Shown piece by piece: positions 1 through 64,000 of a stretch of DNA of 64,000 nucleotides (positions within the stretch are counted from its first letter, which is position 1; each line of letters begins with the position of its first letter). The position numbers and the translations under genes were made by a program. This DNA is from Oceanicoccus sagamiensis. GTDB taxonomy: Bacteria; Pseudomonadota; Gammaproteobacteria; Pseudomonadales; Dasaniaceae. The notes under the pieces are model-generated. The model had not been told where the DNA came from. It saw nothing but the letters and a program-made list of their open reading frames with translations, and searched no databases. Location of the stretch: NCBI RefSeq assembly GCF_002117105.1, contig NZ_CP019343.1, forward strand, positions 4,092,001-4,156,000. Direction: 5' to 3'.

Positions 1-166
1 CAAACTCAGCCTGAAAGGCCGGGTCAGCCGAAAGCTTTTTATAGGATGCCTCTAATTCGTCCAGTGCTGAAATTAAGGTTTCAGAAACATAGCGACCACC
101 GTAGGGGCCATAACGACCCTGCTCATCGGGAACCGCTGAATAATCCACTGTTTTGTCTGCTGTCAT
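1..166 (-). CDS. trpB: Tryptophan synthase beta chain, N-terminal fragment (cut by window edge)
   Basis: Only the first 55 codons are present; the gene runs off the left edge. Translating the reverse strand from the ATG at 166 gives MTADKTVDYSAVPDEQGRYG followed by PYGGRYVSETLISALDELEA, the conserved start of TrpB, which makes L-tryptophan from indole and serine with PLP. The catalytic lysine lies outside the window. The start is 24 bases after the trpF stop, preceded by a GGTGAAAAG-like ribosome site, so trpF and trpB are probably co-transcribed. Identification is from family knowledge of the N-terminal signature; confidence is high despite the short fragment. Confidence 0.9.
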   Translation of the reverse strand, partial: MTADKTVDYSAVPDEQGRYGPYGGRYVSETLISALDELEASYKKLSADPAFQAEF

Positions 167-189
167 ATGCTTTTCACCATTACTTCTGT

Positions 190-861
190 TTAACCAAGGG
201 ATGCATCAGCGCGACGCACGCCCTCAATAAATTCAACTAATTTAGTGTTGTCTTTACTACCCGCTGAGGCCTCAACCCCACCACTAACATCCACGGCATA
301 GGGTTTAACCTGTGTGACTGCCGCTACAATATTAGCCGGTGTTAAGCCGCCTGCTAACACTATACGACTGCGGTACTGCGCCGGGATCAAATCCCAGTCA
401 AAGGACTCGCCAGTGCCGCCGGGAACGCCTTTGCGATAAGCATCCAATAAAATACTGCGAGCATTAGCAAAGCGCGCAATTTCTTCGTCCAGGTTCAGTT
501 CGGGCCTCATTCTAATCGCCTTCATATAGGGGCGACCACTTTGGGCACATTGTTCGGGGCTTTCTTTACCGTGAAATTGCAACAGGTCGATGGGTAACTC
601 AGTTGTGATTTGCTGCATTAGCGCCGGTTCAGCATCGACCGTTAAGGCAACAATGGTGACAAACGCGGGAATTACAGCACATATTTCTGCAGCTTGAGCT
701 ACGGTGACCGAGCGTGAACTGGGCGCATAAAAAACCAGACCAATGGCATCGGCGCCGGCTTCAATAGCCAATAGCGCATCAGCGGGGCTGGTAATCCCAC
801 ATATTTTAATACGGGTGCGACTCACGGCGGGTTTCACAGATAAAAGTGGTTTAATAATCAA
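190..861 (-). CDS. trpF: Phosphoribosylanthranilate isomerase
   Basis: TrpF isomerises phosphoribosylanthranilate to CdRP in tryptophan synthesis, in the cytoplasm. The 223-aa frame shows the single-domain TIM-barrel signature: RIKICGIT with the general base Cys21, QFHG near 95, LLDA with the general acid Asp140, then GGTG, LAGGL and DVSGG for phosphate binding. The frame opens with a TTG at 861 and has about 15 extra residues before RIKICG; no convincing Shine-Dalgarno precedes it, and in-frame GTG codons at residues 9 and 13 are alternative starts, so the 5' end is uncertain. It sits between truA and trpB; truA-trpF adjacency is common in Pseudomonas-like genomes. Confidence 0.95.
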   Translation of the reverse strand: MIIKPLLSVKPAVSRTRIKICGITSPADALLAIEAGADAIGLVFYAPSSRSVTVAQAAEICAVIPAFVTIVALTVDAEPALMQQITTELPIDLLQFHGKESPEQCAQSGRPYMKAIRMRPELNLDEEIARFANARSILLDAYRKGVPGGTGESFDWDLIPAQYRSRIVLAGGLTPANIVAAVTQVKPYAVDVSGGVEASAGSKDNTKLVEFIEGVRRADASLG

Positions 862-932
862 TCAATTAAGGTGCGCTATATTAGCAAACCCCAACGGTGC
901 TGTCTGCCCCGCAGAGGCTTAAATACCCAGCC

Positions 933-1763
933 TCAGGGTGATAAAAACCAAGGGCCAGGGCCAGAGTGTGGCAACTGGAAATGATCAGGGTAAGTCACTC
1001 CCACCAGGTAAAGACCAAAAGGGGGCGCTGTGACCGCCGCGGCAGACCGATCTTTTGCCAGCAAGACCTCTTCTGCCCACTGCACAGGTTTGATTCCGGC
1101 ACCAATATCGATCAGTACCCCGGCAATATTGCGTACCATATGATGCAGAAAAGCATTGGCCTGAATATCAATCATCACCCTATCCCCAGATCGACTCACT
1201 TCAATAAAGTGCACATTGCGCATAGGGGTACGTGACTGACAGGCCACGGCTCGATAGGAGGTAAAATCCAGCTCGCCCAGTAGTAACTGCCCGGCACGAT
1301 GCATGGCCTGCTCATCAAGCGGCCGGTTCTCCCAGGTCACTCCACCGGAAAGCAGTGCTGAGCGGGCTGGGGAATTTAAAATCACATAGCGATAGCGTCT
1401 GGCGGTTGCAGAAAAACGGGCATGGAAGGACTCGGGGACAGGCTTGGCCCAATGGATGGCAATATTGGCTGGCAGATGGGTATTACCGCCACTCACCCAG
1501 GCCTTTTCACCCCGCTCTGCCGGGCTATCAAAATGCACAATTTGATGGCTGGCATGAACACCGGCATCGGTTCTGCCGGCACACTGGACAATAACCGGCG
1601 CATCAGCAATTTTACTTAAGGCCTGCTCTAAGGCCTCTTGCACCGTAGCGACTTGCGGCTTGCGCTGACTCTGCCAACCATGAAAGGCACTGCCATCATA
1701 GCTAACAGCCATAGCCACACGATCACCCAGGTTAAATTGTGCGGTAAAGGGAGGTTTATTCAT
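933..1763 (-). CDS. truA: tRNA pseudouridine(38-40) synthase
   Basis: TruA converts uridines 38-40 of the tRNA anticodon stem-loop to pseudouridine. The 276-aa product has the SYDGSAFHGWQ N-terminal motif and the catalytic GRTDAGVHA motif with the nucleophile Asp66, followed by RRYRYVILN and the C-terminal FLHHMVRNIAG motif. Length fits the family (about 260-280 aa). It follows fimV on the same strand, but a strong intrinsic terminator lies between them, so truA probably has its own promoter or depends on read-through. trpF starts about 70 bases further on. Confidence 0.97.
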   Translation of the reverse strand: MNKPPFTAQFNLGDRVAMAVSYDGSAFHGWQSQRKPQVATVQEALEQALSKIADAPVIVQCAGRTDAGVHASHQIVHFDSPAERGEKAWVSGGNTHLPANIAIHWAKPVPESFHARFSATARRYRYVILNSPARSALLSGGVTWENRPLDEQAMHRAGQLLLGELDFTSYRAVACQSRTPMRNVHFIEVSRSGDRVMIDIQANAFLHHMVRNIAGVLIDIGAGIKPVQWAEEVLLAKDRSAAAVTAPPFGLYLVGVTYPDHFQLPHSGPGPWFLSP

Positions 1764-1797
1764 TGGCGACAGGCAACAAGGTTAATAGGCATCATTT

Positions 1798-1831
1798 AAA
1801 AAAAAACGCCAAACTGCTTGGCAATCTGGCG
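1798..1831 (-). terminator. Rho-independent terminator downstream of fimV
   Basis: On the minus strand a 7-bp stem (CGCCAGA with TTTGGCG, one G-T pair) closes an 11-base loop and is followed directly by nine T residues. It lies 40 bases past the fimV stop and before the truA start. Confidence 0.75.
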
Positions 1832-1871
1832 CTGTATTGTAGTGAATAGTGGCTACAGATAATAGCTGCGA

Positions 1872-4820
1872 TTAGTCGATACGCTCTGCCAGACTTTGAG
1901 CTTCTTGCTTTTGCTCATCACTGCCTTCTTGCAGAACCTCATCCAGAATATCTCTAGCCCCTTCAGTATCCCCCATATCGATATAGGCGCGGGCCAAATC
2001 TAATTTGGTGGCAACTTCGTCAGTATCTGCCAGGAAGTCAAAATCATCATCGCTGGCTTCTGCCGCTACTGCGCTATCAAAGCTTTCGCTCTCCTCGGCA
2101 CTGGAATCTTCTGCAGGGCTGCCCTCTGTGTCACCGGCGGCCAGTTCTTGCTCTACATCATCTAAAGAATATTCAACCGTGGCATCGGGGTCGATAGAGT
2201 CGAGCTCCAGTGTATCGGTAGCATCATCTTCACCCAAATCAAAGGCCAGATCGTCAACCTCATCGGCCAAGTCGACCTCATCTGCGCTACTCTCTTCAGG
2301 TAGTTCAGGGCTGAGTTCAGGGCTGTCACCAAACTCAGCCTCGAGATCAGAGAGATCTGCATCACCGAGGGATTCCAAATCCAGGTCATCATCCAGATCA
2401 AGGTCGAAACCATCGCTCTCAGACGGGTCAGACTCTTCGGGTAAATCGAAAGATTCATCCAGTTCCAGAGACTCCTCTTCTGATGCCGCTTGCGTCTTGG
2501 CTAACTCGGCCTGTAAATCAGCCGCATCAAATTGTACGGTTTTACCCTCGGAGAACTCATCGCTATTGTCATCGTCCAGATCCAGATCCAACTCTAAATC
2601 AAGGCCGGCATCTTCATCCAATTCAAGTTCTTCGGATAAATCCAGAGCGTCATCACCCAACTCCAAATCGTCCAGTGACATCTCATCACTTTCCTGAGTG
2701 GCATCCAGTGATATCTCACCATCAATATCACCCAAGTCCAAATCAATCTCAAGATCATCGCCAGCCAGGTCAATATCATCAACAGGCTCGGCTTCACCAT
2801 CAGCTGCGGCATGCAAACCTTCGATCAGGTCCGCATCCATATCTTCATCGGTAAAGTTATTGGTATTGCCCGGCAAATCGCTTAACCAGTCAGCCACACC
2901 CTCAACACTGGAAAGCATCTCTTTAACTTCACCGGTCGCGGCATCATTACCCAGACTTTGCAGTGCCAGGTACTGCTGTTGGAAGCCAGGCTTGTCACGG
3001 GTTTCGATATACACTTCCAGCAGTTTTACATGCAGATCGCTGCGCTCAGGCTCTTGCTCCAGAGCAGAGCGAAGCAGGTCAATCGCCTGCTGGTAACGGC
3101 CATAGGCAACATAGATATCGGCTTCGGCAATCGCATCACCGGTTTCGGTGGCCACAGCAGGAGCAGGGTCAGCGACCACGGGGGCCGCAGCTTCAAGGGG
3201 TTCAACACCCTCTATTAACGGAGCTTCTGTTTCATCGGCAGCTGCTCGGGCAGCCTCCTCTGCATTATCAGCCGCTATTTGCTGCTCCAACTCGGCAACC
3301 AGGTCATCGGTTTCATCAACTTCAGGAGTCTCGACAACCTCTTCTACAATCTCTTCATCTAAGGCCACATCCGCTAAAGAGTCGGTCTCTTCTTCGGTAT
3401 AGTCGATAGTAAATTCTTCTTCAGCTTCCTGCTGGGCTTTACGACGACGCAATAGCACAATCGCAATAGCCGCCAGTAATAAAGCACCTGCTCCACCCGC
3501 CACCAAAGGATTCTCTAACAGGCTGGGCTCTGCTTTTGGTGCTGGTTTTGGTTTAGGCTCTGCTTTAGGTTCTTCTTTAACTTCTGGCTTAGCAGCTACC
3601 GGCTCTTCAACAACAGCCTCTTCAGCCACCGCATTTTCGCTCTCTTCAGCTGCGCCAGCCTGAGCGCCGGCACTATCTTGCAGATCCGCTAACTGGCCTT
3701 CTTTTAGTTCCAGCAAACGTTGCAAGGTCGCCATTCTGGCTTCCATATCATCCAGCCGCGACTGTAATTCTTCATTGTCTCGCTGGACCTTATCAAGATT
3801 CTCTTCTGAGGCCGCTAATTCACTTTGCAGGGCTACACTGCCCGCGCCGCCACTGCCTTCACCTTCACCGGCGGCAGAATTATCACTTTCACCGCTGGTG
3901 GCAATAGATAGACGCGGCTGCTCTGTATAGGTGTTATCGCTGGAGCCTGTCGAGGATGCGTCCAATTGCGCATCGGCTGTAGGCATAGCGGTGTCGTCAC
4001 CGGTACGCCATGAACGATTCTGGTTGGCTACTTCACCGACAGCTTGCTTATCAGACACAGAGATATCGTTTTCGGTAGGTAGACGTAGTACTGAGCCGGC
4101 TTTTAAGCGATTGATATTGCCATTAATAAACGCCTGCGGGTTTAACCGCTGAATTCCAACCATCGTCTGTTGAACACTGACTCCTGAACCTGGGCGGCTC
4201 TTTAGGGCTATCTCCCATAGAGTGTCGTCACTGCGAACACGGTATTTTTCACCCGGGCTTAACTCACCCTCTTGCAAGTTCTTGCGAGCCGAGCTGGTCG
4301 GTTTGCTATTGGTAACCACCGGCACAGAGGCCGCTGTCGCTGCCGCTGGAGGCAACTCGGCCTGGGCAGGCGCTGCACTGGAGGATGCTGCGGCTGCTAC
4401 CGGTTTGGCCGTGCTTTCACTAAATACCGGCAAATCCAATAGCACCGTATACTCACGTAACAGGCGGCCATTGGGCCAGCGGGTTTCAATCAGGAAGTTA
4501 AGGTAAGGTTCAATAACAGGCTCTTTGGTAGTGACCTTGATCACCCCATTGCCCTGCCCATCCAGCTCAACACTAAAATCGATATTGGTTAAAAAGAAGT
4601 CCCGGCTAATACCGGCGTTGCTGAAATCTTCAGGCCCGGCGAGCTTGATAATCACCTGGCTATTATCAAGGTCCTCCGTATTCAGCAGGCGGATTTCTGC
4701 CTCCAATGGCTGATTTAAGGCAGAGAACAGTGAGAAGTCACCCACGCCCAATGCATTTGCCATATTTGTCTGTAAGACCCCAATCGCTGCAATCGCAACC
4801 GCAAGCTTCTTACGTACCAT
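1872..4820 (-). CDS. fimV: FimV/HubP-type polar landmark protein with LysM domain
   Basis: FimV/HubP organises the cell pole (type IV pili, flagellum, chemoreceptors). From the ATG at 4820 (GGGAACG ribosome site) the 982-aa product shows a signal peptide ending ANA, a conserved periplasmic FimV domain, a LysM peptidoglycan-binding domain at about 191-248, a coiled coil at about 331-381, one membrane span at about 438-458 followed by RRRK, a long very acidic Asp/Glu-rich cytoplasmic region, and a C-terminal TPR-like segment (VATKLDLARAYIDMGDTEGA) typical of FimV. The frame is open 22 codons further upstream to 4886, but that extension lacks a ribosome site and would bury the signal peptide. 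The position between asd and truA matches Pseudomonas. Confidence 0.95.
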   Translation of the reverse strand: MVRKKLAVAIAAIGVLQTNMANALGVGDFSLFSALNQPLEAEIRLLNTEDLDNSQVIIKLAGPEDFSNAGISRDFFLTNIDFSVELDGQGNGVIKVTTKEPVIEPYLNFLIETRWPNGRLLREYTVLLDLPVFSESTAKPVAAAASSSAAPAQAELPPAAATAASVPVVTNSKPTSSARKNLQEGELSPGEKYRVRSDDTLWEIALKSRPGSGVSVQQTMVGIQRLNPQAFINGNINRLKAGSVLRLPTENDISVSDKQAVGEVANQNRSWRTGDDTAMPTADAQLDASSTGSSDNTYTEQPRLSIATSGESDNSAAGEGEGSGGAGSVALQSELAASEENLDKVQRDNEELQSRLDDMEARMATLQRLLELKEGQLADLQDSAGAQAGAAEESENAVAEEAVVEEPVAAKPEVKEEPKAEPKPKPAPKAEPSLLENPLVAGGAGALLLAAIAIVLLRRRKAQQEAEEEFTIDYTEEETDSLADVALDEEIVEEVVETPEVDETDDLVAELEQQIAADNAEEAARAAADETEAPLIEGVEPLEAAAPVVADPAPAVATETGDAIAEADIYVAYGRYQQAIDLLRSALEQEPERSDLHVKLLEVYIETRDKPGFQQQYLALQSLGNDAATGEVKEMLSSVEGVADWLSDLPGNTNNFTDEDMDADLIEGLHAAADGEAEPVDDIDLAGDDLEIDLDLGDIDGEISLDATQESDEMSLDDLELGDDALDLSEELELDEDAGLDLELDLDLDDDNSDEFSEGKTVQFDAADLQAELAKTQAASEEESLELDESFDLPEESDPSESDGFDLDLDDDLDLESLGDADLSDLEAEFGDSPELSPELPEESSADEVDLADEVDDLAFDLGEDDATDTLELDSIDPDATVEYSLDDVEQELAAGDTEGSPAEDSSAEESESFDSAVAAEASDDDFDFLADTDEVATKLDLARAYIDMGDTEGARDILDEVLQEGSDEQKQEAQSLAERID

Positions 4821-5138
4821 AATCGTTCCCTTTTTGACCCTGTGGGTATGTGTTGTCGTCACTGTATCAATAAGACATTCAGACATTCATTCAGCAAATA
4901 GCCGGCGGCATTACACCCCGGCTACTGCTATCTGGCCTTAACACTCAGCGAGCAATCAAAGCTAGAATACGTTTTTACTATTTCACGTAAGTATTAGTTA
5001 CAAATAGCTTTTTAGCAAGAATTCAGCCCGTGGGAAGGAGGGGTTGGAAGCCTCTTTTCCCGCATTTTCAGACTTGGTGCACAAATCGACGAATGCGAGA
5101 GGGAAACCGAGGCTCCCATTTTAGCGTGAAGGGAAAGC
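4821..5138. other. Gene-free asd-fimV interval with a long nested hairpin
   Basis: This 318-bp gap precedes fimV. Positions 5046-5116 form a nested imperfect hairpin: GCCTC/GAGGC (5050-5054 with 5109-5113), TTTCC/GGAAA (5056-5060 with 5102-5106) and CGCATT/AATGCG (5061-5066 with 5092-5097) around a 25-base loop. No T tract follows on either strand. A possible fimV promoter on the minus strand is TTGCTA-16-TAATAC near 4990-5020, which is weak evidence. No open frame of note was seen. Confidence 0.5.
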
Positions 5139-6251
5139 CTAGGCTTCAATAAGAATACGCAACATCCGTCTCAGGGGCTCCGCAGCCCCCCATAACAGCT
5201 GATCACCGACTGTAAAAGCCGATAGATACTCAGGGCCCATATTCATTTTGCGCATACGCCCCACAGGTACCGACAATGAGCCGGTTACAGCGGTGGGAGT
5301 CAGCTCTTGCAGGGTGATATCGCGCTCATTAGGCACTACTTTCACCCAGTCATTGGCTGCGGCCAATATGGACTCTATCTCATCCATCGGCACATCTCGG
5401 CTAAGCTTTACTGTTAATGCCTGACTATGGCAGCGCATAGCGCCAATTCGCACACAAAGGCCGTCAATGGGGATAATGGATGAAGCGCCCAGCAGCTTAT
5501 TGGTCTCCGCCTGCCCTTTCCACTCTTCACGGCTTTGGCCATTATCCAACTGCCGGTCAATCCACGGTAGTAGACTACCCGCCAGTGGCGCACCAAAGTT
5601 ATCGGAGGGAAACTCATCACTGCGCATGGCTGCCGCCACTTTGCGGTCGATATCCAAAATGGCACTGGCCGGGTTAGCCAACTCATCAAGTACAACACCT
5701 TCGATAGTGCCCATTTGCTTGATCAGCTCACGCATATTCTGCGCACCGGCACCACTGGCCGCCTGATAAGTCATTACCGAGGCCCAGTCCACCAGTCCTT
5801 CACGGAATAGCCCCCCCATCGCCATCAACATCAAGCTGACCGTACAGTTACCGCCGATAAAGTTCTTTATGCCATCGGCCAGGCCATCTTTGATCACATC
5901 CATATTGACCGGATCCAGGATAATCAGGGCATCATCCTCCATCCGCAAGCTGGAAGCTGCATCAATCCAATAACCATCCCAACCACCGCTGCGCAGGGCC
6001 GGAAATACCGACTTGGTGTAATCGCCACCCTGGCAGGAGATAATCACATCCATAGTCTTTAATTCATCAATATCACTGGCGTCTTTTAAGGGCGGAATAT
6101 CGACACCGATATCAGGCCCCTGCCCGCCAGCATTGGAGGTGGTAAAAAATACCGGTTCTTCAATATGCTGAAAATCACCCTCTGCCAGCATCCGCTCCAT
6201 CAATACCGAGCCGACCATACCGCGCCAACCTACAAAACCTACTCTTTTCAT
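5139..6251 (-). CDS. asd: Aspartate-semialdehyde dehydrogenase
   Basis: Asd reduces aspartyl-4-phosphate to the semialdehyde with NADPH, the branch point to lysine/diaminopimelate, threonine and methionine. The 370-aa protein begins with the nucleotide-binding motif [15 protein letters not shown] and carries the active-site [12 protein letters not shown] motif with Cys136; the QALTVKL region with its catalytic His is intact. Length and the WRGMVGSVL sequence indicate the gram-negative gammaproteobacterial type. It starts 26 bases after leuB, so leuB-asd is probably one transcript, as in Pseudomonas. Confidence 0.97.
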
Positions 6252-6277
6252 AACACTTATCTCTAACTAAATTCTTA

Positions 6278-7357
6278 TTACGCCTGCAAAGCGGCGGCAA
6301 CAGCATCACCCATAGCACTGGTATTAACCAACTGGGTGCCTTCGGAATAAATATCACCGGTTCTTAAACCCTGGTCCAATACATCGCCTACGGCCTTCTC
6401 AACCGCATCGGCGGCGGCAACCGCATCCAGCGAGTAACGCAACATCATGGCGGCGGATAAAATCATTGCCAGTGGGTTGGCTTTGCCTTCACCAGCAATA
6501 TCCGGGGCAGAACCATGGCAGGGCTCATACATACCGCGGCCATTTTTATCCAGCGCCGCTGAAGGCAGCATACCAATAGAGCCGGTTAACATGGCCGCAG
6601 CGTCCGATAAGATATCACCAAACATATTACCAGTAACCACCACATCAAACTGCTTAGGTGCCCGCACTAACTGCATAGCGGCATTGTCGACATACATATG
6701 GCTCAATTCAACATCGGGATAATCCGGTGCCATTTGCTCCATAATTTCGCGCCATAGGATAGTCGCTTCCAGCACATTGGATTTATCAACGGAGCATAAT
6801 TTTCCGCCGCGTTTCTGGGCCGCTTCAAAAGCCATGGCACCAATACGACGAATTTCTGTCTCGTTATATTTATAGGTGTTATAACCTTCGCGCTCGCCGT
6901 TTTCCAGCGTGCGGATGCCGCGGGGCTCACCAAAGTAAATACCGCCGGTTAATTCCCTGACAATTAAAATATCCAAACCGGAAACCACTTCTGGCTTCAA
7001 CGAAGAAGCATCGGCCAATTGCGGATATAAAATCGCAGGGCGCAAATTACCAAATAACTCCAGCGCCGAACGAAATTGTAATAAACCTTTTTCCGGACGA
7101 AGATCACGGCCGACATCATCCCACTTGGGGCCGCCGATAGCGGCAAATAAAATCGCATCGGAATCCTGTGCTTTGCTCAGCGTTTCATCCGGCATCGGGA
7201 TACCCGTTGCATCCAGCGCCGCACCGCCCAATAAGGCTTCATCAAATTCAATACCCAAATCAAAACGCGCATTTACCACATCCAACACCTTGCGCGTTTC
7301 AGTGGTAATTTCAGGACCAATACCATCCCCTGAAATAACTAAAACTTTTCTACTCAC
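6278..7357 (-). CDS. leuB: 3-isopropylmalate dehydrogenase
   Basis: LeuB oxidises and decarboxylates 3-isopropylmalate to 2-ketoisocaproate with NAD+. The 359-aa sequence has the GDGIGPEI N-terminus, the [14 protein letters not shown] substrate loop, the VDKSNVLEA segment with the catalytic Lys, and the C-terminal [14 protein letters not shown] motif that binds NAD. It follows leuD after 125 bp that contain a strong hairpin, so its expression may be partly uncoupled from leuCD. Confidence 0.97.
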
Positions 7358-7433
7358 TCTGTCACTCCCTACCCTTCAGGCATAATAAAACGCTTAATGT
7401 TATGCGTTTATAAATTTCTAAGATAATAAATAC

Positions 7434-7462
7434 AACAAAGGAGGCTTTAAGCCTCCTTTGTT
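7434..7462. terminator. Perfect 13-bp hairpin between leuD and leuB (terminator or processing site)
   Basis: AACAAAGGAGGCT pairs exactly with AGCCTCCTTTGTT across a 3-base loop. The minus-strand arm ends TTTGTT and is followed by GTATTTATT, a poor U tract. It lies 21 bases past the leuD stop and inside the leuCDB order, so it may attenuate, terminate partially, or protect the leuCD mRNA 3' end. Confidence 0.6.
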
Positions 7463-7482
7463 AGTGATACCTGTGCAACGAC

Positions 7483-8130
7483 TTACTGCACGGCACCAAA
7501 TAACCAAGGCGCTTTTTGCTGCCATTTTGTTTCAAACTCACGAATGGCATCGGCGTCTTGCAAGGTAATACCGATATCATCCAGACCATTTAACAAACAG
7601 TGTTTGCGAAAGGCATCTACCTCAAAAGGAATTTCGTCGCCATTGGGTTTACGAATTACCTGCGCTTCCAAATCAACAGTTAGCTGATAGCCTTCAGTGG
7701 CATACATTTCTTTAAATAACTCATCAACGATAGCCGCATCCAATACAATGGGTAACAAACCGTTTTTAAAACTGTTATTAAAAAAGATATCCGCAAAGCT
7801 GGGCGCAATCATAGCCCGGAAGCCGTAGTCTTCAATCGCCCATGGCGCGTGCTCACGGCTGGAGCCACAACCAAAATTCTCACGGGTTAATAAAATCTCT
7901 GCACCCTGATAACGATCAAAATTAAGTGGAAAATCCGGATTCTTCGGACGGTTGGTGCAATCCATATCCGGCTCGCCCACATCCAGGTAGCGCAGCTCAT
8001 CAAACATAAACGGACCAAAACCTGAACGTTTAATCGATTTTAAAAACTGCTTGGGCATAATCATATCGGTATCGACATTGGCGCGATCCATTGGCGCCAC
8101 AACACCTGTTACTGTAGTAAAACTTTTCAT
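7483..8130 (-). CDS. leuD: 3-isopropylmalate dehydratase small subunit
   Basis: LeuD is the swivel-domain subunit that pairs with LeuC to isomerise 2- to 3-isopropylmalate in leucine synthesis. The 215-aa product shows [10 protein letters not shown]-like [19 protein letters not shown] near the start and the hallmark [14 protein letters not shown]. Length is typical. It starts 15 bases after leuC, so leuCD form one translational unit. Confidence 0.97.
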
Positions 8131-8145
8131 AGTAGCTTCTCTCTA

Positions 8146-9573
8146 TTAGGCGTTGATAACGTCACGGACATCAACAAAGTGTCCGGCGATAGCGGCAGCG
8201 GCTGCCATTTCCGGGCTAACCAGGTGGGTACGGCCACCAAAGCCCTGACGACCTTCAAAGTTTCTGTTTGAGGTTGAGGCACAGTGCTCGCCCTCACCCA
8301 ATTTATCGGAGTTCATAGCCAGACACATAGAACAGCTTGGCTCGCGCCACTCCATACCTGCCTCTAAAAAGATTTTATCCAAACCTTCTTTCTCGGCCAT
8401 TTCTTTCACCAGGCCAGAACCGGGCACCACCAAAACGCGCTTGACGTTATCGGCAACGGTATTGCCTTTGGCAACAGCAGCGGCGGCACGTAAATCTTCA
8501 ATCCGGGAGTTGGTACAAGAACCAATAAAGACACAGTCCAGCTTAATATCGGTAATCGACATACCTCCGGTTAGGCCCATATATTCAAGCGCACGTTCAG
8601 TGGCGGCTTTCTTGGTAGGGTCAGTAATATCTTCTGGCTTGGGTACAACACCGTTGACGCCGGTAACCATTTCAGGGGAGTTACCCCAAGTGACCTGTGG
8701 AACGATAGATGCAGCATCCAGCTCAACCACACGGTCGAATACAGCGTCGTCATCACTGTGCAAGGTATTCCAGTACTCAAGGGCCTTATCCCAATCTTCA
8801 CCCTTGGGTGAGAATGGACGACCTTCAACATAGTCCAGGGTGGTTTGGTCAACCGCCACCATACCGATACGGGCGCCGCCCTCAATAGCCATATTACAAA
8901 CGGTCATCCGGCCTTCCATCGACATATTGCGGAATACACTGCCGCCAAATTCAATCGCATGGCCGGTACCGCCTGCGGTACCAATCTCGCCGATAACCGC
9001 CAAAATCACATCTTTTGGGGTAACGCCGGGGTTTAATTCACCCTCGACTTTTACCAGCATATTTTTCATCTTTTTCTGGATCAGGCACTGAGTAGCCAAG
9101 GCGTGCTCAACTTCAGAAGTACCAATACCATGGGCCAGGGCACCCAGGGCACCGTGGGTGGCCGTGTGGGAATCACCACAAACAACGGTCATACCGGGTA
9201 AGGTTGCACCCTGCTCTGGCCCGATAACATGCACAATACCCTGGCGAATATCATTAATTTCAAATTCGGTAATACCAAATTCATCACAGTTATCATCCAG
9301 TGTCTGTACCTGGATACGTGAGATATCTTCAACAATACCGGCCACACCGCCATCGCGCTCTGATTTTAAGGAGGGAACATTGTGATCTGGCGTCGCCAAA
9401 TTGGCATCGCTGCGCCATAGCGGGCGACCAGCAATACGCAGGCCTTCAAAAGCCTGAGGTGAAGTCACCTCATGAACTAATTGACGGTCTATATAGATTA
9501 ATGCGGTCCCATCATCCCGTTGCTTGACTAAGTGGGCGTCCCACAATTTGTCATAAAGGGTTTTACCAGCCAT
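8146..9573 (-). CDS. leuC: 3-isopropylmalate dehydratase large subunit
   Basis: LeuC is the aconitase-family catalytic subunit carrying the [4Fe-4S] cluster. In 475 aa it has [20 protein letters not shown], the GSCTNSR motif with the first cluster cysteine, and [10 protein letters not shown] with the other two. It heads the minus-strand leucine operon and diverges from a LysR-type regulator across 176 bp, a common arrangement that suggests regulation by that protein. Confidence 0.97.
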
Positions 9574-9749
9574 GTGTCACCTCGGCGTCTATTTCCAGTT
9601 GCTGTCCGCTAGTACGGACCTTTAATAAGTGGACGAATTCTAGGCTGATCGATCGAATAAAACAAATTCATATTTTTTATAGATTGGATAACCATTAGGA
9701 ATCCTTTAATATTCCAGACTCATCGCGCTCAACAATCCAGGAATACGCT
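9574..9749. promoter_or_regulatory. leuC / LysR divergent control region
   Basis: The 176-bp interval between the two divergent starts is A/T-rich in its centre. It holds two short inverted repeats: GTCCG-N6-CGGAC at about 9606-9621 in the leuC leader, and GGAAT-N8-ATTCC at about 9700-9717 upstream of the regulator gene. Either could be a regulator site, but no T-N11-A box stands out clearly. Confidence 0.35.
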
Positions 9750-10628
9750 ATGGATACCCAAAATTTGCAGGCCTTTGTCGAAGTGGCGGAGTCACGTTCT
9801 TTTTCAGAGGCCGCTGAAACGCTGCATATCACCCAGCCTGCGGTGAGCAAGCGCATTGCCGCACTGGAGAGCCAGCTCGACTGCAAGCTATTTGATCGTA
9901 TTAGCCGCACTGTACAGCTAACGGAGGCCGGGACTGCTTTGCTGCCCAGAGCCGAGCGTATTCTTAATGCCGTACAGGAAGCCAAGCGCAGCATTGTCGA
10001 TTTGCAGGGTGAGATCAGCGGTGAATTAAGTATTGGGATTAGCCACCATATTGGCTTACACCGCCTACCCCCCGTATTGCAGGCCTTTAACCAAAGCTAT
10101 CCCGAGGTACATTTTGATATTGATTTTATGGACTCTGAAGAAGCCTATGAGCAGGTAATGCATGGACGTATTGAGCTGGGCGTAGTGACCCTGGACCCCA
10201 CGGAAAGCAGCCCATTAATGCGGCAGCCGGTGTGGCAGGATGCGTTGGTGGTTGCGATTGCCCCCGACCACCCCTTGGCGGTACTGGAAAGCGTTAACTT
10301 ATCTACCCTCAGCCAGTTTACGGCGATTTTGCCGGGTCTAAACACCTATACCGGGCAAATTATTAAGGCGTTATTCCAACGGCATGGTTTAAAGCTGGAT
10401 GTTTCTATGGAAACCAATTATCTGGAAACCATTAAGATGATGGTATCGATTGGGCTGGGCTGGAGCGTACTACCTCACACCATGATTGATCAGGGCTTAA
10501 AGACACTGGATATTGCCGACATTAAATTGCAGCGCACACTGGGCTATGTATTTCACCAAAACCGCAGCTTAAGTAATGCGGCCAATGCCTTTGTCGCAGC
10601 GCTCAATGCCAATCGGGATACCGCCTAG
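9750..10628 (+). CDS. LysR-family transcriptional regulator next to leuC
   Basis: The 292-aa protein has the LysR layout: an N-terminal winged helix-turn-helix (residues 1-60, SFSEAAETLHITQPAVSKRI) and a C-terminal periplasmic-binding-like effector domain starting near residue 90 (GELSIGISHHIGLHRLPPVL). It is divergent from leuC, so control of leucine genes is the natural inference, though the effector is unknown. It does not look like LeuO. Its stop codon overlaps the convergent kinase gene by a few bases. Family assignment is secure; target and effector are inferred. Confidence 0.9.
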   Translation: MDTQNLQAFVEVAESRSFSEAAETLHITQPAVSKRIAALESQLDCKLFDRISRTVQLTEAGTALLPRAERILNAVQEAKRSIVDLQGEISGELSIGISHHIGLHRLPPVLQAFNQSYPEVHFDIDFMDSEEAYEQVMHGRIELGVVTLDPTESSPLMRQPVWQDALVVAIAPDHPLAVLESVNLSTLSQFTAILPGLNTYTGQIIKALFQRHGLKLDVSMETNYLETIKMMVSIGLGWSVLPHTMIDQGLKTLDIADIKLQRTLGYVFHQNRSLSNAANAFVAALNANRDTA

Positions 10629-12403
10629 TCTAACCAGCTACCGAGAGGCTCACCGCCCAATAGCCAAATACCTTCCACAATAAAAAACAGCACCACCAAA
10701 ACCAGCGCCAGCTTTGCCAGCCAGGAAAAGCTTGTCGAGGTTTTTTGTTCCGGCACAATCAGGGTATCCAGTTGTTCCAGGGCAGGCATATCTTCTTCCA
10801 GCGCCAAACCTTGCAAGGCGATAGTAACCTCTTCCGCAGTTTGGAAACGTCGGTGCTGTTGATCCAGCATTGTCGAAACCACTTCGGCAACGGTATCGGG
10901 CACCATTGACAGCGCATCCAGATTCTTGACGTTGCCTGCCTGCTGGTTAATCACTTCTCCAGTCAGCATATGAAATAAGACAGCACCCACTGAAAACACA
11001 TCGGACACTACGGATTTGGTTTCGCCCAGTGGCTGGTACCAATCAACCCCGGTACCGACACTATGATCATCAAAACCAAAATCAGTAATTTTTATATGGG
11101 TTGGACTCACCACCAGAATATTACTCGGCCTCAAATTTCCGTGTACCAAACCAGACTCATGGGCATAGTGCAATGCCCGGCATATTTGCTGAGTCAGCAT
11201 CAGCCAGCGCTCCAGACTAAAGGCCTGGGTTAAGCGGTCCTGTAAGCTGCCACCATTAACATGCTCTACTACGGTAATAAAAACACGCTCATTGCGCGCA
11301 GTACCATAGATAGTAGCAATATGTGGATGGGACAAACCGGTCAACACCTTGGCTTTATCATAGGCGCTGCCTTCATAGGCGACCTGTTGTTTTTTTACCA
11401 CCAACCACTGTTGGCGTTTTGGCTCACTGACCAGATATGTGGCGCCGTACTGATTTTCTTTCAGCACATCCAGCAGCTTATAATCTGCGGGCAGCTGATC
11501 CAGCTGGCGATCTTTATCCCAGCGTGGATCTGTTAGATGCTTGCCCTGCAATAACTGCAAAATCTTTCGCTCTATTTCATCGGCTGACTGGGGACGTAAT
11601 TTAATATCCGCTTGCAGGCATTGATAAACCATATCCATTAGCGGTTTTGCCACCGAGCCACTGTCAGCTTTTTTCTCATCAGGTCGGCGGCCAACAAACA
11701 GCTCATGCATTAACACACCTAACGCATAAATATCACTCAGGTGAGTCACTTCGCTATCGGGGCTGGACTGCTCGGGCGCCATATAGGCAGGCGTTCCCAT
11801 AATCACCGTGGTGGCAGCCTGCTCGATCGCGGTATCGGATGTTTGTTTAAAATAACCGGCAATACCAAAATCTACTACCCGCACATGGCCATCATAGTCG
11901 ACTAGTACATTGGCGGGCTTGATATCACGGTGTACTACGCCGTTGCGATGGGCATATGACAGCGCTTTGCAGATTTGAATAATAATATTGAGTTTGCGGG
12001 TTAAGCTCACATCATCCCGGCGGATAACTGAGGTCAAGGGTATACTCTTCACATACTGCATCACAAAATAAGGGCGCGGATAACCCTGCGCATCGACCAC
12101 CGTGCCCTGGTCAATCACCTGGATAATATTGGGATGATTTAAACTGGCCACCAACAACGACTCTTGCTGAAACTGCCCTTCAACAATCGGGTCCGCCACC
12201 AGGGTGGCATTTAAGACTTTAATCGCAACAGAGCGGTTAAGGGATAGCTGCTGGCCTAAATAGACCATCGCCATACCACCCTCCCCCAATGGCTGCTGGA
12301 TACTATAACCCGGTAACTGCAATGAAGATAAAGCTGGCAAGACCACTCCTGGCTGATCAGTAACGCTATTGTTGAGTAACCAGTATAGACGCTGGGACGG
12401 CAC
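10625..12403 (-). CDS. Membrane-anchored tandem Ser/Thr kinase-pseudokinase (PknB/Hanks type)
   Basis: The 592-aa protein has two kinase domains. Domain 1 (about 33-290) is complete: GEGGMAMVYLG loop, VAIK with Lys62, HRDIKPAN with Asp160, DFG 178-180 and the GTPAYMAPEQ activation segment. Domain 2 (about 308-535) is degenerate: its glycine loop reads KENQYGATYLV and the HRD motif is HGN (421-423), losing the catalytic Asp, while LRPSN and DFG (441-443) remain. A C-terminal membrane span (about 561-582) with a short tail anchors it with the kinases in the cytoplasm; no PASTA repeats are present. It diverges from an FHA-domain gene, so phospho-dependent partnership is likely. The ATG at 12403 was kept; about 30 residues precede the first domain. 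Confidence 0.88.
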   Translation of the reverse strand: MPSQRLYWLLNNSVTDQPGVVLPALSSLQLPGYSIQQPLGEGGMAMVYLGQQLSLNRSVAIKVLNATLVADPIVEGQFQQESLLVASLNHPNIIQVIDQGTVVDAQGYPRPYFVMQYVKSIPLTSVIRRDDVSLTRKLNIIIQICKALSYAHRNGVVHRDIKPANVLVDYDGHVRVVDFGIAGYFKQTSDTAIEQAATTVIMGTPAYMAPEQSSPDSEVTHLSDIYALGVLMHELFVGRRPDEKKADSGSVAKPLMDMVYQCLQADIKLRPQSADEIERKILQLLQGKHLTDPRWDKDRQLDQLPADYKLLDVLKENQYGATYLVSEPKRQQWLVVKKQQVAYEGSAYDKAKVLTGLSHPHIATIYGTARNERVFITVVEHVNGGSLQDRLTQAFSLERWLMLTQQICRALHYAHESGLVHGNLRPSNILVVSPTHIKITDFGFDDHSVGTGVDWYQPLGETKSVVSDVFSVGAVLFHMLTGEVINQQAGNVKNLDALSMVPDTVAEVVSTMLDQQHRRFQTAEEVTIALQGLALEEDMPALEQLDTLIVPEQKTSTSFSWLAKLALVLVVLFFIVEGIWLLGGEPLGSWLD

Positions 12404-12500
12404 AATCCGCCGAAATGGCGATTTTATCCACGCTAGTGTTTTTTTCTGTCAGAAGTTAGAATCATCGCAAGACAATAAGACCCTTAGACGGAGCAGACCC

Positions 12501-13082
12501 TTGGCCAGCGAAGACGGCAAGCTTGCGAGTACAGCCAGTACTGATAATAATCAATGGGAATTGGTCGCTGAAGGTGATTGGCTGGTTGGCCAACGCTTTG
12601 GCGTTAAACACCATGCGGTACTTGGCCGCGACTCCAGCTGTGATATCACCATCCCCGGCACCCACCTGTCACGGCGCCATGCAGAACTGGCGGTCAAAGG
12701 CCCTACCTTACTGATCCGTGATCTGGGTTCTTCCAATGGCACTTATGTCAATGATGAACGGGTGACCGAGACAGAATTAAAACCCGGCGATACCGTAAGG
12801 TTTGATGTTCTGGTATTTAGGGTACAGGGGCCAGAACTGGCACCAATCATGGATAGCAATGCCACCATGATTCGACGAGTGCCTACTAAAAAACCCGCAG
12901 CTCCAAGACCGGCTCCTGAACCCAAAAACTGGAAAGTAAAACCAACCTCCGTGGGCAATCGTGAAAGCACGGTACAAATGACCACCCTGCAAAAGGCCAG
13001 TCACTCCGTGTCTACTATTTTGGCCGTGCTAATGGGTATAGCGACTCTGGCAGCGCTGGGTTATTTGTTTACCCAACTCTAA
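12501..13082 (+). CDS. FHA-domain membrane protein
   Basis: FHA domains bind phosphothreonine peptides. The protein has the full signature (AVLGRDSSCDITIPGTHLSR, then RH, then DLGSSNGTYVND) at about residues 39-110, a proline-rich basic linker, and a C-terminal membrane span (about 168-190). I chose the TTG at 12501 because ACGGAG sits 7 bases upstream; the frame is open further upstream to 12369, but that would overlap the divergent kinase start and adds no conserved sequence. The head-to-head arrangement with the tandem kinase suggests the FHA protein reads its phosphorylation. A strong bidirectional terminator follows. Confidence 0.85.
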   Translation: MASEDGKLASTASTDNNQWELVAEGDWLVGQRFGVKHHAVLGRDSSCDITIPGTHLSRRHAELAVKGPTLLIRDLGSSNGTYVNDERVTETELKPGDTVRFDVLVFRVQGPELAPIMDSNATMIRRVPTKKPAAPRPAPEPKNWKVKPTSVGNRESTVQMTTLQKASHSVSTILAVLMGIATLAALGYLFTQL

Positions 13083-13101
13083 TTCGCTCTTTAACAAGCA
13101 T

Positions 13102-13130
13102 AAAAAAAAGCCGCATAAGCGGCTTTTTTT
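13102..13130. terminator. Bidirectional terminator between FHA gene and TonB receptor gene
   Basis: A-tract, GCCGC, loop ATAA, GCGGC, T-tract: a 12-bp stem that gives a U run in both directions, lying between two convergent genes. Confidence 0.9.
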
Positions 13131-13147
13131 ATGGCTGGACTTACCCC

Positions 13148-15502
13148 TTAGAAGCGGTAAACACCCTGAATTGCAACACTGCGATCACGCTCGAAGAAAG
13201 CGTAACGGCTCTTTGCGCCAAAAATACTAAAGGCTAAAGGCGTCGCGTTGCCATAGGTCATGACATCTTCATCGGTTAAGTTTTTACCAACCACGGCAAC
13301 TTCCCAACCGGCTGCATTATCAGACAATGCTATGCGCGCATTGACTTTGGCATAACCATCCTGATCCAGTTCAGGGTCCAGCGTTTGGCTGGGGTTATAA
13401 TCATCGGTAAAGATCACATCCAGCGTAGAGCGGAACTCAAGACTTTCACCCACAGCCGTAAAGTAATCCAGGCTCAGGTTACCACTCCAGTCTGCAACAT
13501 ACTGGTTGGTATCACCGGTGTAATCACAGTTTCCATCAGGGAAATCTGGAACTTGCCCTTGATTACACTGACCGGTTTTAAAGTCTTTAAATTCAAAGTC
13601 AAGAAATGCGATAGCACCCGACAAGGTTAAAGAGTCGGTTAAAGCCAAGCGACCATCCAATTCAATACCCTGTGTTTCTGCTTCTGCCGCATTACCCACA
13701 TTAAAACCAACCTGGCCATCAAACACACTGACCTGCAAGTCATCATACTGGGTAAAGAACATCGCGACGTTTAATTCTGCAGCACCATCTAGCAATGATG
13801 TTTTGGCACCAAATTCAAAGCTGGTCGCTTCTTCTTCACCAAACTCAAAAGTACCTGTTGGTGGTGCTGCGTTTGAGCGCACATCAAAACCACCGGACTT
13901 ATAGCCCTGACTGGCGGTAGCGTATAACATAACCTCTTCATTCATATCCCACTCACCGGTAATTAACGGCGCAAAATTATCTTCTGTGCGCTTATCGGCG
14001 ACTTCATGAGTCTCAAGACCAAATACGACGTCATAAACCCCTGGCGCAACAATGGCTTGAGCTCCGGTTAAAGCAGAGCCATCAGGATTGGTTACATCAA
14101 TTGCACGGCTGGCTTCTTTTTCTTCATCAGAATAACGGCCACCCAAAGTCAGGCGCATATCATCGGCAATATTCCAGGTCACCTGGGCGAAAACCGACCA
14201 TAGCTCACTGTCCTGCTGAAAATCCCTCATGGCTGAGGTATCCCGCATAAACTCACCCAAGCCAGGGGCTGGTGCCGCCGGGTTAACATTAACCACATCG
14301 GCAATAATACTATTGGCAGCCACCTGAAAATCATCGGTAAATTCCAGATCACTATCCTGGTAATACATACCACCGATATATTCAAACGTCTGGCCTACAT
14401 CTGAAGCAATTCTGGCTTCAAAGCTATATTGCTCGTAATCCTCTTCACTCAGTAACAGGAAGACATTGGCGCCGGTAAAATCACAGTCACACAGCTCTTC
14501 ATAGTCATAGCTGTTAGAAGCGGCAATGACTGTCAGTGTATGATCAGCAACGGCATAATTCGCCGTCAGGGTGATATTCTCTGTACTGTTTTCACTGTAA
14601 TCACCATTCGAAGAACGACGGTAATCCTGAGTATTATTTAGCACGCTGATATCCTGCGGAGGAAAGACACCACCGCCACCAGCAAACAGGATTTGTGCAT
14701 AGGTTAAACCGCTGGTATCGGATGGCTCTTCCTCAACGATTTCAATTTGACGTCCCGTCACATCAAAGTCACCAGACTCATATTTTAAACTGATATCTAA
14801 ATCATCGGTGACATCCATATTAATAATAAAGCGAATCGTTTCTTCATCACGACCAGGCTCATCATCGCCATTGGTCAGGTTTTCCATATAACCGTCCATA
14901 CTGCGATTTCTATAAGCCAATCGAGCACCAATACGATCAGTAATCGGACCCGATAACATCAGATCATAAACTTCTTCCTCAGCATCGGGCTCATAAAGCG
15001 CAGAAACTGAACCCTCAAACTCGTCACCAGGCTTTGCTGTAATCATGCTTAAAGCACCAGCAATACTGTTTTTACCAAAGAGGATGTTTTGTGGGCCCCG
15101 CAAGACTTCCACCCGCTCAAGATCAAGAAAAGGCGCTCTGGATAGCTGCGCACGACCATAAGAAACGCCGTCGATATACATACCCGTGGACTGTTCAAAA
15201 CCCTGGTTAATACCAGAACCAATACCCCGAATATAAATATTGGTACCGATACCGGTCTCGGACATGGTTAAATTGGGAACATAGGCCTGCAGGTCTTCGA
15301 TCTTATCGATACCCGCCTCCATCATCTTACTACCAGAAATCGCCGATACAGAAACAGGAACATCCTGCAAACTCTCTGCTCGTAATTGGGCGGTTACAAT
15401 AATTTCTTCAAGCACTTGCGCAGACAACATGCCCGATTGAGCAACGGAGCTTAACAAAATGCCCGCTACGATTGGTTTAACTACAGACTTTGAATAAGCC
15501 AT
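13148..15502 (-). CDS. TonB-dependent outer-membrane receptor
   Basis: The 784-aa protein has a signal peptide (cleavage near LSAQ), a TonB-box-like EEIIVTAQ, a plug domain (about 40-150; DVPVSVSAISG, RVEVLRGPQNILFGKNSIAG) and a long beta-barrel ending in the aromatic YRF typical of outer-membrane insertion. It imports a large or scarce nutrient with energy from TonB-ExbBD; the sequence does not tell the substrate, and no adjacent gene names one. It belongs to the broad COG1629 group common in marine gammaproteobacteria. A possible promoter upstream is TTCACT-17-TATAGC near 15600-15630, which I rate as weak. Confidence 0.92.
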   Translation of the reverse strand: MAYSKSVVKPIVAGILLSSVAQSGMLSAQVLEEIIVTAQLRAESLQDVPVSVSAISGSKMMEAGIDKIEDLQAYVPNLTMSETGIGTNIYIRGIGSGINQGFEQSTGMYIDGVSYGRAQLSRAPFLDLERVEVLRGPQNILFGKNSIAGALSMITAKPGDEFEGSVSALYEPDAEEEVYDLMLSGPITDRIGARLAYRNRSMDGYMENLTNGDDEPGRDEETIRFIINMDVTDDLDISLKYESGDFDVTGRQIEIVEEEPSDTSGLTYAQILFAGGGGVFPPQDISVLNNTQDYRRSSNGDYSENSTENITLTANYAVADHTLTVIAASNSYDYEELCDCDFTGANVFLLLSEEDYEQYSFEARIASDVGQTFEYIGGMYYQDSDLEFTDDFQVAANSIIADVVNVNPAAPAPGLGEFMRDTSAMRDFQQDSELWSVFAQVTWNIADDMRLTLGGRYSDEEKEASRAIDVTNPDGSALTGAQAIVAPGVYDVVFGLETHEVADKRTEDNFAPLITGEWDMNEEVMLYATASQGYKSGGFDVRSNAAPPTGTFEFGEEEATSFEFGAKTSLLDGAAELNVAMFFTQYDDLQVSVFDGQVGFNVGNAAEAETQGIELDGRLALTDSLTLSGAIAFLDFEFKDFKTGQCNQGQVPDFPDGNCDYTGDTNQYVADWSGNLSLDYFTAVGESLEFRSTLDVIFTDDYNPSQTLDPELDQDGYAKVNARIALSDNAAGWEVAVVGKNLTDEDVMTYGNATPLAFSIFGAKSRYAFFERDRSVAIQGVYRF

Positions 15503-15667
15503 TGTCTTCCCCTTGGTTTCCGAATGGTATTTTATTATGTATCTAGTGACATTCTAGTTCGCTCTGGTGATCTGTAAATAACATTTAGGATCATTTTCGC
15601 CTGTCTTATTGAGGCGGGCTATAATTAGCAAGGCCTTTACAGTGAATTGGAATAAACAAACAGGGGT

Positions 15668-16123
15668 TTAGTAGATTCCCATACCGAGACCAGCCGCTAT
15701 GGCGGCGCCCAGCTCTTCACTGGCCGCAAGCCCTTCGGTTGATAGCTCGCCCACCAAAATAACAGGCTCAGTGACACAACGCAGCGGGTAGCCCTTGGCA
15801 ATCCGTTGCAACTGCCTAAGAGCACCGGTACCATCATTGCCAGCACTAATAATCACCGCATAGGGCAAATTAATCTGCCGCGACGCTACCGCATAATAGG
15901 TACGGTCAAAAAAATCTTTCAAACCCCCTGATATGTAACCAAAATTTTCCGGGGTAGCAAAAACCAATGCATCTGCCCATAGCAACTCTTCAACACCCGC
16001 CTCCATGGCTGGCACTAATCGGGGTTCAATAAGGGGTTCTGTAACAGCACCGCGCAGAACCGCCTCTGCCAGTGCTCGAGTGGTACCCGACTGGCTATGA
16101 TAAATAATCAGTAAATGCTTCAT
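15668..16123 (-). CDS. Flavodoxin-fold NAD(P)H reductase / WrbA-like flavoprotein
   Basis: The 151-aa protein starts with HLLIIYHSQSGTTRALAEAV, the FMN phosphate loop of flavodoxins, followed by DALVFATPENFGYISGGLKD, the second FMN loop seen in NADPH-dependent FMN reductases and flavodoxin-like quinone reductases. I place the start at the ATG at 16123 because AGGTGG precedes it at good spacing; a GTG four codons upstream is the alternative. It lies 34 bases after the VanZ-like gene on the same strand. Redox partner and substrate cannot be read from the sequence. Confidence 0.75.
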   Translation of the reverse strand: MKHLLIIYHSQSGTTRALAEAVLRGAVTEPLIEPRLVPAMEAGVEELLWADALVFATPENFGYISGGLKDFFDRTYYAVASRQINLPYAVIISAGNDGTGALRQLQRIAKGYPLRCVTEPVILVGELSTEGLAASEELGAAIAAGLGMGIY

Positions 16124-16157
16124 CTTCTGGTCCACCTACACACTGCTCACTGACTAC

Positions 16158-16565
16158 TCAGCGAAACTGATCGGCATCAACAAAAGGGATATGATTAAGA
16201 ATGACTGGACGAATCAGCAGATAGGCCAGCAAACCGACAATATCCCCAAACACATCTAAGCCGGACGCATATCGTCCGGGAATCTGTGACTGCAGCAACT
16301 CAATCACTACCCCGTAAGCCAATAATGGCAGCAATTTCTTCCACCATAAGTGGGCAGTGGGATACGCATGATCTAACAGTGCCAACAACACAAAAAAAGC
16401 CAACGCATGATTGGCCTTATCCCAGCCTGTAGATATAACCACCTGTTCTTGCGGCAGCACTGACAGCAGGCTGACAGCTAGCAAGGTGGGGTAAAAAGCC
16501 ACCCGACTCAGAAAAACCAATGTCACAATAATACTCTCTCTACTAACACGGGGCGCACTACTCAC
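16158..16565 (-). CDS. VanZ-like integral membrane protein
   Basis: A small 135-aa protein with about four hydrophobic segments and the VanZ-like signature WDKANHALAFFVLLALL in the middle, followed by VIELLQSQIPGRYASGLDVFGDIVG, in which the polar E..Q..PGR.....D motif is conserved. VanZ-family proteins in Gram-negatives are membrane proteins of unknown role, and teicoplanin resistance should not be assumed. The start is a GTG with no clear ribosome site, so the N-terminus is uncertain. It is probably co-transcribed with the downstream flavodoxin-like gene. Confidence 0.75.
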   Translation of the reverse strand: MSSAPRVSRESIIVTLVFLSRVAFYPTLLAVSLLSVLPQEQVVISTGWDKANHALAFFVLLALLDHAYPTAHLWWKKLLPLLAYGVVIELLQSQIPGRYASGLDVFGDIVGLLAYLLIRPVILNHIPFVDADQFR

Positions 16566-16653
16566 ACGACGACCAACACGACGGCTAACAGCCCGCTTCT
16601 TATTTAAGCAATGTCTACTATACTGAAGGGATTACCCCTACGAGTTTGATAGT

Positions 16654-17031
16654 ATGAGCAGTAACAGCAAAACCACCAAAGTCATCTTAGCCATTTCTGC
16701 ATTTATTATATTGCTGGCTTTCACTACGGCGGTGCTTTACCTGACGATTAACCAGAAAAAGAAAACCACTTTTTTTGCCCGCAGTATTAATGATGCGTCC
16801 TACGACTGCGAAGACAAAATCACTAGCAAATACGAGGGCGACCTTGTCAGCAAAAGCTTTGACAATATTTCCTCTCGCTATGAACCCGACAAGCGCCAAT
16901 ACACTATTTATTACCGTATCAGCATTAAAGAAAAGGATGAAAACTTTTCTATCGTCAATGACTATATGGCCAAATGTATTGTCTGGGAACGCCTTGGCTA
17001 TGTGTCAGACTTCAGGGTATTCACCTATTAA
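16654..17031 (+). CDS. Hypothetical single-span membrane protein
   Basis: This 125-aa protein has one N-terminal hydrophobic segment (about 10-32, VILAISAFIILLAFTTAVLY) followed by KKK and a mixed polar domain with two cysteines (YDCEDKI and AKCIVWERLGY) that could form a disulfide outside the membrane. I do not recognise the family. It is divergent from the VanZ-like gene and convergent with pepN. The stop codon overlaps the first unit of a short tandem repeat. Confidence 0.6.
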   Translation: MSSNSKTTKVILAISAFIILLAFTTAVLYLTINQKKKTTFFARSINDASYDCEDKITSKYEGDLVSKSFDNISSRYEPDKRQYTIYYRISIKEKDENFSIVNDYMAKCIVWERLGYVSDFRVFTY

Positions 17032-17079
17032 AGAGCCCTGTTAAAGAGCCTCACTAAAGCGTCTTACTAAAGCCCATGC
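17028..17079. repeat. Four degenerate 13-bp tandem repeats
   Basis: Successive 13-base units read TTAAAGAGCCCTG, TTAAAGAGCCTCA, CTAAAGCGTCTTA and CTAAAGCCCATGC. They start inside the stop codon of the upstream hypothetical gene and fill the gap to the convergent pepN stop. Each unit carries YTAAAG, so each supplies an extra stop codon in one frame. Confidence 0.6.
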
Positions 17080-17081
17080 CG

Positions 17082-19727
17082 CTAAGCTTTTAAGCTTTTA
17101 GATACCACCTCAAACACATCGCTGGACAGACCTGGTTCGGCCATAATTCGCTCCAACTCTGCCTTCATTAAAAGACGACTTGCTTCGCTGTATTTCTTCC
17201 ACTTGGTTAACGGGCCTAACAACCTTGATGCGACCTGTGGATTCAAGCTATTCAGGGCAATAATCTGATCCGCCAAAAAGCGATAACCGGCACCATCTCG
17301 CTGATGGAAATTAACCGCATTCTGACCACAAAAAGCCCCAATCAAAGCCCGTACTTTATTCGGGTTTTTAAGATCAAAGGCCGGGTGCGACATAAGGCCT
17401 TTAACATGCTCCAAGGTACCCGGCACCGAACAAACTGCCTGCGCCATAAACCACTGGTTAACCACCAGGGACTCATGCTGCCAGCGCTCATAAAACAGCT
17501 TCAATACACGCTGCTTCTGCATACCAAAGCCACTATTTAAAATCACATTAAAAGCAGCCAGCACATCGGTCATATTATTGGCATGGTCAAACTGCTCTAC
17601 CGCAGCATCCAGCGCCTCTTGCGTATCTAACAGCATCAAATAAGCCAGCGCAGTATTTTTTAAGCTGCGCTGGGCAATCTGCAAAGCTGAGGGCTGGTAC
17701 TCTTCCGTGCAATGATTATTACGCAGAGCTTGCCAGAGTTCTTGTTCTAACTGTTTGGCAATGGTTAGCCTGGCCAGTGTCCTGGCGTTATAAATTGCAT
17801 GTACATCCACATCATCAGATATTTCTGTCATATAGGCTTCTGAAGGCAGCTTTAACATCAACGCTACCATTGCCTTATCCAGCGACTCATCCTGTAAAAT
17901 GGAGCGATAGGCCGTAATTAATCGTGGATCAACTGTCGGTTCTTCACCCTTTTGTAAAGCGGCAATCATCTCATTAAGCACTTGCACACCTAACTGCTGG
18001 GAAGCGTCCCAGCGGATAAAACCATCGCTGTCATTGCTCATTAAGAACAACAAATCATCACGACTGTAATCGAAGGATAATTTTACCGGGGCTGAAAACC
18101 CCCTTAACAAACTCGGTACCGGCTTTTCTTTCACCTGGTTAAAGACAAAGGTCTGCCGGGCTTGCGTAATATCGACAACCATCTCCAAGCCAGCGTTAGC
18201 TGTATTATCGAGATGCAGTGGCAAAGCGCCATCCTGCCCCAATAAAGCCATCGCCATGGGGATATGAAAAGGTTGCTTTTGCTCTTGCCCCGGTGTTGCC
18301 GGGCAATGCTGCTCTACTGTTAAGCTATAGCTTTGCGCAGCTGCATCATAAACGCCCTCAACCGCAACCCGTGGAGTGCCCGCCTGAGAGTACCAACGCC
18401 TGAATTGCGTCAAATCGATACCAGCGGCATCCTCCATCGCTTTCACAAAATCTTCGCAGGTCACGGCCTGACCATCGTGGCGGTCAAAATAGAGATCGGT
18501 TCCTTTACGGAAATCCTCTGGCCCCAGTAAATTGGCAATCATCCGCACCACCTCGGCCCCTTTTTCATAAATGGTCACGGTGTAGAAATTGGAGATTTCC
18601 ATAAAGGACTCAGGGCGGACCGGGTGTGCCATCGGCCCACCATCTTCCGCAAACTGCACGGTACGTAGTAGAGAAACATCCTCTACCCGCTTCACGGTTC
18701 TGGAACCCATATCCGCAGAAAACTCGGCATCGCGGTAAACGGTAAAACCTTCTTTTAAACTTAGCTGAAACCAGTCCCGACAGGTGACACGATTACCGGA
18801 CCAGTTATGAAAGTACTCGTGTGCCACCACACCCTCAACCCGCTGAAAACCCGCATCGGTGGTGGTTTCTGGCTTTGCCAGTACACAGGAGGTATTAAAA
18901 ATATTCAGGCTCTTGTTTTCCATTGCCCCCATATTGAAGTCATCAACGGCGACAATATTAAAGATCGATAAGTCATACTCACGGCCGTAGACGTCTTCGT
19001 CCCAACGCATGGAGTTAATTAAAGAGCTCATCGCATGGGCGCATTTATCGAGATCTTTGGGCTCGACAAAAATACGCAGGGTGACGTCATCACCAGACTG
19101 GGTGGTAAAATGATCTTCGGTATACTCTAAATCCCCTGCCACCAGCGCAAATAAATAGGCGGGTTTTTTAAAGGGGTCGTCCCATTTAACCCAGTGACGG
19201 CCGTTGTCTTTATCCCCTGACGCCACATTATTGCCATTGGATAGCAATACCGGATAGCGTTCTTTATCAGCCTCTACTGTGGTGGTAAATACTGACATTA
19301 CATCAGGACGATCCAGATAATAGGTAATCTTGCGAAACCCCTCGGCCTCACACTGAGTGCAATACATGGTGTTAGATTTATACAGACCTTCGAGGGAGGT
19401 ATTTTCCTGAGGTTTTATTTCCGTCATACACTGCAAGACAAAACTATCCGGCACTTTCTGAATAGTTAAAGAGTCACTACTGCAGTGATAGTCAGCATCG
19501 GATAAGGCTTGCCCATCAATACTGACAGTGAGCAGTACCAGCTCCTGACCATGCAGTACCAAGGCAGCAGTTTGATCAGTGGCTGCGGGATTTCGACGTA
19601 GACTTAGCGTGGCAGTCACCACCGACTTATCTTCATCCAGTGAAAAATATAAATCCGTTTTTTCAATCAAAAAATCGGGCACCTGATAATCTTTCAGGAA
19701 AATGGTTTTAGGCTGCGCATCACGCAT
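17082..19727 (-). CDS. pepN: Aminopeptidase N (M1 family, zinc)
   Basis: PepN trims N-terminal residues from peptides in the cytoplasm. The 881-aa protein has the exopeptidase motif GAMEN at 267-271, the zinc motif HEYFHNW from 303 with the third ligand Glu in SLKEGF (326), and the DUF3458 and alpha-helical C-terminal regions of the E. coli-type enzyme. Length matches PepN (about 870). It follows DUF2797 and DUF1315 genes on the same strand, an association seen in related gammaproteobacteria. Confidence 0.97.
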   Translation of the reverse strand: MRDAQPKTIFLKDYQVPDFLIEKTDLYFSLDEDKSVVTATLSLRRNPAATDQTAALVLHGQELVLLTVSIDGQALSDADYHCSSDSLTIQKVPDSFVLQCMTEIKPQENTSLEGLYKSNTMYCTQCEAEGFRKITYYLDRPDVMSVFTTTVEADKERYPVLLSNGNNVASGDKDNGRHWVKWDDPFKKPAYLFALVAGDLEYTEDHFTTQSGDDVTLRIFVEPKDLDKCAHAMSSLINSMRWDEDVYGREYDLSIFNIVAVDDFNMGAMENKSLNIFNTSCVLAKPETTTDAGFQRVEGVVAHEYFHNWSGNRVTCRDWFQLSLKEGFTVYRDAEFSADMGSRTVKRVEDVSLLRTVQFAEDGGPMAHPVRPESFMEISNFYTVTIYEKGAEVVRMIANLLGPEDFRKGTDLYFDRHDGQAVTCEDFVKAMEDAAGIDLTQFRRWYSQAGTPRVAVEGVYDAAAQSYSLTVEQHCPATPGQEQKQPFHIPMAMALLGQDGALPLHLDNTANAGLEMVVDITQARQTFVFNQVKEKPVPSLLRGFSAPVKLSFDYSRDDLLFLMSNDSDGFIRWDASQQLGVQVLNEMIAALQKGEEPTVDPRLITAYRSILQDESLDKAMVALMLKLPSEAYMTEISDDVDVHAIYNARTLARLTIAKQLEQELWQALRNNHCTEEYQPSALQIAQRSLKNTALAYLMLLDTQEALDAAVEQFDHANNMTDVLAAFNVILNSGFGMQKQRVLKLFYERWQHESLVVNQWFMAQAVCSVPGTLEHVKGLMSHPAFDLKNPNKVRALIGAFCGQNAVNFHQRDGAGYRFLADQIIALNSLNPQVASRLLGPLTKWKKYSEASRLLMKAELERIMAEPGLSSDVFEVVSKSLKA

Positions 19728-19761
19728 AGATACTTATCTCCAAACTGTCAGCAAGCAGGCT

Positions 19762-20604
19762 TTAGCCTGCGGTAAATTCAATATGGTAGCCACCAAATTT
19801 ACGGATATTGAGTACGCCGGTATCCATAATCAGGTATTGGCCTTTAATGCCTTTTAATACGCCGCTAATTTCTGGCTGCTTATCAAAATTTAACGATGTG
19901 ACCTTGGTGGGAAATTCAAGCACCGGATACTGAATACTCACCGGTTCAGCATCACTGATGGCCTGTATGGATTGCACACCGTACTCATCTTGCAGAGCTG
20001 TAATCTCATCTTTGCAGGCTTCAAAAAGTTCATCCCGGCGCTGCTCAAGATCAATCCTATCAACTTCACCTTTGAGCATTTTGCGCCAATTGGTTTTATC
20101 GGCCACATGGTTTTTAAATACAACCTCAACCAGACCCGACTGCTGACGGGTGCTAACGCGAAAAATAGGCAGTGCCTGTATCGCTCCCTGATCCATCCAG
20201 CGGATGGGGATTTGGCTACCGCGAGTAATACCTACTTTGACACCTGAAGAGTTGGCCAAATAGACAAAGTGATCCGTCATGCAAAACTCATCACCCCACT
20301 CTGGCTGGCGACAAGTGCCTGCATGATAATGGCATTTCTCAGGGCTCATTATACAACTATCACACTGGGCCAACTTGGTAAAACAAGGGTAACAATAACC
20401 CTGGTTAAAGCTTTTTTTGGTTTTGCGACCACAGTGGGCGCAATTAATCACGCCGCTGTAAGTCAGCTTAATGGACTGGCCAATCAAGGGGTTTAGTGGC
20501 ACTAACTCATCACCTATCGGCAAATGGTAGGACACTTGCTCGCCCTCGCCTTCACCCAATTGGTTTTGCATTTTTCTTAAATGGCCGACAGCATGTTCTG
20601 TCAA
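19762..20604 (-). CDS. DUF2797 family protein with zinc-type cysteine clusters
   Basis: This protein of about 280 aa matches the DUF2797 layout: PIGDELVPLNPLIGQ near the N-terminus, then paired cysteines CAHCGRKTKK, CYPC and CDSC, probably binding zinc, and a later segment with GVKVGITRGSQIPIRWMDQGA. Its function is unknown. I place the start at the TTG at 20604 because AGGAGAG lies 7 bases upstream, overlapping the stop of the DUF1315 gene; the frame is open to a GTG at 20628 that lacks a ribosome site. It is very likely translationally coupled to that gene. Confidence 0.82.
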   Translation of the reverse strand: MTEHAVGHLRKMQNQLGEGEGEQVSYHLPIGDELVPLNPLIGQSIKLTYSGVINCAHCGRKTKKSFNQGYCYPCFTKLAQCDSCIMSPEKCHYHAGTCRQPEWGDEFCMTDHFVYLANSSGVKVGITRGSQIPIRWMDQGAIQALPIFRVSTRQQSGLVEVVFKNHVADKTNWRKMLKGEVDRIDLEQRRDELFEACKDEITALQDEYGVQSIQAISDAEPVSIQYPVLEFPTKVTSLNFDKQPEISGVLKGIKGQYLIMDTGVLNIRKFGGYHIEFTAG

Positions 20605-20615
20605 AACGGGCTCTC

Positions 20616-20897
20616 CTATTCGGACCACTTGAGTGGTCGCTCCTGATTTGGGTTATCACCGGGGTCAGGCTTATCATCGCAGAGTTCGCCTTCAGCTTTG
20701 CTGCCTCTATCGATATAACCGACACGGTCTGTTTCAGCGACAAAGCGCTGCTCATAATTAATTACGGCCTCCATACAAAGCTCACGCTGCTCTTGTGTTA
20801 AACGCTGGCCATCCGGCCATTTGCCTATCTCTATGGCGCGTTTAAGCGCCGTATGAATATCCGGAGTGATATTGCTGATGAGTTGTTCAAAGTCCAT
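20616..20897 (-). CDS. DUF1315 (YeaC-like) small protein
   Basis: The 93-aa acidic protein begins MDFEQLISNITPDIHTALKR and contains GKWPDGQRLTQEQRELCMEA, the signature of the DUF1315/YeaC family, plus a disordered charged C-terminus. The biochemical role is unknown. It lies 18 bases after the rhomboid gene and just upstream of the DUF2797 gene, forming a small cluster that ends in pepN. Confidence 0.8.
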   Translation of the reverse strand: MDFEQLISNITPDIHTALKRAIEIGKWPDGQRLTQEQRELCMEAVINYEQRFVAETDRVGYIDRGSKAEGELCDDKPDPGDNPNQERPLKWSE

Positions 20898-20915
20898 GGT
20901 ATTGCCTTAGCTGTT

Positions 20916-21803
20916 TTATGGCTTATCTTGTGGGTTATTTGGTGAGTTGTTGTGTGATGAGTACTTATCAATCAAGGCCGCTCCCAAGCCCATCAAGCAA
21001 CCCATAATCAAGCCACCTAAATGAGCGACATTGGCGACATTGCCTGCACCAAACAAACCCGCCAAACCGGCAAAGCCGACCACCATCATAAATAAGGAAA
21101 AATATAAAATAACATTGGGGATCATCAGGTTTTTTTCAGGCCGCAACAGGCTCCAGATCCAGCCATAGCCCAGCAGGCCATAAACCACACCGGACATGCC
21201 TCCAAAGATTGCCGCTTCAGAATATCTGGCCTGCATAATATTGGAACCCAAACCAATCACCATACAAATACCCAGCATCCTGACACTGCCCTGCAGCAAC
21301 TCAATTCTCTGGCCCACAAACCACAGCATCGCCATATTAAAGGCAATATGCATCAAACCAAAATGCAAAAAGATCGGGGTTATAAAGCGCCAGTACTCAT
21401 CACTGGGCACAGAAAAAACAAAATAGGCATTCACTCGATCAAAATCAAAAAAGGTAAAGTATTTCACCAGGCCAAAGTCGCGGTCAAAATAGACCAATAA
21501 AAAACCGAGTATGCTTAAAATAATACCGCCGAGAGTAACGGGCAAATGTGCCAGTAATTTACTGAAGATAACACTGGCCTGCGGGCCTTGAGGCACCTCA
21601 ATCCGGGGAGCTTCCGCCTCTCCGGCCAGAAAACGCTCGTAGGCATTACGAACCTGCAATGCTACCGCCTTGTCACCGACTAATAGCAGCCTGCGATCAT
21701 TATTTTCCAGCACGCGGTGGCTAACCCCCTGCTTCCAGAGATATTGACTGAAAACCTGAAGGTCCTCTGCAATTGGTACATCGATAACTACTATCTCAGC
21801 CAT
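20916..21803 (-). CDS. Rhomboid-family intramembrane serine protease
   Basis: The 295-aa protein has a soluble N-terminal domain of about 70 residues resembling the GlpG cytoplasmic domain and six membrane spans. The catalytic pair is visible: Ser204 in GGMSGVVYGLLGY and His261 in NVAHLGG; HIAFN (His152, Asn156) supplies the oxyanion residues. Rhomboids cleave membrane-protein segments; the substrate here is unknown. The layout is like GlpG, but there is no adjacent glp gene, so I do not assign glpG. Confidence 0.9.
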   Translation of the reverse strand: MAEIVVIDVPIAEDLQVFSQYLWKQGVSHRVLENNDRRLLLVGDKAVALQVRNAYERFLAGEAEAPRIEVPQGPQASVIFSKLLAHLPVTLGGIILSILGFLLVYFDRDFGLVKYFTFFDFDRVNAYFVFSVPSDEYWRFITPIFLHFGLMHIAFNMAMLWFVGQRIELLQGSVRMLGICMVIGLGSNIMQARYSEAAIFGGMSGVVYGLLGYGWIWSLLRPEKNLMIPNVILYFSLFMMVVGFAGLAGLFGAGNVANVAHLGGLIMGCLMGLGAALIDKYSSHNNSPNNPQDKP

Positions 21804-21838
21804 AAAACCTGTCTATTAACCCCACCCTTGTCGCTTCA

Positions 21839-22846
21839 TTACAATACCAGTGTTTCCTGCCCACGCACCCAGACAAAATTGTCAGCACGGAGGGTTTGTT
21901 CATTATTCATTCGATAAGCCATTAAGCGACCATTTTTTACTGCACTGTAATCCAGACAGGCAATATTATCTACTAACGGTTTTGGTGTGCCGGTTTGCCA
22001 ATAGTGGCCAATAAACAGCGGGCGCTGGTTATGAGGGTAATAAGGGATATAGGTTTTTTCCATATCCGATAAACGGCGCTCTGCCAGTGCCTGATCGAGT
22101 GGGTCTGGCTGAAACTGCACATCGCCATAACAGGCGGGATTTTCTACCCAGAACTTAACCCGGAACGTGCGGCGGGTATAACCATCCTTACCGGTCATGG
22201 ACAGATTATCCGGCAGCAGTAGGCTGGCACCACGGGTGGCACGACTCATAAACCTGCCTTCAAAGACACGAAAATCTTCCGAAGCAATCAGAAAGTCTTT
22301 ATCGATAGTGCCATCAGGGCGGTGTTGCTTAAACTGATCGATTAAGGGCTGGTCCCAACAGGCATGAATCACCCGAAAAGCCTCAAACTCTAAAAACAAA
22401 GGCCACTCATAGAGCCAGGCAAGTGTATCTCGCCAGTCCTGCGGGTGATTAGCAAATTGATCGAGGGTTTCTTGTATCAGGCGGGTATGATTGGCATTGT
22501 GTTCACGCAGATAGTCTTTGCCACTGCCTTCCGGGGCAAGCGTGGTATAGCCCAAGGCATTATATTCATGATTGCCCATAACTATCTGCGCACTGCCACG
22601 GTCAACCATCTCTCGGATAATATGGATCGACTCTCGAATTTTTGGACCACGGTCTAATATATCACCGAGAAATACTAACTGCCGTGGCTGGCGCTGATTG
22701 CTATATTCATAGCTGCCATTGCGTTTGCTATAACCCAGTTTTTCGATTAATTCGACCAGACTATCTCCGCAGCCATGTACATCGCCAATAAGATCATAGC
22801 CGGCAAATGCCGAGCCATTGGATTCCTGGTCACTCACTGCGGTCAT
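21839..22846 (-). CDS. Calcineurin-like metallophosphoesterase
   Basis: The 335-aa protein has the dinuclear metal motifs of the PPP/Ap4A-hydrolase-like phosphoesterases: DLIGDVHGCGDSL near residue 18, FLGDILDRGPKI, VMGNHEYNALGY, and a late GHYWQTG with the distal His. It is longer than ApaH or PrpE and has extra sequence between GNHE and the final His. The substrate is not determinable; a dinucleoside polyphosphate or protein phosphate is possible. It lies between the rhomboid and SDR genes on the same strand. Confidence 0.82.
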   Translation of the reverse strand: MTAVSDQESNGSAFAGYDLIGDVHGCGDSLVELIEKLGYSKRNGSYEYSNQRQPRQLVFLGDILDRGPKIRESIHIIREMVDRGSAQIVMGNHEYNALGYTTLAPEGSGKDYLREHNANHTRLIQETLDQFANHPQDWRDTLAWLYEWPLFLEFEAFRVIHACWDQPLIDQFKQHRPDGTIDKDFLIASEDFRVFEGRFMSRATRGASLLLPDNLSMTGKDGYTRRTFRVKFWVENPACYGDVQFQPDPLDQALAERRLSDMEKTYIPYYPHNQRPLFIGHYWQTGTPKPLVDNIACLDYSAVKNGRLMAYRMNNEQTLRADNFVWVRGQETLVL

Positions 22847-22861
22847 AAAAATACAGAGTTC

Positions 22862-23644
22862 CTACCAGGCTATCAACGCACCATCACTATGATTTAGCAT
22901 CTTGCCGTTATGCTCTGGCTTTAATGTACCAATCAACTTCACCATATTGGTCACACTCTCTTCTGGCTGTATCGAGCCGGGCATCATGCGCCCTAATACA
23001 CCCATGGTGTTAACCGTACCCGGTGATAACAAGGTTAAAATCACGTCGTCTTTTGCGGTTTCAAACGCCAGGGTATACATCATCATATTTAAAGCGGATT
23101 TACTGGCGCGATAGCTATACATCATGGCCCGCTGCGGGCCTTCTTGAAAAGAACCTGCCTTACTGGAAATCACAATAATTTTTTTCTGTTCAGAAGCTTC
23201 TACATTAGACATAAAAGCTTGCGACATTTTTAAAGGTCCCAGCGCATTCACATCATAGCTAAGCTTGGCCATATCGTAATCGACGCCATCAACCTTTTTG
23301 AAAGCCGACATATACTTGGGTGTAATCGCTGCATTATTGAGCAGTACATCGATGGGCTGGTCTTTATACTTTTCGGCCAGCGCATCGATACGGGCATGAT
23401 CAGTCACATCTAACTGCTCAACGGTAATATTGTTGCGCTCAGCAGCCAATGCATTCAAGTCATCCGCTTCCGCAGGTTTTCTTGCGGTGGCAATGACGGT
23501 CCAGCCACGCTGGCTATATTGATTAACAAATTCCAAACCAATACCGCGGTTAGCGCCGGTAATAAAAACGGTAGGTTCAGCAGCCAGCGCCATCGTGGAT
23601 ATAAAAAAATGGCTCAATAAAACAACAACGAAAAAAACTCTCAC
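22862..23644 (-). CDS. Short-chain dehydrogenase/reductase with N-terminal signal peptide
   Basis: The 260-aa protein is a classical SDR: TGANRGIG at 30-36, NNAA 103-106, catalytic Ser at 160-161, Tyr178 and Lys182 (YRASK). It is unusual in having 22 hydrophobic residues (MRVFFVVVLLSHFFISTMAL-AA) before the Rossmann fold. The GTG start at 23644 has GAGGG 7 bases upstream, whereas the internal ATG (residue 18) that would remove the signal has no ribosome site, so the signal peptide looks real. Location in the periplasm or anchored to the inner membrane is inferred; the substrate is unknown. Confidence 0.82.
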   Translation of the reverse strand: MRVFFVVVLLSHFFISTMALAAEPTVFITGANRGIGLEFVNQYSQRGWTVIATARKPAEADDLNALAAERNNITVEQLDVTDHARIDALAEKYKDQPIDVLLNNAAITPKYMSAFKKVDGVDYDMAKLSYDVNALGPLKMSQAFMSNVEASEQKKIIVISSKAGSFQEGPQRAMMYSYRASKSALNMMMYTLAFETAKDDVILTLLSPGTVNTMGVLGRMMPGSIQPEESVTNMVKLIGTLKPEHNGKMLNHSDGALIAW

Positions 23645-23682
23645 AGGTTAACCCTCATTATTAATATATAAATAACAGAAAC

Positions 23683-24561
23683 TTAATTGACTGGCCCAGT
23701 GCCCCAACCTAATTTATCGCGGCAACTGGCATAAAAACTATGATCGGTGGGGTGGATTAATTTCAGCTTATGCCGACGCTTGGTGATGTAAACAGTATCG
23801 CCGGGCATTGCCGTCAGATGTACCTGACCATCACAGGTTACCGGCGGATGGATGGCATTAGACTCATTGATTTCAATGCGGATTTCGCTATTGCCATCAA
23901 TCACAATCGGGCGGCTACTGAGTGTGTGCGGGAACATAGGAACTAAAACAACCGCATCCAGCTTGGGATGCATAATAGGACCACCACCGGACAGGGAATA
24001 AGCGGTTGAACCGGTCGGTGTTGAAACAATCAATCCATCGGAACGCTGGGGGTAGACAAACTCATTATCGACATAGACATTAAATTCGATCATCTGGGCG
24101 GAGGTGCCTGAGTTAACCACGACATCATTAAGCGCTTCTGCCCGACCAATAACTTCGCCTTTACGCTTGACAATCGCACTTAATAAAAACCGTTTTTCCA
24201 GCACATACTCGCCCTGTAAAACAGCCCCAACCTTTGCTTCAAGCTCCTCCGGTAATATATCGGTCAAAAACCCAAGGCGGCCACGGTTAATACCCAACAC
24301 CGGTACATTATGTCTGGCAAGCTGTCTGGCAGCGCCCAGCAGGCTGCCATCACCACCGAGCACAATAATTAAATCGCAGCTTTCACCCATTTTGGTTCTG
24401 CCGCTGACAGGATAAGGATTATCTGCCAATAGACCGGCAATGGTCTCACCCAGAATAATGTCTATTTTTTGAGCAGACAGAAAGTTGGTCAGTACCCGCA
24501 GCGACTCACCGACTGCATCGCTTTCACGGCCAATAATGCCTACTGTGTTAAATTCGCTCAT
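23683..24561 (-). CDS. nadK: NAD kinase
   Basis: NadK phosphorylates NAD to NADP. The 292-aa sequence has LGGDGSLLGAAR (GGDGS at 69-73), NRGRLGFLTD, the NDVVVNSG segment and the SDGLIVSTPTGSTAYSLSGG motif typical of the family. It is divergent from the DUF1853 gene across about 90 bp. Complete and of typical length. Confidence 0.96.
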   Translation of the reverse strand: MSEFNTVGIIGRESDAVGESLRVLTNFLSAQKIDIILGETIAGLLADNPYPVSGRTKMGESCDLIIVLGGDGSLLGAARQLARHNVPVLGINRGRLGFLTDILPEELEAKVGAVLQGEYVLEKRFLLSAIVKRKGEVIGRAEALNDVVVNSGTSAQMIEFNVYVDNEFVYPQRSDGLIVSTPTGSTAYSLSGGGPIMHPKLDAVVLVPMFPHTLSSRPIVIDGNSEIRIEINESNAIHPPVTCDGQVHLTAMPGDTVYITKRRHKLKLIHPTDHSFYASCRDKLGWGTGPVN

Positions 24562-24653
24562 AATGGTTTAATCAGCTATTGTCGAATCACGCTAGTATAC
24601 TCTAATTTCATTCAGGCCCAAGGGCCAACCGCCGATTTAACCACAGGGGAGAT

Positions 24654-25598
24654 ATGGTCAATCTACCGCTCTTTGAAACCCCCTGCGTCAGGGACCTGGC
24701 CTGGAGCTGTTTTGGTGAAAACCTGATTAATGACTTTGCACTGCTGGACTCTAACACCTCCGTACAGTGCTGCCATATCAGTCTGACCGAAACCAGAGTG
24801 CAATGGCTGCAACAACTCGATAATACGCCTGCCCCACTGTTAGACCATTTAAATAAGCTACATAGCACACGGATTGGGATTTACTTTGAAGCGCTTTGGC
24901 AGTTCTTTATAGAACATGACCCCAAACTCGAATTAATCGCTCATAATCTTCAAGTTAATCAGGATAAAAAAACCTACGGTGAGTTTGATCTGATTTACAA
25001 GGACAATGATAACGGCCAACACTACCATCTTGAACTGGCGATCAAGTTTTATTTGAATAATTCATTGGCGGCCAATCATAATAATTTTTCCACTGATTTT
25101 TATTATTGGCTTGGGCCCAACGCGATTGACCGGCTGGATTTAAAAACCGACCATTTACTCACCCATCAAACTCAACTCGGTTTTAGCGAAGCAGGAAAAG
25201 CGGCGCTATCAACATTGGGCATAGACCAGGTTACTCCGGAAATCGCACTAAAAGGCCGATTATTTTACCCGCAAAACCATACAGCGGAGGCGTCACCGGA
25301 AGTTCTTTCTCCCGCACATAATTTTAGCCAGTGGATTTACCTTTCGGCACTGCAAGATATTACCGACCTTGCAGAGTATTGGATCATCTTAAAACGGTCT
25401 GAATGGATAAGCCCCTATGACGGGTCGGAGAGCACACTGGCTGATAAAATCATTCACTATACGGCGTTAACAACAGCTTTAGAGCAGCAGTTCTCCAGCA
25501 ATAAACAACCTATAGTGATTTGCGGATTAGAACAGAAAAAGGGGTTCTATCGGGAGAAAACCCGTTACTTTATAACCGCCGACTGTTGGCCCCGCTAA
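24654..25598 (+). CDS. DUF1853 family protein
   Basis: The 314-aa protein matches the DUF1853 pattern: an N-terminal VRDLAWSCFGENLI segment, RIGIYFEALWQFFIEHDP, and GEFDLIYKDNDNGQHYHLEL, in which D/E residues spaced like a nuclease-type PD-(D/E)xK core (EFDLI...HLELAIKF) can be seen. A nuclease-like fold is only an inference; the family has no established function that I know of. It ends in a short overlap with the convergent cNMP-rhodanese gene. Confidence 0.78.
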   Translation: MVNLPLFETPCVRDLAWSCFGENLINDFALLDSNTSVQCCHISLTETRVQWLQQLDNTPAPLLDHLNKLHSTRIGIYFEALWQFFIEHDPKLELIAHNLQVNQDKKTYGEFDLIYKDNDNGQHYHLELAIKFYLNNSLAANHNNFSTDFYYWLGPNAIDRLDLKTDHLLTHQTQLGFSEAGKAALSTLGIDQVTPEIALKGRLFYPQNHTAEASPEVLSPAHNFSQWIYLSALQDITDLAEYWIILKRSEWISPYDGSESTLADKIIHYTALTTALEQQFSSNKQPIVICGLEQKKGFYREKTRYFITADCWPR

Positions 25599-26680
25599 AC
25601 CGACTCAAAAGAGCGCTGCTGATCAACAGCATAACTTTTATAGCCGCCCACCAGAGCACTAACATCAAATCCTTCTTCACCCAATAAATAGGCAGCAGCC
25701 TCACTGCGCCGACCACTGTTGCAATAGACGATATAGGGTGTATTTTTATCCAGCATCCGTGATTTTAATTTTAATAGATTAAGCGGCATATTAATGGCGG
25801 CTTCGCTATGCCCTTTTTCGTACTCATCTTGAGTTCTGACATCAATCCAGGTCGCACCGTCGGTAAACTGCTCTTTGGCTTCACTCAGGTTGAGTTGCTT
25901 AATGCCAGCGTTGCGTAATAAGAGATAAAAGTCCTGCTTATCCAGCCGCATCAATACACCGTTGGTTTGCATGGTAATGGTGGCATTTCTCGCCGTGTCG
26001 TTGACCAGAGCATCTTCACCAAAAAAACGCCCTACGCCCAACTCAGCCACCCTTTCCGAGGGGCTTTTATCATCAACAGCTTGATAAACATCGGCAATAC
26101 CCTCTTTAATAAAGTAACAGCAATCGCCCAGTTCGCCCTGGCGTAAAACCGTTTCGCCAGAGCTAACCACTTGCGCTTCAAAACGGCCGAGTATTTGCCG
26201 GATATTCATTGGCGGGACTTTATAAAAAAGATTCGATTTTAGTAAGGTTACCATCCAGTCAGCATCTTCATCCAAATCTCTTTGAGCGGCGATATCCAGC
26301 ATAATATAGTGAGACGCCTGATCCCAAGCCAACATAGCATCCAGTTGATCACTATTAAAGCGAATGACAGTACAATCGCTTAAGGCCACCGCGGTGCTGC
26401 GGCGGGGCTGGTGATTATCCAACGCATAGCGACAGGCGGGATCTTCCGCACTGACCTGCCGACGCGAGCCCAAACTATCAACCAACTCAAGTTGGCCACT
26501 GAGTAAATAGATATGATGATTGTCATACTCGCCGGTGCTAAACAGTGTTTGACCACTGCATAGCATTTCTATCGATTGATCGCGCAACAAGGTATTAAGA
26601 TGGTCCACCGTCAGGGAATTAACCGGTACCAGTGTTTGCAGCAAGCGCTGCTCTATATGAGAGGTGATTGAATGGCTCAT
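25595..26680 (-). CDS. Tandem cyclic-nucleotide-binding domains fused to rhodanese
   Basis: The 361-aa protein has two cNMP-binding-like domains (about 20-125 and 145-250; the second keeps LRQGELGDCCYFIKEG and GRFFGEDALVNDTARNAT close to a Crp phosphate-binding cassette) followed by a rhodanese domain (about 265-352) with active-site Cys320 in CNSGRRS. There is no helix-turn-helix, so it is not a transcription factor. It probably senses a nucleotide or redox state and performs or relays persulfide chemistry. It is directly adjacent (0-base gap) to a D-cysteine desulfhydrase/ACC-deaminase-like gene, which suggests a link to sulfur metabolism. Confidence 0.85.
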   Translation of the reverse strand: MSHSITSHIEQRLLQTLVPVNSLTVDHLNTLLRDQSIEMLCSGQTLFSTGEYDNHHIYLLSGQLELVDSLGSRRQVSAEDPACRYALDNHQPRRSTAVALSDCTVIRFNSDQLDAMLAWDQASHYIMLDIAAQRDLDEDADWMVTLLKSNLFYKVPPMNIRQILGRFEAQVVSSGETVLRQGELGDCCYFIKEGIADVYQAVDDKSPSERVAELGVGRFFGEDALVNDTARNATITMQTNGVLMRLDKQDFYLLLRNAGIKQLNLSEAKEQFTDGATWIDVRTQDEYEKGHSEAAINMPLNLLKLKSRMLDKNTPYIVYCNSGRRSEAAAYLLGEEGFDVSALVGGYKSYAVDQQRSFESV

Positions 26681-27622
26681 TTATCCCACTGCCTTTGCCT
26701 GTAATTTTTCTAATTGATCGCCAATACCTCTAAGCCCTTGCAGGCCACCGGTATGAACAGCAACAATCCTTTTGCCTTTAAATTGGGCAGAATGTATTAA
26801 TTGATCATATAAACCGTAAAACATTTTTCCGGTATAGACCGGTTCAATTTGCAGGGTATTGGCCTGTTCAAATTGCTGGATAAAGTGAGCCAGCGACTGG
26901 TTTAGTTTGGCGTAACCGCCGCCGTGATAATCAAGCAGTATCTGCCAGTTATCCTTAGCGACACCCAACTGTTGTAAATAGGCCGTGACTTCATCATTAA
27001 GAAACTGCGCATTTTTTAGTACCGCCACACCTACCACCTGTTTGTTATCCGGCAGCGCAGCCGCTATACCCGCCAGAGTTGCCGCGGTACCACAGGGCAC
27101 TATCACCAGGTCATAGTTATCGTCCAGATGATGCTGAATATGGCCAACAATCTCCATACAACCTTTTACCCCTAAAAGATTACTGCCACCTTCAGGAATA
27201 ATAAAAGCGTCACTAAACTCAGCCTGTAATCTGGCGACAAAGTCTTTATCGTGTTTATTGCGGTATTGGCTGCGATCCAGAAAATGTAAATCCATACCAG
27301 CATCAACGGCATCTTGCAGTGTTGGGTTCAGGTTCGCTTCCATAGACTGTTCACCACGGATCAAACCGATGGTGCCAAAGCCATAATGCCTGCCCGCCAG
27401 GGCCAGTGCATGAATATGGTTGGAATAAGCACCACCAAAGCTCAATAGTCGTTGGTAACCATGACGCCGGGCGTAGTCTACATTGTGTTTTAGCTTAAAA
27501 TATTTATTGCCGGAGATAGGCGGAAAAAAACGATCCAGTCTTAAAATATTCAGCTCGACACCGGACGCTGCAAGGGCCGGGTCATCGATATATTGAATCG
27601 GAGAAAATGAGTGCAGGGTCAT
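26681..27622 (-). CDS. PLP-dependent D-cysteine desulfhydrase / ACC deaminase family enzyme
   Basis: The 313-aa protein belongs to the fold-type II PLP family of ACC deaminase and D-cysteine desulfhydrase: SGNKYFKLKHN with the PLP lysine (Lys40), SFGGAYSNHIHALA and the GCMEIV and CGTAATLAG phosphate loop. The family releases sulfide or ammonia plus pyruvate or 2-oxobutyrate. The residues that separate D-cysteine desulfhydrase from ACC deaminase cannot be assigned by eye; the desulfhydrase option is favoured by the adjacent rhodanese gene (inference). Confidence 0.85.
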   Translation of the reverse strand: MTLHSFSPIQYIDDPALAASGVELNILRLDRFFPPISGNKYFKLKHNVDYARRHGYQRLLSFGGAYSNHIHALALAGRHYGFGTIGLIRGEQSMEANLNPTLQDAVDAGMDLHFLDRSQYRNKHDKDFVARLQAEFSDAFIIPEGGSNLLGVKGCMEIVGHIQHHLDDNYDLVIVPCGTAATLAGIAAALPDNKQVVGVAVLKNAQFLNDEVTAYLQQLGVAKDNWQILLDYHGGGYAKLNQSLAHFIQQFEQANTLQIEPVYTGKMFYGLYDQLIHSAQFKGKRIVAVHTGGLQGLRGIGDQLEKLQAKAVG

Positions 27623-27628
27623 AAGCTA

Positions 27629-28675
27629 TCAGCTCGGCTCTCGGACTTTGATCAGTTCTGACAGCGCATTGGAGGCTCTATTGTGCTCAATACAGCGATC
27701 ACTTTCACCAACAATAAACCGGCCAGGGCGCTCAACTTTTGGTACCGACCTGGCGCAAAGCTGATTATTTTCCAAGACATGATTACATACCGGTAACTCA
27801 TAATGAGCCACCCAGCGCTGATAAAGTGCTTTATCCACTGAAGCTTTGGCCGCCACATAATTGACCGGGGACTCCAGATACTCGCTCATTTCTCGTAACG
27901 GGATGGTTAGATGATCAACCCCCGGATGATAGGCAACAAAGCTCACCCCATTCTCCGCCAGACGCTGTAGTACTCGATCACCACTGCCGTCGATTAACTG
28001 CTGTTTTTCCTGCCGTAACTGCGCTACCTCTTCGTTAAGGCGTTTGACCTGTTCGTCCCGATAAAATAATTCTACCTCGCGCATATCCAACATTTCTTTT
28101 AGCTCGGTTTTCGCCTCATCGAGCTTGGCTTTATATTCCAGTTCAAACCGCTCTTCCAGCAACAACAGCTGCTCTTGCTCGACCTCTTTGGCCTGCTCCA
28201 ACTCCTCCTGCACCCGTTCCCGCGCCTCGCTCATGGTGTGGGTTTGAGAAGCGAGTGTTTTCTTTAGCTGTAAGTTTCTATGCTTTTCTTCAGAAAATAA
28301 CTGCTTGGTGGACTCCAGGGTTTCACTGAGTAATGAACGCTCTTCGAGAAACTGCTGTTGCAGCTTATCTATATGGTCCTGAGTTTCAGATTTGAGTGCC
28401 GCAATACGTAATTTATGCTCTTCAATTAAAGCCCCACTGCGGGCTTTCAATTCCTGTTGGTATTTCTTTTTTAAGCGGGCTTCCAGTTCGGCCTTGCCCG
28501 CTTCCGTCTCTTTGGCAGAGGAATCAGTGCCACCGAGAATAGGCGGCTCAACAGCAGTATCCACCACCGCCAATCCGAGGCGATTACGGCGAATTGACTT
28601 AGCTAATAGAGTCAGGCTATTTAAATCACCAGAGTCCAGATTGGGGTCCCATAAGGCGCGCTGATGCCAGGACAC
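27629..28675 (-). CDS. Long coiled-coil protein with C-terminal cysteine-rich domain
   Basis: The 348-aa protein has a short N-terminal region (SWHQRALWDP, LLAKSIRRNRLGLAVVD), then a predicted coiled coil of about 150 residues (about 60-220, rich in E, K, Q, L) and a compact C-terminal domain with four potential zinc ligands (CNHVLENNQLC and CIEH). The start is a GTG with a weak ribosome site. I do not recognise a function. It ends 6 bases before the PLP enzyme gene and follows a 96-aa hypothetical gene, so these may form one operon. Confidence 0.65.
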   Translation of the reverse strand: MSWHQRALWDPNLDSGDLNSLTLLAKSIRRNRLGLAVVDTAVEPPILGGTDSSAKETEAGKAELEARLKKKYQQELKARSGALIEEHKLRIAALKSETQDHIDKLQQQFLEERSLLSETLESTKQLFSEEKHRNLQLKKTLASQTHTMSEARERVQEELEQAKEVEQEQLLLLEERFELEYKAKLDEAKTELKEMLDMREVELFYRDEQVKRLNEEVAQLRQEKQQLIDGSGDRVLQRLAENGVSFVAYHPGVDHLTIPLREMSEYLESPVNYVAAKASVDKALYQRWVAHYELPVCNHVLENNQLCARSVPKVERPGRFIVGESDRCIEHNRASNALSELIKVREPS

Positions 28676-28716
28676 AGAACACTGACTGCGGCAGGCCAGT
28701 TTGATGGGGCCTGCCC

Positions 28717-29007
28717 CTAAATCAGGCCCGGGCCCGCGGTATCGACCAGGTGTTGTAAAGGAATATTCCAGGATTTATCGACATAGCCACTGGCATCAAA
28801 GTCGAGGGTGAAAAAGACGGCAGCGGTAATCTGTAGCTGGCTATTGATTCTTAGAAACGCGGCTTTACTGGTGCTGCTCTTAAACTCTTCAATACCCACC
28901 ACATGGTCGAGAATAGCTTCAAATTCCGGGTACAGCATTTCCTTGACGACAATCGTGCCATTGTCCTCAAGAAAGACTACTGCATCACTGCTGATACCCT
29001 GATTCAT
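28717..29007 (-). CDS. Conserved-looking small hypothetical protein (96 aa)
   Basis: This soluble 96-aa protein has no signal peptide or membrane span and contains alternating hydrophobic and charged residues (AAFLRINSQLQITAAVFFTLDF) suggesting a small alpha/beta fold. It precedes the coiled-coil gene by 41 bp on the same strand. No family recognised. The real coding status is supported by its placement, an ATG start and good codon use, not by homology. Confidence 0.6.
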   Translation of the reverse strand: MNQGISSDAVVFLEDNGTIVVKEMLYPEFEAILDHVVGIEEFKSSTSKAAFLRINSQLQITAAVFFTLDFDASGYVDKSWNIPLQHLVDTAGPGLI

Positions 29008-29290
29008 CTGTAAACCTTTTACTCAGCCTGGCTCTCGGCTGAGCCGCATCAATTAGTTGAAGAATAGACCCTGCTGCCTATTTCTCAAAGTGTATGCGAA
29101 AAGTATCTTAGTGATGTGACCGACTCTACAGTTCCTGAGGAACCGGGTCTAAAATAGCGTTTGCGGACGGCTAACACAGGGATAAGGGTGGCAAAGGCTT
29201 TGATCAAGAGTTTCAGGCCAGCCCCTATACACTGCCCCGACACGAATATTCATCTGGCGACACCGAGGCTCTAACACCACGAATATGGCT
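29008..29290. other. Gene-free 283-bp gap
   Basis: It separates the housekeeping side from the catabolic operon. Two stem-loops are visible: CTCAGCC-N8-GGCTGAG at 29022-29043 and GTTCC-N3-GGAAC at 29131-29143. Neither is followed by a T tract on the minus strand, so neither is called a terminator. No other gene seen. Confidence 0.4.
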
Positions 29291-30687
29291 TTAGTCTACC
29301 CAAACACCCTCTTTACGGAGGTCCTCAAGCGTTAATTCCAGCCCCTTACGCATAGCTGCAACCAGGTCATCCACCTGAGTTTTGCTGATAATCAGAGGGG
29401 GCGAAATAATACAGACATTAATAAACGGTCTCACCAATAAACCAAACTGATGGCAATACTCATCCACCATGGCGCCGATGGCATAGTCCTTCTCTAACAA
29501 GTCATCTTCGCTGCCACGGTGCCCTTTTAAGGTCATTTCTACCGCCGCCATCAGCCCGGCACCCCTTACATCCCCCACCAATGGGATATCCATCAGGGTA
29601 CGCAGCTGCTGTTGAAAATAAGGGCCAACATCATGGACATGATCGAGCAGCTTTTCGTTTTCTATAATATCCCAGCTAGCTAGCGCTGCTGCGCAGGACA
29701 CCGGGTTACCCGACCAGGTATAACCATTTGAATAAATATTGCCCTTGGCATTATCACCGGTGATGGTCGCCATCAGCTGTTCTGAAACCGCATAACCGCC
29801 CATCGGTACATAGCCTGAGGTAATACCTTTGGCAAAGGTAATAATATCCGGCGTAATACCAAACACTTCTTCGGAGGCAAACCAATGACCGAGGCGACCA
29901 AAGGCGGTAACCACTTCATCGGCGATATAAATAATATCGTAGCGCTTAACCAGCTCCCAGCAACGGCGGTTATAGTTGGCAGGCGGCACAATCACACCAC
30001 CGGACCCCATCACAGGCTCAGCAATAAAACACATCACATTCTCAGGGCCCAGTTCGAGAATTTTATCCTCCAACTCCTGCACTAACTGGTCACAGAATTG
30101 CTCTTCAGTTAAAGTGTCATCATGGTAAAAAGCACAGGGCACACTTAAAAAGTGCACGGTATCTTGCAGGGTATCCATCGCCGTTTTATCACGTTCTTTA
30201 CCGGTTACCGAAGCGGATAAAAAAGTGCTGCCATGATAAGCATGATCGCGAGACAGGATATGTTTGCGCTGTGGCTGGCCTTTTATATTGTTCGCCAACT
30301 GGCATAAACGCAGCGCCGAATCGACCGCGGTAGAACCACCGGTAGTAAAAAAGATACGGTTTAAATCACCGGGGTTTTGGCAGCAATACGCTGGGCCAGT
30401 TCGGTTTCTTTATTGTTAATAACAGTAAAAGAAGTGGCATAGCCCAACGTCATAATTTGCTCTGCCACCGCATCGGCAATTTCCCGACGACCATAGCCGG
30501 TTTGCATACACCACATCCCTGCAGGGCCATCGAGTAATTTATTACCATCGGCATCATAAATATACGCACCCTCACCTTTGACGATCACTGAGGTCGAGTC
30601 ATCGTCCCCCAGCGCCGGGAGGTCACCCCAAGGGTGCAGTAAGTGCTGATTAAACAAGCCGCGATGTTTATCCGTTTCTGTACTCAT
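29291..30687 (-). pseudogene. Class III aminotransferase (SpuC/omega-transaminase-like), frameshifted
   Basis: Two frames together encode one PLP class III aminotransferase. The upstream part (to the stop at 30361) starts MSTETDKHRGLFNQHLLHP and ends ELAQRIAAKTPVI; the downstream part resumes as GDLNRIFFTTGGSTAVDSAL and continues through ADEVVTAFGRLGHWF and TFAKGITSGYVPMGG with the PLP lysine. Reading AAA-ACC-CC then GGT-GAT shows one base missing in the CCCC run near 30371-30376. The whole length fits the family, and everything else looks intact, so this is either a recent loss or a sequence error. The ATG at 30687 overlaps the Rieske stop as ATGA. The role is inferred as transamination of a terminal amino group with pyruvate or 2-oxoglutarate. 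Confidence 0.85.
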
Positions 30688-31934
30688 GGTTGCAGGGCAT
30701 CCAGATACCAATCCACAAACTCAATACAGATGGCTTCAAATTCAGGGTGATAGGGACCCGGCTCAAAAAAGTGGGAGTTAACCCCTTCATTATTACGCAG
30801 GATAATATATTCATCTTCGAGGCTGGTATGGTGCCATAACCAACTGACCTCTTCCTTGTTATAGTCCTTGCCCTCTTCGGCGTCGCCATTGACAAACCAC
30901 ACCACTTCCATATCCGTTTGGGTAATACCGCGGGGAATAAAACGGTAGAGCACACAGTGGTCTGGATAGTTCAGCATAAACGTTAGCGGGCCAAGCTGGA
31001 AATCTCCGGCGCCGCCATCATAGCCTTTAATGTTTCCCATTAAAGGCGCAACCGCTTGCCCGGTTTCGCTACCGGTTAAGTAACCGTCATATAAGGCATA
31101 ACGGCTGGTATAGAGGCAGGCGCCAAACTCTTCCGCGCCTTTGTAGATCGACCAATATTCGCCCTCAATACCAGGCACACCGGTCACTTCTGCGGCCCGT
31201 GCCAGCATCGCTGTATTGATCGGCTCTACCGTGGCTTCCAGCTCACGCAGGGTATGCATTTTGGCATAGCTGCGGTGAGAGGTGGCACAGTGATAACACT
31301 CCAAATAATTTTCTAGCACCAGCTTCCAGTTGGCATCAACCTGATAGGTATGGCGATGGGCAATTTTTGCATTCGGTAAATCGTAGGCGCCCAGCTGCGT
31401 TTGAATATTGGCGAGGATGGGCTTATAAGAGGCGGCATTGACATCGCAATTAATAAATATCAGCCCCTCAAACACACAGACTTGTACTTGCTTGAGCCCA
31501 TAACAATCGGGATCAAAGCCTTCTTTCATTTCCATATGACGGGCAGCTTTTAAGCTACCATCCGTATTATAAACCCAGCCATGATAAGGGCAGACAAAGG
31601 TCTTGCGATGACCGGATGCCTCTTCCGCCACCCTGGCACCGCGGTGACGACAAATATTTAAGGAACCGTGAATCTCACCGCTCTCAGCGCGAGAAATAAT
31701 GATCGAGTCCTCACCCAAATCAAATAGAAAATAATCGCCCTGCTCTTTTACCTGACTAATATGCCCGGCATATAACCAGCTTTTATAGATTATCTTTTTT
31801 AGTTCAGTTTGATAGGTCACATGGGAGCGATAAAAATACGGGTCAATAGCAAAGCCAGGCTGTTGTTGCTGCTGCTTCGCCATCGACTGCATTTTTTCGA
31901 CGCTATCATCGACTTGAGTGGCTATAAATTTCAT
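30684..31934 (-). CDS. Rieske non-heme iron oxygenase, alpha subunit
   Basis: The 416-aa protein has an N-terminal Rieske domain with the [2Fe-2S] ligands Cys95/His97 and Cys115/His118 (CRHRGA...CPYHGW) and a catalytic domain with the mononuclear-iron histidines His215 and His220 (NYLECYHCATSH). This is the GbcA/CntA/stachydrine-demethylase type of alpha subunit, whose known members often cleave N-methyl or quaternary amines, and the context agrees (inference). No reductase or beta subunit is in the operon, so electrons must come from elsewhere. The stop overlaps the next ATG. Confidence 0.92.
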   Translation of the reverse strand: MKFIATQVDDSVEKMQSMAKQQQQQPGFAIDPYFYRSHVTYQTELKKIIYKSWLYAGHISQVKEQGDYFLFDLGEDSIIISRAESGEIHGSLNICRHRGARVAEEASGHRKTFVCPYHGWVYNTDGSLKAARHMEMKEGFDPDCYGLKQVQVCVFEGLIFINCDVNAASYKPILANIQTQLGAYDLPNAKIAHRHTYQVDANWKLVLENYLECYHCATSHRSYAKMHTLRELEATVEPINTAMLARAAEVTGVPGIEGEYWSIYKGAEEFGACLYTSRYALYDGYLTGSETGQAVAPLMGNIKGYDGGAGDFQLGPLTFMLNYPDHCVLYRFIPRGITQTDMEVVWFVNGDAEEGKDYNKEEVSWLWHHTSLEDEYIILRNNEGVNSHFFEPGPYHPEFEAICIEFVDWYLDALQP

Positions 31935-31961
31935 AAGCTTAACCTAACCTTTGCTCAGCAA

Positions 31962-33353
31962 TCAGACGGCCCGTAAATAATATTGATAATCCAGCGGATT
32001 AACTTGTGCATGATAGTCGTCACACTCAGCCTGTTTAACCAGACTATAAATACCGTGATACTGCTCACCCAAATACTTAGGCAGCAACTGGCTGTGCTTA
32101 AAGGCTTGCAGCGCCGCATCCCAACGGACAGGCAGCGTAATCGCCTCTTCAGTCATCATTGTCCCTTCTTCCACCATCGCACCCGGATCACACTGCTGGG
32201 TTAAACCATGATGAATACCCGCCAGCAAGCTGGCCATCACTAAATAGGGGTTGGCATCGGCACCAGCTACACGGTGCTCAATACGCATATCCTTGGCACC
32301 CGAGACCGGTATCCGCAATGACATAGCGCGATGGTTATAGCCCCAGATAGGGCTTAGCGGCGCAAAGTTGCCGGGCCGTAAACGACGATAGGAATTAGCA
32401 TTGGGGGAATAAATCGCCATAGCATCTGCCATGATTTCTGCCAGGCCACCCACAGCATGGCGCATTTTTTCTGACACCGGCGGCACTTGCTGCGACGCAG
32501 TATCCGCAAAAATATTATTGCCCTGCTGGTCATATAAGCTGATATGAATATGCAAACCGCAGCCGGCAATATCCGCAAAGGGTTTGGCCATAAAGCTGGC
32601 TCCGACACCCTGGGCACGGGCACAGCCTTTAATCAGGCGCTTAAACATAACGCCCTGATCACAAGCCGCCAGTACATCATCATTATGATGAAGGTTGATC
32701 TCTAACTGCCCCGGGGAAAATTCTGACAACACGGTAGTCATGGGCAGGTTTTGGGCTTTAGCAGCGTCTTTTACCGCACTTAAAAACTCATCCTGATCCC
32801 ATAAATCTTCCATCATGCCGTACTGAATACCTTGCTGACGTAAAGCGCTACCCGGCACTGCAGGCAGTAGTGGCTGCGGTAAACCGTCATCACCTGTTTC
32901 GATTAAATAGAACTCGGTTTCGGTGGCCACCACAGGTTTAAGACCCATGGCGGTTAAGGGCTCTAATGCCCGCTGCAGAATATTCCGCGGATCAAAATAA
33001 CAAATATCACCGTTCAGCTCGCGCAGACCGGCAATCACTTGTGCCGGCCTTGACCTTAACCAAGGTACCGGGGCCAGAGTGCCAGCAATCGGATAGATAA
33101 TTTTATCCGGGTCACCATCGCCCATACCATAACCCAACTCATCCGGTACATCGCCATGGCTATTCATCAGGTTAGATGACGCAGGACTTTTTAAGCCTTT
33201 GGTGAAGAAGGTTTCAAATTCTTCCCGAGGAATGCGCTTGCCCCGTAAAATACCGTTAATATCCGGCGAGAGCACTTCCATCATTTCCGTATCTGGATAT
33301 AAGGCCAAAAACGCATTTAGCTCATCGAGGGTAGCTGCATCGCCATAATTCAT
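31962..33353 (-). CDS. Glutamine-synthetase-family gamma-glutamyl amide ligase (PuuA/GlnT-like)
   Basis: The 463-aa protein carries GS motifs: EFSPGQLEINLHHND for metal and glutamate binding, CGLHIHISLYD with ATP-site histidine and RIEHRVAGADANPYL near the C-terminus. It is shorter and more divergent than GlnA and belongs to the group of gamma-glutamylputrescine synthetase and gamma-glutamylmethylamide synthetase. With an amine importer and an aldehyde dehydrogenase nearby, gamma-glutamylation of an amine is a reasonable inference, but no PuuD-like hydrolase is present. It lies 9 bases after the GcvT-like gene with an AGGA ribosome site. Confidence 0.88.
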   Translation of the reverse strand: MNYGDAATLDELNAFLALYPDTEMMEVLSPDINGILRGKRIPREEFETFFTKGLKSPASSNLMNSHGDVPDELGYGMGDGDPDKIIYPIAGTLAPVPWLRSRPAQVIAGLRELNGDICYFDPRNILQRALEPLTAMGLKPVVATETEFYLIETGDDGLPQPLLPAVPGSALRQQGIQYGMMEDLWDQDEFLSAVKDAAKAQNLPMTTVLSEFSPGQLEINLHHNDDVLAACDQGVMFKRLIKGCARAQGVGASFMAKPFADIAGCGLHIHISLYDQQGNNIFADTASQQVPPVSEKMRHAVGGLAEIMADAMAIYSPNANSYRRLRPGNFAPLSPIWGYNHRAMSLRIPVSGAKDMRIEHRVAGADANPYLVMASLLAGIHHGLTQQCDPGAMVEEGTMMTEEAITLPVRWDAALQAFKHSQLLPKYLGEQYHGIYSLVKQAECDDYHAQVNPLDYQYYLRAV

Positions 33354-33362
33354 TATGATGTC

Positions 33363-34562
33363 CTAATAATTAGGGGCAGGCGTCTGACGCCTGCGTTCTG
33401 GGTTAAACACCGGGCTATCTATCACTTTGCACGGTGCCAATACTTTAGTCCAATGCAGCTCCCGCTGGTAATAAATCTCAGCGGTTAATAGCTGGCCACT
33501 CTGACCATACTGTGCTTCCACCTGAGCAAACGCTATATTGGATTTTGCCGTTGGGCACCAGGCTGCTGAAGTGACAGTGCCTACCTGTTTACCATTATGA
33601 AGAATAAAGGAATTTTCCGCAGGCTTATTACCATCAACATCCAGCAATACAAATTTATACCGTGAGCCGTTTTGCTTTTCTCTTAGCAAGGCTTTACGCC
33701 CATTAAAAACAGGCTTGCTTAAATCGACCAACCAATCCAACCCCAATTCAAAAGGTGAGCGAGAACGACCGTTGCGTACCGCATCTTCAGCGGGGATAAA
33801 ATCAACACCGGCCTGGATAAAGCCGGTTTCTATTCTAGCCAAATCCAGTGCATGGGTGCCAAAGGGTTTTAACATATAGTCTTTGCCAGCGGCGAATAAA
33901 GCATCCCACAGCGCCTCGGCCTGTTCCGGACAAATCCATAATTCATAACCCAGGTCACCGGTAAAACCGGTTCGGCTAACCATCAAGTCAACCCCATTAA
34001 ACTCAAAATGGGTCAGACCAAAGGGTTTGAGGTTTTCCAGACCGTCTAAGCCCATGGCCCGCAAGGTCGCACAGGAAGTTGGCCCCTGCACGGCTAAAGC
34101 GGCAACTTCATGGGTTTCATCAACAATAGACACATCAAAACCCATTGCCGACCAGCACAGCCAATCCATCGCTCGGGTATAGGAGCACAATCGATAATCA
34201 TTATCTGCCAAACGGAAAATGGTGCCGTCATCCATCACCTGGCCTTCATCATTGCACCAAATGGTATAGGCCACCCGCCCTACTTTAATCTTGCGCATAT
34301 CACGCGTCACCAGGCGATTTAAAAATGCCTCAGCATCCGGACCGGTAATGCGGTATTTGGTCATTGGGGTAAGATCAAATACACCCGCAGTGCTGCGAAT
34401 AGCAAAATATTCCAGCTCCACATCGGTATAGGCCGTTGGAGTGGTATACCCCTTCCAACTATCCCAGGCATTTAATTCGTTGGCCGCCACCACCCTGGAG
34501 TGAAAGGGTGTGGTTAGCATCATGGTTTCATTATGCGCAACCAGACTACGTTGTTCACTCAT
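33363..34562 (-). CDS. GcvT-like THF-dependent aminomethyltransferase / demethylase
   Basis: The 399-aa protein has the GcvT fold: an N-terminal region (FHSRVVAANELNAWDSWKGY), the folate-binding VFDLTPMTKYRITGPDAEAF, VSRTGFTGDLGYELW with the conserved Asp region, and GTHALDLARIETG, then a C-terminal barrel (KQVGTVTSAAWCPTAKSN). Relatives include GcvT, DmdA and the C-terminal parts of sarcosine and dimethylglycine dehydrogenases, which pass a methyl or methylene unit to THF. Placement with a Rieske oxygenase and flavin oxidoreductases suggests capture of a C1 unit from an N-methyl or methoxy-type substrate (inference). Start overlaps the upstream stop as ATGA. Confidence 0.9.
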   Translation of the reverse strand: MSEQRSLVAHNETMMLTTPFHSRVVAANELNAWDSWKGYTTPTAYTDVELEYFAIRSTAGVFDLTPMTKYRITGPDAEAFLNRLVTRDMRKIKVGRVAYTIWCNDEGQVMDDGTIFRLADNDYRLCSYTRAMDWLCWSAMGFDVSIVDETHEVAALAVQGPTSCATLRAMGLDGLENLKPFGLTHFEFNGVDLMVSRTGFTGDLGYELWICPEQAEALWDALFAAGKDYMLKPFGTHALDLARIETGFIQAGVDFIPAEDAVRNGRSRSPFELGLDWLVDLSKPVFNGRKALLREKQNGSRYKFVLLDVDGNKPAENSFILHNGKQVGTVTSAAWCPTAKSNIAFAQVEAQYGQSGQLLTAEIYYQRELHWTKVLAPCKVIDSPVFNPERRRQTPAPNY

Positions 34563-36130
34563 GCTGGCTTACCTCGCTTAATCATTTCTTTGGCAGCATT
34601 GCGCCCTGCCAGCCCCATCACACCACCACCGGGGTGGGCACCCGCGCCACATAAAAACAGGCCTTCGATATCAGTGGCATATTGCGTTGCACCGGGGAAA
34701 GGCCGCATCATCATAATTTGGTCCAGGCTGATTTCACCGTGATGCCAATGACCACCGCTCATATTAAATTCGCTGGCAAGATCCTGCGGAGTTAGTAGCT
34801 CGCTGGCGATAATTAACTCTTTCAGCTGCGGCGCATATTCGGCAATACGATCAATCACTAACTGCTCAAATTGCTGTTTAGTCTCTGCGTTCCATCCCTG
34901 TTTTAAATCATAGGGGGCAAACTGCACAATCACTGACAACACATGTTTTCCCGCCGGTGCCAGGCTTGAGTCATGTACTGTGGGTATACTGATATCAATG
35001 GCTGGCGCCTCGGAAAACTCACCGTATTTTGCGTGATTAAACGCCTTCTCAATATAATTCATGGTGGGTGCAATCACTAAGCGATGGCCACTATCGCCGG
35101 CAGAAACACCGCTAAACTCCGGCAAACCATCCAGCGCCAAATGCAGCTTGGCGGCATTGCCCTGCATACGAATATTATGTACACGGCGCACCGTTCCGGT
35201 TTCAATATTGGTTCTGCCCACCAACTCGTTAAAGGTGGTTTTAGGGTCAGCATTGGAAACCACTCGCGCCGCCTGAATCACTTCACCTGAGCTTAGCGTC
35301 ACACCGCTGGCACGACTGGCATCGAGATTAATGGTGTCGACTCTGGCGCCGGTACGAATTTCAACACCAGCCGCTGTTGCTGCGTTAGCCAAAGCCTTGC
35401 CAACGCCTCCCATACCGCCTTTAACCACGGCAGGGCCATTAAAGCCATAGATATCACCCACCCGACGATATAAATAACCAAAGACAGTATTGGGTGAGCG
35501 TGGCCCCATATGGGAACCCAATACACCGTCCAGTGATAAGGCGGCTTTTAACAACTCATTATCAAAGTTTTCTTCCATCACATCGTACATGTTGATTAAC
35601 GCAATACGTAGCAAATCACTCATATCGGCCTTGCCCAGCATTTTCATGCCCAACCCTAACTGCACCAACGTTAATCGGTCAGTCAGGTTATTTTCAACCA
35701 ATTTGGGTGCACGACGTTTAAAGGCTGTGGCCAGTAATTTGGCAAATTTTAGCGTTTGTTGATGGAAGCGGTGATAGGCAACTTTGTCCTGCTCGGAAAG
35801 ATCGGCACCCTCTATATCGGGCCCCGTAATCGTAATATGATTGCCTGCCGGGTCCAGAGCTATGGTATTCAGGTCTCTGGCGGCTAATTCCAGGCCGTGC
35901 CTTTCGAGCCTCAGATCATCGCTAACCTGGGGGTTGAGTTGGGTTAACCAGTGAGCACAAGCCGATACCGAAAAACCCTCTGCAAAGGGCCGGGTCGCGG
36001 AGGCTCCGCCAATGACATCATTGGCCTCTAACACCAGCACTTTGTTGCCCGCCTTGGCTAGATAGGTAGCGCAGACCAAGCCATTGTGGCCGCCACCAAT
36101 AATTACGGCATCCCATTGTTGATCAGTCAT
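34559..36130 (-). CDS. FAD-dependent amine oxidase / phytoene-dehydrogenase-like oxidoreductase (second copy)
   Basis: The 523-aa COG1233-type protein has the FAD dinucleotide motif DAVIIGGGHNGLVCATYLAKAG at the start, an ADP-ribose GGAS segment, and the C-terminal FLCGAGAHPGGGVMGLAGRN FAD motif. It is a paralogue of the preceding gene. I chose the ATG at 36130 because AGGAGG lies 8 bases upstream; a nearer ATG at 36136 leaves too little spacing. It overlaps the upstream gene by 8 bases, so the two are translationally coupled. The substrate is unknown; oxidation of an amine or a C-C bond are both possible. Confidence 0.88.
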   Translation of the reverse strand: MTDQQWDAVIIGGGHNGLVCATYLAKAGNKVLVLEANDVIGGASATRPFAEGFSVSACAHWLTQLNPQVSDDLRLERHGLELAARDLNTIALDPAGNHITITGPDIEGADLSEQDKVAYHRFHQQTLKFAKLLATAFKRRAPKLVENNLTDRLTLVQLGLGMKMLGKADMSDLLRIALINMYDVMEENFDNELLKAALSLDGVLGSHMGPRSPNTVFGYLYRRVGDIYGFNGPAVVKGGMGGVGKALANAATAAGVEIRTGARVDTINLDASRASGVTLSSGEVIQAARVVSNADPKTTFNELVGRTNIETGTVRRVHNIRMQGNAAKLHLALDGLPEFSGVSAGDSGHRLVIAPTMNYIEKAFNHAKYGEFSEAPAIDISIPTVHDSSLAPAGKHVLSVIVQFAPYDLKQGWNAETKQQFEQLVIDRIAEYAPQLKELIIASELLTPQDLASEFNMSGGHWHHGEISLDQIMMMRPFPGATQYATDIEGLFLCGAGAHPGGGVMGLAGRNAAKEMIKRGKPA

Positions 36131-37739
36131 CGGCATAACCTCCTGGAACAGTACTCGGTCGCTGCATATCCATCAGTATTTCACGGGCGGCATTGGCGCC
36201 GGGGGCAGCCATCACACCACCACCGGGGTGGGTACCAGAGCCACACATATACATGCCCTTAACCGGCCCGCGATATTGCGCATAGCCAGGGAAAGGTCGG
36301 TTAAATAGCAATTGGTCAAAGGTCAGTTCACCCTGAAAGATATTGCCTTCGGTTAAACCCACTTCGTTTTCAATTTCCCTTGGGGTTCGTACTTCGCAAT
36401 GCAAAATCAAATCTTTAAAGTCCGGGCTGTAATTGGCAATTTGGTCGATCACAGTTTTACCAAAGTTATCGCGGTCTGCATCGGTCCAGTCCTGACCATT
36501 AATTTTTGGCGGCGCATACTGCACAAACACCGTCATCATATGTTTGCCGGGAGGGGCCATGGTGGGATCGGTTTGCGAGGGGATTAAAATATCGACATAG
36601 GGGTCTTTGGACCAGGTGCCCTCTTTCCAGTCATCATAGGCACGCTCCATCCGTTCAAGGGAATCCGTAAAATGCATATCCCCTACCATCAGCGGGCTAT
36701 TTTTATCGATACCATTAAAAGTGGGCAGACCATCCAGAGCGATATTTAATTTGCCCGACGAGCCACGAATTTTAAAGTTTTCGGCTTTTTTAACGACCTC
36801 CGGTGGTAAATCCGAGGCCGCCATAATATCCAGATAGGTACGTTTTGGGTCGAGGTTTGAAATCACTCTATCGGCATAATATTCAGTGCCATCTTTTAGC
36901 GCGACTCCGTAGGCCTGACCATTTTTCACCATAATTTGGTCAACATTGGCATCACAGATAATGTCACCGCCAAAGGATTTAAAGGAGCTGGCCAGTGCAT
37001 CGGCTACCGCCCCCATACCGCCGCGGGCAAAACCCCAGGCACCGACTGTGCCATCTACATCCCCCATATAGTGATGCAATAAAACATAGGCCGTGCCCGG
37101 TGAATAGACGCCCAACGCCGTACCGATAATACCGGTGCCGCCCAAGTGAGCCTTAATCACATCGGTTTCAAAGTATTCATCCAGATAGTCGCCGACACTT
37201 TTAGTCCAAAATTTTAAGGTATCTGCCAGCCCTTCTTCGCCCATTTCCATAAAAGATTTGGCCAGTACCGAGAGCTCTTTTAAATCTCTGGGTTTTAGCG
37301 AGGTGGGGTCTGGAGGGGTTCGCATTAAAAAAGGCCGGATCAGGCGGGTCTGCTTCATCACATCGGCGCCATAGCGCTCATAGGCGTTGGCATCTCGAAC
37401 TGAGTGGCGAGCCATCTCACGGTATTGACGCTCGTGATCAAAGTAGTTGCCGTAGTAGTCGCCATTTTGGGTAAAGGTCACACCACCACCATAGGGCACC
37501 ACTTGCAGGCCATGGCGTGGCAGTTCCAGATCACGGGTAATTTCAGGGCGCAGCAAGCTACAGACATAGGAGCAATTGGAATAGGTCCAATCCTGATGCA
37601 GCTCCCGGCTAACGGTTGCCCCGCCAATATAGGCATTGCGCTCAAGTACCAGCACGTCGAGGCCGGCTTTGGCTAAATACGCCGCATTGGTCAAACCGTT
37701 ATGGCCAGCTCCAATCACGATGGCATCATACTTTTTCAC
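36123..37739 (-). CDS. FAD-dependent amine oxidase / phytoene-dehydrogenase-like oxidoreductase (first copy)
   Basis: The 538-aa protein begins KKYDAIVIGAGHNGLTNAAY (FAD motif) and ends with MYMCGSGTHPGGGVMAAPGA, the COG1233/retinol-saturase-like FAD C-terminus. No carotenoid genes are nearby, so an amine-type substrate is more likely than phytoene (inference from context). It heads the minus-strand operon and diverges from the TetR gene across 271 bp that contains the operator. The two copies may form a heterodimer or oxidise sequential intermediates. Confidence 0.88.
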   Translation of the reverse strand: MKKYDAIVIGAGHNGLTNAAYLAKAGLDVLVLERNAYIGGATVSRELHQDWTYSNCSYVCSLLRPEITRDLELPRHGLQVVPYGGGVTFTQNGDYYGNYFDHERQYREMARHSVRDANAYERYGADVMKQTRLIRPFLMRTPPDPTSLKPRDLKELSVLAKSFMEMGEEGLADTLKFWTKSVGDYLDEYFETDVIKAHLGGTGIIGTALGVYSPGTAYVLLHHYMGDVDGTVGAWGFARGGMGAVADALASSFKSFGGDIICDANVDQIMVKNGQAYGVALKDGTEYYADRVISNLDPKRTYLDIMAASDLPPEVVKKAENFKIRGSSGKLNIALDGLPTFNGIDKNSPLMVGDMHFTDSLERMERAYDDWKEGTWSKDPYVDILIPSQTDPTMAPPGKHMMTVFVQYAPPKINGQDWTDADRDNFGKTVIDQIANYSPDFKDLILHCEVRTPREIENEVGLTEGNIFQGELTFDQLLFNRPFPGYAQYRGPVKGMYMCGSGTHPGGGVMAAPGANAAREILMDMQRPSTVPGGYADD

Positions 37740-37902
37740 TTAGAAACTCTCCACAAAAAGGAAGACAAAAACAATATATATCAATAAGATAAAGACAATA
37801 CTTAAAGTAGAAATCAACAAAAACAGGGATTATAAAAACCCCAAGATTCGTTTATTATCCAATGCACAGCATGACACGATAGCCTGTTAACTGTCTAGCT
37901 TT

Positions 37903-37920
37903 TGAATGAACAATCATTCA
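37903..37920. promoter_or_regulatory. Putative TetR (BetI-like) operator, site A
   Basis: TGAATGA-ACAA-TCATTCA is a perfect 7-bp inverted repeat with a 4-base spacer, in the 271-bp region between the divergent TetR and flavin-oxidoreductase genes. A second site with identical arms and spacing precedes the TonB receptor gene at 51.3 kb. Confidence 0.7.
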
Positions 37921-38010
37921 TTTATTGCTATCAAAAACCATCTATATTATGGTCACTATAGCTAACATTTGCAGCACCACTCAATCGGGTAGACGGAGCC
38001 ACAAACATAT

Positions 38011-38658
38011 ATGCAAGACGCAGATAGCAGCACCAGTAAAACTGCCAAACCCGCTACCAAGCGGCGAGCCATGTCAAAGGAGGATCGCCGCGAGCAGCTG
38101 ATTAAGGCCACTATTAAATGCATTGCCAATAAAGGCTTGTCTGGCACTACGATGGCTGATGTTACCGGTGAAGCGGGTTTAAGTCTGGGTATTGTCAACC
38201 TGCATTTTCAAAGTAAAGAAAAATTACTGATTGAAACCCTGCGCTATGTCACTGACGAATATAATCAGGGGCAGGCCCGCATTATGGCCGGCCATGGTGA
38301 TACGGCAGCAAAAATTAAAGAACTGGTCGAGTTTGATTTTAGTGCCAGGATTTGCCAAAAAAATAAACTGGCCGTTTGGTTTGCCTTCTGGGGTGAAAGC
38401 CGGTCCCGCCCCACCTATCAGTCCATTTGCTCACACTCTGATATCGAAACCGAGACTGCTATTACTGAACTCTATCAACAGGCGATTAACGAACAGGGCT
38501 ATCAGGATGTTGATGTTGATCTGGTCTCTACCGGTTATACCGCACTCTGTGATGGACTCTGGTTAGACCTGCTGCTAACCCCTGCCCTGCTCAGCCGTGA
38601 AAAGGCGAAAATGATTGCCTACAATTATTTATCCAGCTTTTTCCCCAGACATATTTAA
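38011..38658 (+). CDS. TetR-family regulator, BetI-like
   Basis: The 215-aa protein has an N-terminal TetR helix-turn-helix (about 25-72, SKEDRREQLIKATIKCIANK, then TMADVTGEAGLSLGIVNLHF) and a C-terminal domain resembling BetI (KLAVWFAFWGESRSRPTYQ, LCDGLWLDLLL). BetI answers to choline, so an inducer that is a quaternary or methylated amine is a fair inference. It is the first gene of the plus operon (3 bases from the binding-protein gene) and sits next to operator site A, so autoregulation and control of both divergent operons are expected. Several in-frame ATGs exist near the start. Confidence 0.88.
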   Translation: MQDADSSTSKTAKPATKRRAMSKEDRREQLIKATIKCIANKGLSGTTMADVTGEAGLSLGIVNLHFQSKEKLLIETLRYVTDEYNQGQARIMAGHGDTAAKIKELVEFDFSARICQKNKLAVWFAFWGESRSRPTYQSICSHSDIETETAITELYQQAINEQGYQDVDVDLVSTGYTALCDGLWLDLLLTPALLSREKAKMIAYNYLSSFFPRHI

Positions 38659-38661
38659 ACC

Positions 38662-39771
38662 ATGAGCCAAAACCTACTAACAATCCTTCTTACTCGCTGG
38701 CTGATTATCTGTAGCTTACTGTGCAGCAGCCAAGCCTATAGTGATGATGCCGCGGTGGTTAATATTTATAATTGGTCTGACTACATCGACCCTGAAGTTC
38801 TGAAAATCTTTGAACAGGAATACGGCATCAAGGTTAATTACGATATTTACGACTCCAGCGAGATTGTTGATACCAAATTAATGACTGGCCGATCTGGCTA
38901 CGATGTCGTGGTTCACTCCGCCTCTTTTTCCGCCAGACTAAAACCGATTGGCGTATACCATGCCATCGACTATAGCCGCTTAACTAACTGGCACCATATT
39001 GATCCTTTGATTGTCGACGCTATTCAGGACCACTTTCCCGGCAAAATGGTCGGCGTCCCTTATATGTGGGGCACCACGGGCTTTACTTATAATGTGGACC
39101 TGATTAAGCAACGTATGCCGGACGCTCCACTGGATAGCTATCAACTGTTGTTTGACCCCGAGGTGGTATCGAAATTTGCGGACTGCGGTATCTCGCTACT
39201 GGATGACCCCACTACAGTTATTCCCTCTGCCATGCTGTATCTGGGTTACCCACCCAACTCCGTTGAACCCACTCATTTAAAAGAAGCCGAAGAGCTACTA
39301 AAAGCTATTCGCCCCTATATTAAATATTTTAGCTCCACCAAAATGTTATTGGATTTACCCAGTGAAGAAGTCTGTATTGCGATGAGCTGGTCGGGTGATT
39401 ACTCCGTCGCCTCTACCCGCGCCGCCGAGGCTGGGCTGGATGTCAAACTCGCCTATATCATGCCCAAAGAAGGTATTACTGACTGGTATGACAATATGTA
39501 TATTCCGGCGGATGCACCCCATCTGGATAACGCCTATCTATTTATCGACTTCCTACTACGACCGGAGATTATTGCCAGGTCCAGTAATTATGTGGGCTAT
39601 GCCAATGCCAACAAAAGCGCCACACCTTTAGTCGATCCTTCGATTACCAGTGACCCGGCTATATACCCAGATAAAGAAGTGATGAAAAGAATGCACCCCA
39701 CACAAATACTGCCGCCCAAACTGGAGCGCCGCCGCTCCAGAACCTGGACCAAAGTAAAAACCGGCTTATAA
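38662..39771 (+). CDS. Periplasmic putrescine/spermidine-type binding protein (PotF/SpuD family)
   Basis: The 369-aa protein has a signal peptide (about 1-27, cleavage near SQAYS) and the PotF-like ligand motifs NIYNWSDYI, AMSWSGDYS and YIPADAPH, which correspond to the aromatic and acidic residues that hold the amine in PotF. It supplies the ABC importer encoded by the next three genes. The exact amine is not determined, and some C-terminal residues differ from PotF. It starts 3 bases after the TetR gene. Confidence 0.9.
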   Translation: MSQNLLTILLTRWLIICSLLCSSQAYSDDAAVVNIYNWSDYIDPEVLKIFEQEYGIKVNYDIYDSSEIVDTKLMTGRSGYDVVVHSASFSARLKPIGVYHAIDYSRLTNWHHIDPLIVDAIQDHFPGKMVGVPYMWGTTGFTYNVDLIKQRMPDAPLDSYQLLFDPEVVSKFADCGISLLDDPTTVIPSAMLYLGYPPNSVEPTHLKEAEELLKAIRPYIKYFSSTKMLLDLPSEEVCIAMSWSGDYSVASTRAAEAGLDVKLAYIMPKEGITDWYDNMYIPADAPHLDNAYLFIDFLLRPEIIARSSNYVGYANANKSATPLVDPSITSDPAIYPDKEVMKRMHPTQILPPKLERRRSRTWTKVKTGL

Positions 39772-39790
39772 CACCGAGATATCTGTAACT

Positions 39791-40966
39791 ATGAGTGCCA
39801 GCGATCCACAACAAGAAAAAGACTATAGCGAAACACCCTGGCTTGACCCCAATGCCAAGCCATTTATTCAGATACAGTCGCTCAGTAAACAGTTTGATGA
39901 TTTTACTGCCGTCGACAATATCAGTCTGGATATTTATCAGGGAGAACTGTTCACCATTCTGGGCGGCTCTGGCTGTGGCAAATCGACCTTGCTGCGTATG
40001 TTGGCAGGTTTTGAAAAACCCAGTGATGGCCGCATTATTATCGACGGCGTTGATATGACTGACCTCCCCGCTTATGAACGCCCCATTAATATGATGTTTC
40101 AATCCTATGCGGTATTCCCGCATATGACGGTTGAGAAAAACATTGCCTATGGCCTTAAGAAAGACAAAGTCGACAAAGCAGAGATTCAACGCCGCGTCAC
40201 AGAGATGTTAGAGCTGGTGCAACTGACTGACTATGCCAAACGCAAACCCGACCAGCTATCCGGCGGTCAACGCCAGCGGGTGGCCCTGGCCAGAGCCCTG
40301 ATCAAACGCCCCAAAGTTTTATTATTAGACGAACCGCTGGCGGCACTGGATAAAAAACTGCGAGAGCAAACCCAATTTGAGCTGATGAACCTGCAATATA
40401 AATTGGGCACTACCTTTATTGTGGTCACCCATGATCAGGAAGAAGCGATGACGCTGGCATCCCGGATAGCGGTGATGGACAAGGGCAACTTTGTACAAAT
40501 CGGTACACCCTCGCAGGTTTATGAATACCCCAGCAATCGTTTTGTGGCCGACTTTTTTGGCACTATCAATATTTTTGATGCTACGGTCATTAGTAATAAA
40601 ACCATTCCGAACAGTGCCAGCGAGTTGCTATTAACCGCCGAACTCGATAAGACCGGCACCCTGGTCAATGCTAGAAATCAGCTAACACTCTGCCCTAATG
40701 ACCGTATTGCGATTGGTGTCAGGCCGGAAAAAATCAGTATCAGCCAACAAGCCCCGGAAGGTGAAAGCCTTACTATCACCAAAGGTATTGTTGAAGACCT
40801 GGCCTATTATGGCAACCGTTCTATCTACCGGGTGCGCAGTCAATCAGGGCGAGTCATTCAAGTTAGCGCGCAAAATTATCAGCGTTCAGCAGAACTCGTC
40901 CTGGAGTGGGATGACGAAGTGTATTTATCCTGGGACTCCAGTTGCAGCGTGGTACTCGCCGAATGA
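39791..40966 (+). CDS. Polyamine-type ABC transporter ATP-binding protein (PotA/PotG)
   Basis: The 391-aa ATPase has Walker A GGSGCGKST at about 58-66, the signature LSGGQRQRVALARAL, Walker B VLLLDEPLAALDK, and the C-terminal TOBE regulatory domain. The length and TOBE domain fit PotA/PotG. It energises import through the two permeases that follow; the permease gene starts inside its stop codon (ATGA). Confidence 0.93.
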   Translation: MSASDPQQEKDYSETPWLDPNAKPFIQIQSLSKQFDDFTAVDNISLDIYQGELFTILGGSGCGKSTLLRMLAGFEKPSDGRIIIDGVDMTDLPAYERPINMMFQSYAVFPHMTVEKNIAYGLKKDKVDKAEIQRRVTEMLELVQLTDYAKRKPDQLSGGQRQRVALARALIKRPKVLLLDEPLAALDKKLREQTQFELMNLQYKLGTTFIVVTHDQEEAMTLASRIAVMDKGNFVQIGTPSQVYEYPSNRFVADFFGTINIFDATVISNKTIPNSASELLLTAELDKTGTLVNARNQLTLCPNDRIAIGVRPEKISISQQAPEGESLTITKGIVEDLAYYGNRSIYRVRSQSGRVIQVSAQNYQRSAELVLEWDDEVYLSWDSSCSVVLAE

Positions 40967-41880
40967 GCAACTCACCCAGTAAACTTAGCAGCTCCCGCTT
41001 AGGTGATAAGCTTTGGCGGCTCGCTGTTATTATGCTGCCGTACTGGTGGCTAATTATTTTCTTTTTAGTACCCTTTGCGATTGTTTTTAAAATCAGCTTT
41101 GCCGACCCGGTCGTGGCGCAACCTCCCTTTACCGATTTTTTTAATACCACGGATAACAGCAAAGGCTGGCTATTAGCCACACTCGATAATTACCGTTTTC
41201 TCACTGAAGATAATCTATATTGGGTCAGCTATTTAAAATCCATTAAAGTAGCCCTGATCTCAACACTGCTCTGCTTACTCCTGGGCTACCCAATGGCCTA
41301 TGGTATTGCCCGTTCTACACCGGTCATGCGCAATATTTTATTAATGCTGATTATTCTGCCTTTCTGGACCTCGTTTTTACTCAGGGTTTACGCCTGGATG
41401 GGAATGCTGGGTAAAAATGGCTTAATCAATAATCTGCTACTCAGCCTGGAACTGATCGAAACCCCTCTGGAAATGCTCTATAGCGATGCCGCGGTTTATG
41501 TGGGTATTGTCTACACCTATATTCCCTTTATGATTTTGCCGCTATACGCCACGCTGGAAAAACTTGATCTGAATTTACACGATGCCGCCGCCGACCTCGG
41601 TGCCAAACCCTGGCAAGTATTTGTCGATATCACACTACCCCTGTCTATGCCGGGTATTATTGCGGGCTCGCTATTGGTATTTATTCCAGCCCTTGGCGAA
41701 TATGTTATTCCGGCATTACTGGGGGGCATTGATTCGCTGATGATTGGCCGCACGCTTTACGATGAATTTTTTGTTAACCGCGATTGGCCGCTCGCCTCCG
41801 CCGTGGCCACGGTTTTATTATTAATTATTGTGATTCCTATTGTACTGTTCCAGCGCAGCCAACAGGAGGAAATGCAATGA
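40963..41880 (+). CDS. Polyamine-type ABC transporter permease (PotB/PotH)
   Basis: The 305-aa protein has six membrane spans and the EAA loop LHDAAADLGAKPWQVFVDITLPLSMPGI typical of binding-protein-dependent permeases; residues such as YTYIPFMILPLYATLEKLD fit PotB/PotH. The start at 40963 overlaps the ATPase stop. The next permease start overlaps its own stop (ATGA). Confidence 0.92.
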   Translation: MSNSPSKLSSSRLGDKLWRLAVIMLPYWWLIIFFLVPFAIVFKISFADPVVAQPPFTDFFNTTDNSKGWLLATLDNYRFLTEDNLYWVSYLKSIKVALISTLLCLLLGYPMAYGIARSTPVMRNILLMLIILPFWTSFLLRVYAWMGMLGKNGLINNLLLSLELIETPLEMLYSDAAVYVGIVYTYIPFMILPLYATLEKLDLNLHDAAADLGAKPWQVFVDITLPLSMPGIIAGSLLVFIPALGEYVIPALLGGIDSLMIGRTLYDEFFVNRDWPLASAVATVLLLIIVIPIVLFQRSQQEEMQ

Positions 41881-42688
41881 ACGGCAGAAAACGCTCAACC
41901 TTTTTATTCTCCGTACTGTGCTTTGGTTTTGCTTTTTTATATGTTCCGATACTGGTACTGATCGCTTTTTCCTTCAATGATTCCCGCCTGGCTACCGTTT
42001 GGGGGGCTTTTCTACCCGCTGGTACAGCGCCCTGTTTGAAAACGAACAGATACTGGATGCCGCCCTACTTAGCTTTGAAGTCGCGGCTATTAGCGCCACC
42101 TTTGCCACCCTTCTTGGTACACTAACAGGTCTGGCACTAACCCGAATGGGGCGCTACCCCGGCCGCTTGATTTTTACCGGTTTGATAGCAGCACCACTGG
42201 TTATGCCGGAAGTGATTACCGGCCTATCCTTATTGTTGTTGTTTGTTAGCCTGCAAGAATTTATCGGCTGGCCGGTTAGCCGGGGGGCCACCACCATCAC
42301 CATTGCCCACATAACTTTTTCCATGGCCTATGTCGCCGTGATTGTGCAATCGCGATTAAGCAGTATGGATAAATCATTAGAAGAAGCCGCGATGGATTTG
42401 GGAGGGCGCCCCTTTCAAGTGACATGGGATATTACGCTGCCCTTAATTGCTCCAGCGATGCTATCAGGCTGGCTGCTTGCCTTTACATTATCTCTGGATG
42501 ATTTGGTGATCGCCAGCTTCACCTCTGGCGCCGGTGCCAGCACCTTGCCCATGGTGATATTTTCAAAAGTAAAACTGGGAGTTACTCCGGATATTAATGC
42601 ATTGGCCACGCTCATTATCAGCGCTGTGGCTATCGGCGTCATTATCGCGGGAATTATTATGTTTAAACAGCAAAAAACCACTCAATAG
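41877..42688 (+). pseudogene. Polyamine-type ABC transporter permease (PotC/PotI), frameshifted
   Basis: The first part reads MNGRKRSTFLFSVLCFGFAF and SFNDSRLATVWGAF, then shifts; the second frame continues GFSTRWYSALFENEQILDAA and carries the EAA loop SLEEAAMDLGGRPFQVTWDI. In PotI the joined text is VW-(A/G)GFSTRWY, which needs seven G where the sequence has six (42001-42006). One G is therefore missing. The remaining sequence is intact and the pairing with the other permease is complete, so a sequence error, recent loss or slippage are all possible. The start overlaps the preceding stop. Confidence 0.85.
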
Positions 42689-42695
42689 GCGGATT

Positions 42696-44096
42696 ATGTC
42701 TTACTCACTACCAGGCCCCAAAAGCAAAGCCATTTTTGAACGCGGCTTAAGTACATTGCGACATGGTTCCCGCTACACCAAAGCGGCGGCGCAATCAGCC
42801 GCCAAAGGCTATCTGCCCCCGGCACAAATTATTGTCGACCGCGCCGCCGGGGATTTTATCTGGGACAGTGATGGCAATCGCTTTATTGATTTTCAAAATG
42901 GCTGGGCCACCAACCCACTGGGTAATTGTCATCCGGAAATTATTGAAGCGGTGCATCAGGCTCACCAACGCTATGGCTATCACTGGGAGCACCCGCTGCG
43001 TGCAGAGCTGGCAGAAAAACTGGTCGGCATTATGCCCGACAGTTCATTGTCACGCTTCTCCTATGAAGTGTCCGGCACTGAAGCGGCTGAGTCGGCTATT
43101 CATCTGGCACTCTGCCATAAGCAACGGCGCTATATTATTAGCTTTACTTCCTGTTTTCATGGTGAAGGGCTGGGTACAAAAATGGTCAGCGCCTATAACA
43201 GTGATAATAATAAATTTATGGAAGGCTGGGCTGGCGGCGTAATTAAAGCCCCCTACCCTTACTCGGAAAATATTCCGGCTGGAATGACACAAGAACAATA
43301 TGTCGAATACTGCCTGTGGTATCTGGAAAACCATATCACTGACTTTATAACCCCCGCCGATAATATTGCAGCGGTGATTATTGAGCCCGGATTAGCCGAG
43401 GGCGGCAACTGGATTCCCAGTAAAGATTTTATCCAGGGCATTCGCCGTATCTGCAACAATCATGACTGGCTAATGATTGCTGATGAAGTATTAACCGGCG
43501 TCGGTCGCACCGGTAAAATGTGGGGCATCCAGCACTACGATGTCACACCGGATATTCTGGTCGCAGGCAAAAACCTGTCCGGAGGCATAGAGCCCTGTGC
43601 TGGCGTGGCCGCCCGTGATGAGATTCTCGGGGATAATCCCAGAGCTACCGCTGGCAGCACCTTTGCAGGCACACCCGCAGGCTGCGCCGCAGCACTAAAA
43701 ACACTGGAAATTTATCAGCGTGACAATATTATCGACCATGCTGAGAAGCTGGGCACCATCGCGCAACAACGTATGGCAAACTGGCAAAGCCAATATGGTA
43801 TTGTCGGAGAAGTGCGCAGCCTGGGCTTATTGTTAGGGGTTTCCTTTAAAGCTGAAAAAGCCCAAGAGGAAGATTTTTATATCGCCCGCTCGGTCAGAAA
43901 CCATATGCTTAACCACGGAGTTTGGGCTATTTGCGATTCGGAGCCCACAGTAAGAATGTACCCGGCACTGAATATGGCAGAGGCCAACCTATTAGAAGGT
44001 CTGGATATTATGGAAGCAGCCATTGCCGAGATTGATAACAACGGAGCAACGGTCGGCGACTACCCGCCACTACCCAGCGGCAATACCGGCTTTTAA
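42696..44096 (+). CDS. Class III aminotransferase (second one)
   Basis: The 466-aa PLP enzyme starts at the ATG at 42696 (AGGCGG upstream; the open frame extends further without support). Motifs: FENGWATNPLGNCHPE-type N-terminus, SGTEAAESAIHLAL, IADEVLTGVGRTGKMWG and the PLP lysine in VAGKNLSGGIEP. It is close to the glutamate-1-semialdehyde/4-aminobutyrate-like aminotransferase group and differs from the first aminotransferase of the locus. A role in removing an amino group from the imported compound or a breakdown product is inferred. Confidence 0.88.
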   Translation: MSYSLPGPKSKAIFERGLSTLRHGSRYTKAAAQSAAKGYLPPAQIIVDRAAGDFIWDSDGNRFIDFQNGWATNPLGNCHPEIIEAVHQAHQRYGYHWEHPLRAELAEKLVGIMPDSSLSRFSYEVSGTEAAESAIHLALCHKQRRYIISFTSCFHGEGLGTKMVSAYNSDNNKFMEGWAGGVIKAPYPYSENIPAGMTQEQYVEYCLWYLENHITDFITPADNIAAVIIEPGLAEGGNWIPSKDFIQGIRRICNNHDWLMIADEVLTGVGRTGKMWGIQHYDVTPDILVAGKNLSGGIEPCAGVAARDEILGDNPRATAGSTFAGTPAGCAAALKTLEIYQRDNIIDHAEKLGTIAQQRMANWQSQYGIVGEVRSLGLLLGVSFKAEKAQEEDFYIARSVRNHMLNHGVWAICDSEPTVRMYPALNMAEANLLEGLDIMEAAIAEIDNNGATVGDYPPLPSGNTGF

Positions 44097-44118
44097 TTTA
44101 ACCACAAGGTAACATTGT

Positions 44119-45036
44119 ATGAGCACTCAAAGCGGCGACGATTATCCTAATACTTATGGCAATATTTTTTCGTTTATGGATTTTCCTTTAAGCAAAACCT
44201 TAGCGGATGATATCGATGCCGTGGTGATGGGCATCCCCTATGACCTGGCTACGACTGGCCGCTCCGGCACCCGCTTTGGCCCTAACGCTATTCGTCAGGC
44301 CTCCGCTCAATTGCGCTGGGAACAGCGCCGCTGGCCCTGGCACTTCACCCTGGCTGACCGCCTTAAAGTGATTGATTATGGCGATATTATTTATGAAGAC
44401 GGCAATAGTCAGGATCTAACCGCCATGGTAACGGAGCAAGCCGGCGCGATCTTTGCAGCCAATAAAACCCTGTTAAGTTTTGGTGGAGATCACTTTGTTA
44501 CCCTGCCCTTACTCCGAGCTTGCTCGGCTCATTACGGCAAACTCGCCCTGATTCATTTTGATGCCCATACCGACGATGAAGCCCGTGAAGATATTGTTAA
44601 CCACGGCTCAATGTTTTATCACGCTCCCAGAGAAGGGCTGATTGACAGCGAAAAAACGATTCAGGTCGGTATTCGCACGGAATACAATTACGACACCCAT
44701 CCTTTTACCGTATTAGACGGTGTGCAAGCCAATAATTTATCGGTAGAAGATATTATTACCGCCATCAAGGAAACGGTTGGGGAAGGCCCGGTGTATTTAA
44801 GCTTTGATATCGATTGCCTAGACCCTGCCTATGCGCCAGGTACTGGCACACCGGTAGCCGGTGGTATTTCTTCCAGCAAAGCGTTGCAAATTATTCGCGG
44901 ACTGAGCGATATCAATATTGTTGCTATGGATGTGGTCGAGGTTGCCCCCGCTTATGACCGCTCAGAGATAACGGCTCTGGCCGGTGCCACACTGGCGTTG
45001 GAGATGTTATATTTATTGGGTAGCAAAAAAACCTAG
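44119..45036 (+). CDS. Ureohydrolase (agmatinase-like, SpeB family)
   Basis: The 305-aa enzyme has the dinuclear manganese motifs: GGDH (His125), FDAHTDDE (Asp148, His150, Asp152) and SFDIDCLDP (Asp230, Asp232), plus GIPYDLATTGRSGTRFGP. It hydrolyses a guanidino group to urea and amine; agmatine, guanidinobutyrate or another substrate are all possible because the specificity loops cannot be read reliably. It lies 22 bases after the aminotransferase with an AAGGTAAC ribosome site. Confidence 0.9.
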   Translation: MSTQSGDDYPNTYGNIFSFMDFPLSKTLADDIDAVVMGIPYDLATTGRSGTRFGPNAIRQASAQLRWEQRRWPWHFTLADRLKVIDYGDIIYEDGNSQDLTAMVTEQAGAIFAANKTLLSFGGDHFVTLPLLRACSAHYGKLALIHFDAHTDDEAREDIVNHGSMFYHAPREGLIDSEKTIQVGIRTEYNYDTHPFTVLDGVQANNLSVEDIITAIKETVGEGPVYLSFDIDCLDPAYAPGTGTPVAGGISSSKALQIIRGLSDINIVAMDVVEVAPAYDRSEITALAGATLALEMLYLLGSKKT

Positions 45037-45053
45037 AGACACACTGCTAAAAT

Positions 45054-45884
45054 ATGATGTTTAAAAACTATACCCTCCTACTAGCCCTGCTAGCCATCAG
45101 CCATCAAGCTCCTGCGCAGGACAGGTTCAGGCTATCGCTGGGCTCATCGGTTAATGATTTTAATTCTGAAATTCGTGTCGACTCAAAAAATCTGCCAGCA
45201 GCACTGCCAATCAATCTGGAAAAAGACCTAAAGTTTGATGACAGCGTTGATATTGACTGGCTGGCGGGTTACTGGCGTTTTTCCGACAAGCATCGCATTC
45301 AGTTTGAAATACTGCCAATCACTCGCTCGGCCAGAGCCACACTGGAAGACGATATTGAATTTGAAGATGATATTATTAAGGCAGGCGCCTTTGTTAAAAG
45401 CGACTTTGATACCACGATCTACGATATTAACTATATGTATAGTTTTTATAAAACGGATAAATGGGAACTAGGTGCTACCGCCGGCCTCTACTGGATGGAT
45501 GTTGAAGTGGAACTGGAAGCCGCCGGGGATATTCAGGTGCGCACCCGGGACGGCGACGGCGATATTAGTTTTCAAGATGATTACAAAGAAAGTGAGCAGG
45601 CCCATGCTCCCCTGCCCCTGTTCGGTCTATCCGCTACCTATAAGATTTTACCGAACTGGGAGGTAGGCACCGGCTTTCGGATTTTAGATATTGAAATCGG
45701 CGACTACTCCGGTACTTTTATCAGCTTTATCGCCTCCACCAATTACTTTTTTTCCGAGCATCTTGGCGTTGGCTTTTCGATTGGCGACTTTGACCTCGAT
45801 GTCGAAGCCGATGGCTCTGACTATCGAGGCAAGTTTGAATGGAGCTATGAAGGAGCGCAGGCCTACCTGTCTATGCGCTATTAG
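45054..45884 (+). CDS. Outer-membrane beta-barrel protein of the catabolic operon
   Basis: The 276-aa protein has a signal peptide (MMFKNYTLLLALLAISHQAP-AQ) and alternating hydrophobic strands ending in AYLSMRY, whose C-terminal aromatic is typical of outer-membrane proteins. It contains many acidic residues in the loops (LEDDIEFEDD). Position at the end of the operon, after the ureohydrolase with a 17-base gap, suggests a role with the same substrate, as a pore or as a surface structure. ATG at 45054 or 45057 are both possible starts. It overlaps the stop of the convergent aldehyde dehydrogenase gene. Confidence 0.78.
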   Translation: MMFKNYTLLLALLAISHQAPAQDRFRLSLGSSVNDFNSEIRVDSKNLPAALPINLEKDLKFDDSVDIDWLAGYWRFSDKHRIQFEILPITRSARATLEDDIEFEDDIIKAGAFVKSDFDTTIYDINYMYSFYKTDKWELGATAGLYWMDVEVELEAAGDIQVRTRDGDGDISFQDDYKESEQAHAPLPLFGLSATYKILPNWEVGTGFRILDIEIGDYSGTFISFIASTNYFFSEHLGVGFSIGDFDLDVEADGSDYRGKFEWSYEGAQAYLSMRY

Positions 45885-47371
45885 TACTCGATCCAGGTGG
45901 TTTTTAATTCGGTATAATCATCAAAGGCATGGATAGATTTATCACGGCCATTACCAGACTGCTTAAAACCACCAAAGGGCACGGTCATATCACCGCCAAA
46001 ATAATTATTAACGCCCATGGTACCGACACGCACCTCTTCCGCAACACTTAATGCGGTACTAATATCTCTACTCCATACCGCGCCAGCCAGCCCAAAGATA
46101 GAATCATTAGCGATCTGCACCGCTTCTTCTTTGGAACTAAATGGAATGACCGACATAACTGGCCCAAAAATTTCTTCCTGTGCAACGCGCATCTGATTAT
46201 TTACACCGGTAAATATAGTCGGCTGATGGAAATAACCGCCGGTCTCTTCCATTACTCTCTCACCACCATAAACACAGCTTGCCCCTTCCCCATTGCCAAT
46301 GGCAACATAGTCAGCGGTGGTTCGATATTGACCTTCATCAACTAACGGTCCCATTGAGGTTGCGGGGTCCAGCGGATTACCCGGCTTCCAGTCTTCACTG
46401 GCAGCCATCACCTTTTCCATAAACTCATCGTGGATTGTTTCTTCAACCAATAAGCGAGTCCCCGCAGTACAGGTTTGACCGCTATTATAAAAGACGGCTG
46501 TTGCTGCCATCCCTGCCGCCGCATCCAGATCCGCATCGGCAAAAATAATATTCGGGCTTTTACCACCCAATTCTAAAAAGGTTCGCTTTAGATTTGACTG
46601 ACCGGAGTATTCCATTAACTGCTTACCTACCGGCGTAGAACCGGTAAAGGTTTGGCCGTCAATATCCATATGCAGGGCTAAGTGTGAACCCAACTTGCCA
46701 CCGGGTCCCGGCAGCACATGCAATACACCATCGGGTAAACCGGCCTCACTGGCTAGTTCGGCAATACGCAATGCCGTAAGCGGCGTGTTAGATGCAGGTT
46801 TTACAATCACAGAATTACCGGTCGCCAGTGCTGGCGCTACTTTCCAGGCGGTGGTCGACAATGGAAAATTCCAGGGTACGATGGCCGCGACAACCCCTAG
46901 CGGTAAGCGGCTAACCAGTGCCAGAGTACCATCGGGTGTCGGCGCAATTTGCTCATAGACTTTATCAATGGCTTCACCACTCCAGCGAATACAGCGTGAA
47001 GCCCCAAAGGCATCGACATTAAGCGTATCGGAAATGGGCTTGCCCACATCCAGACACTCCAGCAGAGCCAACTCATAAGCGTGCTTATCAATCAGCTCTG
47101 CCCAGCGCACCAGTACCATCTTACGGTCCGAGGGCGCCATCTTTGACCACACCCCGGACTCAAAAGCCTTGCGGGCACTGCTGATAGCCAGGTCTGCATC
47201 CTCAGCACCACAGCTGGCAACATCCGCCAGAGCCTGACCTGTAGCAGGGTTAATCGTAGGACGGGTTGCGCCGGAAAGTGCATCCACATAGCGGCCATTA
47301 ATAAAGGCTCGACCCTCTATTTTGATAGTCTCTGCCCGCGCCTGCCAATCGGCCAAGGTTAAATCACTCAT
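45881..47371 (-). CDS. Aldehyde dehydrogenase (PuuC / gamma-glutamyl-aminobutyraldehyde dehydrogenase-like)
   Basis: The 496-aa NAD(P)-dependent enzyme has VPWNFPL, FTGSTPVGK, ELGGKSPNI with general base Glu267, and the nucleophile Cys301 in NSGQTCTAG. The ATG at 47371 (AGAGG 6 bases upstream) is preferred; the open frame extends to 47473. It resembles PuuC and betaine-aldehyde-type dehydrogenases, both of which fit a locus for amine breakdown. It converges on the operon of the importer and ureohydrolase, and may have its own promoter shared with no other gene. Confidence 0.92.
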   Translation of the reverse strand: MSDLTLADWQARAETIKIEGRAFINGRYVDALSGATRPTINPATGQALADVASCGAEDADLAISSARKAFESGVWSKMAPSDRKMVLVRWAELIDKHAYELALLECLDVGKPISDTLNVDAFGASRCIRWSGEAIDKVYEQIAPTPDGTLALVSRLPLGVVAAIVPWNFPLSTTAWKVAPALATGNSVIVKPASNTPLTALRIAELASEAGLPDGVLHVLPGPGGKLGSHLALHMDIDGQTFTGSTPVGKQLMEYSGQSNLKRTFLELGGKSPNIIFADADLDAAAGMAATAVFYNSGQTCTAGTRLLVEETIHDEFMEKVMAASEDWKPGNPLDPATSMGPLVDEGQYRTTADYVAIGNGEGASCVYGGERVMEETGGYFHQPTIFTGVNNQMRVAQEEIFGPVMSVIPFSSKEEAVQIANDSIFGLAGAVWSRDISTALSVAEEVRVGTMGVNNYFGGDMTVPFGGFKQSGNGRDKSIHAFDDYTELKTTWIEY

Positions 47372-47632
47372 AGCTGCCTCTGATCTGTTTCCGGTTAGTG
47401 GTAGTGTTTTTATATGGCAGCTATCATACACGCAGGGCCATCTATAAAGCAGAGATATTATCCTTAAAAACACGCATTTTCAGGCTTTTATAGGATAAAT
47501 GTCACGAAAGCAGAATCTATCACCAGACCGGATAACAATATCGGTTAAAACACCTTGGGTCATGGTTTAAGGGCCAAGCCCGTGATAGCATTTGCGCATT
47601 ATAAAAGACAAAGATAAGAGCCTGTTTTCTCT

Positions 47633-49639
47633 ATGTTACCCACTGAAATCACCAAAGCGACCTTTGAAGAAGCCCTGCAATTAATTAATAACGGCAAGCT
47701 GCAACCAGCCATTGCCTTATGCCAGCGAGCACTGGAAAGAACCCCTGACGATATCAATATGACAGCGTTACTTGGCGCTGTTTTTTTGCAATCCAATAAC
47801 TACCAAGCCGCTGAAGACTATCTCAAGAAAGCCATCGATCTGGCCCCGGCTTTTGCCAAACCCCATGAAGACCTGGGTATTCTGCTGGTCAATCTAAAGC
47901 GCGAAGAGGAAGCCATTCCTCTATTACAAAAAGCGGTGCGACTGGACCCATCACTGGAATCTGCCAATTTTAATCTGGGCAAGGCGCTGGCCGCCTGTGG
48001 CCGGGGAGCCGAAGCCGATAAAGCCTATGAGGCCGCCTTTGATTTAAACCCGGAAAGAAAAGCCATGGCAATGGCTGCCGAACATCACCGCCGTGGCGAA
48101 GACGATAAAGCGGAACAGCTATACCGCCAAGTACTGCAAAAGAACCCACAGAATGTGGATGCTATGCGACTGTTAGCCCTGCTTGCCTGCAACGCCAGCC
48201 ACTTTGATGATGCAGAACGCATGCTACGTAAAGCGATTGATATTGCACCCGATTTTTTAGGCGCTTATATGGATTTGGGTAAAATCCTAAAAGATATGGA
48301 CCGCCTCGAGGAAGCCATCGACTGTTTTAGACGATCCGTTGCTCTGGCGCCCAATAATTTTAAACCACAAATGCAGTTGGCCAGTGCATTGGCACCGGCG
48401 GCATTAAATATTGAAGCGGTAACGGCTCACCAGCGAGCCCTGGAAATTACTCCCAATCACCCGGGTGCCCTGCTCGGCCTCGGCCACGCCCTGAAAACCG
48501 CAGGCAGACAAGCCGAAGGCATAGAAGCCTATGAGCAATGCATTAAAGTACGCCCCGACAATGGCGAAACCTACTGGAGTCTGGCCAACTTAAAAACCTA
48601 TACCTTCCGCGATGACCAGATTGAAGAAATGGAACAGCGGGTGCGCACGGAAGGGCTGGACCCCAATGCAGAAATTAATTTTCTGTTTGCACTGGGCAAG
48701 GCCTATGAAGATAGAAAAGACTATACAAAGTCCTGGCAGTACTATGAAGAAGGCAATGAAAAGCAGCGTATGTCGGTTGGCTATGACCCGGTACTGACTG
48801 AAGTGCAAAATACCGATATTATCAATACCTTCTCCAAAGAATTTTTTGACAGCCATAAAGGTATGGGTAACCCGGACCCTTCGCCTATTTTTATTTTGGG
48901 TCTACCCCGCTCCGGGTCCACCTTACTGGAACAGATTATCGCCAGCCACTCTATGGTGGAAGGCACCAGTGAGCTACCTTATCTTGGCCGCATTGCCACC
49001 TCCATGAACCGCAATCGCGCCGATGGTATTAATTACCCGGAAGCCGTATTGGAACTAAAAGACAAACACTTTGACCAACTGGGCGAAAAGTATTTACAAA
49101 AAGCCAAAATGCATCGAATAGAAGGCAAGCCGTTTTTTATCGATAAAATGCCCAATAACTTTCCCAATATTGGCCTGCTGCATAGCATTTTACCCAACGC
49201 CAAAATTATTGATGCTCGTCGGCATCCGCTGGATAGCTGTTTTGGTAACTTTAAACAGCTGTATGCCAAAGGCCAAAATTTCACCTATGACCTGTCTGAT
49301 ATCGGCGAATACTTTTTACAGTACCAGCGCATGATGGACCATTGGGATGAGGTATTGCCGGGCAGAGTACTGCACTGTCAGTATGAAGATACCGTTAACG
49401 ATTTGGAAAATCAGGTTAAACGCATTCTTGAATATTGCGGCCTGCCCTGGGAAGACGGCTGCGTTAATTACCACCAGAATGATCGCGTGGTTCGCACTGC
49501 CAGCTCGGAACAGGTGCGCCAACCTATTTATAACAAGAGTATTGGCACCTGGCGCCGCTACGAATCAGAGTTGGATGAATTACTTGATGTGCTAGAGCCG
49601 GTTTTACCGCTCTATGAAAAATATATGCCCAATCAATAG
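47633..49639 (+). CDS. TPR-containing sulfotransferase
   Basis: The 668-aa protein has about ten TPR units in residues 1-340 (for example AIALCQRALERTPDDINMTA and AEDYLKKAIDLAPAFAKPHE) and a C-terminal PAPS-dependent sulfotransferase domain (about 415-660). The 5'-phosphosulfate loop is FILGLPRSGSTLLE at about 420-432 and the 3'-phosphate motif is near DARRHPLDSCFGNF. No signal peptide, so it acts in the cytoplasm on an unknown substrate, probably a protein or polysaccharide precursor recognised by the TPRs. It precedes a convergent propeller gene with a 7-base overlap. In other marine bacteria these proteins are often found near TonB receptors (general knowledge, not checked). Confidence 0.9.
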   Translation: MLPTEITKATFEEALQLINNGKLQPAIALCQRALERTPDDINMTALLGAVFLQSNNYQAAEDYLKKAIDLAPAFAKPHEDLGILLVNLKREEEAIPLLQKAVRLDPSLESANFNLGKALAACGRGAEADKAYEAAFDLNPERKAMAMAAEHHRRGEDDKAEQLYRQVLQKNPQNVDAMRLLALLACNASHFDDAERMLRKAIDIAPDFLGAYMDLGKILKDMDRLEEAIDCFRRSVALAPNNFKPQMQLASALAPAALNIEAVTAHQRALEITPNHPGALLGLGHALKTAGRQAEGIEAYEQCIKVRPDNGETYWSLANLKTYTFRDDQIEEMEQRVRTEGLDPNAEINFLFALGKAYEDRKDYTKSWQYYEEGNEKQRMSVGYDPVLTEVQNTDIINTFSKEFFDSHKGMGNPDPSPIFILGLPRSGSTLLEQIIASHSMVEGTSELPYLGRIATSMNRNRADGINYPEAVLELKDKHFDQLGEKYLQKAKMHRIEGKPFFIDKMPNNFPNIGLLHSILPNAKIIDARRHPLDSCFGNFKQLYAKGQNFTYDLSDIGEYFLQYQRMMDHWDEVLPGRVLHCQYEDTVNDLENQVKRILEYCGLPWEDGCVNYHQNDRVVRTASSEQVRQPIYNKSIGTWRRYESELDELLDVLEPVLPLYEKYMPNQ

Positions 49640-50547
49640 GGCCATACTTCCAGACCGTGGATTGCATTGCGAATATCCATAGTCAGGTTAACTGTCTTAA
49701 CGGTTTTCAAGCGATCAAAGTCGTGCAATGCAATGGTTGAGGGAGACGAACCCGCCGCCACCAAACCACCACCGAGCTCACACAAACCACGGCCAAAACC
49801 CGCCCGAGCTATCCGGGAGTCATCCAGCTTGGCATGGGTTAACTGGCCAGGATCAAACTGAGGCACTTCAAAGCTGAATTGTTGCTCCTGCTCGATATAG
49901 CGCACCCGGTCTGTGGCGGTATCATTATATAAAACCCCCTCGCGAAACGGTCTGGCATTGTGGATACCGGTGGGCAAACGCGCATAACGCTGAATGGTTT
50001 TACCGTTAAACATATACAGCGCTTTGGTTCGCAGGCCGCTAAAGAACAAACCTTTGCTGCTACAGAAAACATTATTAACATGTAAGGTATTGCTTGGGGC
50101 TGGCCCTTTTTCCGATTTGGGGTCAAAGGGCCTGCCTTGTACCTGCCCCTCGATATCCACCAGGTGCAAGCCAAAACAAAATTCATTGTTATCCAAATCA
50201 AAACCAAGAATAGCGTCAAACCCGGTCGAGGTTATATACAGGCGACGCTTATGTACCATAATTTCGTGTGCATGCATCAAATAAGGGCATTTATAGGAGG
50301 CGATTTTTTTAAACTGCGGTGTATAAACAAATATCTCATTACTGGCCGCAATAAAAACCCGATCACCATCAAAGGCAATACCCCGCAAGCCCCGGTCCCA
50401 ACCTCTGCCCTGCCAATCGATATCGGTCGTATTCCAGTCAATAACCTGATTAACCGCCTCACGATCAAAATCTATTAAATACACTCCACCATGGCTTTCA
50501 CCCTGGTTACTGCCGCGAACCACCGAGGTGGCAATTAGTTTGCTCAT
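49633..50547 (-). CDS. Beta-propeller protein of unknown function
   Basis: The 304-aa protein shows repeating beta-strand patterns of a propeller (GGVYLIDFDREAVNQVIDW, GIAFDGDRVFIAASNEIFVY, AHEIMVHKRRLYITSTGFDA, NVFCSSKGLFFSGL), without a signal peptide, resembling SMP-30/YncE or TIGR03032-like proteins. I chose the ATG at 50547, giving a 10-base gap to the upstream hydroxylase-like gene; an ATG at 50586 would overlap it. The placement suggests joint action with the hydroxylase and perhaps with the sulfotransferase. Confidence 0.7.
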   Translation of the reverse strand: MSKLIATSVVRGSNQGESHGGVYLIDFDREAVNQVIDWNTTDIDWQGRGWDRGLRGIAFDGDRVFIAASNEIFVYTPQFKKIASYKCPYLMHAHEIMVHKRRLYITSTGFDAILGFDLDNNEFCFGLHLVDIEGQVQGRPFDPKSEKGPAPSNTLHVNNVFCSSKGLFFSGLRTKALYMFNGKTIQRYARLPTGIHNARPFREGVLYNDTATDRVRYIEQEQQFSFEVPQFDPGQLTHAKLDDSRIARAGFGRGLCELGGGLVAAGSSPSTIALHDFDRLKTVKTVNLTMDIRNAIHGLEVWPY

Positions 50548-50557
50548 AGGGACGTCT

Positions 50558-51109
50558 TTATGATTGTGACGGAGGAATATAGTCAAAGATAAAGGTGATT
50601 CTACCCTCTTTACCTTTATTCATAACGCTGTGCTGTTTTTGGTTGTTGATTTCATAGGCATGACCCACCTCAAATTTATAGGGTCTGCCATCAATCATAA
50701 AACGCACTCTGGGGTTGGTGGTAATGGGGATATGGATACGGTGGCCAGCGTGAAAAGACGGATGCGCATCTCTATGGGGCTTGATAATACCGCCGGGAAT
50801 TAATTTAGCCGCCATCGCACGAATAATGGTACCCCCTGGCTGATAGTGCTGCTTGATAATGTCATGCATTAAGGGAATGGCCACCTCAGATAGAAGGTCC
50901 CAGCCCGCCTCTTTGCTAACCTCAATATTCGGCCAACCGGAGCCATCGGTAAATATCAGCACGATCGATTCGGTCAGGGTGTGAACATCATATTGTTGCT
51001 GACGATAGGTATTGGACTTCCAGAGCTCTTCATCCAGCGCCAAAATTGCATCACTTAATGCAGTTTGATCTACCGGACCCAAGTCTTTAAGGGGAACTTC
51101 GATATCCAT
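50558..51109 (-). CDS. Aspartyl/asparaginyl beta-hydroxylase-like 2-oxoglutarate dioxygenase
   Basis: The 183-aa protein has a double-stranded beta-helix with the iron ligands His112-x-Asp114 (KPHRDAHPSF) and His160 (NNQKQHSVMN) in ATG numbering, and an Arg-containing strand (NPRVRFMIDGRP) for 2-oxoglutarate. The family hydroxylates Asp/Asn side chains or small molecules. I placed the start at the ATG at 51109; a TTG two codons upstream is the alternative. It diverges from the TonB receptor and is followed by the propeller gene, so the two may be one operon. Confidence 0.85.
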   Translation of the reverse strand: MDIEVPLKDLGPVDQTALSDAILALDEELWKSNTYRQQQYDVHTLTESIVLIFTDGSGWPNIEVSKEAGWDLLSEVAIPLMHDIIKQHYQPGGTIIRAMAAKLIPGGIIKPHRDAHPSFHAGHRIHIPITTNPRVRFMIDGRPYKFEVGHAYEINNQKQHSVMNKGKEGRITFIFDYIPPSQS

Positions 51110-51266
51110 AGGCAACCTTTATTATTAGCAGAGCGGAGAACGATAAAGTTCTAGTGGATAACAGTCAACCGCCAGCAGACAGGTAATCGTTCTGAATTAG
51201 TTATTTAAAAGAAGATATTCTCCTTAAAATAGTATGCAACGCTATCTTCTCCGTAAGGTTTTCGAC

Positions 51267-51295
51267 TTGGCTACACATCGCTATTTAACTATAAA
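51267..51295 (+). promoter_or_regulatory. Putative sigma-70 promoter of the TonB receptor gene
   Basis: TTGGCT (51267-51272), 17 bases, then TATAAA (51290-51295). The predicted start falls at about 51302, inside the operator palindrome. Confidence 0.55.
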
Positions 51296-51298
51296 AAA

Positions 51299-51318
51299 AT
51301 GAATGACGGTTCATTCAT
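51299..51318. promoter_or_regulatory. Putative TetR (BetI-like) operator, site B
   Basis: ATGAATGA-CGGT-TCATTCAT: a perfect 8-bp inverted repeat with a 4-base spacer, sharing the TGAATGA-N4-TCATTCA core with site A at 37903-37920. It overlaps the predicted transcription start of the receptor gene, the position expected for a repressor. Confidence 0.7.
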
Positions 51319-51406
51319 AAAAATATCGATTTAGCTATTGGCATTTAAGTTGCTATCGTATACGATCGGAAAAAACCTGGAATACTATAAAAATAGAGAC
51401 CGCCCA

Positions 51407-53842
51407 ATGAACAATAAGACGCCGTCTGTTAGCCCAGTTCCATTTCGCAGAAAAGTACTTAGCGTGGTTATTTCAAGCGCTATCTTAGGCATCCAAGCCT
51501 CTCATGCCCAAGTGCTGGAAGAAGTGATTGTTACTTCAACCAAGCAACTGCAAAACATTCAGGATATTCCACAGGCGATTACCGCTTTTACCACCGAAGA
51601 TATCGAGCGCCGTGGTTTTGTGGATATCGACGATTATGCCAAAGCGATTCCCAGCCTGTCATTTTCACGACGTGAACCCGGTGGTACTTCCGTAGTTTTC
51701 CGGGGTGTTGCTGCCTCCGGCATCCAGTTCAATACCAACCCTTCCAGCTCTGTGTATCTCGATGAACAACCCGTTACATCGGCCGGTGTTAACCCTAACC
51801 CACGGATGATCGACATTGAGCGTCTGGAAGCACTGAGCGGACCACAGGGTACTTTATTTGGTGATGCATCCCAATCTGGTGCATTACGTATCATTACCAA
51901 CAAGCCCAATACCGGTCAGTTTGAAGCCTGGGTTGAAGTGGGCGGTGCTTATGTCGAGCACAGTGACGACTACGATACCGATATCAGCGCAATGGTTAAT
52001 ATCCCCATAAGCGAAAATGTTGCACTGCGTTTAGTTGGCTTTAGTTCAGAAGAAGCGGGTTATGTAGACAATGTACTGGGGTCAAGCCAGCCAGATGCCT
52101 ATCTGCAAAACCGCATTGATGGCGGCTTTGACGTTGGTACGCCTTTCGACAACGCCAAGCAAGTTGATAAAGACGTTAACTCCGGCAGTGCCTATGGCGG
52201 CCGCGCCAATCTACGTATTGAACCCAACGACGACTGGATTATAGATTTAACCGCTATTTTCCAAAACACCGAATCTGATGGTTTTAGTGATACTGACTTT
52301 AATGCCGGTTCTTTAGAGCAAATTCGTTTTAATGAAGAAACCAGTGAAGACGAATGGTACCAGCTAGGTATTAACCTTGAAGGTGACCTGGGCTTTGCTG
52401 AGACCGTAGTCTCCCTCTCCTATTTTGACCGTGACTGGCGCTATGACGCCGATGCCACAGACTACCTGTTTGCCTTTGACCAGATTTATGACCCCACCTA
52501 TGTCAGCTACTACGGTTATACCACCAGTATTTATGACTTTAATGGCACCCCAAGAGCCAATGCCTTCAATGCTGAAAAAGATGAGCGCTGGAGCTTTGAA
52601 GCGCGCCTCGCTTTTGAAGATCAAGATGAAGGTCGCTGGAATGCCATAGTAGGTACTTTCTATAACAAGACTGAAAAAGAGACCAGCTTTGGCTCATTGG
52701 TCGATGGTTATGGTGATACCCCTGCGGCTTACTACCTGAACTACACCACGTACACACCGTCACTGAATAATCTCCCTGCCGGTAGCTGGTATGGCACCAC
52801 CAATGACACTTGGTTCTTTGGCGAGTACGACCAAACCATTGAAGATCTGGGTGTATTTGGTGAAGGTAACTACGATGTTACTGAGAAATTTACTGTAACG
52901 CTGGGTGGTCGCTGGTATAAGAACGAACGTGAGTTCTCGATTCTACAAGGTAGCCTGCAACAGGCAGGGACACCGAGTTTCGATACGGACTATATCTCCA
53001 ATATCGGTGATACCGAGTCTGACGAAACCGGCTTTGTGCCCAAAGTCAGCGTCAAGTATCAGGTTGACGATGATAAGCTAGTCTACGGTACTTACTCTGA
53101 GGGTTTCCGAAGTGGTGGCGGTAATGCGGTAAGGCCATCCTCGGTTATTGATAATGGCTATGACTCCGATTATCTGATCAACTATGAACTCGGCGCCAAA
53201 ACGACATGGCTAAACAACGCCCTGAGATTTAATGTGATTGTCTACCATATGATATGGGAAGATATACAGATACAGGTCGAAGATCCTCAAGTCGATGTCT
53301 TCTCGACGGGTATTGTTAACTTCCCCGAGGCTGAGATCGATGGTATCGAATTCGATATTGCCTGGGCTGCGGCAGAGCGATTAGAACTGTCTATGAACTA
53401 TGCCTATGTGGATGCAGCTATCTCCGAAGATGCCACCATCTTTGAAGATACCGGCACCGCACTGGAAGTCAGCGAGGGTACCCAATTACCCATCACCCCT
53501 GACCATAAAGGCGCATTTTCCGCTGAATACTTCTTTGCTCAACCGATACTGGGCGGTGATGTTTACGCCAGACTGGACTATGCCTATGTCGGTAAATCCG
53601 TTAACTCCCTCTCCGGTTTTGGGGCCACCAGTTTTATCTCTGAACCAACAGAGCAGGAGTCTTACGAAACCATTGACCTGAAACTCGGTTATGACAATGA
53701 CGACTGGAGCGCTTCTCTGTATGTGAAAAATCTCACCGACGAAGAAGTTACTCTCTATGCCAGTGATCGCTGGGTTAAACAACGAAGATCGGTGAATAAG
53801 CCAATGAGCGTTGGCTTCTCGATAAGGCGAAACTTCGACTAA
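51407..53842 (+). CDS. TonB-dependent outer-membrane receptor (second one)
   Basis: The 811-aa receptor has a signal peptide (ATG at 51407; cleavage near SHAQ), the TonB box LEEVIVTS, a plug domain (about 45-160; DIPQAITAFTTEDIERRG, RLEALSGPQGTLFGDASQSG) and a long beta-barrel. An upstream TTG at 51338 would extend the frame by 23 residues but lies close to the operator and lacks a ribosome site. Control by a site like that of the amine locus suggests that it imports the same compound or a larger carrier of it (inference). A strong bidirectional terminator follows. Confidence 0.92.
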   Translation: MNNKTPSVSPVPFRRKVLSVVISSAILGIQASHAQVLEEVIVTSTKQLQNIQDIPQAITAFTTEDIERRGFVDIDDYAKAIPSLSFSRREPGGTSVVFRGVAASGIQFNTNPSSSVYLDEQPVTSAGVNPNPRMIDIERLEALSGPQGTLFGDASQSGALRIITNKPNTGQFEAWVEVGGAYVEHSDDYDTDISAMVNIPISENVALRLVGFSSEEAGYVDNVLGSSQPDAYLQNRIDGGFDVGTPFDNAKQVDKDVNSGSAYGGRANLRIEPNDDWIIDLTAIFQNTESDGFSDTDFNAGSLEQIRFNEETSEDEWYQLGINLEGDLGFAETVVSLSYFDRDWRYDADATDYLFAFDQIYDPTYVSYYGYTTSIYDFNGTPRANAFNAEKDERWSFEARLAFEDQDEGRWNAIVGTFYNKTEKETSFGSLVDGYGDTPAAYYLNYTTYTPSLNNLPAGSWYGTTNDTWFFGEYDQTIEDLGVFGEGNYDVTEKFTVTLGGRWYKNEREFSILQGSLQQAGTPSFDTDYISNIGDTESDETGFVPKVSVKYQVDDDKLVYGTYSEGFRSGGGNAVRPSSVIDNGYDSDYLINYELGAKTTWLNNALRFNVIVYHMIWEDIQIQVEDPQVDVFSTGIVNFPEAEIDGIEFDIAWAAAERLELSMNYAYVDAAISEDATIFEDTGTALEVSEGTQLPITPDHKGAFSAEYFFAQPILGGDVYARLDYAYVGKSVNSLSGFGATSFISEPTEQESYETIDLKLGYDNDDWSASLYVKNLTDEEVTLYASDRWVKQRRSVNKPMSVGFSIRRNFD

Positions 53843-53844
53843 AT

Positions 53845-53885
53845 AAAAAAGCCCTGACATATGACATATGTCAGGGCTTTTTTTT
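53845..53885. terminator. Bidirectional terminator after the TonB receptor gene
   Basis: GCCCTGACATAT pairs exactly with ATATGTCAGGGC around a 3-base loop, flanked by an A tract (53845-53850) and a T tract (53878-53885), giving U runs in both directions between convergent genes. Confidence 0.92.
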
Positions 53886-53898
53886 GACTGAAATAAAC

Positions 53899-54192
53899 CT
53901 ATGGGCCAACCTCAACTTTAAGCTTTAAACCCAGACCTTCAATAATTTTAGTCAAACTCGCAAGCTTTGGATTACCTGTGGCAGACAGGGTTTTGTAGAG
54001 GCTTTCACGACCCAGCGCCGATCGTTGGGCCAAACCTGCAATACCCCCCTCTTGCGCTTCCGCCAGATGCCGTAGCGCCATAAGAATAACGGCGGCATCC
54101 GCCTCTTCCAGCGCCTGATTTAAATAAGCAGCCGCTACAGCAGGGTCTCGTAGCTGCTCATCATGTGTTTCCCTAATAGTAGTCACCATCAT
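53899..54192 (-). CDS. Antitoxin of a HigBA-like module (addiction module antidote, COG3636 type)
   Basis: The 97-aa protein (start at the ATG at 54192 behind AAAGGAG) has a helix-turn-helix XRE-like segment (GGIAGLAQRSALGRESLYKT) and the family ending NPKLASLTKIIEGLGLKLKV. The open frame extends much further upstream, but that part is the toxin gene read in another frame. Start overlaps the toxin stop by 20 bases, so expression is coupled. The toxin-first order is the HigBA pattern. Expected to bind and neutralise the toxin and repress the operon. Confidence 0.85.
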   Translation of the reverse strand: MMVTTIRETHDEQLRDPAVAAAYLNQALEEADAAVILMALRHLAEAQEGGIAGLAQRSALGRESLYKTLSATGNPKLASLTKIIEGLGLKLKVEVGP

Positions 54193-54514
54193 TATTTCTC
54201 CTTTGATAGTCATGCCAACGGGCTTTAGCTTTTTTGATATCTTGACTTTGCGACGATTTATCACCGCCGCACAATAATAAATAGACCAAGCGACCTTGCT
54301 TGCCAAAATAGATACGGTAGCCCGGGCCATAGTGAATACGTAACTCACTAAGCCCCTCACCAATGGGCTCAACATCAGCAAACAGACCCAATTCCATTTT
54401 ATCAACCTGTAAGATAATTTTAGCCTTGGCTCTGGGGTCCCTCAGGTGTTTTAGCCAGCGGGCATAAGGGCTGCGGCCAAAGATATCTCTATATTCATAG
54501 ACAGTGCATTTCAT
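54173..54514 (-). CDS. Toxin of a HigB/RelE-like type II module (Gp49/COG3657 family)
   Basis: The 113-aa basic protein starts MKCTVYEYRDIFGRSPYARW (ATG at 54514, GGAG upstream; the open frame runs back to 54559) and contains VEPIGEGLSELRIHYGPGYRIYF, the RelE/ParE-superfamily core with conserved Arg and Tyr. Such toxins cleave mRNA on ribosomes. The small two-gene module lies between the terminator of the receptor gene and the formate dehydrogenase operon. Confidence 0.85.
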   Translation of the reverse strand: MKCTVYEYRDIFGRSPYARWLKHLRDPRAKAKIILQVDKMELGLFADVEPIGEGLSELRIHYGPGYRIYFGKQGRLVYLLLCGGDKSSQSQDIKKAKARWHDYQRRNNDGDYY

Positions 54515-54663
54515 AGTAAGCACTCCCCGGAATTGTATCCCAAAAGATACAGATTGCAACAGGCAATACCTATATTTTTAACAACAGAGATTAAGTGAAA
54601 TAACGACATAGATAACTCCTTTTATTGAGAGGCAACACATCCTGCGTGCCTTTACACCATACC

Positions 54664-54679
54664 GAGCCAGAACTGGCTC
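54664..54679 (-). other. Stem-loop after the formate dehydrogenase operon
   Basis: GAGCCAG-AA-CTGGCTC, a perfect 7-bp stem 10 bases past the fdsD stop. No T tract follows on the minus strand, so it is a weak terminator candidate or an mRNA 3' structure. Confidence 0.4.
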
Positions 54680-54688
54680 AAGAGAAGA

Positions 54689-54904
54689 TTAATTCAATAA
54701 TCGCACCGCAGCAATAGCCGCGGGCTGCAACTGATCACCACCTTGTTCAACATAGCTGATAATTTGCTGCTTCATGGACTTAGCCCAAAACCTGCGAATA
54801 TGATCCGCCACTTTTTCACTGGCCACCGTATCATTTTCACCAATAGCAATATTACTGGCGATTTGATTGATCATTTTAATCAGGTGATCTAACTCTGAAG
54901 ACAT
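54689..54904 (-). CDS. fdsD: Formate dehydrogenase delta subunit
   Basis: The 71-aa helical protein (LDHLIKMINQIASNIAIGEN, VADHIRRFWAKSMKQQI) matches FdsD, a small subunit found at the end of fds operons and needed for a fully active enzyme in related systems. It follows fdhD by 8 bases. It has no cofactor motif of its own. Confidence 0.88.
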   Translation of the reverse strand: MSSELDHLIKMINQIASNIAIGENDTVASEKVADHIRRFWAKSMKQQIISYVEQGGDQLQPAAIAAVRLLN

Positions 54905-54912
54905 AATAAAAC

Positions 54913-55743
54913 TCAGTTAACTCGCTGTTTATGACTGTAAACTACATGCCGCCCTTCTCGGGAAAAACCGATTAAGGTAATACCCGCCTGCTCAGCCATA
55001 GTAATCGCCAATGAGGTAGGCGCCGAAACCGCAACCACCATAGCGATACCTGCTTTGGCCGCCTTTTGAATAATCTCATAACTGGCGCGACTGGAGATTA
55101 CTAAAAAACCCGGCTGTTGAAAAACCGTGGTCTGATACAGGCTACCAATTAATTTATCCAGAGCATTATGACGCCCAACATCCTCACAAGCACCGATCAC
55201 TTCACCCTGACTGTCACACCAGACTGCACCATGGACGGCCCCGGTTAAAGCTTGCAAAGGCTGGTGCTGCTCAAGTGCAACTGAAGCGTCATCAATCACC
55301 TGATGCTCAATGGTAAAGCAGGCTGTATTCACTGCAAACGCTGACTGCAACTGTTGCAAAGATTCTGCACCGCAAATACCACAACCGGTGCGACCTGCCA
55401 GATGCCGACGCTTATGTTTCAGCGCCATAAAACGTTGACTGGAAACCTCAATGGCCAACTCAATACCATCGTCCCGATGGTTAACTTCAATGCCATAAAT
55501 CTCATCGAGCTTATCCACCACGCCTTCGGTCAAACTAAAACCTTTGGCAAAGGCGGATAAATCACTGGGGCTGGCCATCATTACCGCATGGGAGACCCCG
55601 TTATAAACCAACGCCACCGCCACCTCTTCAGCCACCGCATCACGGGACTGGCTTAAGGTATTGCCAAACCACTGGTCCACCGTATGCTCACGGGCACCTA
55701 CTACCGGATGATTATCAGCGTTTTTTTTCTGGCCGCCGGTCAT
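54913..55743 (-). CDS. fdhD: Formate dehydrogenase accessory sulfurtransferase
   Basis: FdhD (FdsC) delivers sulfur from IscS to the molybdenum centre of formate dehydrogenase. The 276-aa protein carries the key Cys121-x-x-Cys124 pair (RTGCGICGAESL) and the conserved EDVGRHNALDKLIG and SRASYEIIQKAAKAGI motifs. It starts inside the stop of fdsA (ATGA), so the dedicated maturation factor is translationally coupled to its client. Confidence 0.95.
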   Translation of the reverse strand: MTGGQKKNADNHPVVGAREHTVDQWFGNTLSQSRDAVAEEVAVALVYNGVSHAVMMASPSDLSAFAKGFSLTEGVVDKLDEIYGIEVNHRDDGIELAIEVSSQRFMALKHKRRHLAGRTGCGICGAESLQQLQSAFAVNTACFTIEHQVIDDASVALEQHQPLQALTGAVHGAVWCDSQGEVIGACEDVGRHNALDKLIGSLYQTTVFQQPGFLVISSRASYEIIQKAAKAGIAMVVAVSAPTSLAITMAEQAGITLIGFSREGRHVVYSHKQRVN

Positions 55744-58622
55744 GATTCTTTACTCTGCTCCAAAAAATCAACCTGCTGTTCGGTAAAGGCCTGGAAGCCC
55801 GTCTGCCATGACGAGACCTCTGCCACTTTACTGATTTGCACAGCGGTGACTTTATACTCCGGACAATTGGTCGCCCAATCAGAATTATCAGTGGTTACTA
55901 CATTGGCACCACTCTCAGGGTGGTGGAACGTGGTATAGACCACACCGGGTTGCACCCGGTCAGTAATGGTTGCGGTTAGTACCGTTTGCCCGGCACGACT
56001 TTTTACCTCCACCGTATCACCTTCAGTAATACCGCGATCCTCGGCATCGTGGGGATGAATTTCCAGGCGATCCTTTTCATGCCAGTCGACATTGGCGGTG
56101 CGACGGGTTTGCGCACCAACATTGTACTGCGACAAAATCCGCCCCGTAGTGAGAATAAATGGAAAACGTTTATTCACCTTCTCATCCGTTGCCACATATT
56201 CAGTAATCGCAAAAAAACCTTTGCCACGTACAAACTGGTCGGTATGCATAATCGGCGTACCGTTTGGCGTCTCATCATTACAGGGCCATTGCAAAGACCC
56301 CTCTTCTTCTAAACGCTGATAACTGACGCCACTAAAGGTAGGCGTTAGCGCTGCAATCTCATCCATAATTTCAGAGGGGTGCTGATAATCCATGTCATAA
56401 CCCAAGGCCTTGGATAAAGCGATAGTACCCTCCCAATCCGCTTTACCGCCCAGCGGTGCCATCACTTTACGCACGGGTGATATTCGGCGCTCTGCATTGG
56501 TAAAGGTGCCATCTTTTTCCAAGAAGGAGGCGCCCGGTAAAAACACATGGGCAAATTTTGCCGTTTCGTTTAAAAATATATCCTGCACAATCAAACACTC
56601 CAGATTGCGCAACGCTGCTTCAACATGATGGGTATTAGGGTCAGACTGGGCAATATCTTCGCCCTGACAGTAAAGCCCTTTATAAGTACCCGCAACAGCA
56701 GAGTCCAGCATATTGGGGATACGCAAACCGGGTTCATCCTGAATCGTAACACCCCAGGCCTGCTCAAACTGATGGCGCACAGTGGCATCGGCAACATGGC
56801 GGTAACCGGGTAACTCATGGGGAAAAGACCCCATATCGCAGGAGCCCTGCACATTATTTTGGCCCCGCAGAGGATTAACCCCAACACCTTCACGCCCAAC
56901 ATTGCCGGTTAACATCGCAAGGTTAGCAATACCCATAACCATGGTTGAACCCTGACTATGCTCTGTTACACCCAAACCATAATAAATCGCACCGTTCTCT
57001 GCGTTGGCATAATCTCTGGCGGCAGCCCTTAAAGTCTCGGCATCAATACCGGTAACCGAGGCCATCGCTTCTGGTGAGTTGCGCTGCTCGGTGATAAAGC
57101 TTTTCCATTGCTGGAAAGCCGGCTCTTCACAGCGCTCAGCAATAAAATCATCGGCCGCCAAACCTTCAGTCACAATCACATGCGCCATGGAATTAATAAA
57201 GGCGACATTGGTACCCGGCATTAACATTAAATGCTGACCACCAGGAATATGCGGGCTATTTAATAAATCGATACGGCGAGGGTCCGCCACAATTAATTGC
57301 GCCCCTTCGCGTAAACGTTTTTTCAAACGCGAGGCAAAAACCGGATGAGCATCCGTTGGGTTGGCACCGATGACCATCACGACATCAGCTTTTTCTACCG
57401 AGTCAAAGGTTTGTGTTCCCGCTGATTCACCCAGGGTGGTTTTTAAGCCATAGCCGGTTGGCGAATGACAGACCCGCGCACAGGTATCCACATTATTATT
57501 ACCAAAAGCGGCACGTACTAATTTTTGTACCAGATAGGTTTCTTCGTTAGTACAACGAGACGAAGTAATGCCGCCAACACTGTCTTGACCATATTGCTGC
57601 TGAATATCCTTAATCCGTTTAGCGGCAAAGTTTACCGCCTCATCCCAGGATACCTGCTGCCAAGGTTCGTCAATGCTATTGCGAATCATCGGCTCGGTAA
57701 CACGGTCTTTATGGTTGGCATAGCCAAAGGCAAAGCGGCCTTTCACACAGGAGTGACCCCGATTGGCTTCACCGCCTTTATAAGGCACCATGCGCACCAC
57801 CTGGTCGCCTTTGACCTCTGCTTTAAAGGCACAGCCCACCCCACAATAAGCACAGGTCGTGACCACACTATTTTCTGGCTGGCCATGATCAACAACGGAC
57901 TTTTCCATCAGTGTTGAAGTCGGGCAAGCCTGTACACAGGCACCACAGGAAACACATTCAGAATCCATAAAGGCTTCGTCCTGCCCCGCCGCCACTTTAG
58001 AATCAAAACCACGGCCATCGATGGTTAAGGCAAAAGTCCCCTGCACCTCTTCACAGGCCCGAACACAACGGGAGCAGACAATGCACTTGCTGGCATCAAA
58101 GGTAAAATACGGGTTGCTGGTATCTTTTTCTGCGGCTAAATGATTTTCACCCTCAAAGCCATAACGGACTTCTCGCAAGCCCACTTCGCCAGCCACATCT
58201 TGTAATTCACAATCACCATTGGCGGGACAGGTTAAACAGTCCAGCGGATGATCTGAAATATAAAGCTCCATCACGTTGCGACGCAGTTTGGCGATTTTTT
58301 GATTTTGTGTGCTAACGACTAAACCTTCTTCTACCGGCGTGGTACAGGAAGCAGGAAAACCTTTACGGCCCTCTATTTCAACCAAACAAACACGACAGGA
58401 GCCAAATGCTTCAACAGAATCGGTGGCACACAGTTTGGGGATACGAATATCGGACAAGGCTGCGGCACGCATAATCGAAGTACCCGCAGGCACCACCACT
58501 TCGCGACCATCTATCAGCAAGCTCACTAACGCTTCGGCTTGTTCGCCGTTCGGGATAACAGAAGGAGTACCATAATCTGTATTCGGATCAATATCAGTTT
58601 CAGGATTAAAGTATTGCAACAT
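55740..58622 (-). CDS. fdsA: NAD-dependent formate dehydrogenase catalytic alpha subunit
   Basis: The 960-aa molybdoenzyme carries an N-terminal [2Fe-2S] ferredoxin domain (Cys65, 76, 79, 93), a NuoG-like His125/Cys129/132/138 cluster, two [4Fe-4S] sites (Cys180/183/186/190 and 223/226/229/233), a proximal [4Fe-4S] (Cys257/260/264/292) and the bis-MGD domain with the metal ligand Cys385 beside His386 (CARVCHSPTGYGL). The ligand is Cys, not selenocysteine. It oxidises formate to CO2 and passes electrons to FdsB/FdsG and NAD+ in the cytoplasm. Length matches Rhodobacter/Cupriavidus FdsA. Confidence 0.96.
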   Translation of the reverse strand: MLQYFNPETDIDPNTDYGTPSVIPNGEQAEALVSLLIDGREVVVPAGTSIMRAAALSDIRIPKLCATDSVEAFGSCRVCLVEIEGRKGFPASCTTPVEEGLVVSTQNQKIAKLRRNVMELYISDHPLDCLTCPANGDCELQDVAGEVGLREVRYGFEGENHLAAEKDTSNPYFTFDASKCIVCSRCVRACEEVQGTFALTIDGRGFDSKVAAGQDEAFMDSECVSCGACVQACPTSTLMEKSVVDHGQPENSVVTTCAYCGVGCAFKAEVKGDQVVRMVPYKGGEANRGHSCVKGRFAFGYANHKDRVTEPMIRNSIDEPWQQVSWDEAVNFAAKRIKDIQQQYGQDSVGGITSSRCTNEETYLVQKLVRAAFGNNNVDTCARVCHSPTGYGLKTTLGESAGTQTFDSVEKADVVMVIGANPTDAHPVFASRLKKRLREGAQLIVADPRRIDLLNSPHIPGGQHLMLMPGTNVAFINSMAHVIVTEGLAADDFIAERCEEPAFQQWKSFITEQRNSPEAMASVTGIDAETLRAAARDYANAENGAIYYGLGVTEHSQGSTMVMGIANLAMLTGNVGREGVGVNPLRGQNNVQGSCDMGSFPHELPGYRHVADATVRHQFEQAWGVTIQDEPGLRIPNMLDSAVAGTYKGLYCQGEDIAQSDPNTHHVEAALRNLECLIVQDIFLNETAKFAHVFLPGASFLEKDGTFTNAERRISPVRKVMAPLGGKADWEGTIALSKALGYDMDYQHPSEIMDEIAALTPTFSGVSYQRLEEEGSLQWPCNDETPNGTPIMHTDQFVRGKGFFAITEYVATDEKVNKRFPFILTTGRILSQYNVGAQTRRTANVDWHEKDRLEIHPHDAEDRGITEGDTVEVKSRAGQTVLTATITDRVQPGVVYTTFHHPESGANVVTTDNSDWATNCPEYKVTAVQISKVAEVSSWQTGFQAFTEQQVDFLEQSKES

Positions 58623-58625
58623 TAT

Positions 58626-60185
58626 TTAGACCTCTTCCTGAACGGTAAAATCGTTTGGAAAATGCTGTAGCGCACTCATCACCGGAAATGGCGTCATCCC
58701 GCCCATGGCGCAGAGTGAGCCATTGATCATGGTGTCACAGAGATCCGTCAGCAATTCGATATTGTTTTCTTTTTCATCGCCGTTGCGGATTTTATCAATC
58801 ACTTCAACACCGCGGGTTGAGCCAATACGGCAAGGGGTACATTTACCACAGGACTCTATCGCACAGAACTCCATCGAGAATCTGGCCTGTTCACCCATAT
58901 CAACGCTCTCGTCAAACACCACAACACCACCGTGCCCAAGTACTGCATTAATACCGGCAAAGGCTTCGTAATCCAGCGGCGTCTGCCATTGACTCTCGGG
59001 GAGATAAGCGCCTAAGGGGCCACCGACCTGCACCGCTTTAATGGGCCTGCCACTGCGTGTACCGCCACCAAAATCATTAAGCAGCGTAGATAAACCTGGG
59101 CCAAACGCCAATTCAACCAAACCGGGCCGCTGAATATTGCCAGCCAACTGAAACGGTAATGTACCCAGTGAGCGACCTACCCCGATAGTTTTATAATGTT
59201 CTGCTCCCCTGGCTAAAATAATCGGCACGGTGGCCAGAGAAATCACATTATTAATCACCGTAGGCTTGCCAAATAAACCGGTAATCGCCGGTAATGGCGG
59301 CTTGGCACGAACCATACCGCGCTTGCCTTCCAGACTTTCCAATAAAGCGGTTTCTTCACCACAGATATAGGCACCGGCACCCAGTCTCACTTCAAGGTGA
59401 AAGCTTTTTCCACTGCCGCGGATATTATCACCCAGATACTGGTTGGCTTCGGCGATGGCCAGCGCCTGCTGTAACACCTCATCAGCCAGACGGTATTCTT
59501 CGCGCAAATAGATATAACCTTTATTGGCGCCCACCGCCAAACCGGCAATGGTCATGCCTTCAATTAAGGTAAAGGGATCACTTTCCATTAACATCCGGTC
59601 AGCATAGGTACCGGAGTCGCCTTCATCGGCATTGCACACAATATATTTTTGTTCGGCTTGCGTATTCAGTACAGTCTGCCATTTAATCCCCGCCGGAAAA
59701 GCCGCGCCGCCGCGACCCCGTAACCCCGAATCGGCAACAGTAGTAACAATAGCTTGAGCGGATAAACCCAACGCATTATGTAAACCATCAAAACCACCGT
59801 TAGCGCAATACTCATCGAGTGAAAGCGGATCAATCACTCCAACACGGGAAAAGGTTAAACGCTGTTGGTTTTTTAAATACTCTATCTCTTCAGTTAAGCC
59901 TAAATATAAGGGGTGATCACTGTTGCCTGACCAGCATCCCCCATCCATTAAACTTTCAACATCATCGACAGTGACAGGCCCATAGGCCACACGCCCCTGC
60001 TCTGTTGCCACTTCAATCATGGGCTCTAACCAGTACAGGCCGCGGGAGCCATTACGCGTAATATGCAGGGGCAATGTATTATCTTCAGCGTAGTGACTGA
60101 TCGCCTCCGCCACTTTATCAGCGCCTAACGATAAAGCCGTTGTGTCACGGGGGATATACATTTTAGGGGTGGCAACAGCACTCAT
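58626..60185 (-). CDS. fdsB: NAD-dependent formate dehydrogenase beta subunit (NuoF-like)
   Basis: The 519-aa protein contains an N-terminal thioredoxin-like region, the NADH/FMN-binding GLRGRGGAAFPAGIKWQ, CNADEGDSGTYADR and GAGAYICGEETALLESLEG motifs of NuoF, and the [4Fe-4S] motif ESCGKCTPCRIGSTRG. It reduces NAD+ with electrons from FdsA. Its start overlaps the fdsG stop (ATGA), and it ends 3 bases before fdsA. Confidence 0.95.
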   Translation of the reverse strand: MSAVATPKMYIPRDTTALSLGADKVAEAISHYAEDNTLPLHITRNGSRGLYWLEPMIEVATEQGRVAYGPVTVDDVESLMDGGCWSGNSDHPLYLGLTEEIEYLKNQQRLTFSRVGVIDPLSLDEYCANGGFDGLHNALGLSAQAIVTTVADSGLRGRGGAAFPAGIKWQTVLNTQAEQKYIVCNADEGDSGTYADRMLMESDPFTLIEGMTIAGLAVGANKGYIYLREEYRLADEVLQQALAIAEANQYLGDNIRGSGKSFHLEVRLGAGAYICGEETALLESLEGKRGMVRAKPPLPAITGLFGKPTVINNVISLATVPIILARGAEHYKTIGVGRSLGTLPFQLAGNIQRPGLVELAFGPGLSTLLNDFGGGTRSGRPIKAVQVGGPLGAYLPESQWQTPLDYEAFAGINAVLGHGGVVVFDESVDMGEQARFSMEFCAIESCGKCTPCRIGSTRGVEVIDKIRNGDEKENNIELLTDLCDTMINGSLCAMGGMTPFPVMSALQHFPNDFTVQEEV

Positions 60186-60688
60186 TGGACAGCCACCTTT
60201 TGTGTGGTTAATTCGCTCAGCAATTGCTCAAATTTCTTGTTATCCATATTACCGATCACATCCTGCCCCACCCTGACAGAAGGTGAGCAGGCGCAATTAC
60301 CGAGACAATAAACCGGCTCCAGAGTAATTTCGCCATCGGCGGTGGTTTGGTGGTAATCAATCTTTAGGCTGGCTTTGGCGTAGGATTCCAGCGCTCGGCT
60401 TCCCATCGCCTGACAGGACTCAGCGCGGCAAATCTGCACCACATGATTGCCCGCAGGTGCAGAGCGAAAGTAGTGATAAAAACTCACCACACCATGTACC
60501 TCGGCCCGGGACAGATGCAACGCTTCGGCTATCAGTGGCAGAGAGTCGGGGGGGATATAACCGAGCTTATCCTGAATGGCATGTAGAATCGGCAGGAGCG
60601 CACCCGGTTTATGCTGGTATTGCGTGACAATTGAACGAATCTCACCAGAATCCAGCGCTGCATTATTTTCGAGCATCGTAGTAACCAC
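60182..60688 (-). CDS. fdsG: NAD-dependent formate dehydrogenase gamma subunit (NuoE-like)
   Basis: The 168-aa NuoE-like protein has the thioredoxin-fold [2Fe-2S] ligands in CRAESCQAMG and CLGNCACSP. It forms the diaphorase part with FdsB. The frame opens with a GTG at 60688; an ATG four codons in (60676) is an alternative, with no strong ribosome site for either. It is the first gene of the five-gene fds operon. Confidence 0.93.
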   Translation of the reverse strand: MVTTMLENNAALDSGEIRSIVTQYQHKPGALLPILHAIQDKLGYIPPDSLPLIAEALHLSRAEVHGVVSFYHYFRSAPAGNHVVQICRAESCQAMGSRALESYAKASLKIDYHQTTADGEITLEPVYCLGNCACSPSVRVGQDVIGNMDNKKFEQLLSELTTQKVAVQ

Positions 60689-60717
60689 AGTTAAAGCATA
60701 TTGATTTTTATGGCACC

Positions 60718-60746
60718 AGTATAGCGCCTTAGACTATAGCTATCTA
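60718..60746 (-). promoter_or_regulatory. Possible promoter of the fds operon
   Basis: On the minus strand TAGATA, 17 bases, TATACT, with the -10 box at 60718-60723. The -35 match is weak and the leader would be short (about 25 bases). Confidence 0.3.
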
Positions 60747-60875
60747 ATCAAAACGCGGGCTTTTGGCACCACGATTAATTTGCAAAATAACTGGCATTAT
60801 CAGCAACTTAGACGACAATTATCACTATCAACAATAAACAAACCACCCTCCCTATAGGAAAGCGCATTTCCAGGC

Positions 60876-61733
60876 ATGAAAATACCCCATCAAATCCAGC
60901 CTCTTTATGACGACGGCGTCATTGATGAAGTCCTTCGGCAGCTAATGAGCGGCAAAGAAGCCACCGTTTATGTGGTGCGCTGTGGCAAAAATATTCGCTG
61001 CGCCAAAGTCTACAAAGAAGCGGCCAAGCGCAGCTTTAAGCAAGCGGTGACCTATCAAGAGGGCCGCAAGGTCCGCAATAGCCGCCGCGCCCGCGCCATG
61101 GAAAAAGGCTCCAAATTTGGCCGCAAACAACAGGAAGAAGTCTGGCAAAACGCCGAAGTCGATGCCCTTTATCGTCTGGAGCGAGCTGGGGTAAGAGTAC
61201 CGCAACCCTATGGTTGCTTTGATGGCGTACTGCTAATGGAGTTGGTCACCGACGATGACGGTACAGTGGCTCCCCGCCTTAACGATGTGGCTATGCCGCA
61301 AGAACAGGCTCTGGAAGACCATGCGGTGATGATGGAATATGTTAAACGTATGCTCTGTGCCGGTATTGTCCACGGCGACCTGTCTGAATTTAATGTGTTG
61401 GTGGATAATGAAGGACCGGTCATTATCGATCTGCCACAGGCTGTGGATGCTGCTGCCAATAATCATGCCGAGGCAATGCTGACCCGTGATGTTAACAATA
61501 TGCGCAGCTATTACGGCCAGTTTGCCCCCGAATTACTCAATACTGACTATGCCAGAGAAATATGGGCGCTCTACGAAGACGGCCAATTAAAGCCTGATAC
61601 CCCGTTAACGGGCCTGTTTAAAGATGATGCTGAAGATGCCGATGTGGACGGTGTTTTGGCTGAAATTAAGGCGGCTTGGGCGGAGGAACAGGAGCGATTA
61701 GAGCGCATTGACGCCGCTGGGGCTGACGACTGA
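60876..61733 (+). CDS. RIO1-family protein kinase
   Basis: The 285-aa protein is a RIO-type atypical kinase: SGKEATVYVVRCG loop, AKVYKEAAKRSFKQAVTYQE with the ATP lysine, HGDLSEFNVLV with the catalytic Asp, and IIDLPQAVD as metal-binding loop. The basic stretch RKVRNSRRARAMEKG between lobes is typical. RIO1 in archaea and eukaryotes acts in ribosome maturation; its bacterial role is poorly known. It is followed by ybiT, a ribosome-associated ABC-F protein, which is suggestive of a translation link (inference). Confidence 0.92.
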   Translation: MKIPHQIQPLYDDGVIDEVLRQLMSGKEATVYVVRCGKNIRCAKVYKEAAKRSFKQAVTYQEGRKVRNSRRARAMEKGSKFGRKQQEEVWQNAEVDALYRLERAGVRVPQPYGCFDGVLLMELVTDDDGTVAPRLNDVAMPQEQALEDHAVMMEYVKRMLCAGIVHGDLSEFNVLVDNEGPVIIDLPQAVDAAANNHAEAMLTRDVNNMRSYYGQFAPELLNTDYAREIWALYEDGQLKPDTPLTGLFKDDAEDADVDGVLAEIKAAWAEEQERLERIDAAGADD

Positions 61734-61773
61734 TTATTCGCCCCTGTTTTGTGCAAATTTCAGTCAATTCCAC

Positions 61774-61802
61774 TCGACGAATCGCTTACAAATCTCTATA
61801 GT
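61774..61802 (+). promoter_or_regulatory. Putative ybiT promoter
   Basis: TCGACG (61774-61779), 17 bases, TATAGT (61797-61802), lying 70 bases before the ybiT start. Confidence 0.45.
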
Positions 61803-61816
61803 ACGCCCGCCTTGAT

Positions 61817-61839
61817 AGCAGTCGTATCCGACGACTGCT
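61817..61839 (+). promoter_or_regulatory. 5'-leader hairpin of ybiT
   Basis: AGCAGTCGT pairs perfectly with ACGACTGCT across loop ATCCG. With the predicted promoter the hairpin would sit near the very 5' end of the transcript. No T tract follows, so it is not a simple terminator. Confidence 0.5.
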
Positions 61840-61871
61840 GCTGTACTCATTGTTAATTCAGGACGGCCCCT

Positions 61872-63482
61872 TTGATCTCTACTGCTAATATCACCATGCA
61901 ATTTGGCGCCAAGCCGCTGTTTGAAGATATCTCCGTTAAATTTAGTGACGGCAACCGCTATGGCCTGATTGGCGCTAACGGTTGTGGTAAATCCACCTTT
62001 ATGAAAATCCTTGATGGCAGCCTGGCTCCCAGCATGGGCAATGTCACCGTTACCCCTAATGAGCGTATTGGCAAACTCTCACAAGACCAGTTTGCCTTTG
62101 AAGAATATAGCGTGGTGGATACGGTGATTATGGGCCATACCGAATTATGGAACATTAAAAAAGAACGGGACCGTATTTACTCGCTGCCGGAAATGAGTGA
62201 AGAAGATGGTATGAAGGCCGCTGAACTGGAAACCCTGTTTGCAGAAATGGATGGCTATAGTGCGGAAAGCCGCGCCAGTGAAATTTTAGCCGGAGCGGGT
62301 ATTGAACAGGAACTCCACTACGGCCCTATGAGTGAAGTTGCGCCCGGCTGGAAGCTACGGGTATTACTTGCCCAGGCATTATTTTCAGACCCGGATATTT
62401 TGCTATTGGACGAACCCACTAACAACCTGGATATCGATACTATCCGCTGGCTCGAAGAAACCTTAAACGAGCGGAAAAGCACCATGATTATTATTTCCCA
62501 CGACCGCCACTTCCTTAATGCGGTGTGCACCCATATGGCGGATATTGATTATGGCGAACTACGTGTTTACCCTGGCAACTATGATGACTTTATGACGGCC
62601 TCCACCCAGGCTCGTGAGCGGTTGCACAGTGAGAACGCCAAAAAATCTGCCCAGATTGCCGACCTGCAACAATTTGTTAGCCGCTTTTCGGCCAATGCCT
62701 CCAAAGCCAAGCAGGCCACTTCCCGCGCCAAACAACTGGAAAAGATCAAACTGGATGATATTAAACCCTCCAGCCGGGTCACACCTTTTATTCGATTTAA
62801 GCAAGATAAAAAGCTCCATCGCCAGTCATTAGTGCTGGAAAAACTGGGCCATGGCTTTGATAACGAAACCCTGTTTAAAAATGGCCATATTATTTTAGAA
62901 GCCGGTGCACGACTGGCTGTGATCGGTGAAAACGGTGCTGGTAAAACCACCCTGCTTCGCAACCTGATGGGTGAAATCCCTCCCGAACAGGGAAAAATTC
63001 AATGGGCAGAAAATGCCTCTCTCGGTTATTGCCCACAAGATAGCACCACCGATTTTGACTGCGATTTAAATCTGTTTGATTGGATGAGCCAATGGCGCAA
63101 AGCCAGCCACGATGACCAGATAGTGCGCGCCACATTGGGTCGCTTATTATTTTCTGCCGATGACTTTAAAAAGAAAGTAAAAGTCTGTTCCGGTGGTGAG
63201 AAAAATCGCCTGCTATTTGGCAAGCTAATGATGATGGATACCAATGTCTTGTTAATGGACGAACCCACTAACCACCTGGACATGGAATCGATTGAAGCTT
63301 TAAACCTGGCGCTGGAGCACTACGAAGGCACGCTGATCTTTGTTAGCCATGATCGGGAATTTGTTTCATCTCTGGCCACCCGCATTATTGAAATCAAAGA
63401 CCAGCAGCTGATTGATTTTCAGGGGACTTACGAAGAGTACCTGGCCAGTCAGGAGCAAGAAGCACTGGCCGCAGGCCACTAA
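61872..63482 (+). CDS. ybiT: ABC-F family ATPase, YbiT type
   Basis: The 536-aa protein has two ATPase domains without membrane spans: Walker [10 protein letters not shown] at 34-42 and GENGAGKTT near 353, [14 protein letters not shown] and [14 protein letters not shown] as Walker B and D-loop, and the linker in between. The sequence closely follows E. coli YbiT ([20 protein letters not shown] start). ABC-F proteins act on the ribosome and influence translation. The start is a TTG at 61872 with AGGACGG upstream. Confidence 0.95.
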
Positions 63483-63485
63483 ACC

Positions 63486-64000
63486 TTATGTTTGTTTAGT
63501 GCGCCACCAGTAAATGGCAATAGCGATAGCACCTAGCAACACCCCCGTATTCATCGTCATAAAGACGGCGGGGGAAATCGCCAGACCAATATTACGGGCA
63601 ATATTAATAAACATATGCCAGAAAAAAACCATTAACACACTGCGGGTTTTATCCCATATCAGCGTTAACCAAATGGTTGCCGATAATATCCCTACCGAAA
63701 AACCAATAAATTGACCGACACCAAATTCCGGCCGCGCTAAAAACTGCGGCAAATGCCAGCACAGCCAAAGAGGAAATAACATAAAAGAAGCCTGCAACGG
63801 CCCAAAGCGGCTGCGCAACACTGGGGTAGCAACACCCCGCCACCCCGGCTCTTCGCCAAAGGATTGCACCAGACTGGTGGCCACTAATAATTTAAATAGC
63901 CCCGCCATGGTCAGCATTTGCGCGACACCGTCGCTATCGAGATTCACGATTTCCCCACTGCGAACCGTCAGGAAAATTATTGCGCCCAATAACAACACAA
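63486..64000 (-). CDS. CPBP-family intramembrane metalloprotease (C-terminal part, cut by window edge)
   Basis: The 171 residues present contain the CPBP (CAAX protease/bacteriocin-processing, Abi) motifs: FGEEPGWRG (EExxxR), FPLWLCWHLPQF and FFWHMFINI, across several membrane segments. The frame is open to the right edge, so the true start lies beyond the window. Substrate and role are unknown; the family includes proteases that process prenylated-type or bacteriocin substrates. It converges with ybiT. Confidence 0.8.
   Translation of the reverse strand, partial: VLLLGAIIFLTVRSGEIVNLDSDGVAQMLTMAGLFKLLVATSLVQSFGEEPGWRGVATPVLRSRFGPLQASFMLFPLWLCWHLPQFLARPEFGVGQFIGFSVGILSATIWLTLIWDKTRSVLMVFFWHMFINIARNIGLAISPAVFMTMNTGVLLGAIAIAIYWWRTKQT

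Follow-up and report, generated by a model that had tools for sequence, protein, structure and literature searches.

Two matching palindromes as probable operators of a TetR-family regulator at an amine-type locus and a TonB receptor gene of Oceanicoccus sagamiensis

Results

The locus and its paired palindromes

The window analysed here is a 64,000-nucleotide stretch of the Oceanicoccus sagamiensis genome (contig NZ_CP019343.1, positions 4,092,001 to 4,156,000). It contains an amine-type catabolic and uptake locus organised around a palindrome, here called operator 1, and a TonB receptor gene preceded by a second palindrome, operator 2. The relevant features are as follows.

30684–31934, minus strand: Rieske oxygenase; nearest structures 3vca (ring-hydroxylating dioxygenase) and 4qup (monooxygenase; demethylase)
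31962–33353, minus strand: glutamine-synthetase (GS)-like ligase; closest in NCBIfam to gamma-glutamylputrescine synthetase and type III ligase, neither match reaching its cut-off
33363–34562, minus strand: GcvT-like folate-dependent aminomethyltransferase; in NCBIfam it best matches the C-terminal half of TMAO demethylase
34559–36136, minus strand: FAD-dependent oxidoreductase B (FlavB)
36123–37739, minus strand: FAD-dependent oxidoreductase A (FlavA), CrtI/CrtO-like; first gene of the left operon
37868–37897, minus strand: predicted left-operon promoter (-35 TAGACA, 18-bp spacer, -10 CATGCT); operator 1 lies 5 bp upstream of the -35
37903–37920, no strand: operator 1, TGAATGA-ACAA-TCATTCA, between the divergent flavoprotein and tetR-pot operons
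37925–37953, plus strand: candidate tetR promoter adjoining operator 1, TTGCTA-N17-TATGGT, read by eye
38011–38658, plus strand: TetR-family regulator P0001 with a C-terminal domain of the BetI type; the protein proposed to bind both operators
38662–42688, plus strand: PotFGHI-type polyamine ABC importer, four ORFs (38662–39771, 39791–40966, 40942–41880 and 41999–42688, the last with an uncertain start)
42597–44096, plus strand: class III aminotransferase, start uncertain
44119–45036, plus strand: agmatinase, above NCBIfam agmatinase cut-offs (PDB 7lol, E 4e-113)
50558–51115, minus strand: aspartyl/asparaginyl beta-hydroxylase-like gene (PF05118), transcribed away from the TonB gene, with operator 2 between the two
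51300–51317, no strand: operator 2, TGAATGA-CGGT-TCATTCA, in the gap separating the TonB receptor gene from the divergent Asp/Asn hydroxylase-like gene
51338–51366, plus strand: predicted TonB promoter, TTGGCA-N17-TACGAT, 20 bp past operator 2 (score 10.5)
51407–53842, plus strand: TonB-dependent outer-membrane receptor P0002 (PF00593 and PF07715)

The potF start lies 3 bases past the tetR stop, and the inner-membrane importer is therefore downstream of the same control region as tetR. PotF keeps three residues of the putrescine pocket (Trp, Asp and Tyr), and Thr-Thr replaces the Glu-Glu of PotF entry 7oyx; we take these to be the putrescine-binding positions, and the comparison is a hint only. 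The substrate of the locus may be a methylated amine or a polyamine. P0002 matched eight PDB sequences weakly, mostly siderophore and colicin/pesticin receptors, which gave no hint of its ligand.

The original prediction described two TGAATGA-N4-TCATTCA sites with the same arms and spacing. Both were found, with 7-bp arms and a 4-bp spacer whose letters differ (ACAA in operator 1, CGGT in operator 2). The second had been placed at 51299–51318; a palindrome does span that interval, but the exact motif covers 51300–51317 and the end letters are an extra complementary A/T pair. The genome-wide search that the prediction called for returned 2 exact copies in the 4,472,079-base (4.47 Mb) genome, both in the window, and 0 copies of the reversed control pattern. 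About 0.02 exact copies per genome are expected under an independent-base estimate, which bears out the view that a chance match is unlikely. Among the 73 perfect 7+7 palindromes with spacers of 0–10 in the window, operators 1 and 2 are the only pair alike in both arms and spacing; of 60 Markov shuffles of the window, 0 gave a matched pair separated by more than 200 bp. When a weight matrix was derived solely from the TetR-side sites of other genomes, with no TonB site, the operators ranked as the two best non-overlapping matches in the window (29.4 and 22.0; next 9.9).

Identity of the regulator

P0001 scored above the cut-offs of Pfam PF00440 (41.1 bits versus 24) and PF13977. Its AlphaFold model, made with 43 aligned sequences, has nine helices and a pLDDT of 92.5, and the fold search was led by TetR-type regulators (3e7q first), with HapR/SmcR-type TetR proteins among the nearest. 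With its TetR_N DNA-binding domain and modelled all-helical TetR fold, P0001 appears to be a member of the TetR family. Two closer assignments were rejected: BetI equivalog (TIGR03384, 112.3 versus a cut-off of 201.3; NF001978, 109.6 versus 118) and Bacillus FadR (NF053878, 34.9 bits versus 200). A Pfam scan of 30 window proteins (17–59 kb) detected no choline-dehydrogenase domain. The aldehyde dehydrogenase at 45881–47473 fell below the BADH cut-offs (500.7 versus 668.6; 462.9 versus 593), and its best match, PuuC, was likewise below cut-off. The BetI-type linkage to betaine-aldehyde dehydrogenase and choline dehydrogenase genes was thus not found.

Conservation of the palindrome beside the regulator

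We compared 80 TetR loci drawn from the 246 relatives found. The palindrome occurs with at most two mismatches within 500 bp upstream of the TetR ortholog in 77 of them, compared with 11 of 3606 random windows from the same loci; by mismatches, 39 loci have an exact site, 31 one, 7 two and 1 three, and 2 have no site. Eight relatives with TetR orthologs of 48–62% identity, which share seven records with the 80 loci, all have an adjacent site with at most one mismatch, whereas 15 of 15 distant TetR homologs have none in their flanks at up to two mismatches. The exact motif also tracks the ortholog across genomes (4/9 with it versus 6/235 without; Fisher p = 1.7e-4). The clade is carried by Halieaceae, SAR92/Porticoccaceae, Dasania, Luminiphilus, Woeseiaceae and other gammaproteobacterial lineages. 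Much of the left operon travels with it: FlavA has a homolog at ≥40% identity in 75/80 loci, and homologs of FlavB and the GcvT-like gene are present in 72/80 and 71/80. The palindrome type is not exclusive to P0001-type regulators, since a different genome, L066, has an exact copy lying across the start of another TetR-like gene, judged AcrR-like by eye.

Operator 2 and other second sites

A site precedes the TonB ortholog in five other genomes (G008, G009 (= L114), L120, L165 and L193), roughly 80–110 bp from the start codon. It is exact in L120, L165 and L193 and has two mismatches in G008 and Dasania sp. GY-MA-18. The TonB-side sites of L114, L120, L165, L193 and the window were found by the matrix built without such sites, and that of G008 by mismatch count. 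The two-site layout, with one site on the regulator and catabolic side and one on the receptor side, recurs in G000, G008, G009, L120, L165 and L193. A TonB homolog shares a contig with the TetR ortholog in seven of the eight relatives having that TetR. The link is lineage-specific: across the 80 loci we compared 20 linked TonB homologs, and 16 have no site, three of these at 54–55% identity. The 20 are the homologs whose alignment starts within the first 60 residues, later starts being excluded. A further candidate in L141 (two mismatches) was dropped, as about 1.8 kb separates it from the TonB match, and no site was found in the 350 bp directly ahead of that match.

Strong second sites numbered seven in the 80 loci: four before TonB genes, one before a GS-like ligase (L144), one before a PuuC-like aldehyde dehydrogenase (L154) and one unclear. 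In L153 the site lies ahead of a gene for a thiol-redox protein. A DAO-family FAD oxidase gene is preceded by a second site in both G008 and G009, which are species of the same genus. This case rests on sharing by two close species, because sites with at most one mismatch away from TetR numbered 5 in the eight relatives versus 4 control matches.

In the O. sagamiensis genome, nine further sites have one or two mismatches, five inside long open frames and four outside (L004, L009, L010 and L011; scores 17.5–19). At up to three mismatches the motif count barely exceeds the control (159 versus 122). No operator was present in the flanks examined of the three nearest homologs of the DAO oxidase or of the two best of four homologs of the L144 ligase. 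Because these homologs lack a site and the four sites outside long frames neighbour unrelated genes, we reject a wider regulon in this genome.

Promoter positions

All promoters described here are predictions, and for distances from operator centres the start was taken 7 bp past the -10. In 71 of 78 loci the operator is followed, towards the left operon, by a -35-like TRGAC element at a distance of 1–8 bp; for comparison, 53 of 2370 random 20-mers contain TRGAC. On the tetR side of the window the promoter scan preferred TTTATT-N16-TATATT from 37921, and the best promoter on this side begins 0–8 bp past the operator in 63 of 79 loci. A TTGGC(A/T)-N17-TAnGnT promoter lies 18–24 bp past the TonB-side operator in all six genomes that have it and is top-scoring in five; in L114 it ranks third (8.6), behind one whose -35 and -10 flank the operator (9.0). 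The proposed overlap of operator 2 with the TonB transcription start fits a possible TTGGCT-N17-TATAAA (8.3), but the better-scoring TTGGCA-N17-TACGAT would put the operator near -65. On the hydroxylase-like side, a divergent TTGACT-N17 promoter lies 15–16 bp from the operator in L120, L165 and L193 and was not seen in the window, L114 and G008. The operator of the L144 ligase is 18 bp from its predicted promoter, and no clear promoter was seen in the upstream region scanned of the L154 aldehyde dehydrogenase. In G008 and G009, by contrast, the operator ahead of the DAO oxidase gene coincides in part with the -10 of a predicted TTGACA-N18-TTTAAT, a repressor position. The window operators lie upstream of the predicted -35 elements, which is unusual for a TetR repressor.

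Discussion

The motif is rare in its own genome and conserved with the TetR clade and, in part of that clade, with the TonB gene. These sequence comparisons make it very probable that both palindromes are operators of P0001, controlling a small local regulon that includes the TonB receptor, PotFGHI and the catabolic operon. They also lend support to the original prediction that P0001 binds both sites and joins outer- and inner-membrane uptake in one regulon (77/80 loci; a TonB site in five other genomes). We propose that P0001 would bind operators 1 and 2. Operator 1 would sit between back-to-back promoters, one for a putative leftward catabolic operon of two FAD oxidoreductases, GcvT-like protein, GS-like ligase and Rieske oxygenase, and one for tetR itself, the PotFGHI importer and probably the genes that follow. 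Operator 2 would act between the TonB receptor gene and the divergent hydroxylase-like gene. A pathway metabolite, probably an amine, would alter P0001-DNA binding, and outer-membrane uptake, inner-membrane uptake and breakdown could thereby be switched together.

Two readings would break this link between the sites. The arms are AT-rich and the window holds 73 palindromes of this size class, but the genome-wide rarity, the shuffles without a matched pair and, for operator 1, the conservation in 77/80 loci led us to reject a chance, functionless pairing, which we regard as extremely improbable. Another regulator with the same half-site might instead bind operator 2, its match to operator 1 being convergence. 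This half-site class is used elsewhere, as at the AcrR-like gene of L066, and Bacillus FadR has an operator of the same layout. The genome, however, has no further exact copy, and five other genomes again have the site ahead of the TonB ortholog that neighbours their TetR locus; we consider convergence improbable.

If P0001 binds both sites, it might act as a classical BetI-like repressor, its dimers masking the -35 regions at operator 1 and shutting out polymerase until ligand releases them; we give this about an even chance. Most TetR proteins are repressors, P0001 has a BetI-type C-terminal domain, the predicted -35 elements lie 0–8 bp from operator 1 in most loci, inside typical TetR footprint reach, and the DAO-oxidase geometry agrees. 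Simple blocking fits operator 2 poorly, however, as the recurring TonB -35 is 18–24 bp away in 6/6 genomes. This spacing would suit an activator or dual regulator that aids RNA polymerase from upstream operators, a serious possibility although short of even. Counted from the predicted starts, the centre of operator 1 is ~46–54 bp upstream and that of operator 2 is 60–69 bp upstream, and the gaps on the TRGAC and tetR sides, at the divergent promoter (3/6) and at the L144 ligase are consistent with such a position; HapR/SmcR-type TetR proteins, near neighbours of P0001 by fold, both activate and repress. Activation has the family habit against it, as well as gaps that vary by several bases and do not keep helical phase, the higher-scoring promoter flanking the L114 operator, the window alternative that starts inside the operator, the lack of a clear promoter at the L154 gene and the DAO-oxidase operator over a predicted -10. 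We lean slightly towards repression that a ligand would lift, but the operator positions make activation or dual control almost as likely.

A more far-reaching and unlikely version is that this BetI-like protein is a ligand-dependent activator or dual regulator of a complete outer-membrane-to-cytoplasm route for N-methylated polyamines in marine Gammaproteobacteria, possibly the methylated long-chain polyamines of diatom silica. Uptake by TonB and Pot would be followed by Rieske and flavoprotein demethylation with the GcvT-like protein, then gamma-glutamylation and aldehyde oxidation.

What began as the sighting of a motif is now a regulon that can be tested: a TetR clade whose operator is defined and whose targets are named. 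The proposed regulon also connects an orphan TonB receptor with an amine-type catabolic locus and restricts the range of cargoes to consider for such receptors, a standing question in marine bacteria. The promoter geometry, in turn, raises the question of positive control by a TetR protein. In the open-licence literature searched, no paper on this operator or locus was among the matches listed, and none of six consensus strings appeared there.

Several known systems resemble parts of this locus. In the bet gene layout, BetI, a choline-responsive TetR repressor, lies between divergent promoters of amine-related genes; P0001 shares this arrangement, the TetR fold and PF13977, but falls below both equivalog cut-offs and has polyamine importer, flavoprotein, GcvT and TonB genes as neighbours. 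The operator of Bacillus FadR (YsiA; fatty-acid breakdown), TGAATGAMTANTCATTCA, has the 7-4-7 layout and arms of the two window operators, and P0001 is similar at its N-terminus (E 1.3e-8). P0001 nevertheless reaches 34.9 bits versus 200, and no fatty-acid genes were recognised at its locus. PuuR and PauR of the gamma-glutamylputrescine pathway are not TetR proteins, unlike P0001, while AmvR of Acinetobacter is a TetR-family member. The P0001 locus has functions similar to those of the PuuR/PauR systems, namely a Pot importer, GS-like ligase, FAD oxidase and PuuC-like aldehyde dehydrogenase; PuuR is described as repressing the puu operons (PMC9397018). AmvR, in the description that we draw on, is an efflux regulator that recognises spermidine (PMC12077194). 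Likened by that description, the two would share polyamine recognition, but AmvR governs efflux whereas the P0001 locus is one of uptake and breakdown.

Two copies of the palindrome in the genome

The original prediction placed identical palindromes before a BetI-like tetR and a distant TonB receptor gene. We found both:

37903-37920: site 1, TGAATGA-N4-TCATTCA, between a leftward flavoprotein operon and the divergent tetR
51300-51317: site 2, TGAATGA-N4-TCATTCA, flanked by an Asp/Asn hydroxylase-like gene running leftward and the TonB receptor gene running rightward

A motif search of the whole genome (4,472,079 bases) returned no exact copy beyond these two window sites, with ~0.02 expected per genome, and the reversed control pattern had no copies in the same sequence. 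Perfect 7+7 palindromes with a spacer of 0-10 number 73 across the window, and sites 1 and 2 alone have arms and spacing in common; 60 Markov shuffles yielded no matched pair separated by more than 200 bp. Chance pairing, already judged improbable in that prediction, is thus unlikely. The flanks of the two sites have no obvious similarity when compared by eye, so the pair does not appear to stem from a segmental duplication. We consider the operator pair real.

A putative operator of the TetR clade

A survey of 244 related genomes, including that of O. sagamiensis, revealed eight TetR orthologs (48-62% identical) and 15 matches of lower similarity (29-36%). Every one of the eight orthologs has a palindrome with no more than one mismatch beside it, whereas none with up to two mismatches was found beside the 15 distant homologs, in flanks reaching about 1.5 kb at most. 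Over the whole set of 244, exact copies occurred in 4 of the 9 genomes with an ortholog and 6 of the 235 without (p = 1.7e-4). Scanning named genomes with a nine-ortholog alignment found 246 relatives, of which the best 80 gave the TetR loci used here; seven of these coincide with records from the 244-genome set. In the 500 bp ahead of the matched TetR gene, these best 80 of 246 carried 39 exact sites, 31 with one mismatch, seven with two and one with three, and two loci had no site; of 3606 random 500-bp windows from the same loci, 11 had one with no more than two mismatches. Based on the contrast between orthologs and distant homologs, the upstream conservation relative to the control and the co-occurrence across genomes, we assign the palindrome with high confidence as the putative operator of this TetR clade.

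The palindrome is not exclusive to the clade, because an exact copy accompanies another TetR-like gene. In that locus (L066 1501-1518, genome G212), TGAATGAACGTTCATTCA overlaps the start of a gene that we identified by eye as AcrR-like TetR; the gene next to it is, again by eye, RND-adaptor-like. Here the same operator class adjoins an unrelated TetR. One genome without a TetR ortholog has two exact TGAATGAATGATCATTCA copies 4.3 kb apart (L068 and L071; G209:C1:3685130 and 3689444), each within a long open frame, encoding two similar-looking proteins. Upstream of TetR in L123, L127, L131, L172 and L173, two operator registers overlap 4 bp apart (e.g., TGAATGAATGATCATTCATTCA), which could leave room for two dimers. 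A record titled Klebsiella pneumoniae MAG (L166) carries the marine-type TetR locus; its title is probably wrong.

Gene content and proposed substrate

Site 1 separates two predicted operons:

36123-37739 (-) and 34559-36136 (-): FlavA and FlavB, CrtI/CrtO-like FAD oxidoreductases by homology, left operon
33363-34562 (-): GcvT-like enzyme whose closest match is TMAO demethylase (C-terminal half), left operon
GS-like ligase, between gamma-glutamylputrescine synthetase and type III ligases, left operon
Rieske oxygenase, nearest glycine-betaine monooxygenase (NCBIfam) and 3vca/4qup (PDB), left operon
tetR (38011-38658, +), PotFGHI, class III aminotransferase and agmatinase, right operon

The left-operon proteins all score below NCBIfam cut-offs. 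At 40% identity or more, homologs in the 80 loci (best 80 of 246), many of which end at contig or flank ends, numbered 75 for FlavA, 72 for FlavB, 71 for GcvT, 50 for Rieske, 41 for PotF, 31 for the ligase, 14 for TonB, two for the window's aminotransferase and one for agmatinase. The simplest reading is that the substrate would be a methylated amine or polyamine, demethylated and then oxidised. FlavA and its partners, annotated by homology alone, could act on something else. The PotF-like binding protein (38662-39771) keeps Trp/Asp/Tyr at the positions that we take to form the ligand pocket. The Glu-Glu of PotF entry 7oyx is Thr-Thr in this protein, a hint that plain putrescine is not its ligand.

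A second class III aminotransferase (29291-30711, -) ends the left operon, apparently split over two reading frames; this appears to be a frameshift or sequencing error, and L119 and L122 have homologs of its C-terminal piece. Genome G242 carries two further FlavA-FlavB-GcvT sets on the TetR locus contig (L107 235-4577 and 10853-15213), which are 45-66% identical to their counterparts in the window.

Link to the TonB receptor and other targets

In 7 of 8 relatives with this TetR, the best or near-best TonB receptor homologs share a contig with the TetR ortholog, at a distance of ~6 to 28 kb. None of the six genomes from the same genus (G001-G006) has the TetR at the threshold used; TonB homologs are weak in two of them (36% or lower) and absent, at E 1e-60, from the other four (two of the six assemblies are <95% complete). 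Our weight matrix was built from 38 distinct TetR-side sites and therefore holds no TonB site. It scored site 2 at 22.0, second in the window, with the next non-overlapping match at 9.9. Among 20 linked TonB homologs in the 80 loci (best 80 of 246), four have a matrix site 84-100 bp upstream (L114 from Dasania, L120, L165 and L193) and 16 have none; genome G008 has one ~108 bp upstream. These sites are exact in L120, L165 and L193 and have two mismatches in L114 and G008. Three of the 16 are 54-55% identical; several others, at only 31-34%, may not be orthologs. In a number of loci, the genes at 47633-51115, which encode a TPR-sulfotransferase, a protein of 317 aa with no family match and the Asp/Asn hydroxylase-like protein, accompany the TonB gene and TetR locus.

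Only seven second sites in the 80 loci (best 80 of 246) were strong, scoring at least 14. Four of them precede TonB, one (L144) a GS-like ligase and one (L154) a PuuC-like aldehyde dehydrogenase; the seventh (L153) has no evident target. G008 and G009 have a second one-mismatch site ~270-300 bp before a DAO-family FAD oxidase. This evidence is weaker, since sites away from TetR in eight relatives gave 5 versus 4 control matches and G008 and G009 are two species of one genus. In the O. sagamiensis genome, the nearest homologs of this oxidase (three) and of the L144 ligase (the best two of four) have no operator site in the flanks covered. The regulon's outer members seem to change between genomes, with amine-type uptake and oxidation as the constant theme.

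The predicted sharing of one regulon is supported by comparison: the putative operator tracks the TetR clade and recurs before TonB genes, but the TonB branch is lineage-specific. A small regulon is credible, with conservation wider than a sequence-only reading could see.

Promoter geometry and sign of control

All promoters are predictions from a simple score. Towards the left operon, 71 of 78 loci carry a T(A/G)GAC element at a distance of 1-8 bp from the operator, compared with 53 of 2370 random 20-mers; in many of these loci an extended -10 (for example TGGCATGCT) comes 17-18 bp later. The best predicted promoter on the tetR side begins 0-8 bp past the operator (63/79 loci). Before TonB, all six genomes with an operator there have TTGGC(A/T)-N17-TAnGnT between it and the gene, at a gap of 18-24 bp; this is the top-scoring promoter in five and third in L114. 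Three of the six have a divergent TTGACT-N17 promoter 15-16 bp off on the opposite side. No clear promoter was predicted upstream of the L154 aldehyde dehydrogenase gene.

From these gaps, the operator is upstream of the predicted -35 at these targets, near -50 and -65 by arithmetic. Activation by TetR from this position fits at least as well as repression. The DAO-oxidase operator overlaps the predicted -10 in G008 and G009, as would suit a repressor. We rank repression slightly ahead only because TetR-family proteins habitually repress. On either sign, we commit to this TetR as the predicted regulator.

Comparison with known regulators

Among the matches listed from open-licence literature, there was no published account of the operator or regulon, which reflects the limits of that literature as much as novelty; the substrate and sign of control are worth testing. 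The TetR protein is a TetR-family member with a confident TetR structure model. It resembles BetI in its BetI-type ligand domain but falls under both BetI cut-offs, and we rejected that identity. Bacillus FadR was likewise rejected, as the protein falls under the FadR cut-off, although the FadR operator has the same layout as TGAATGA-N4-TCATTCA.
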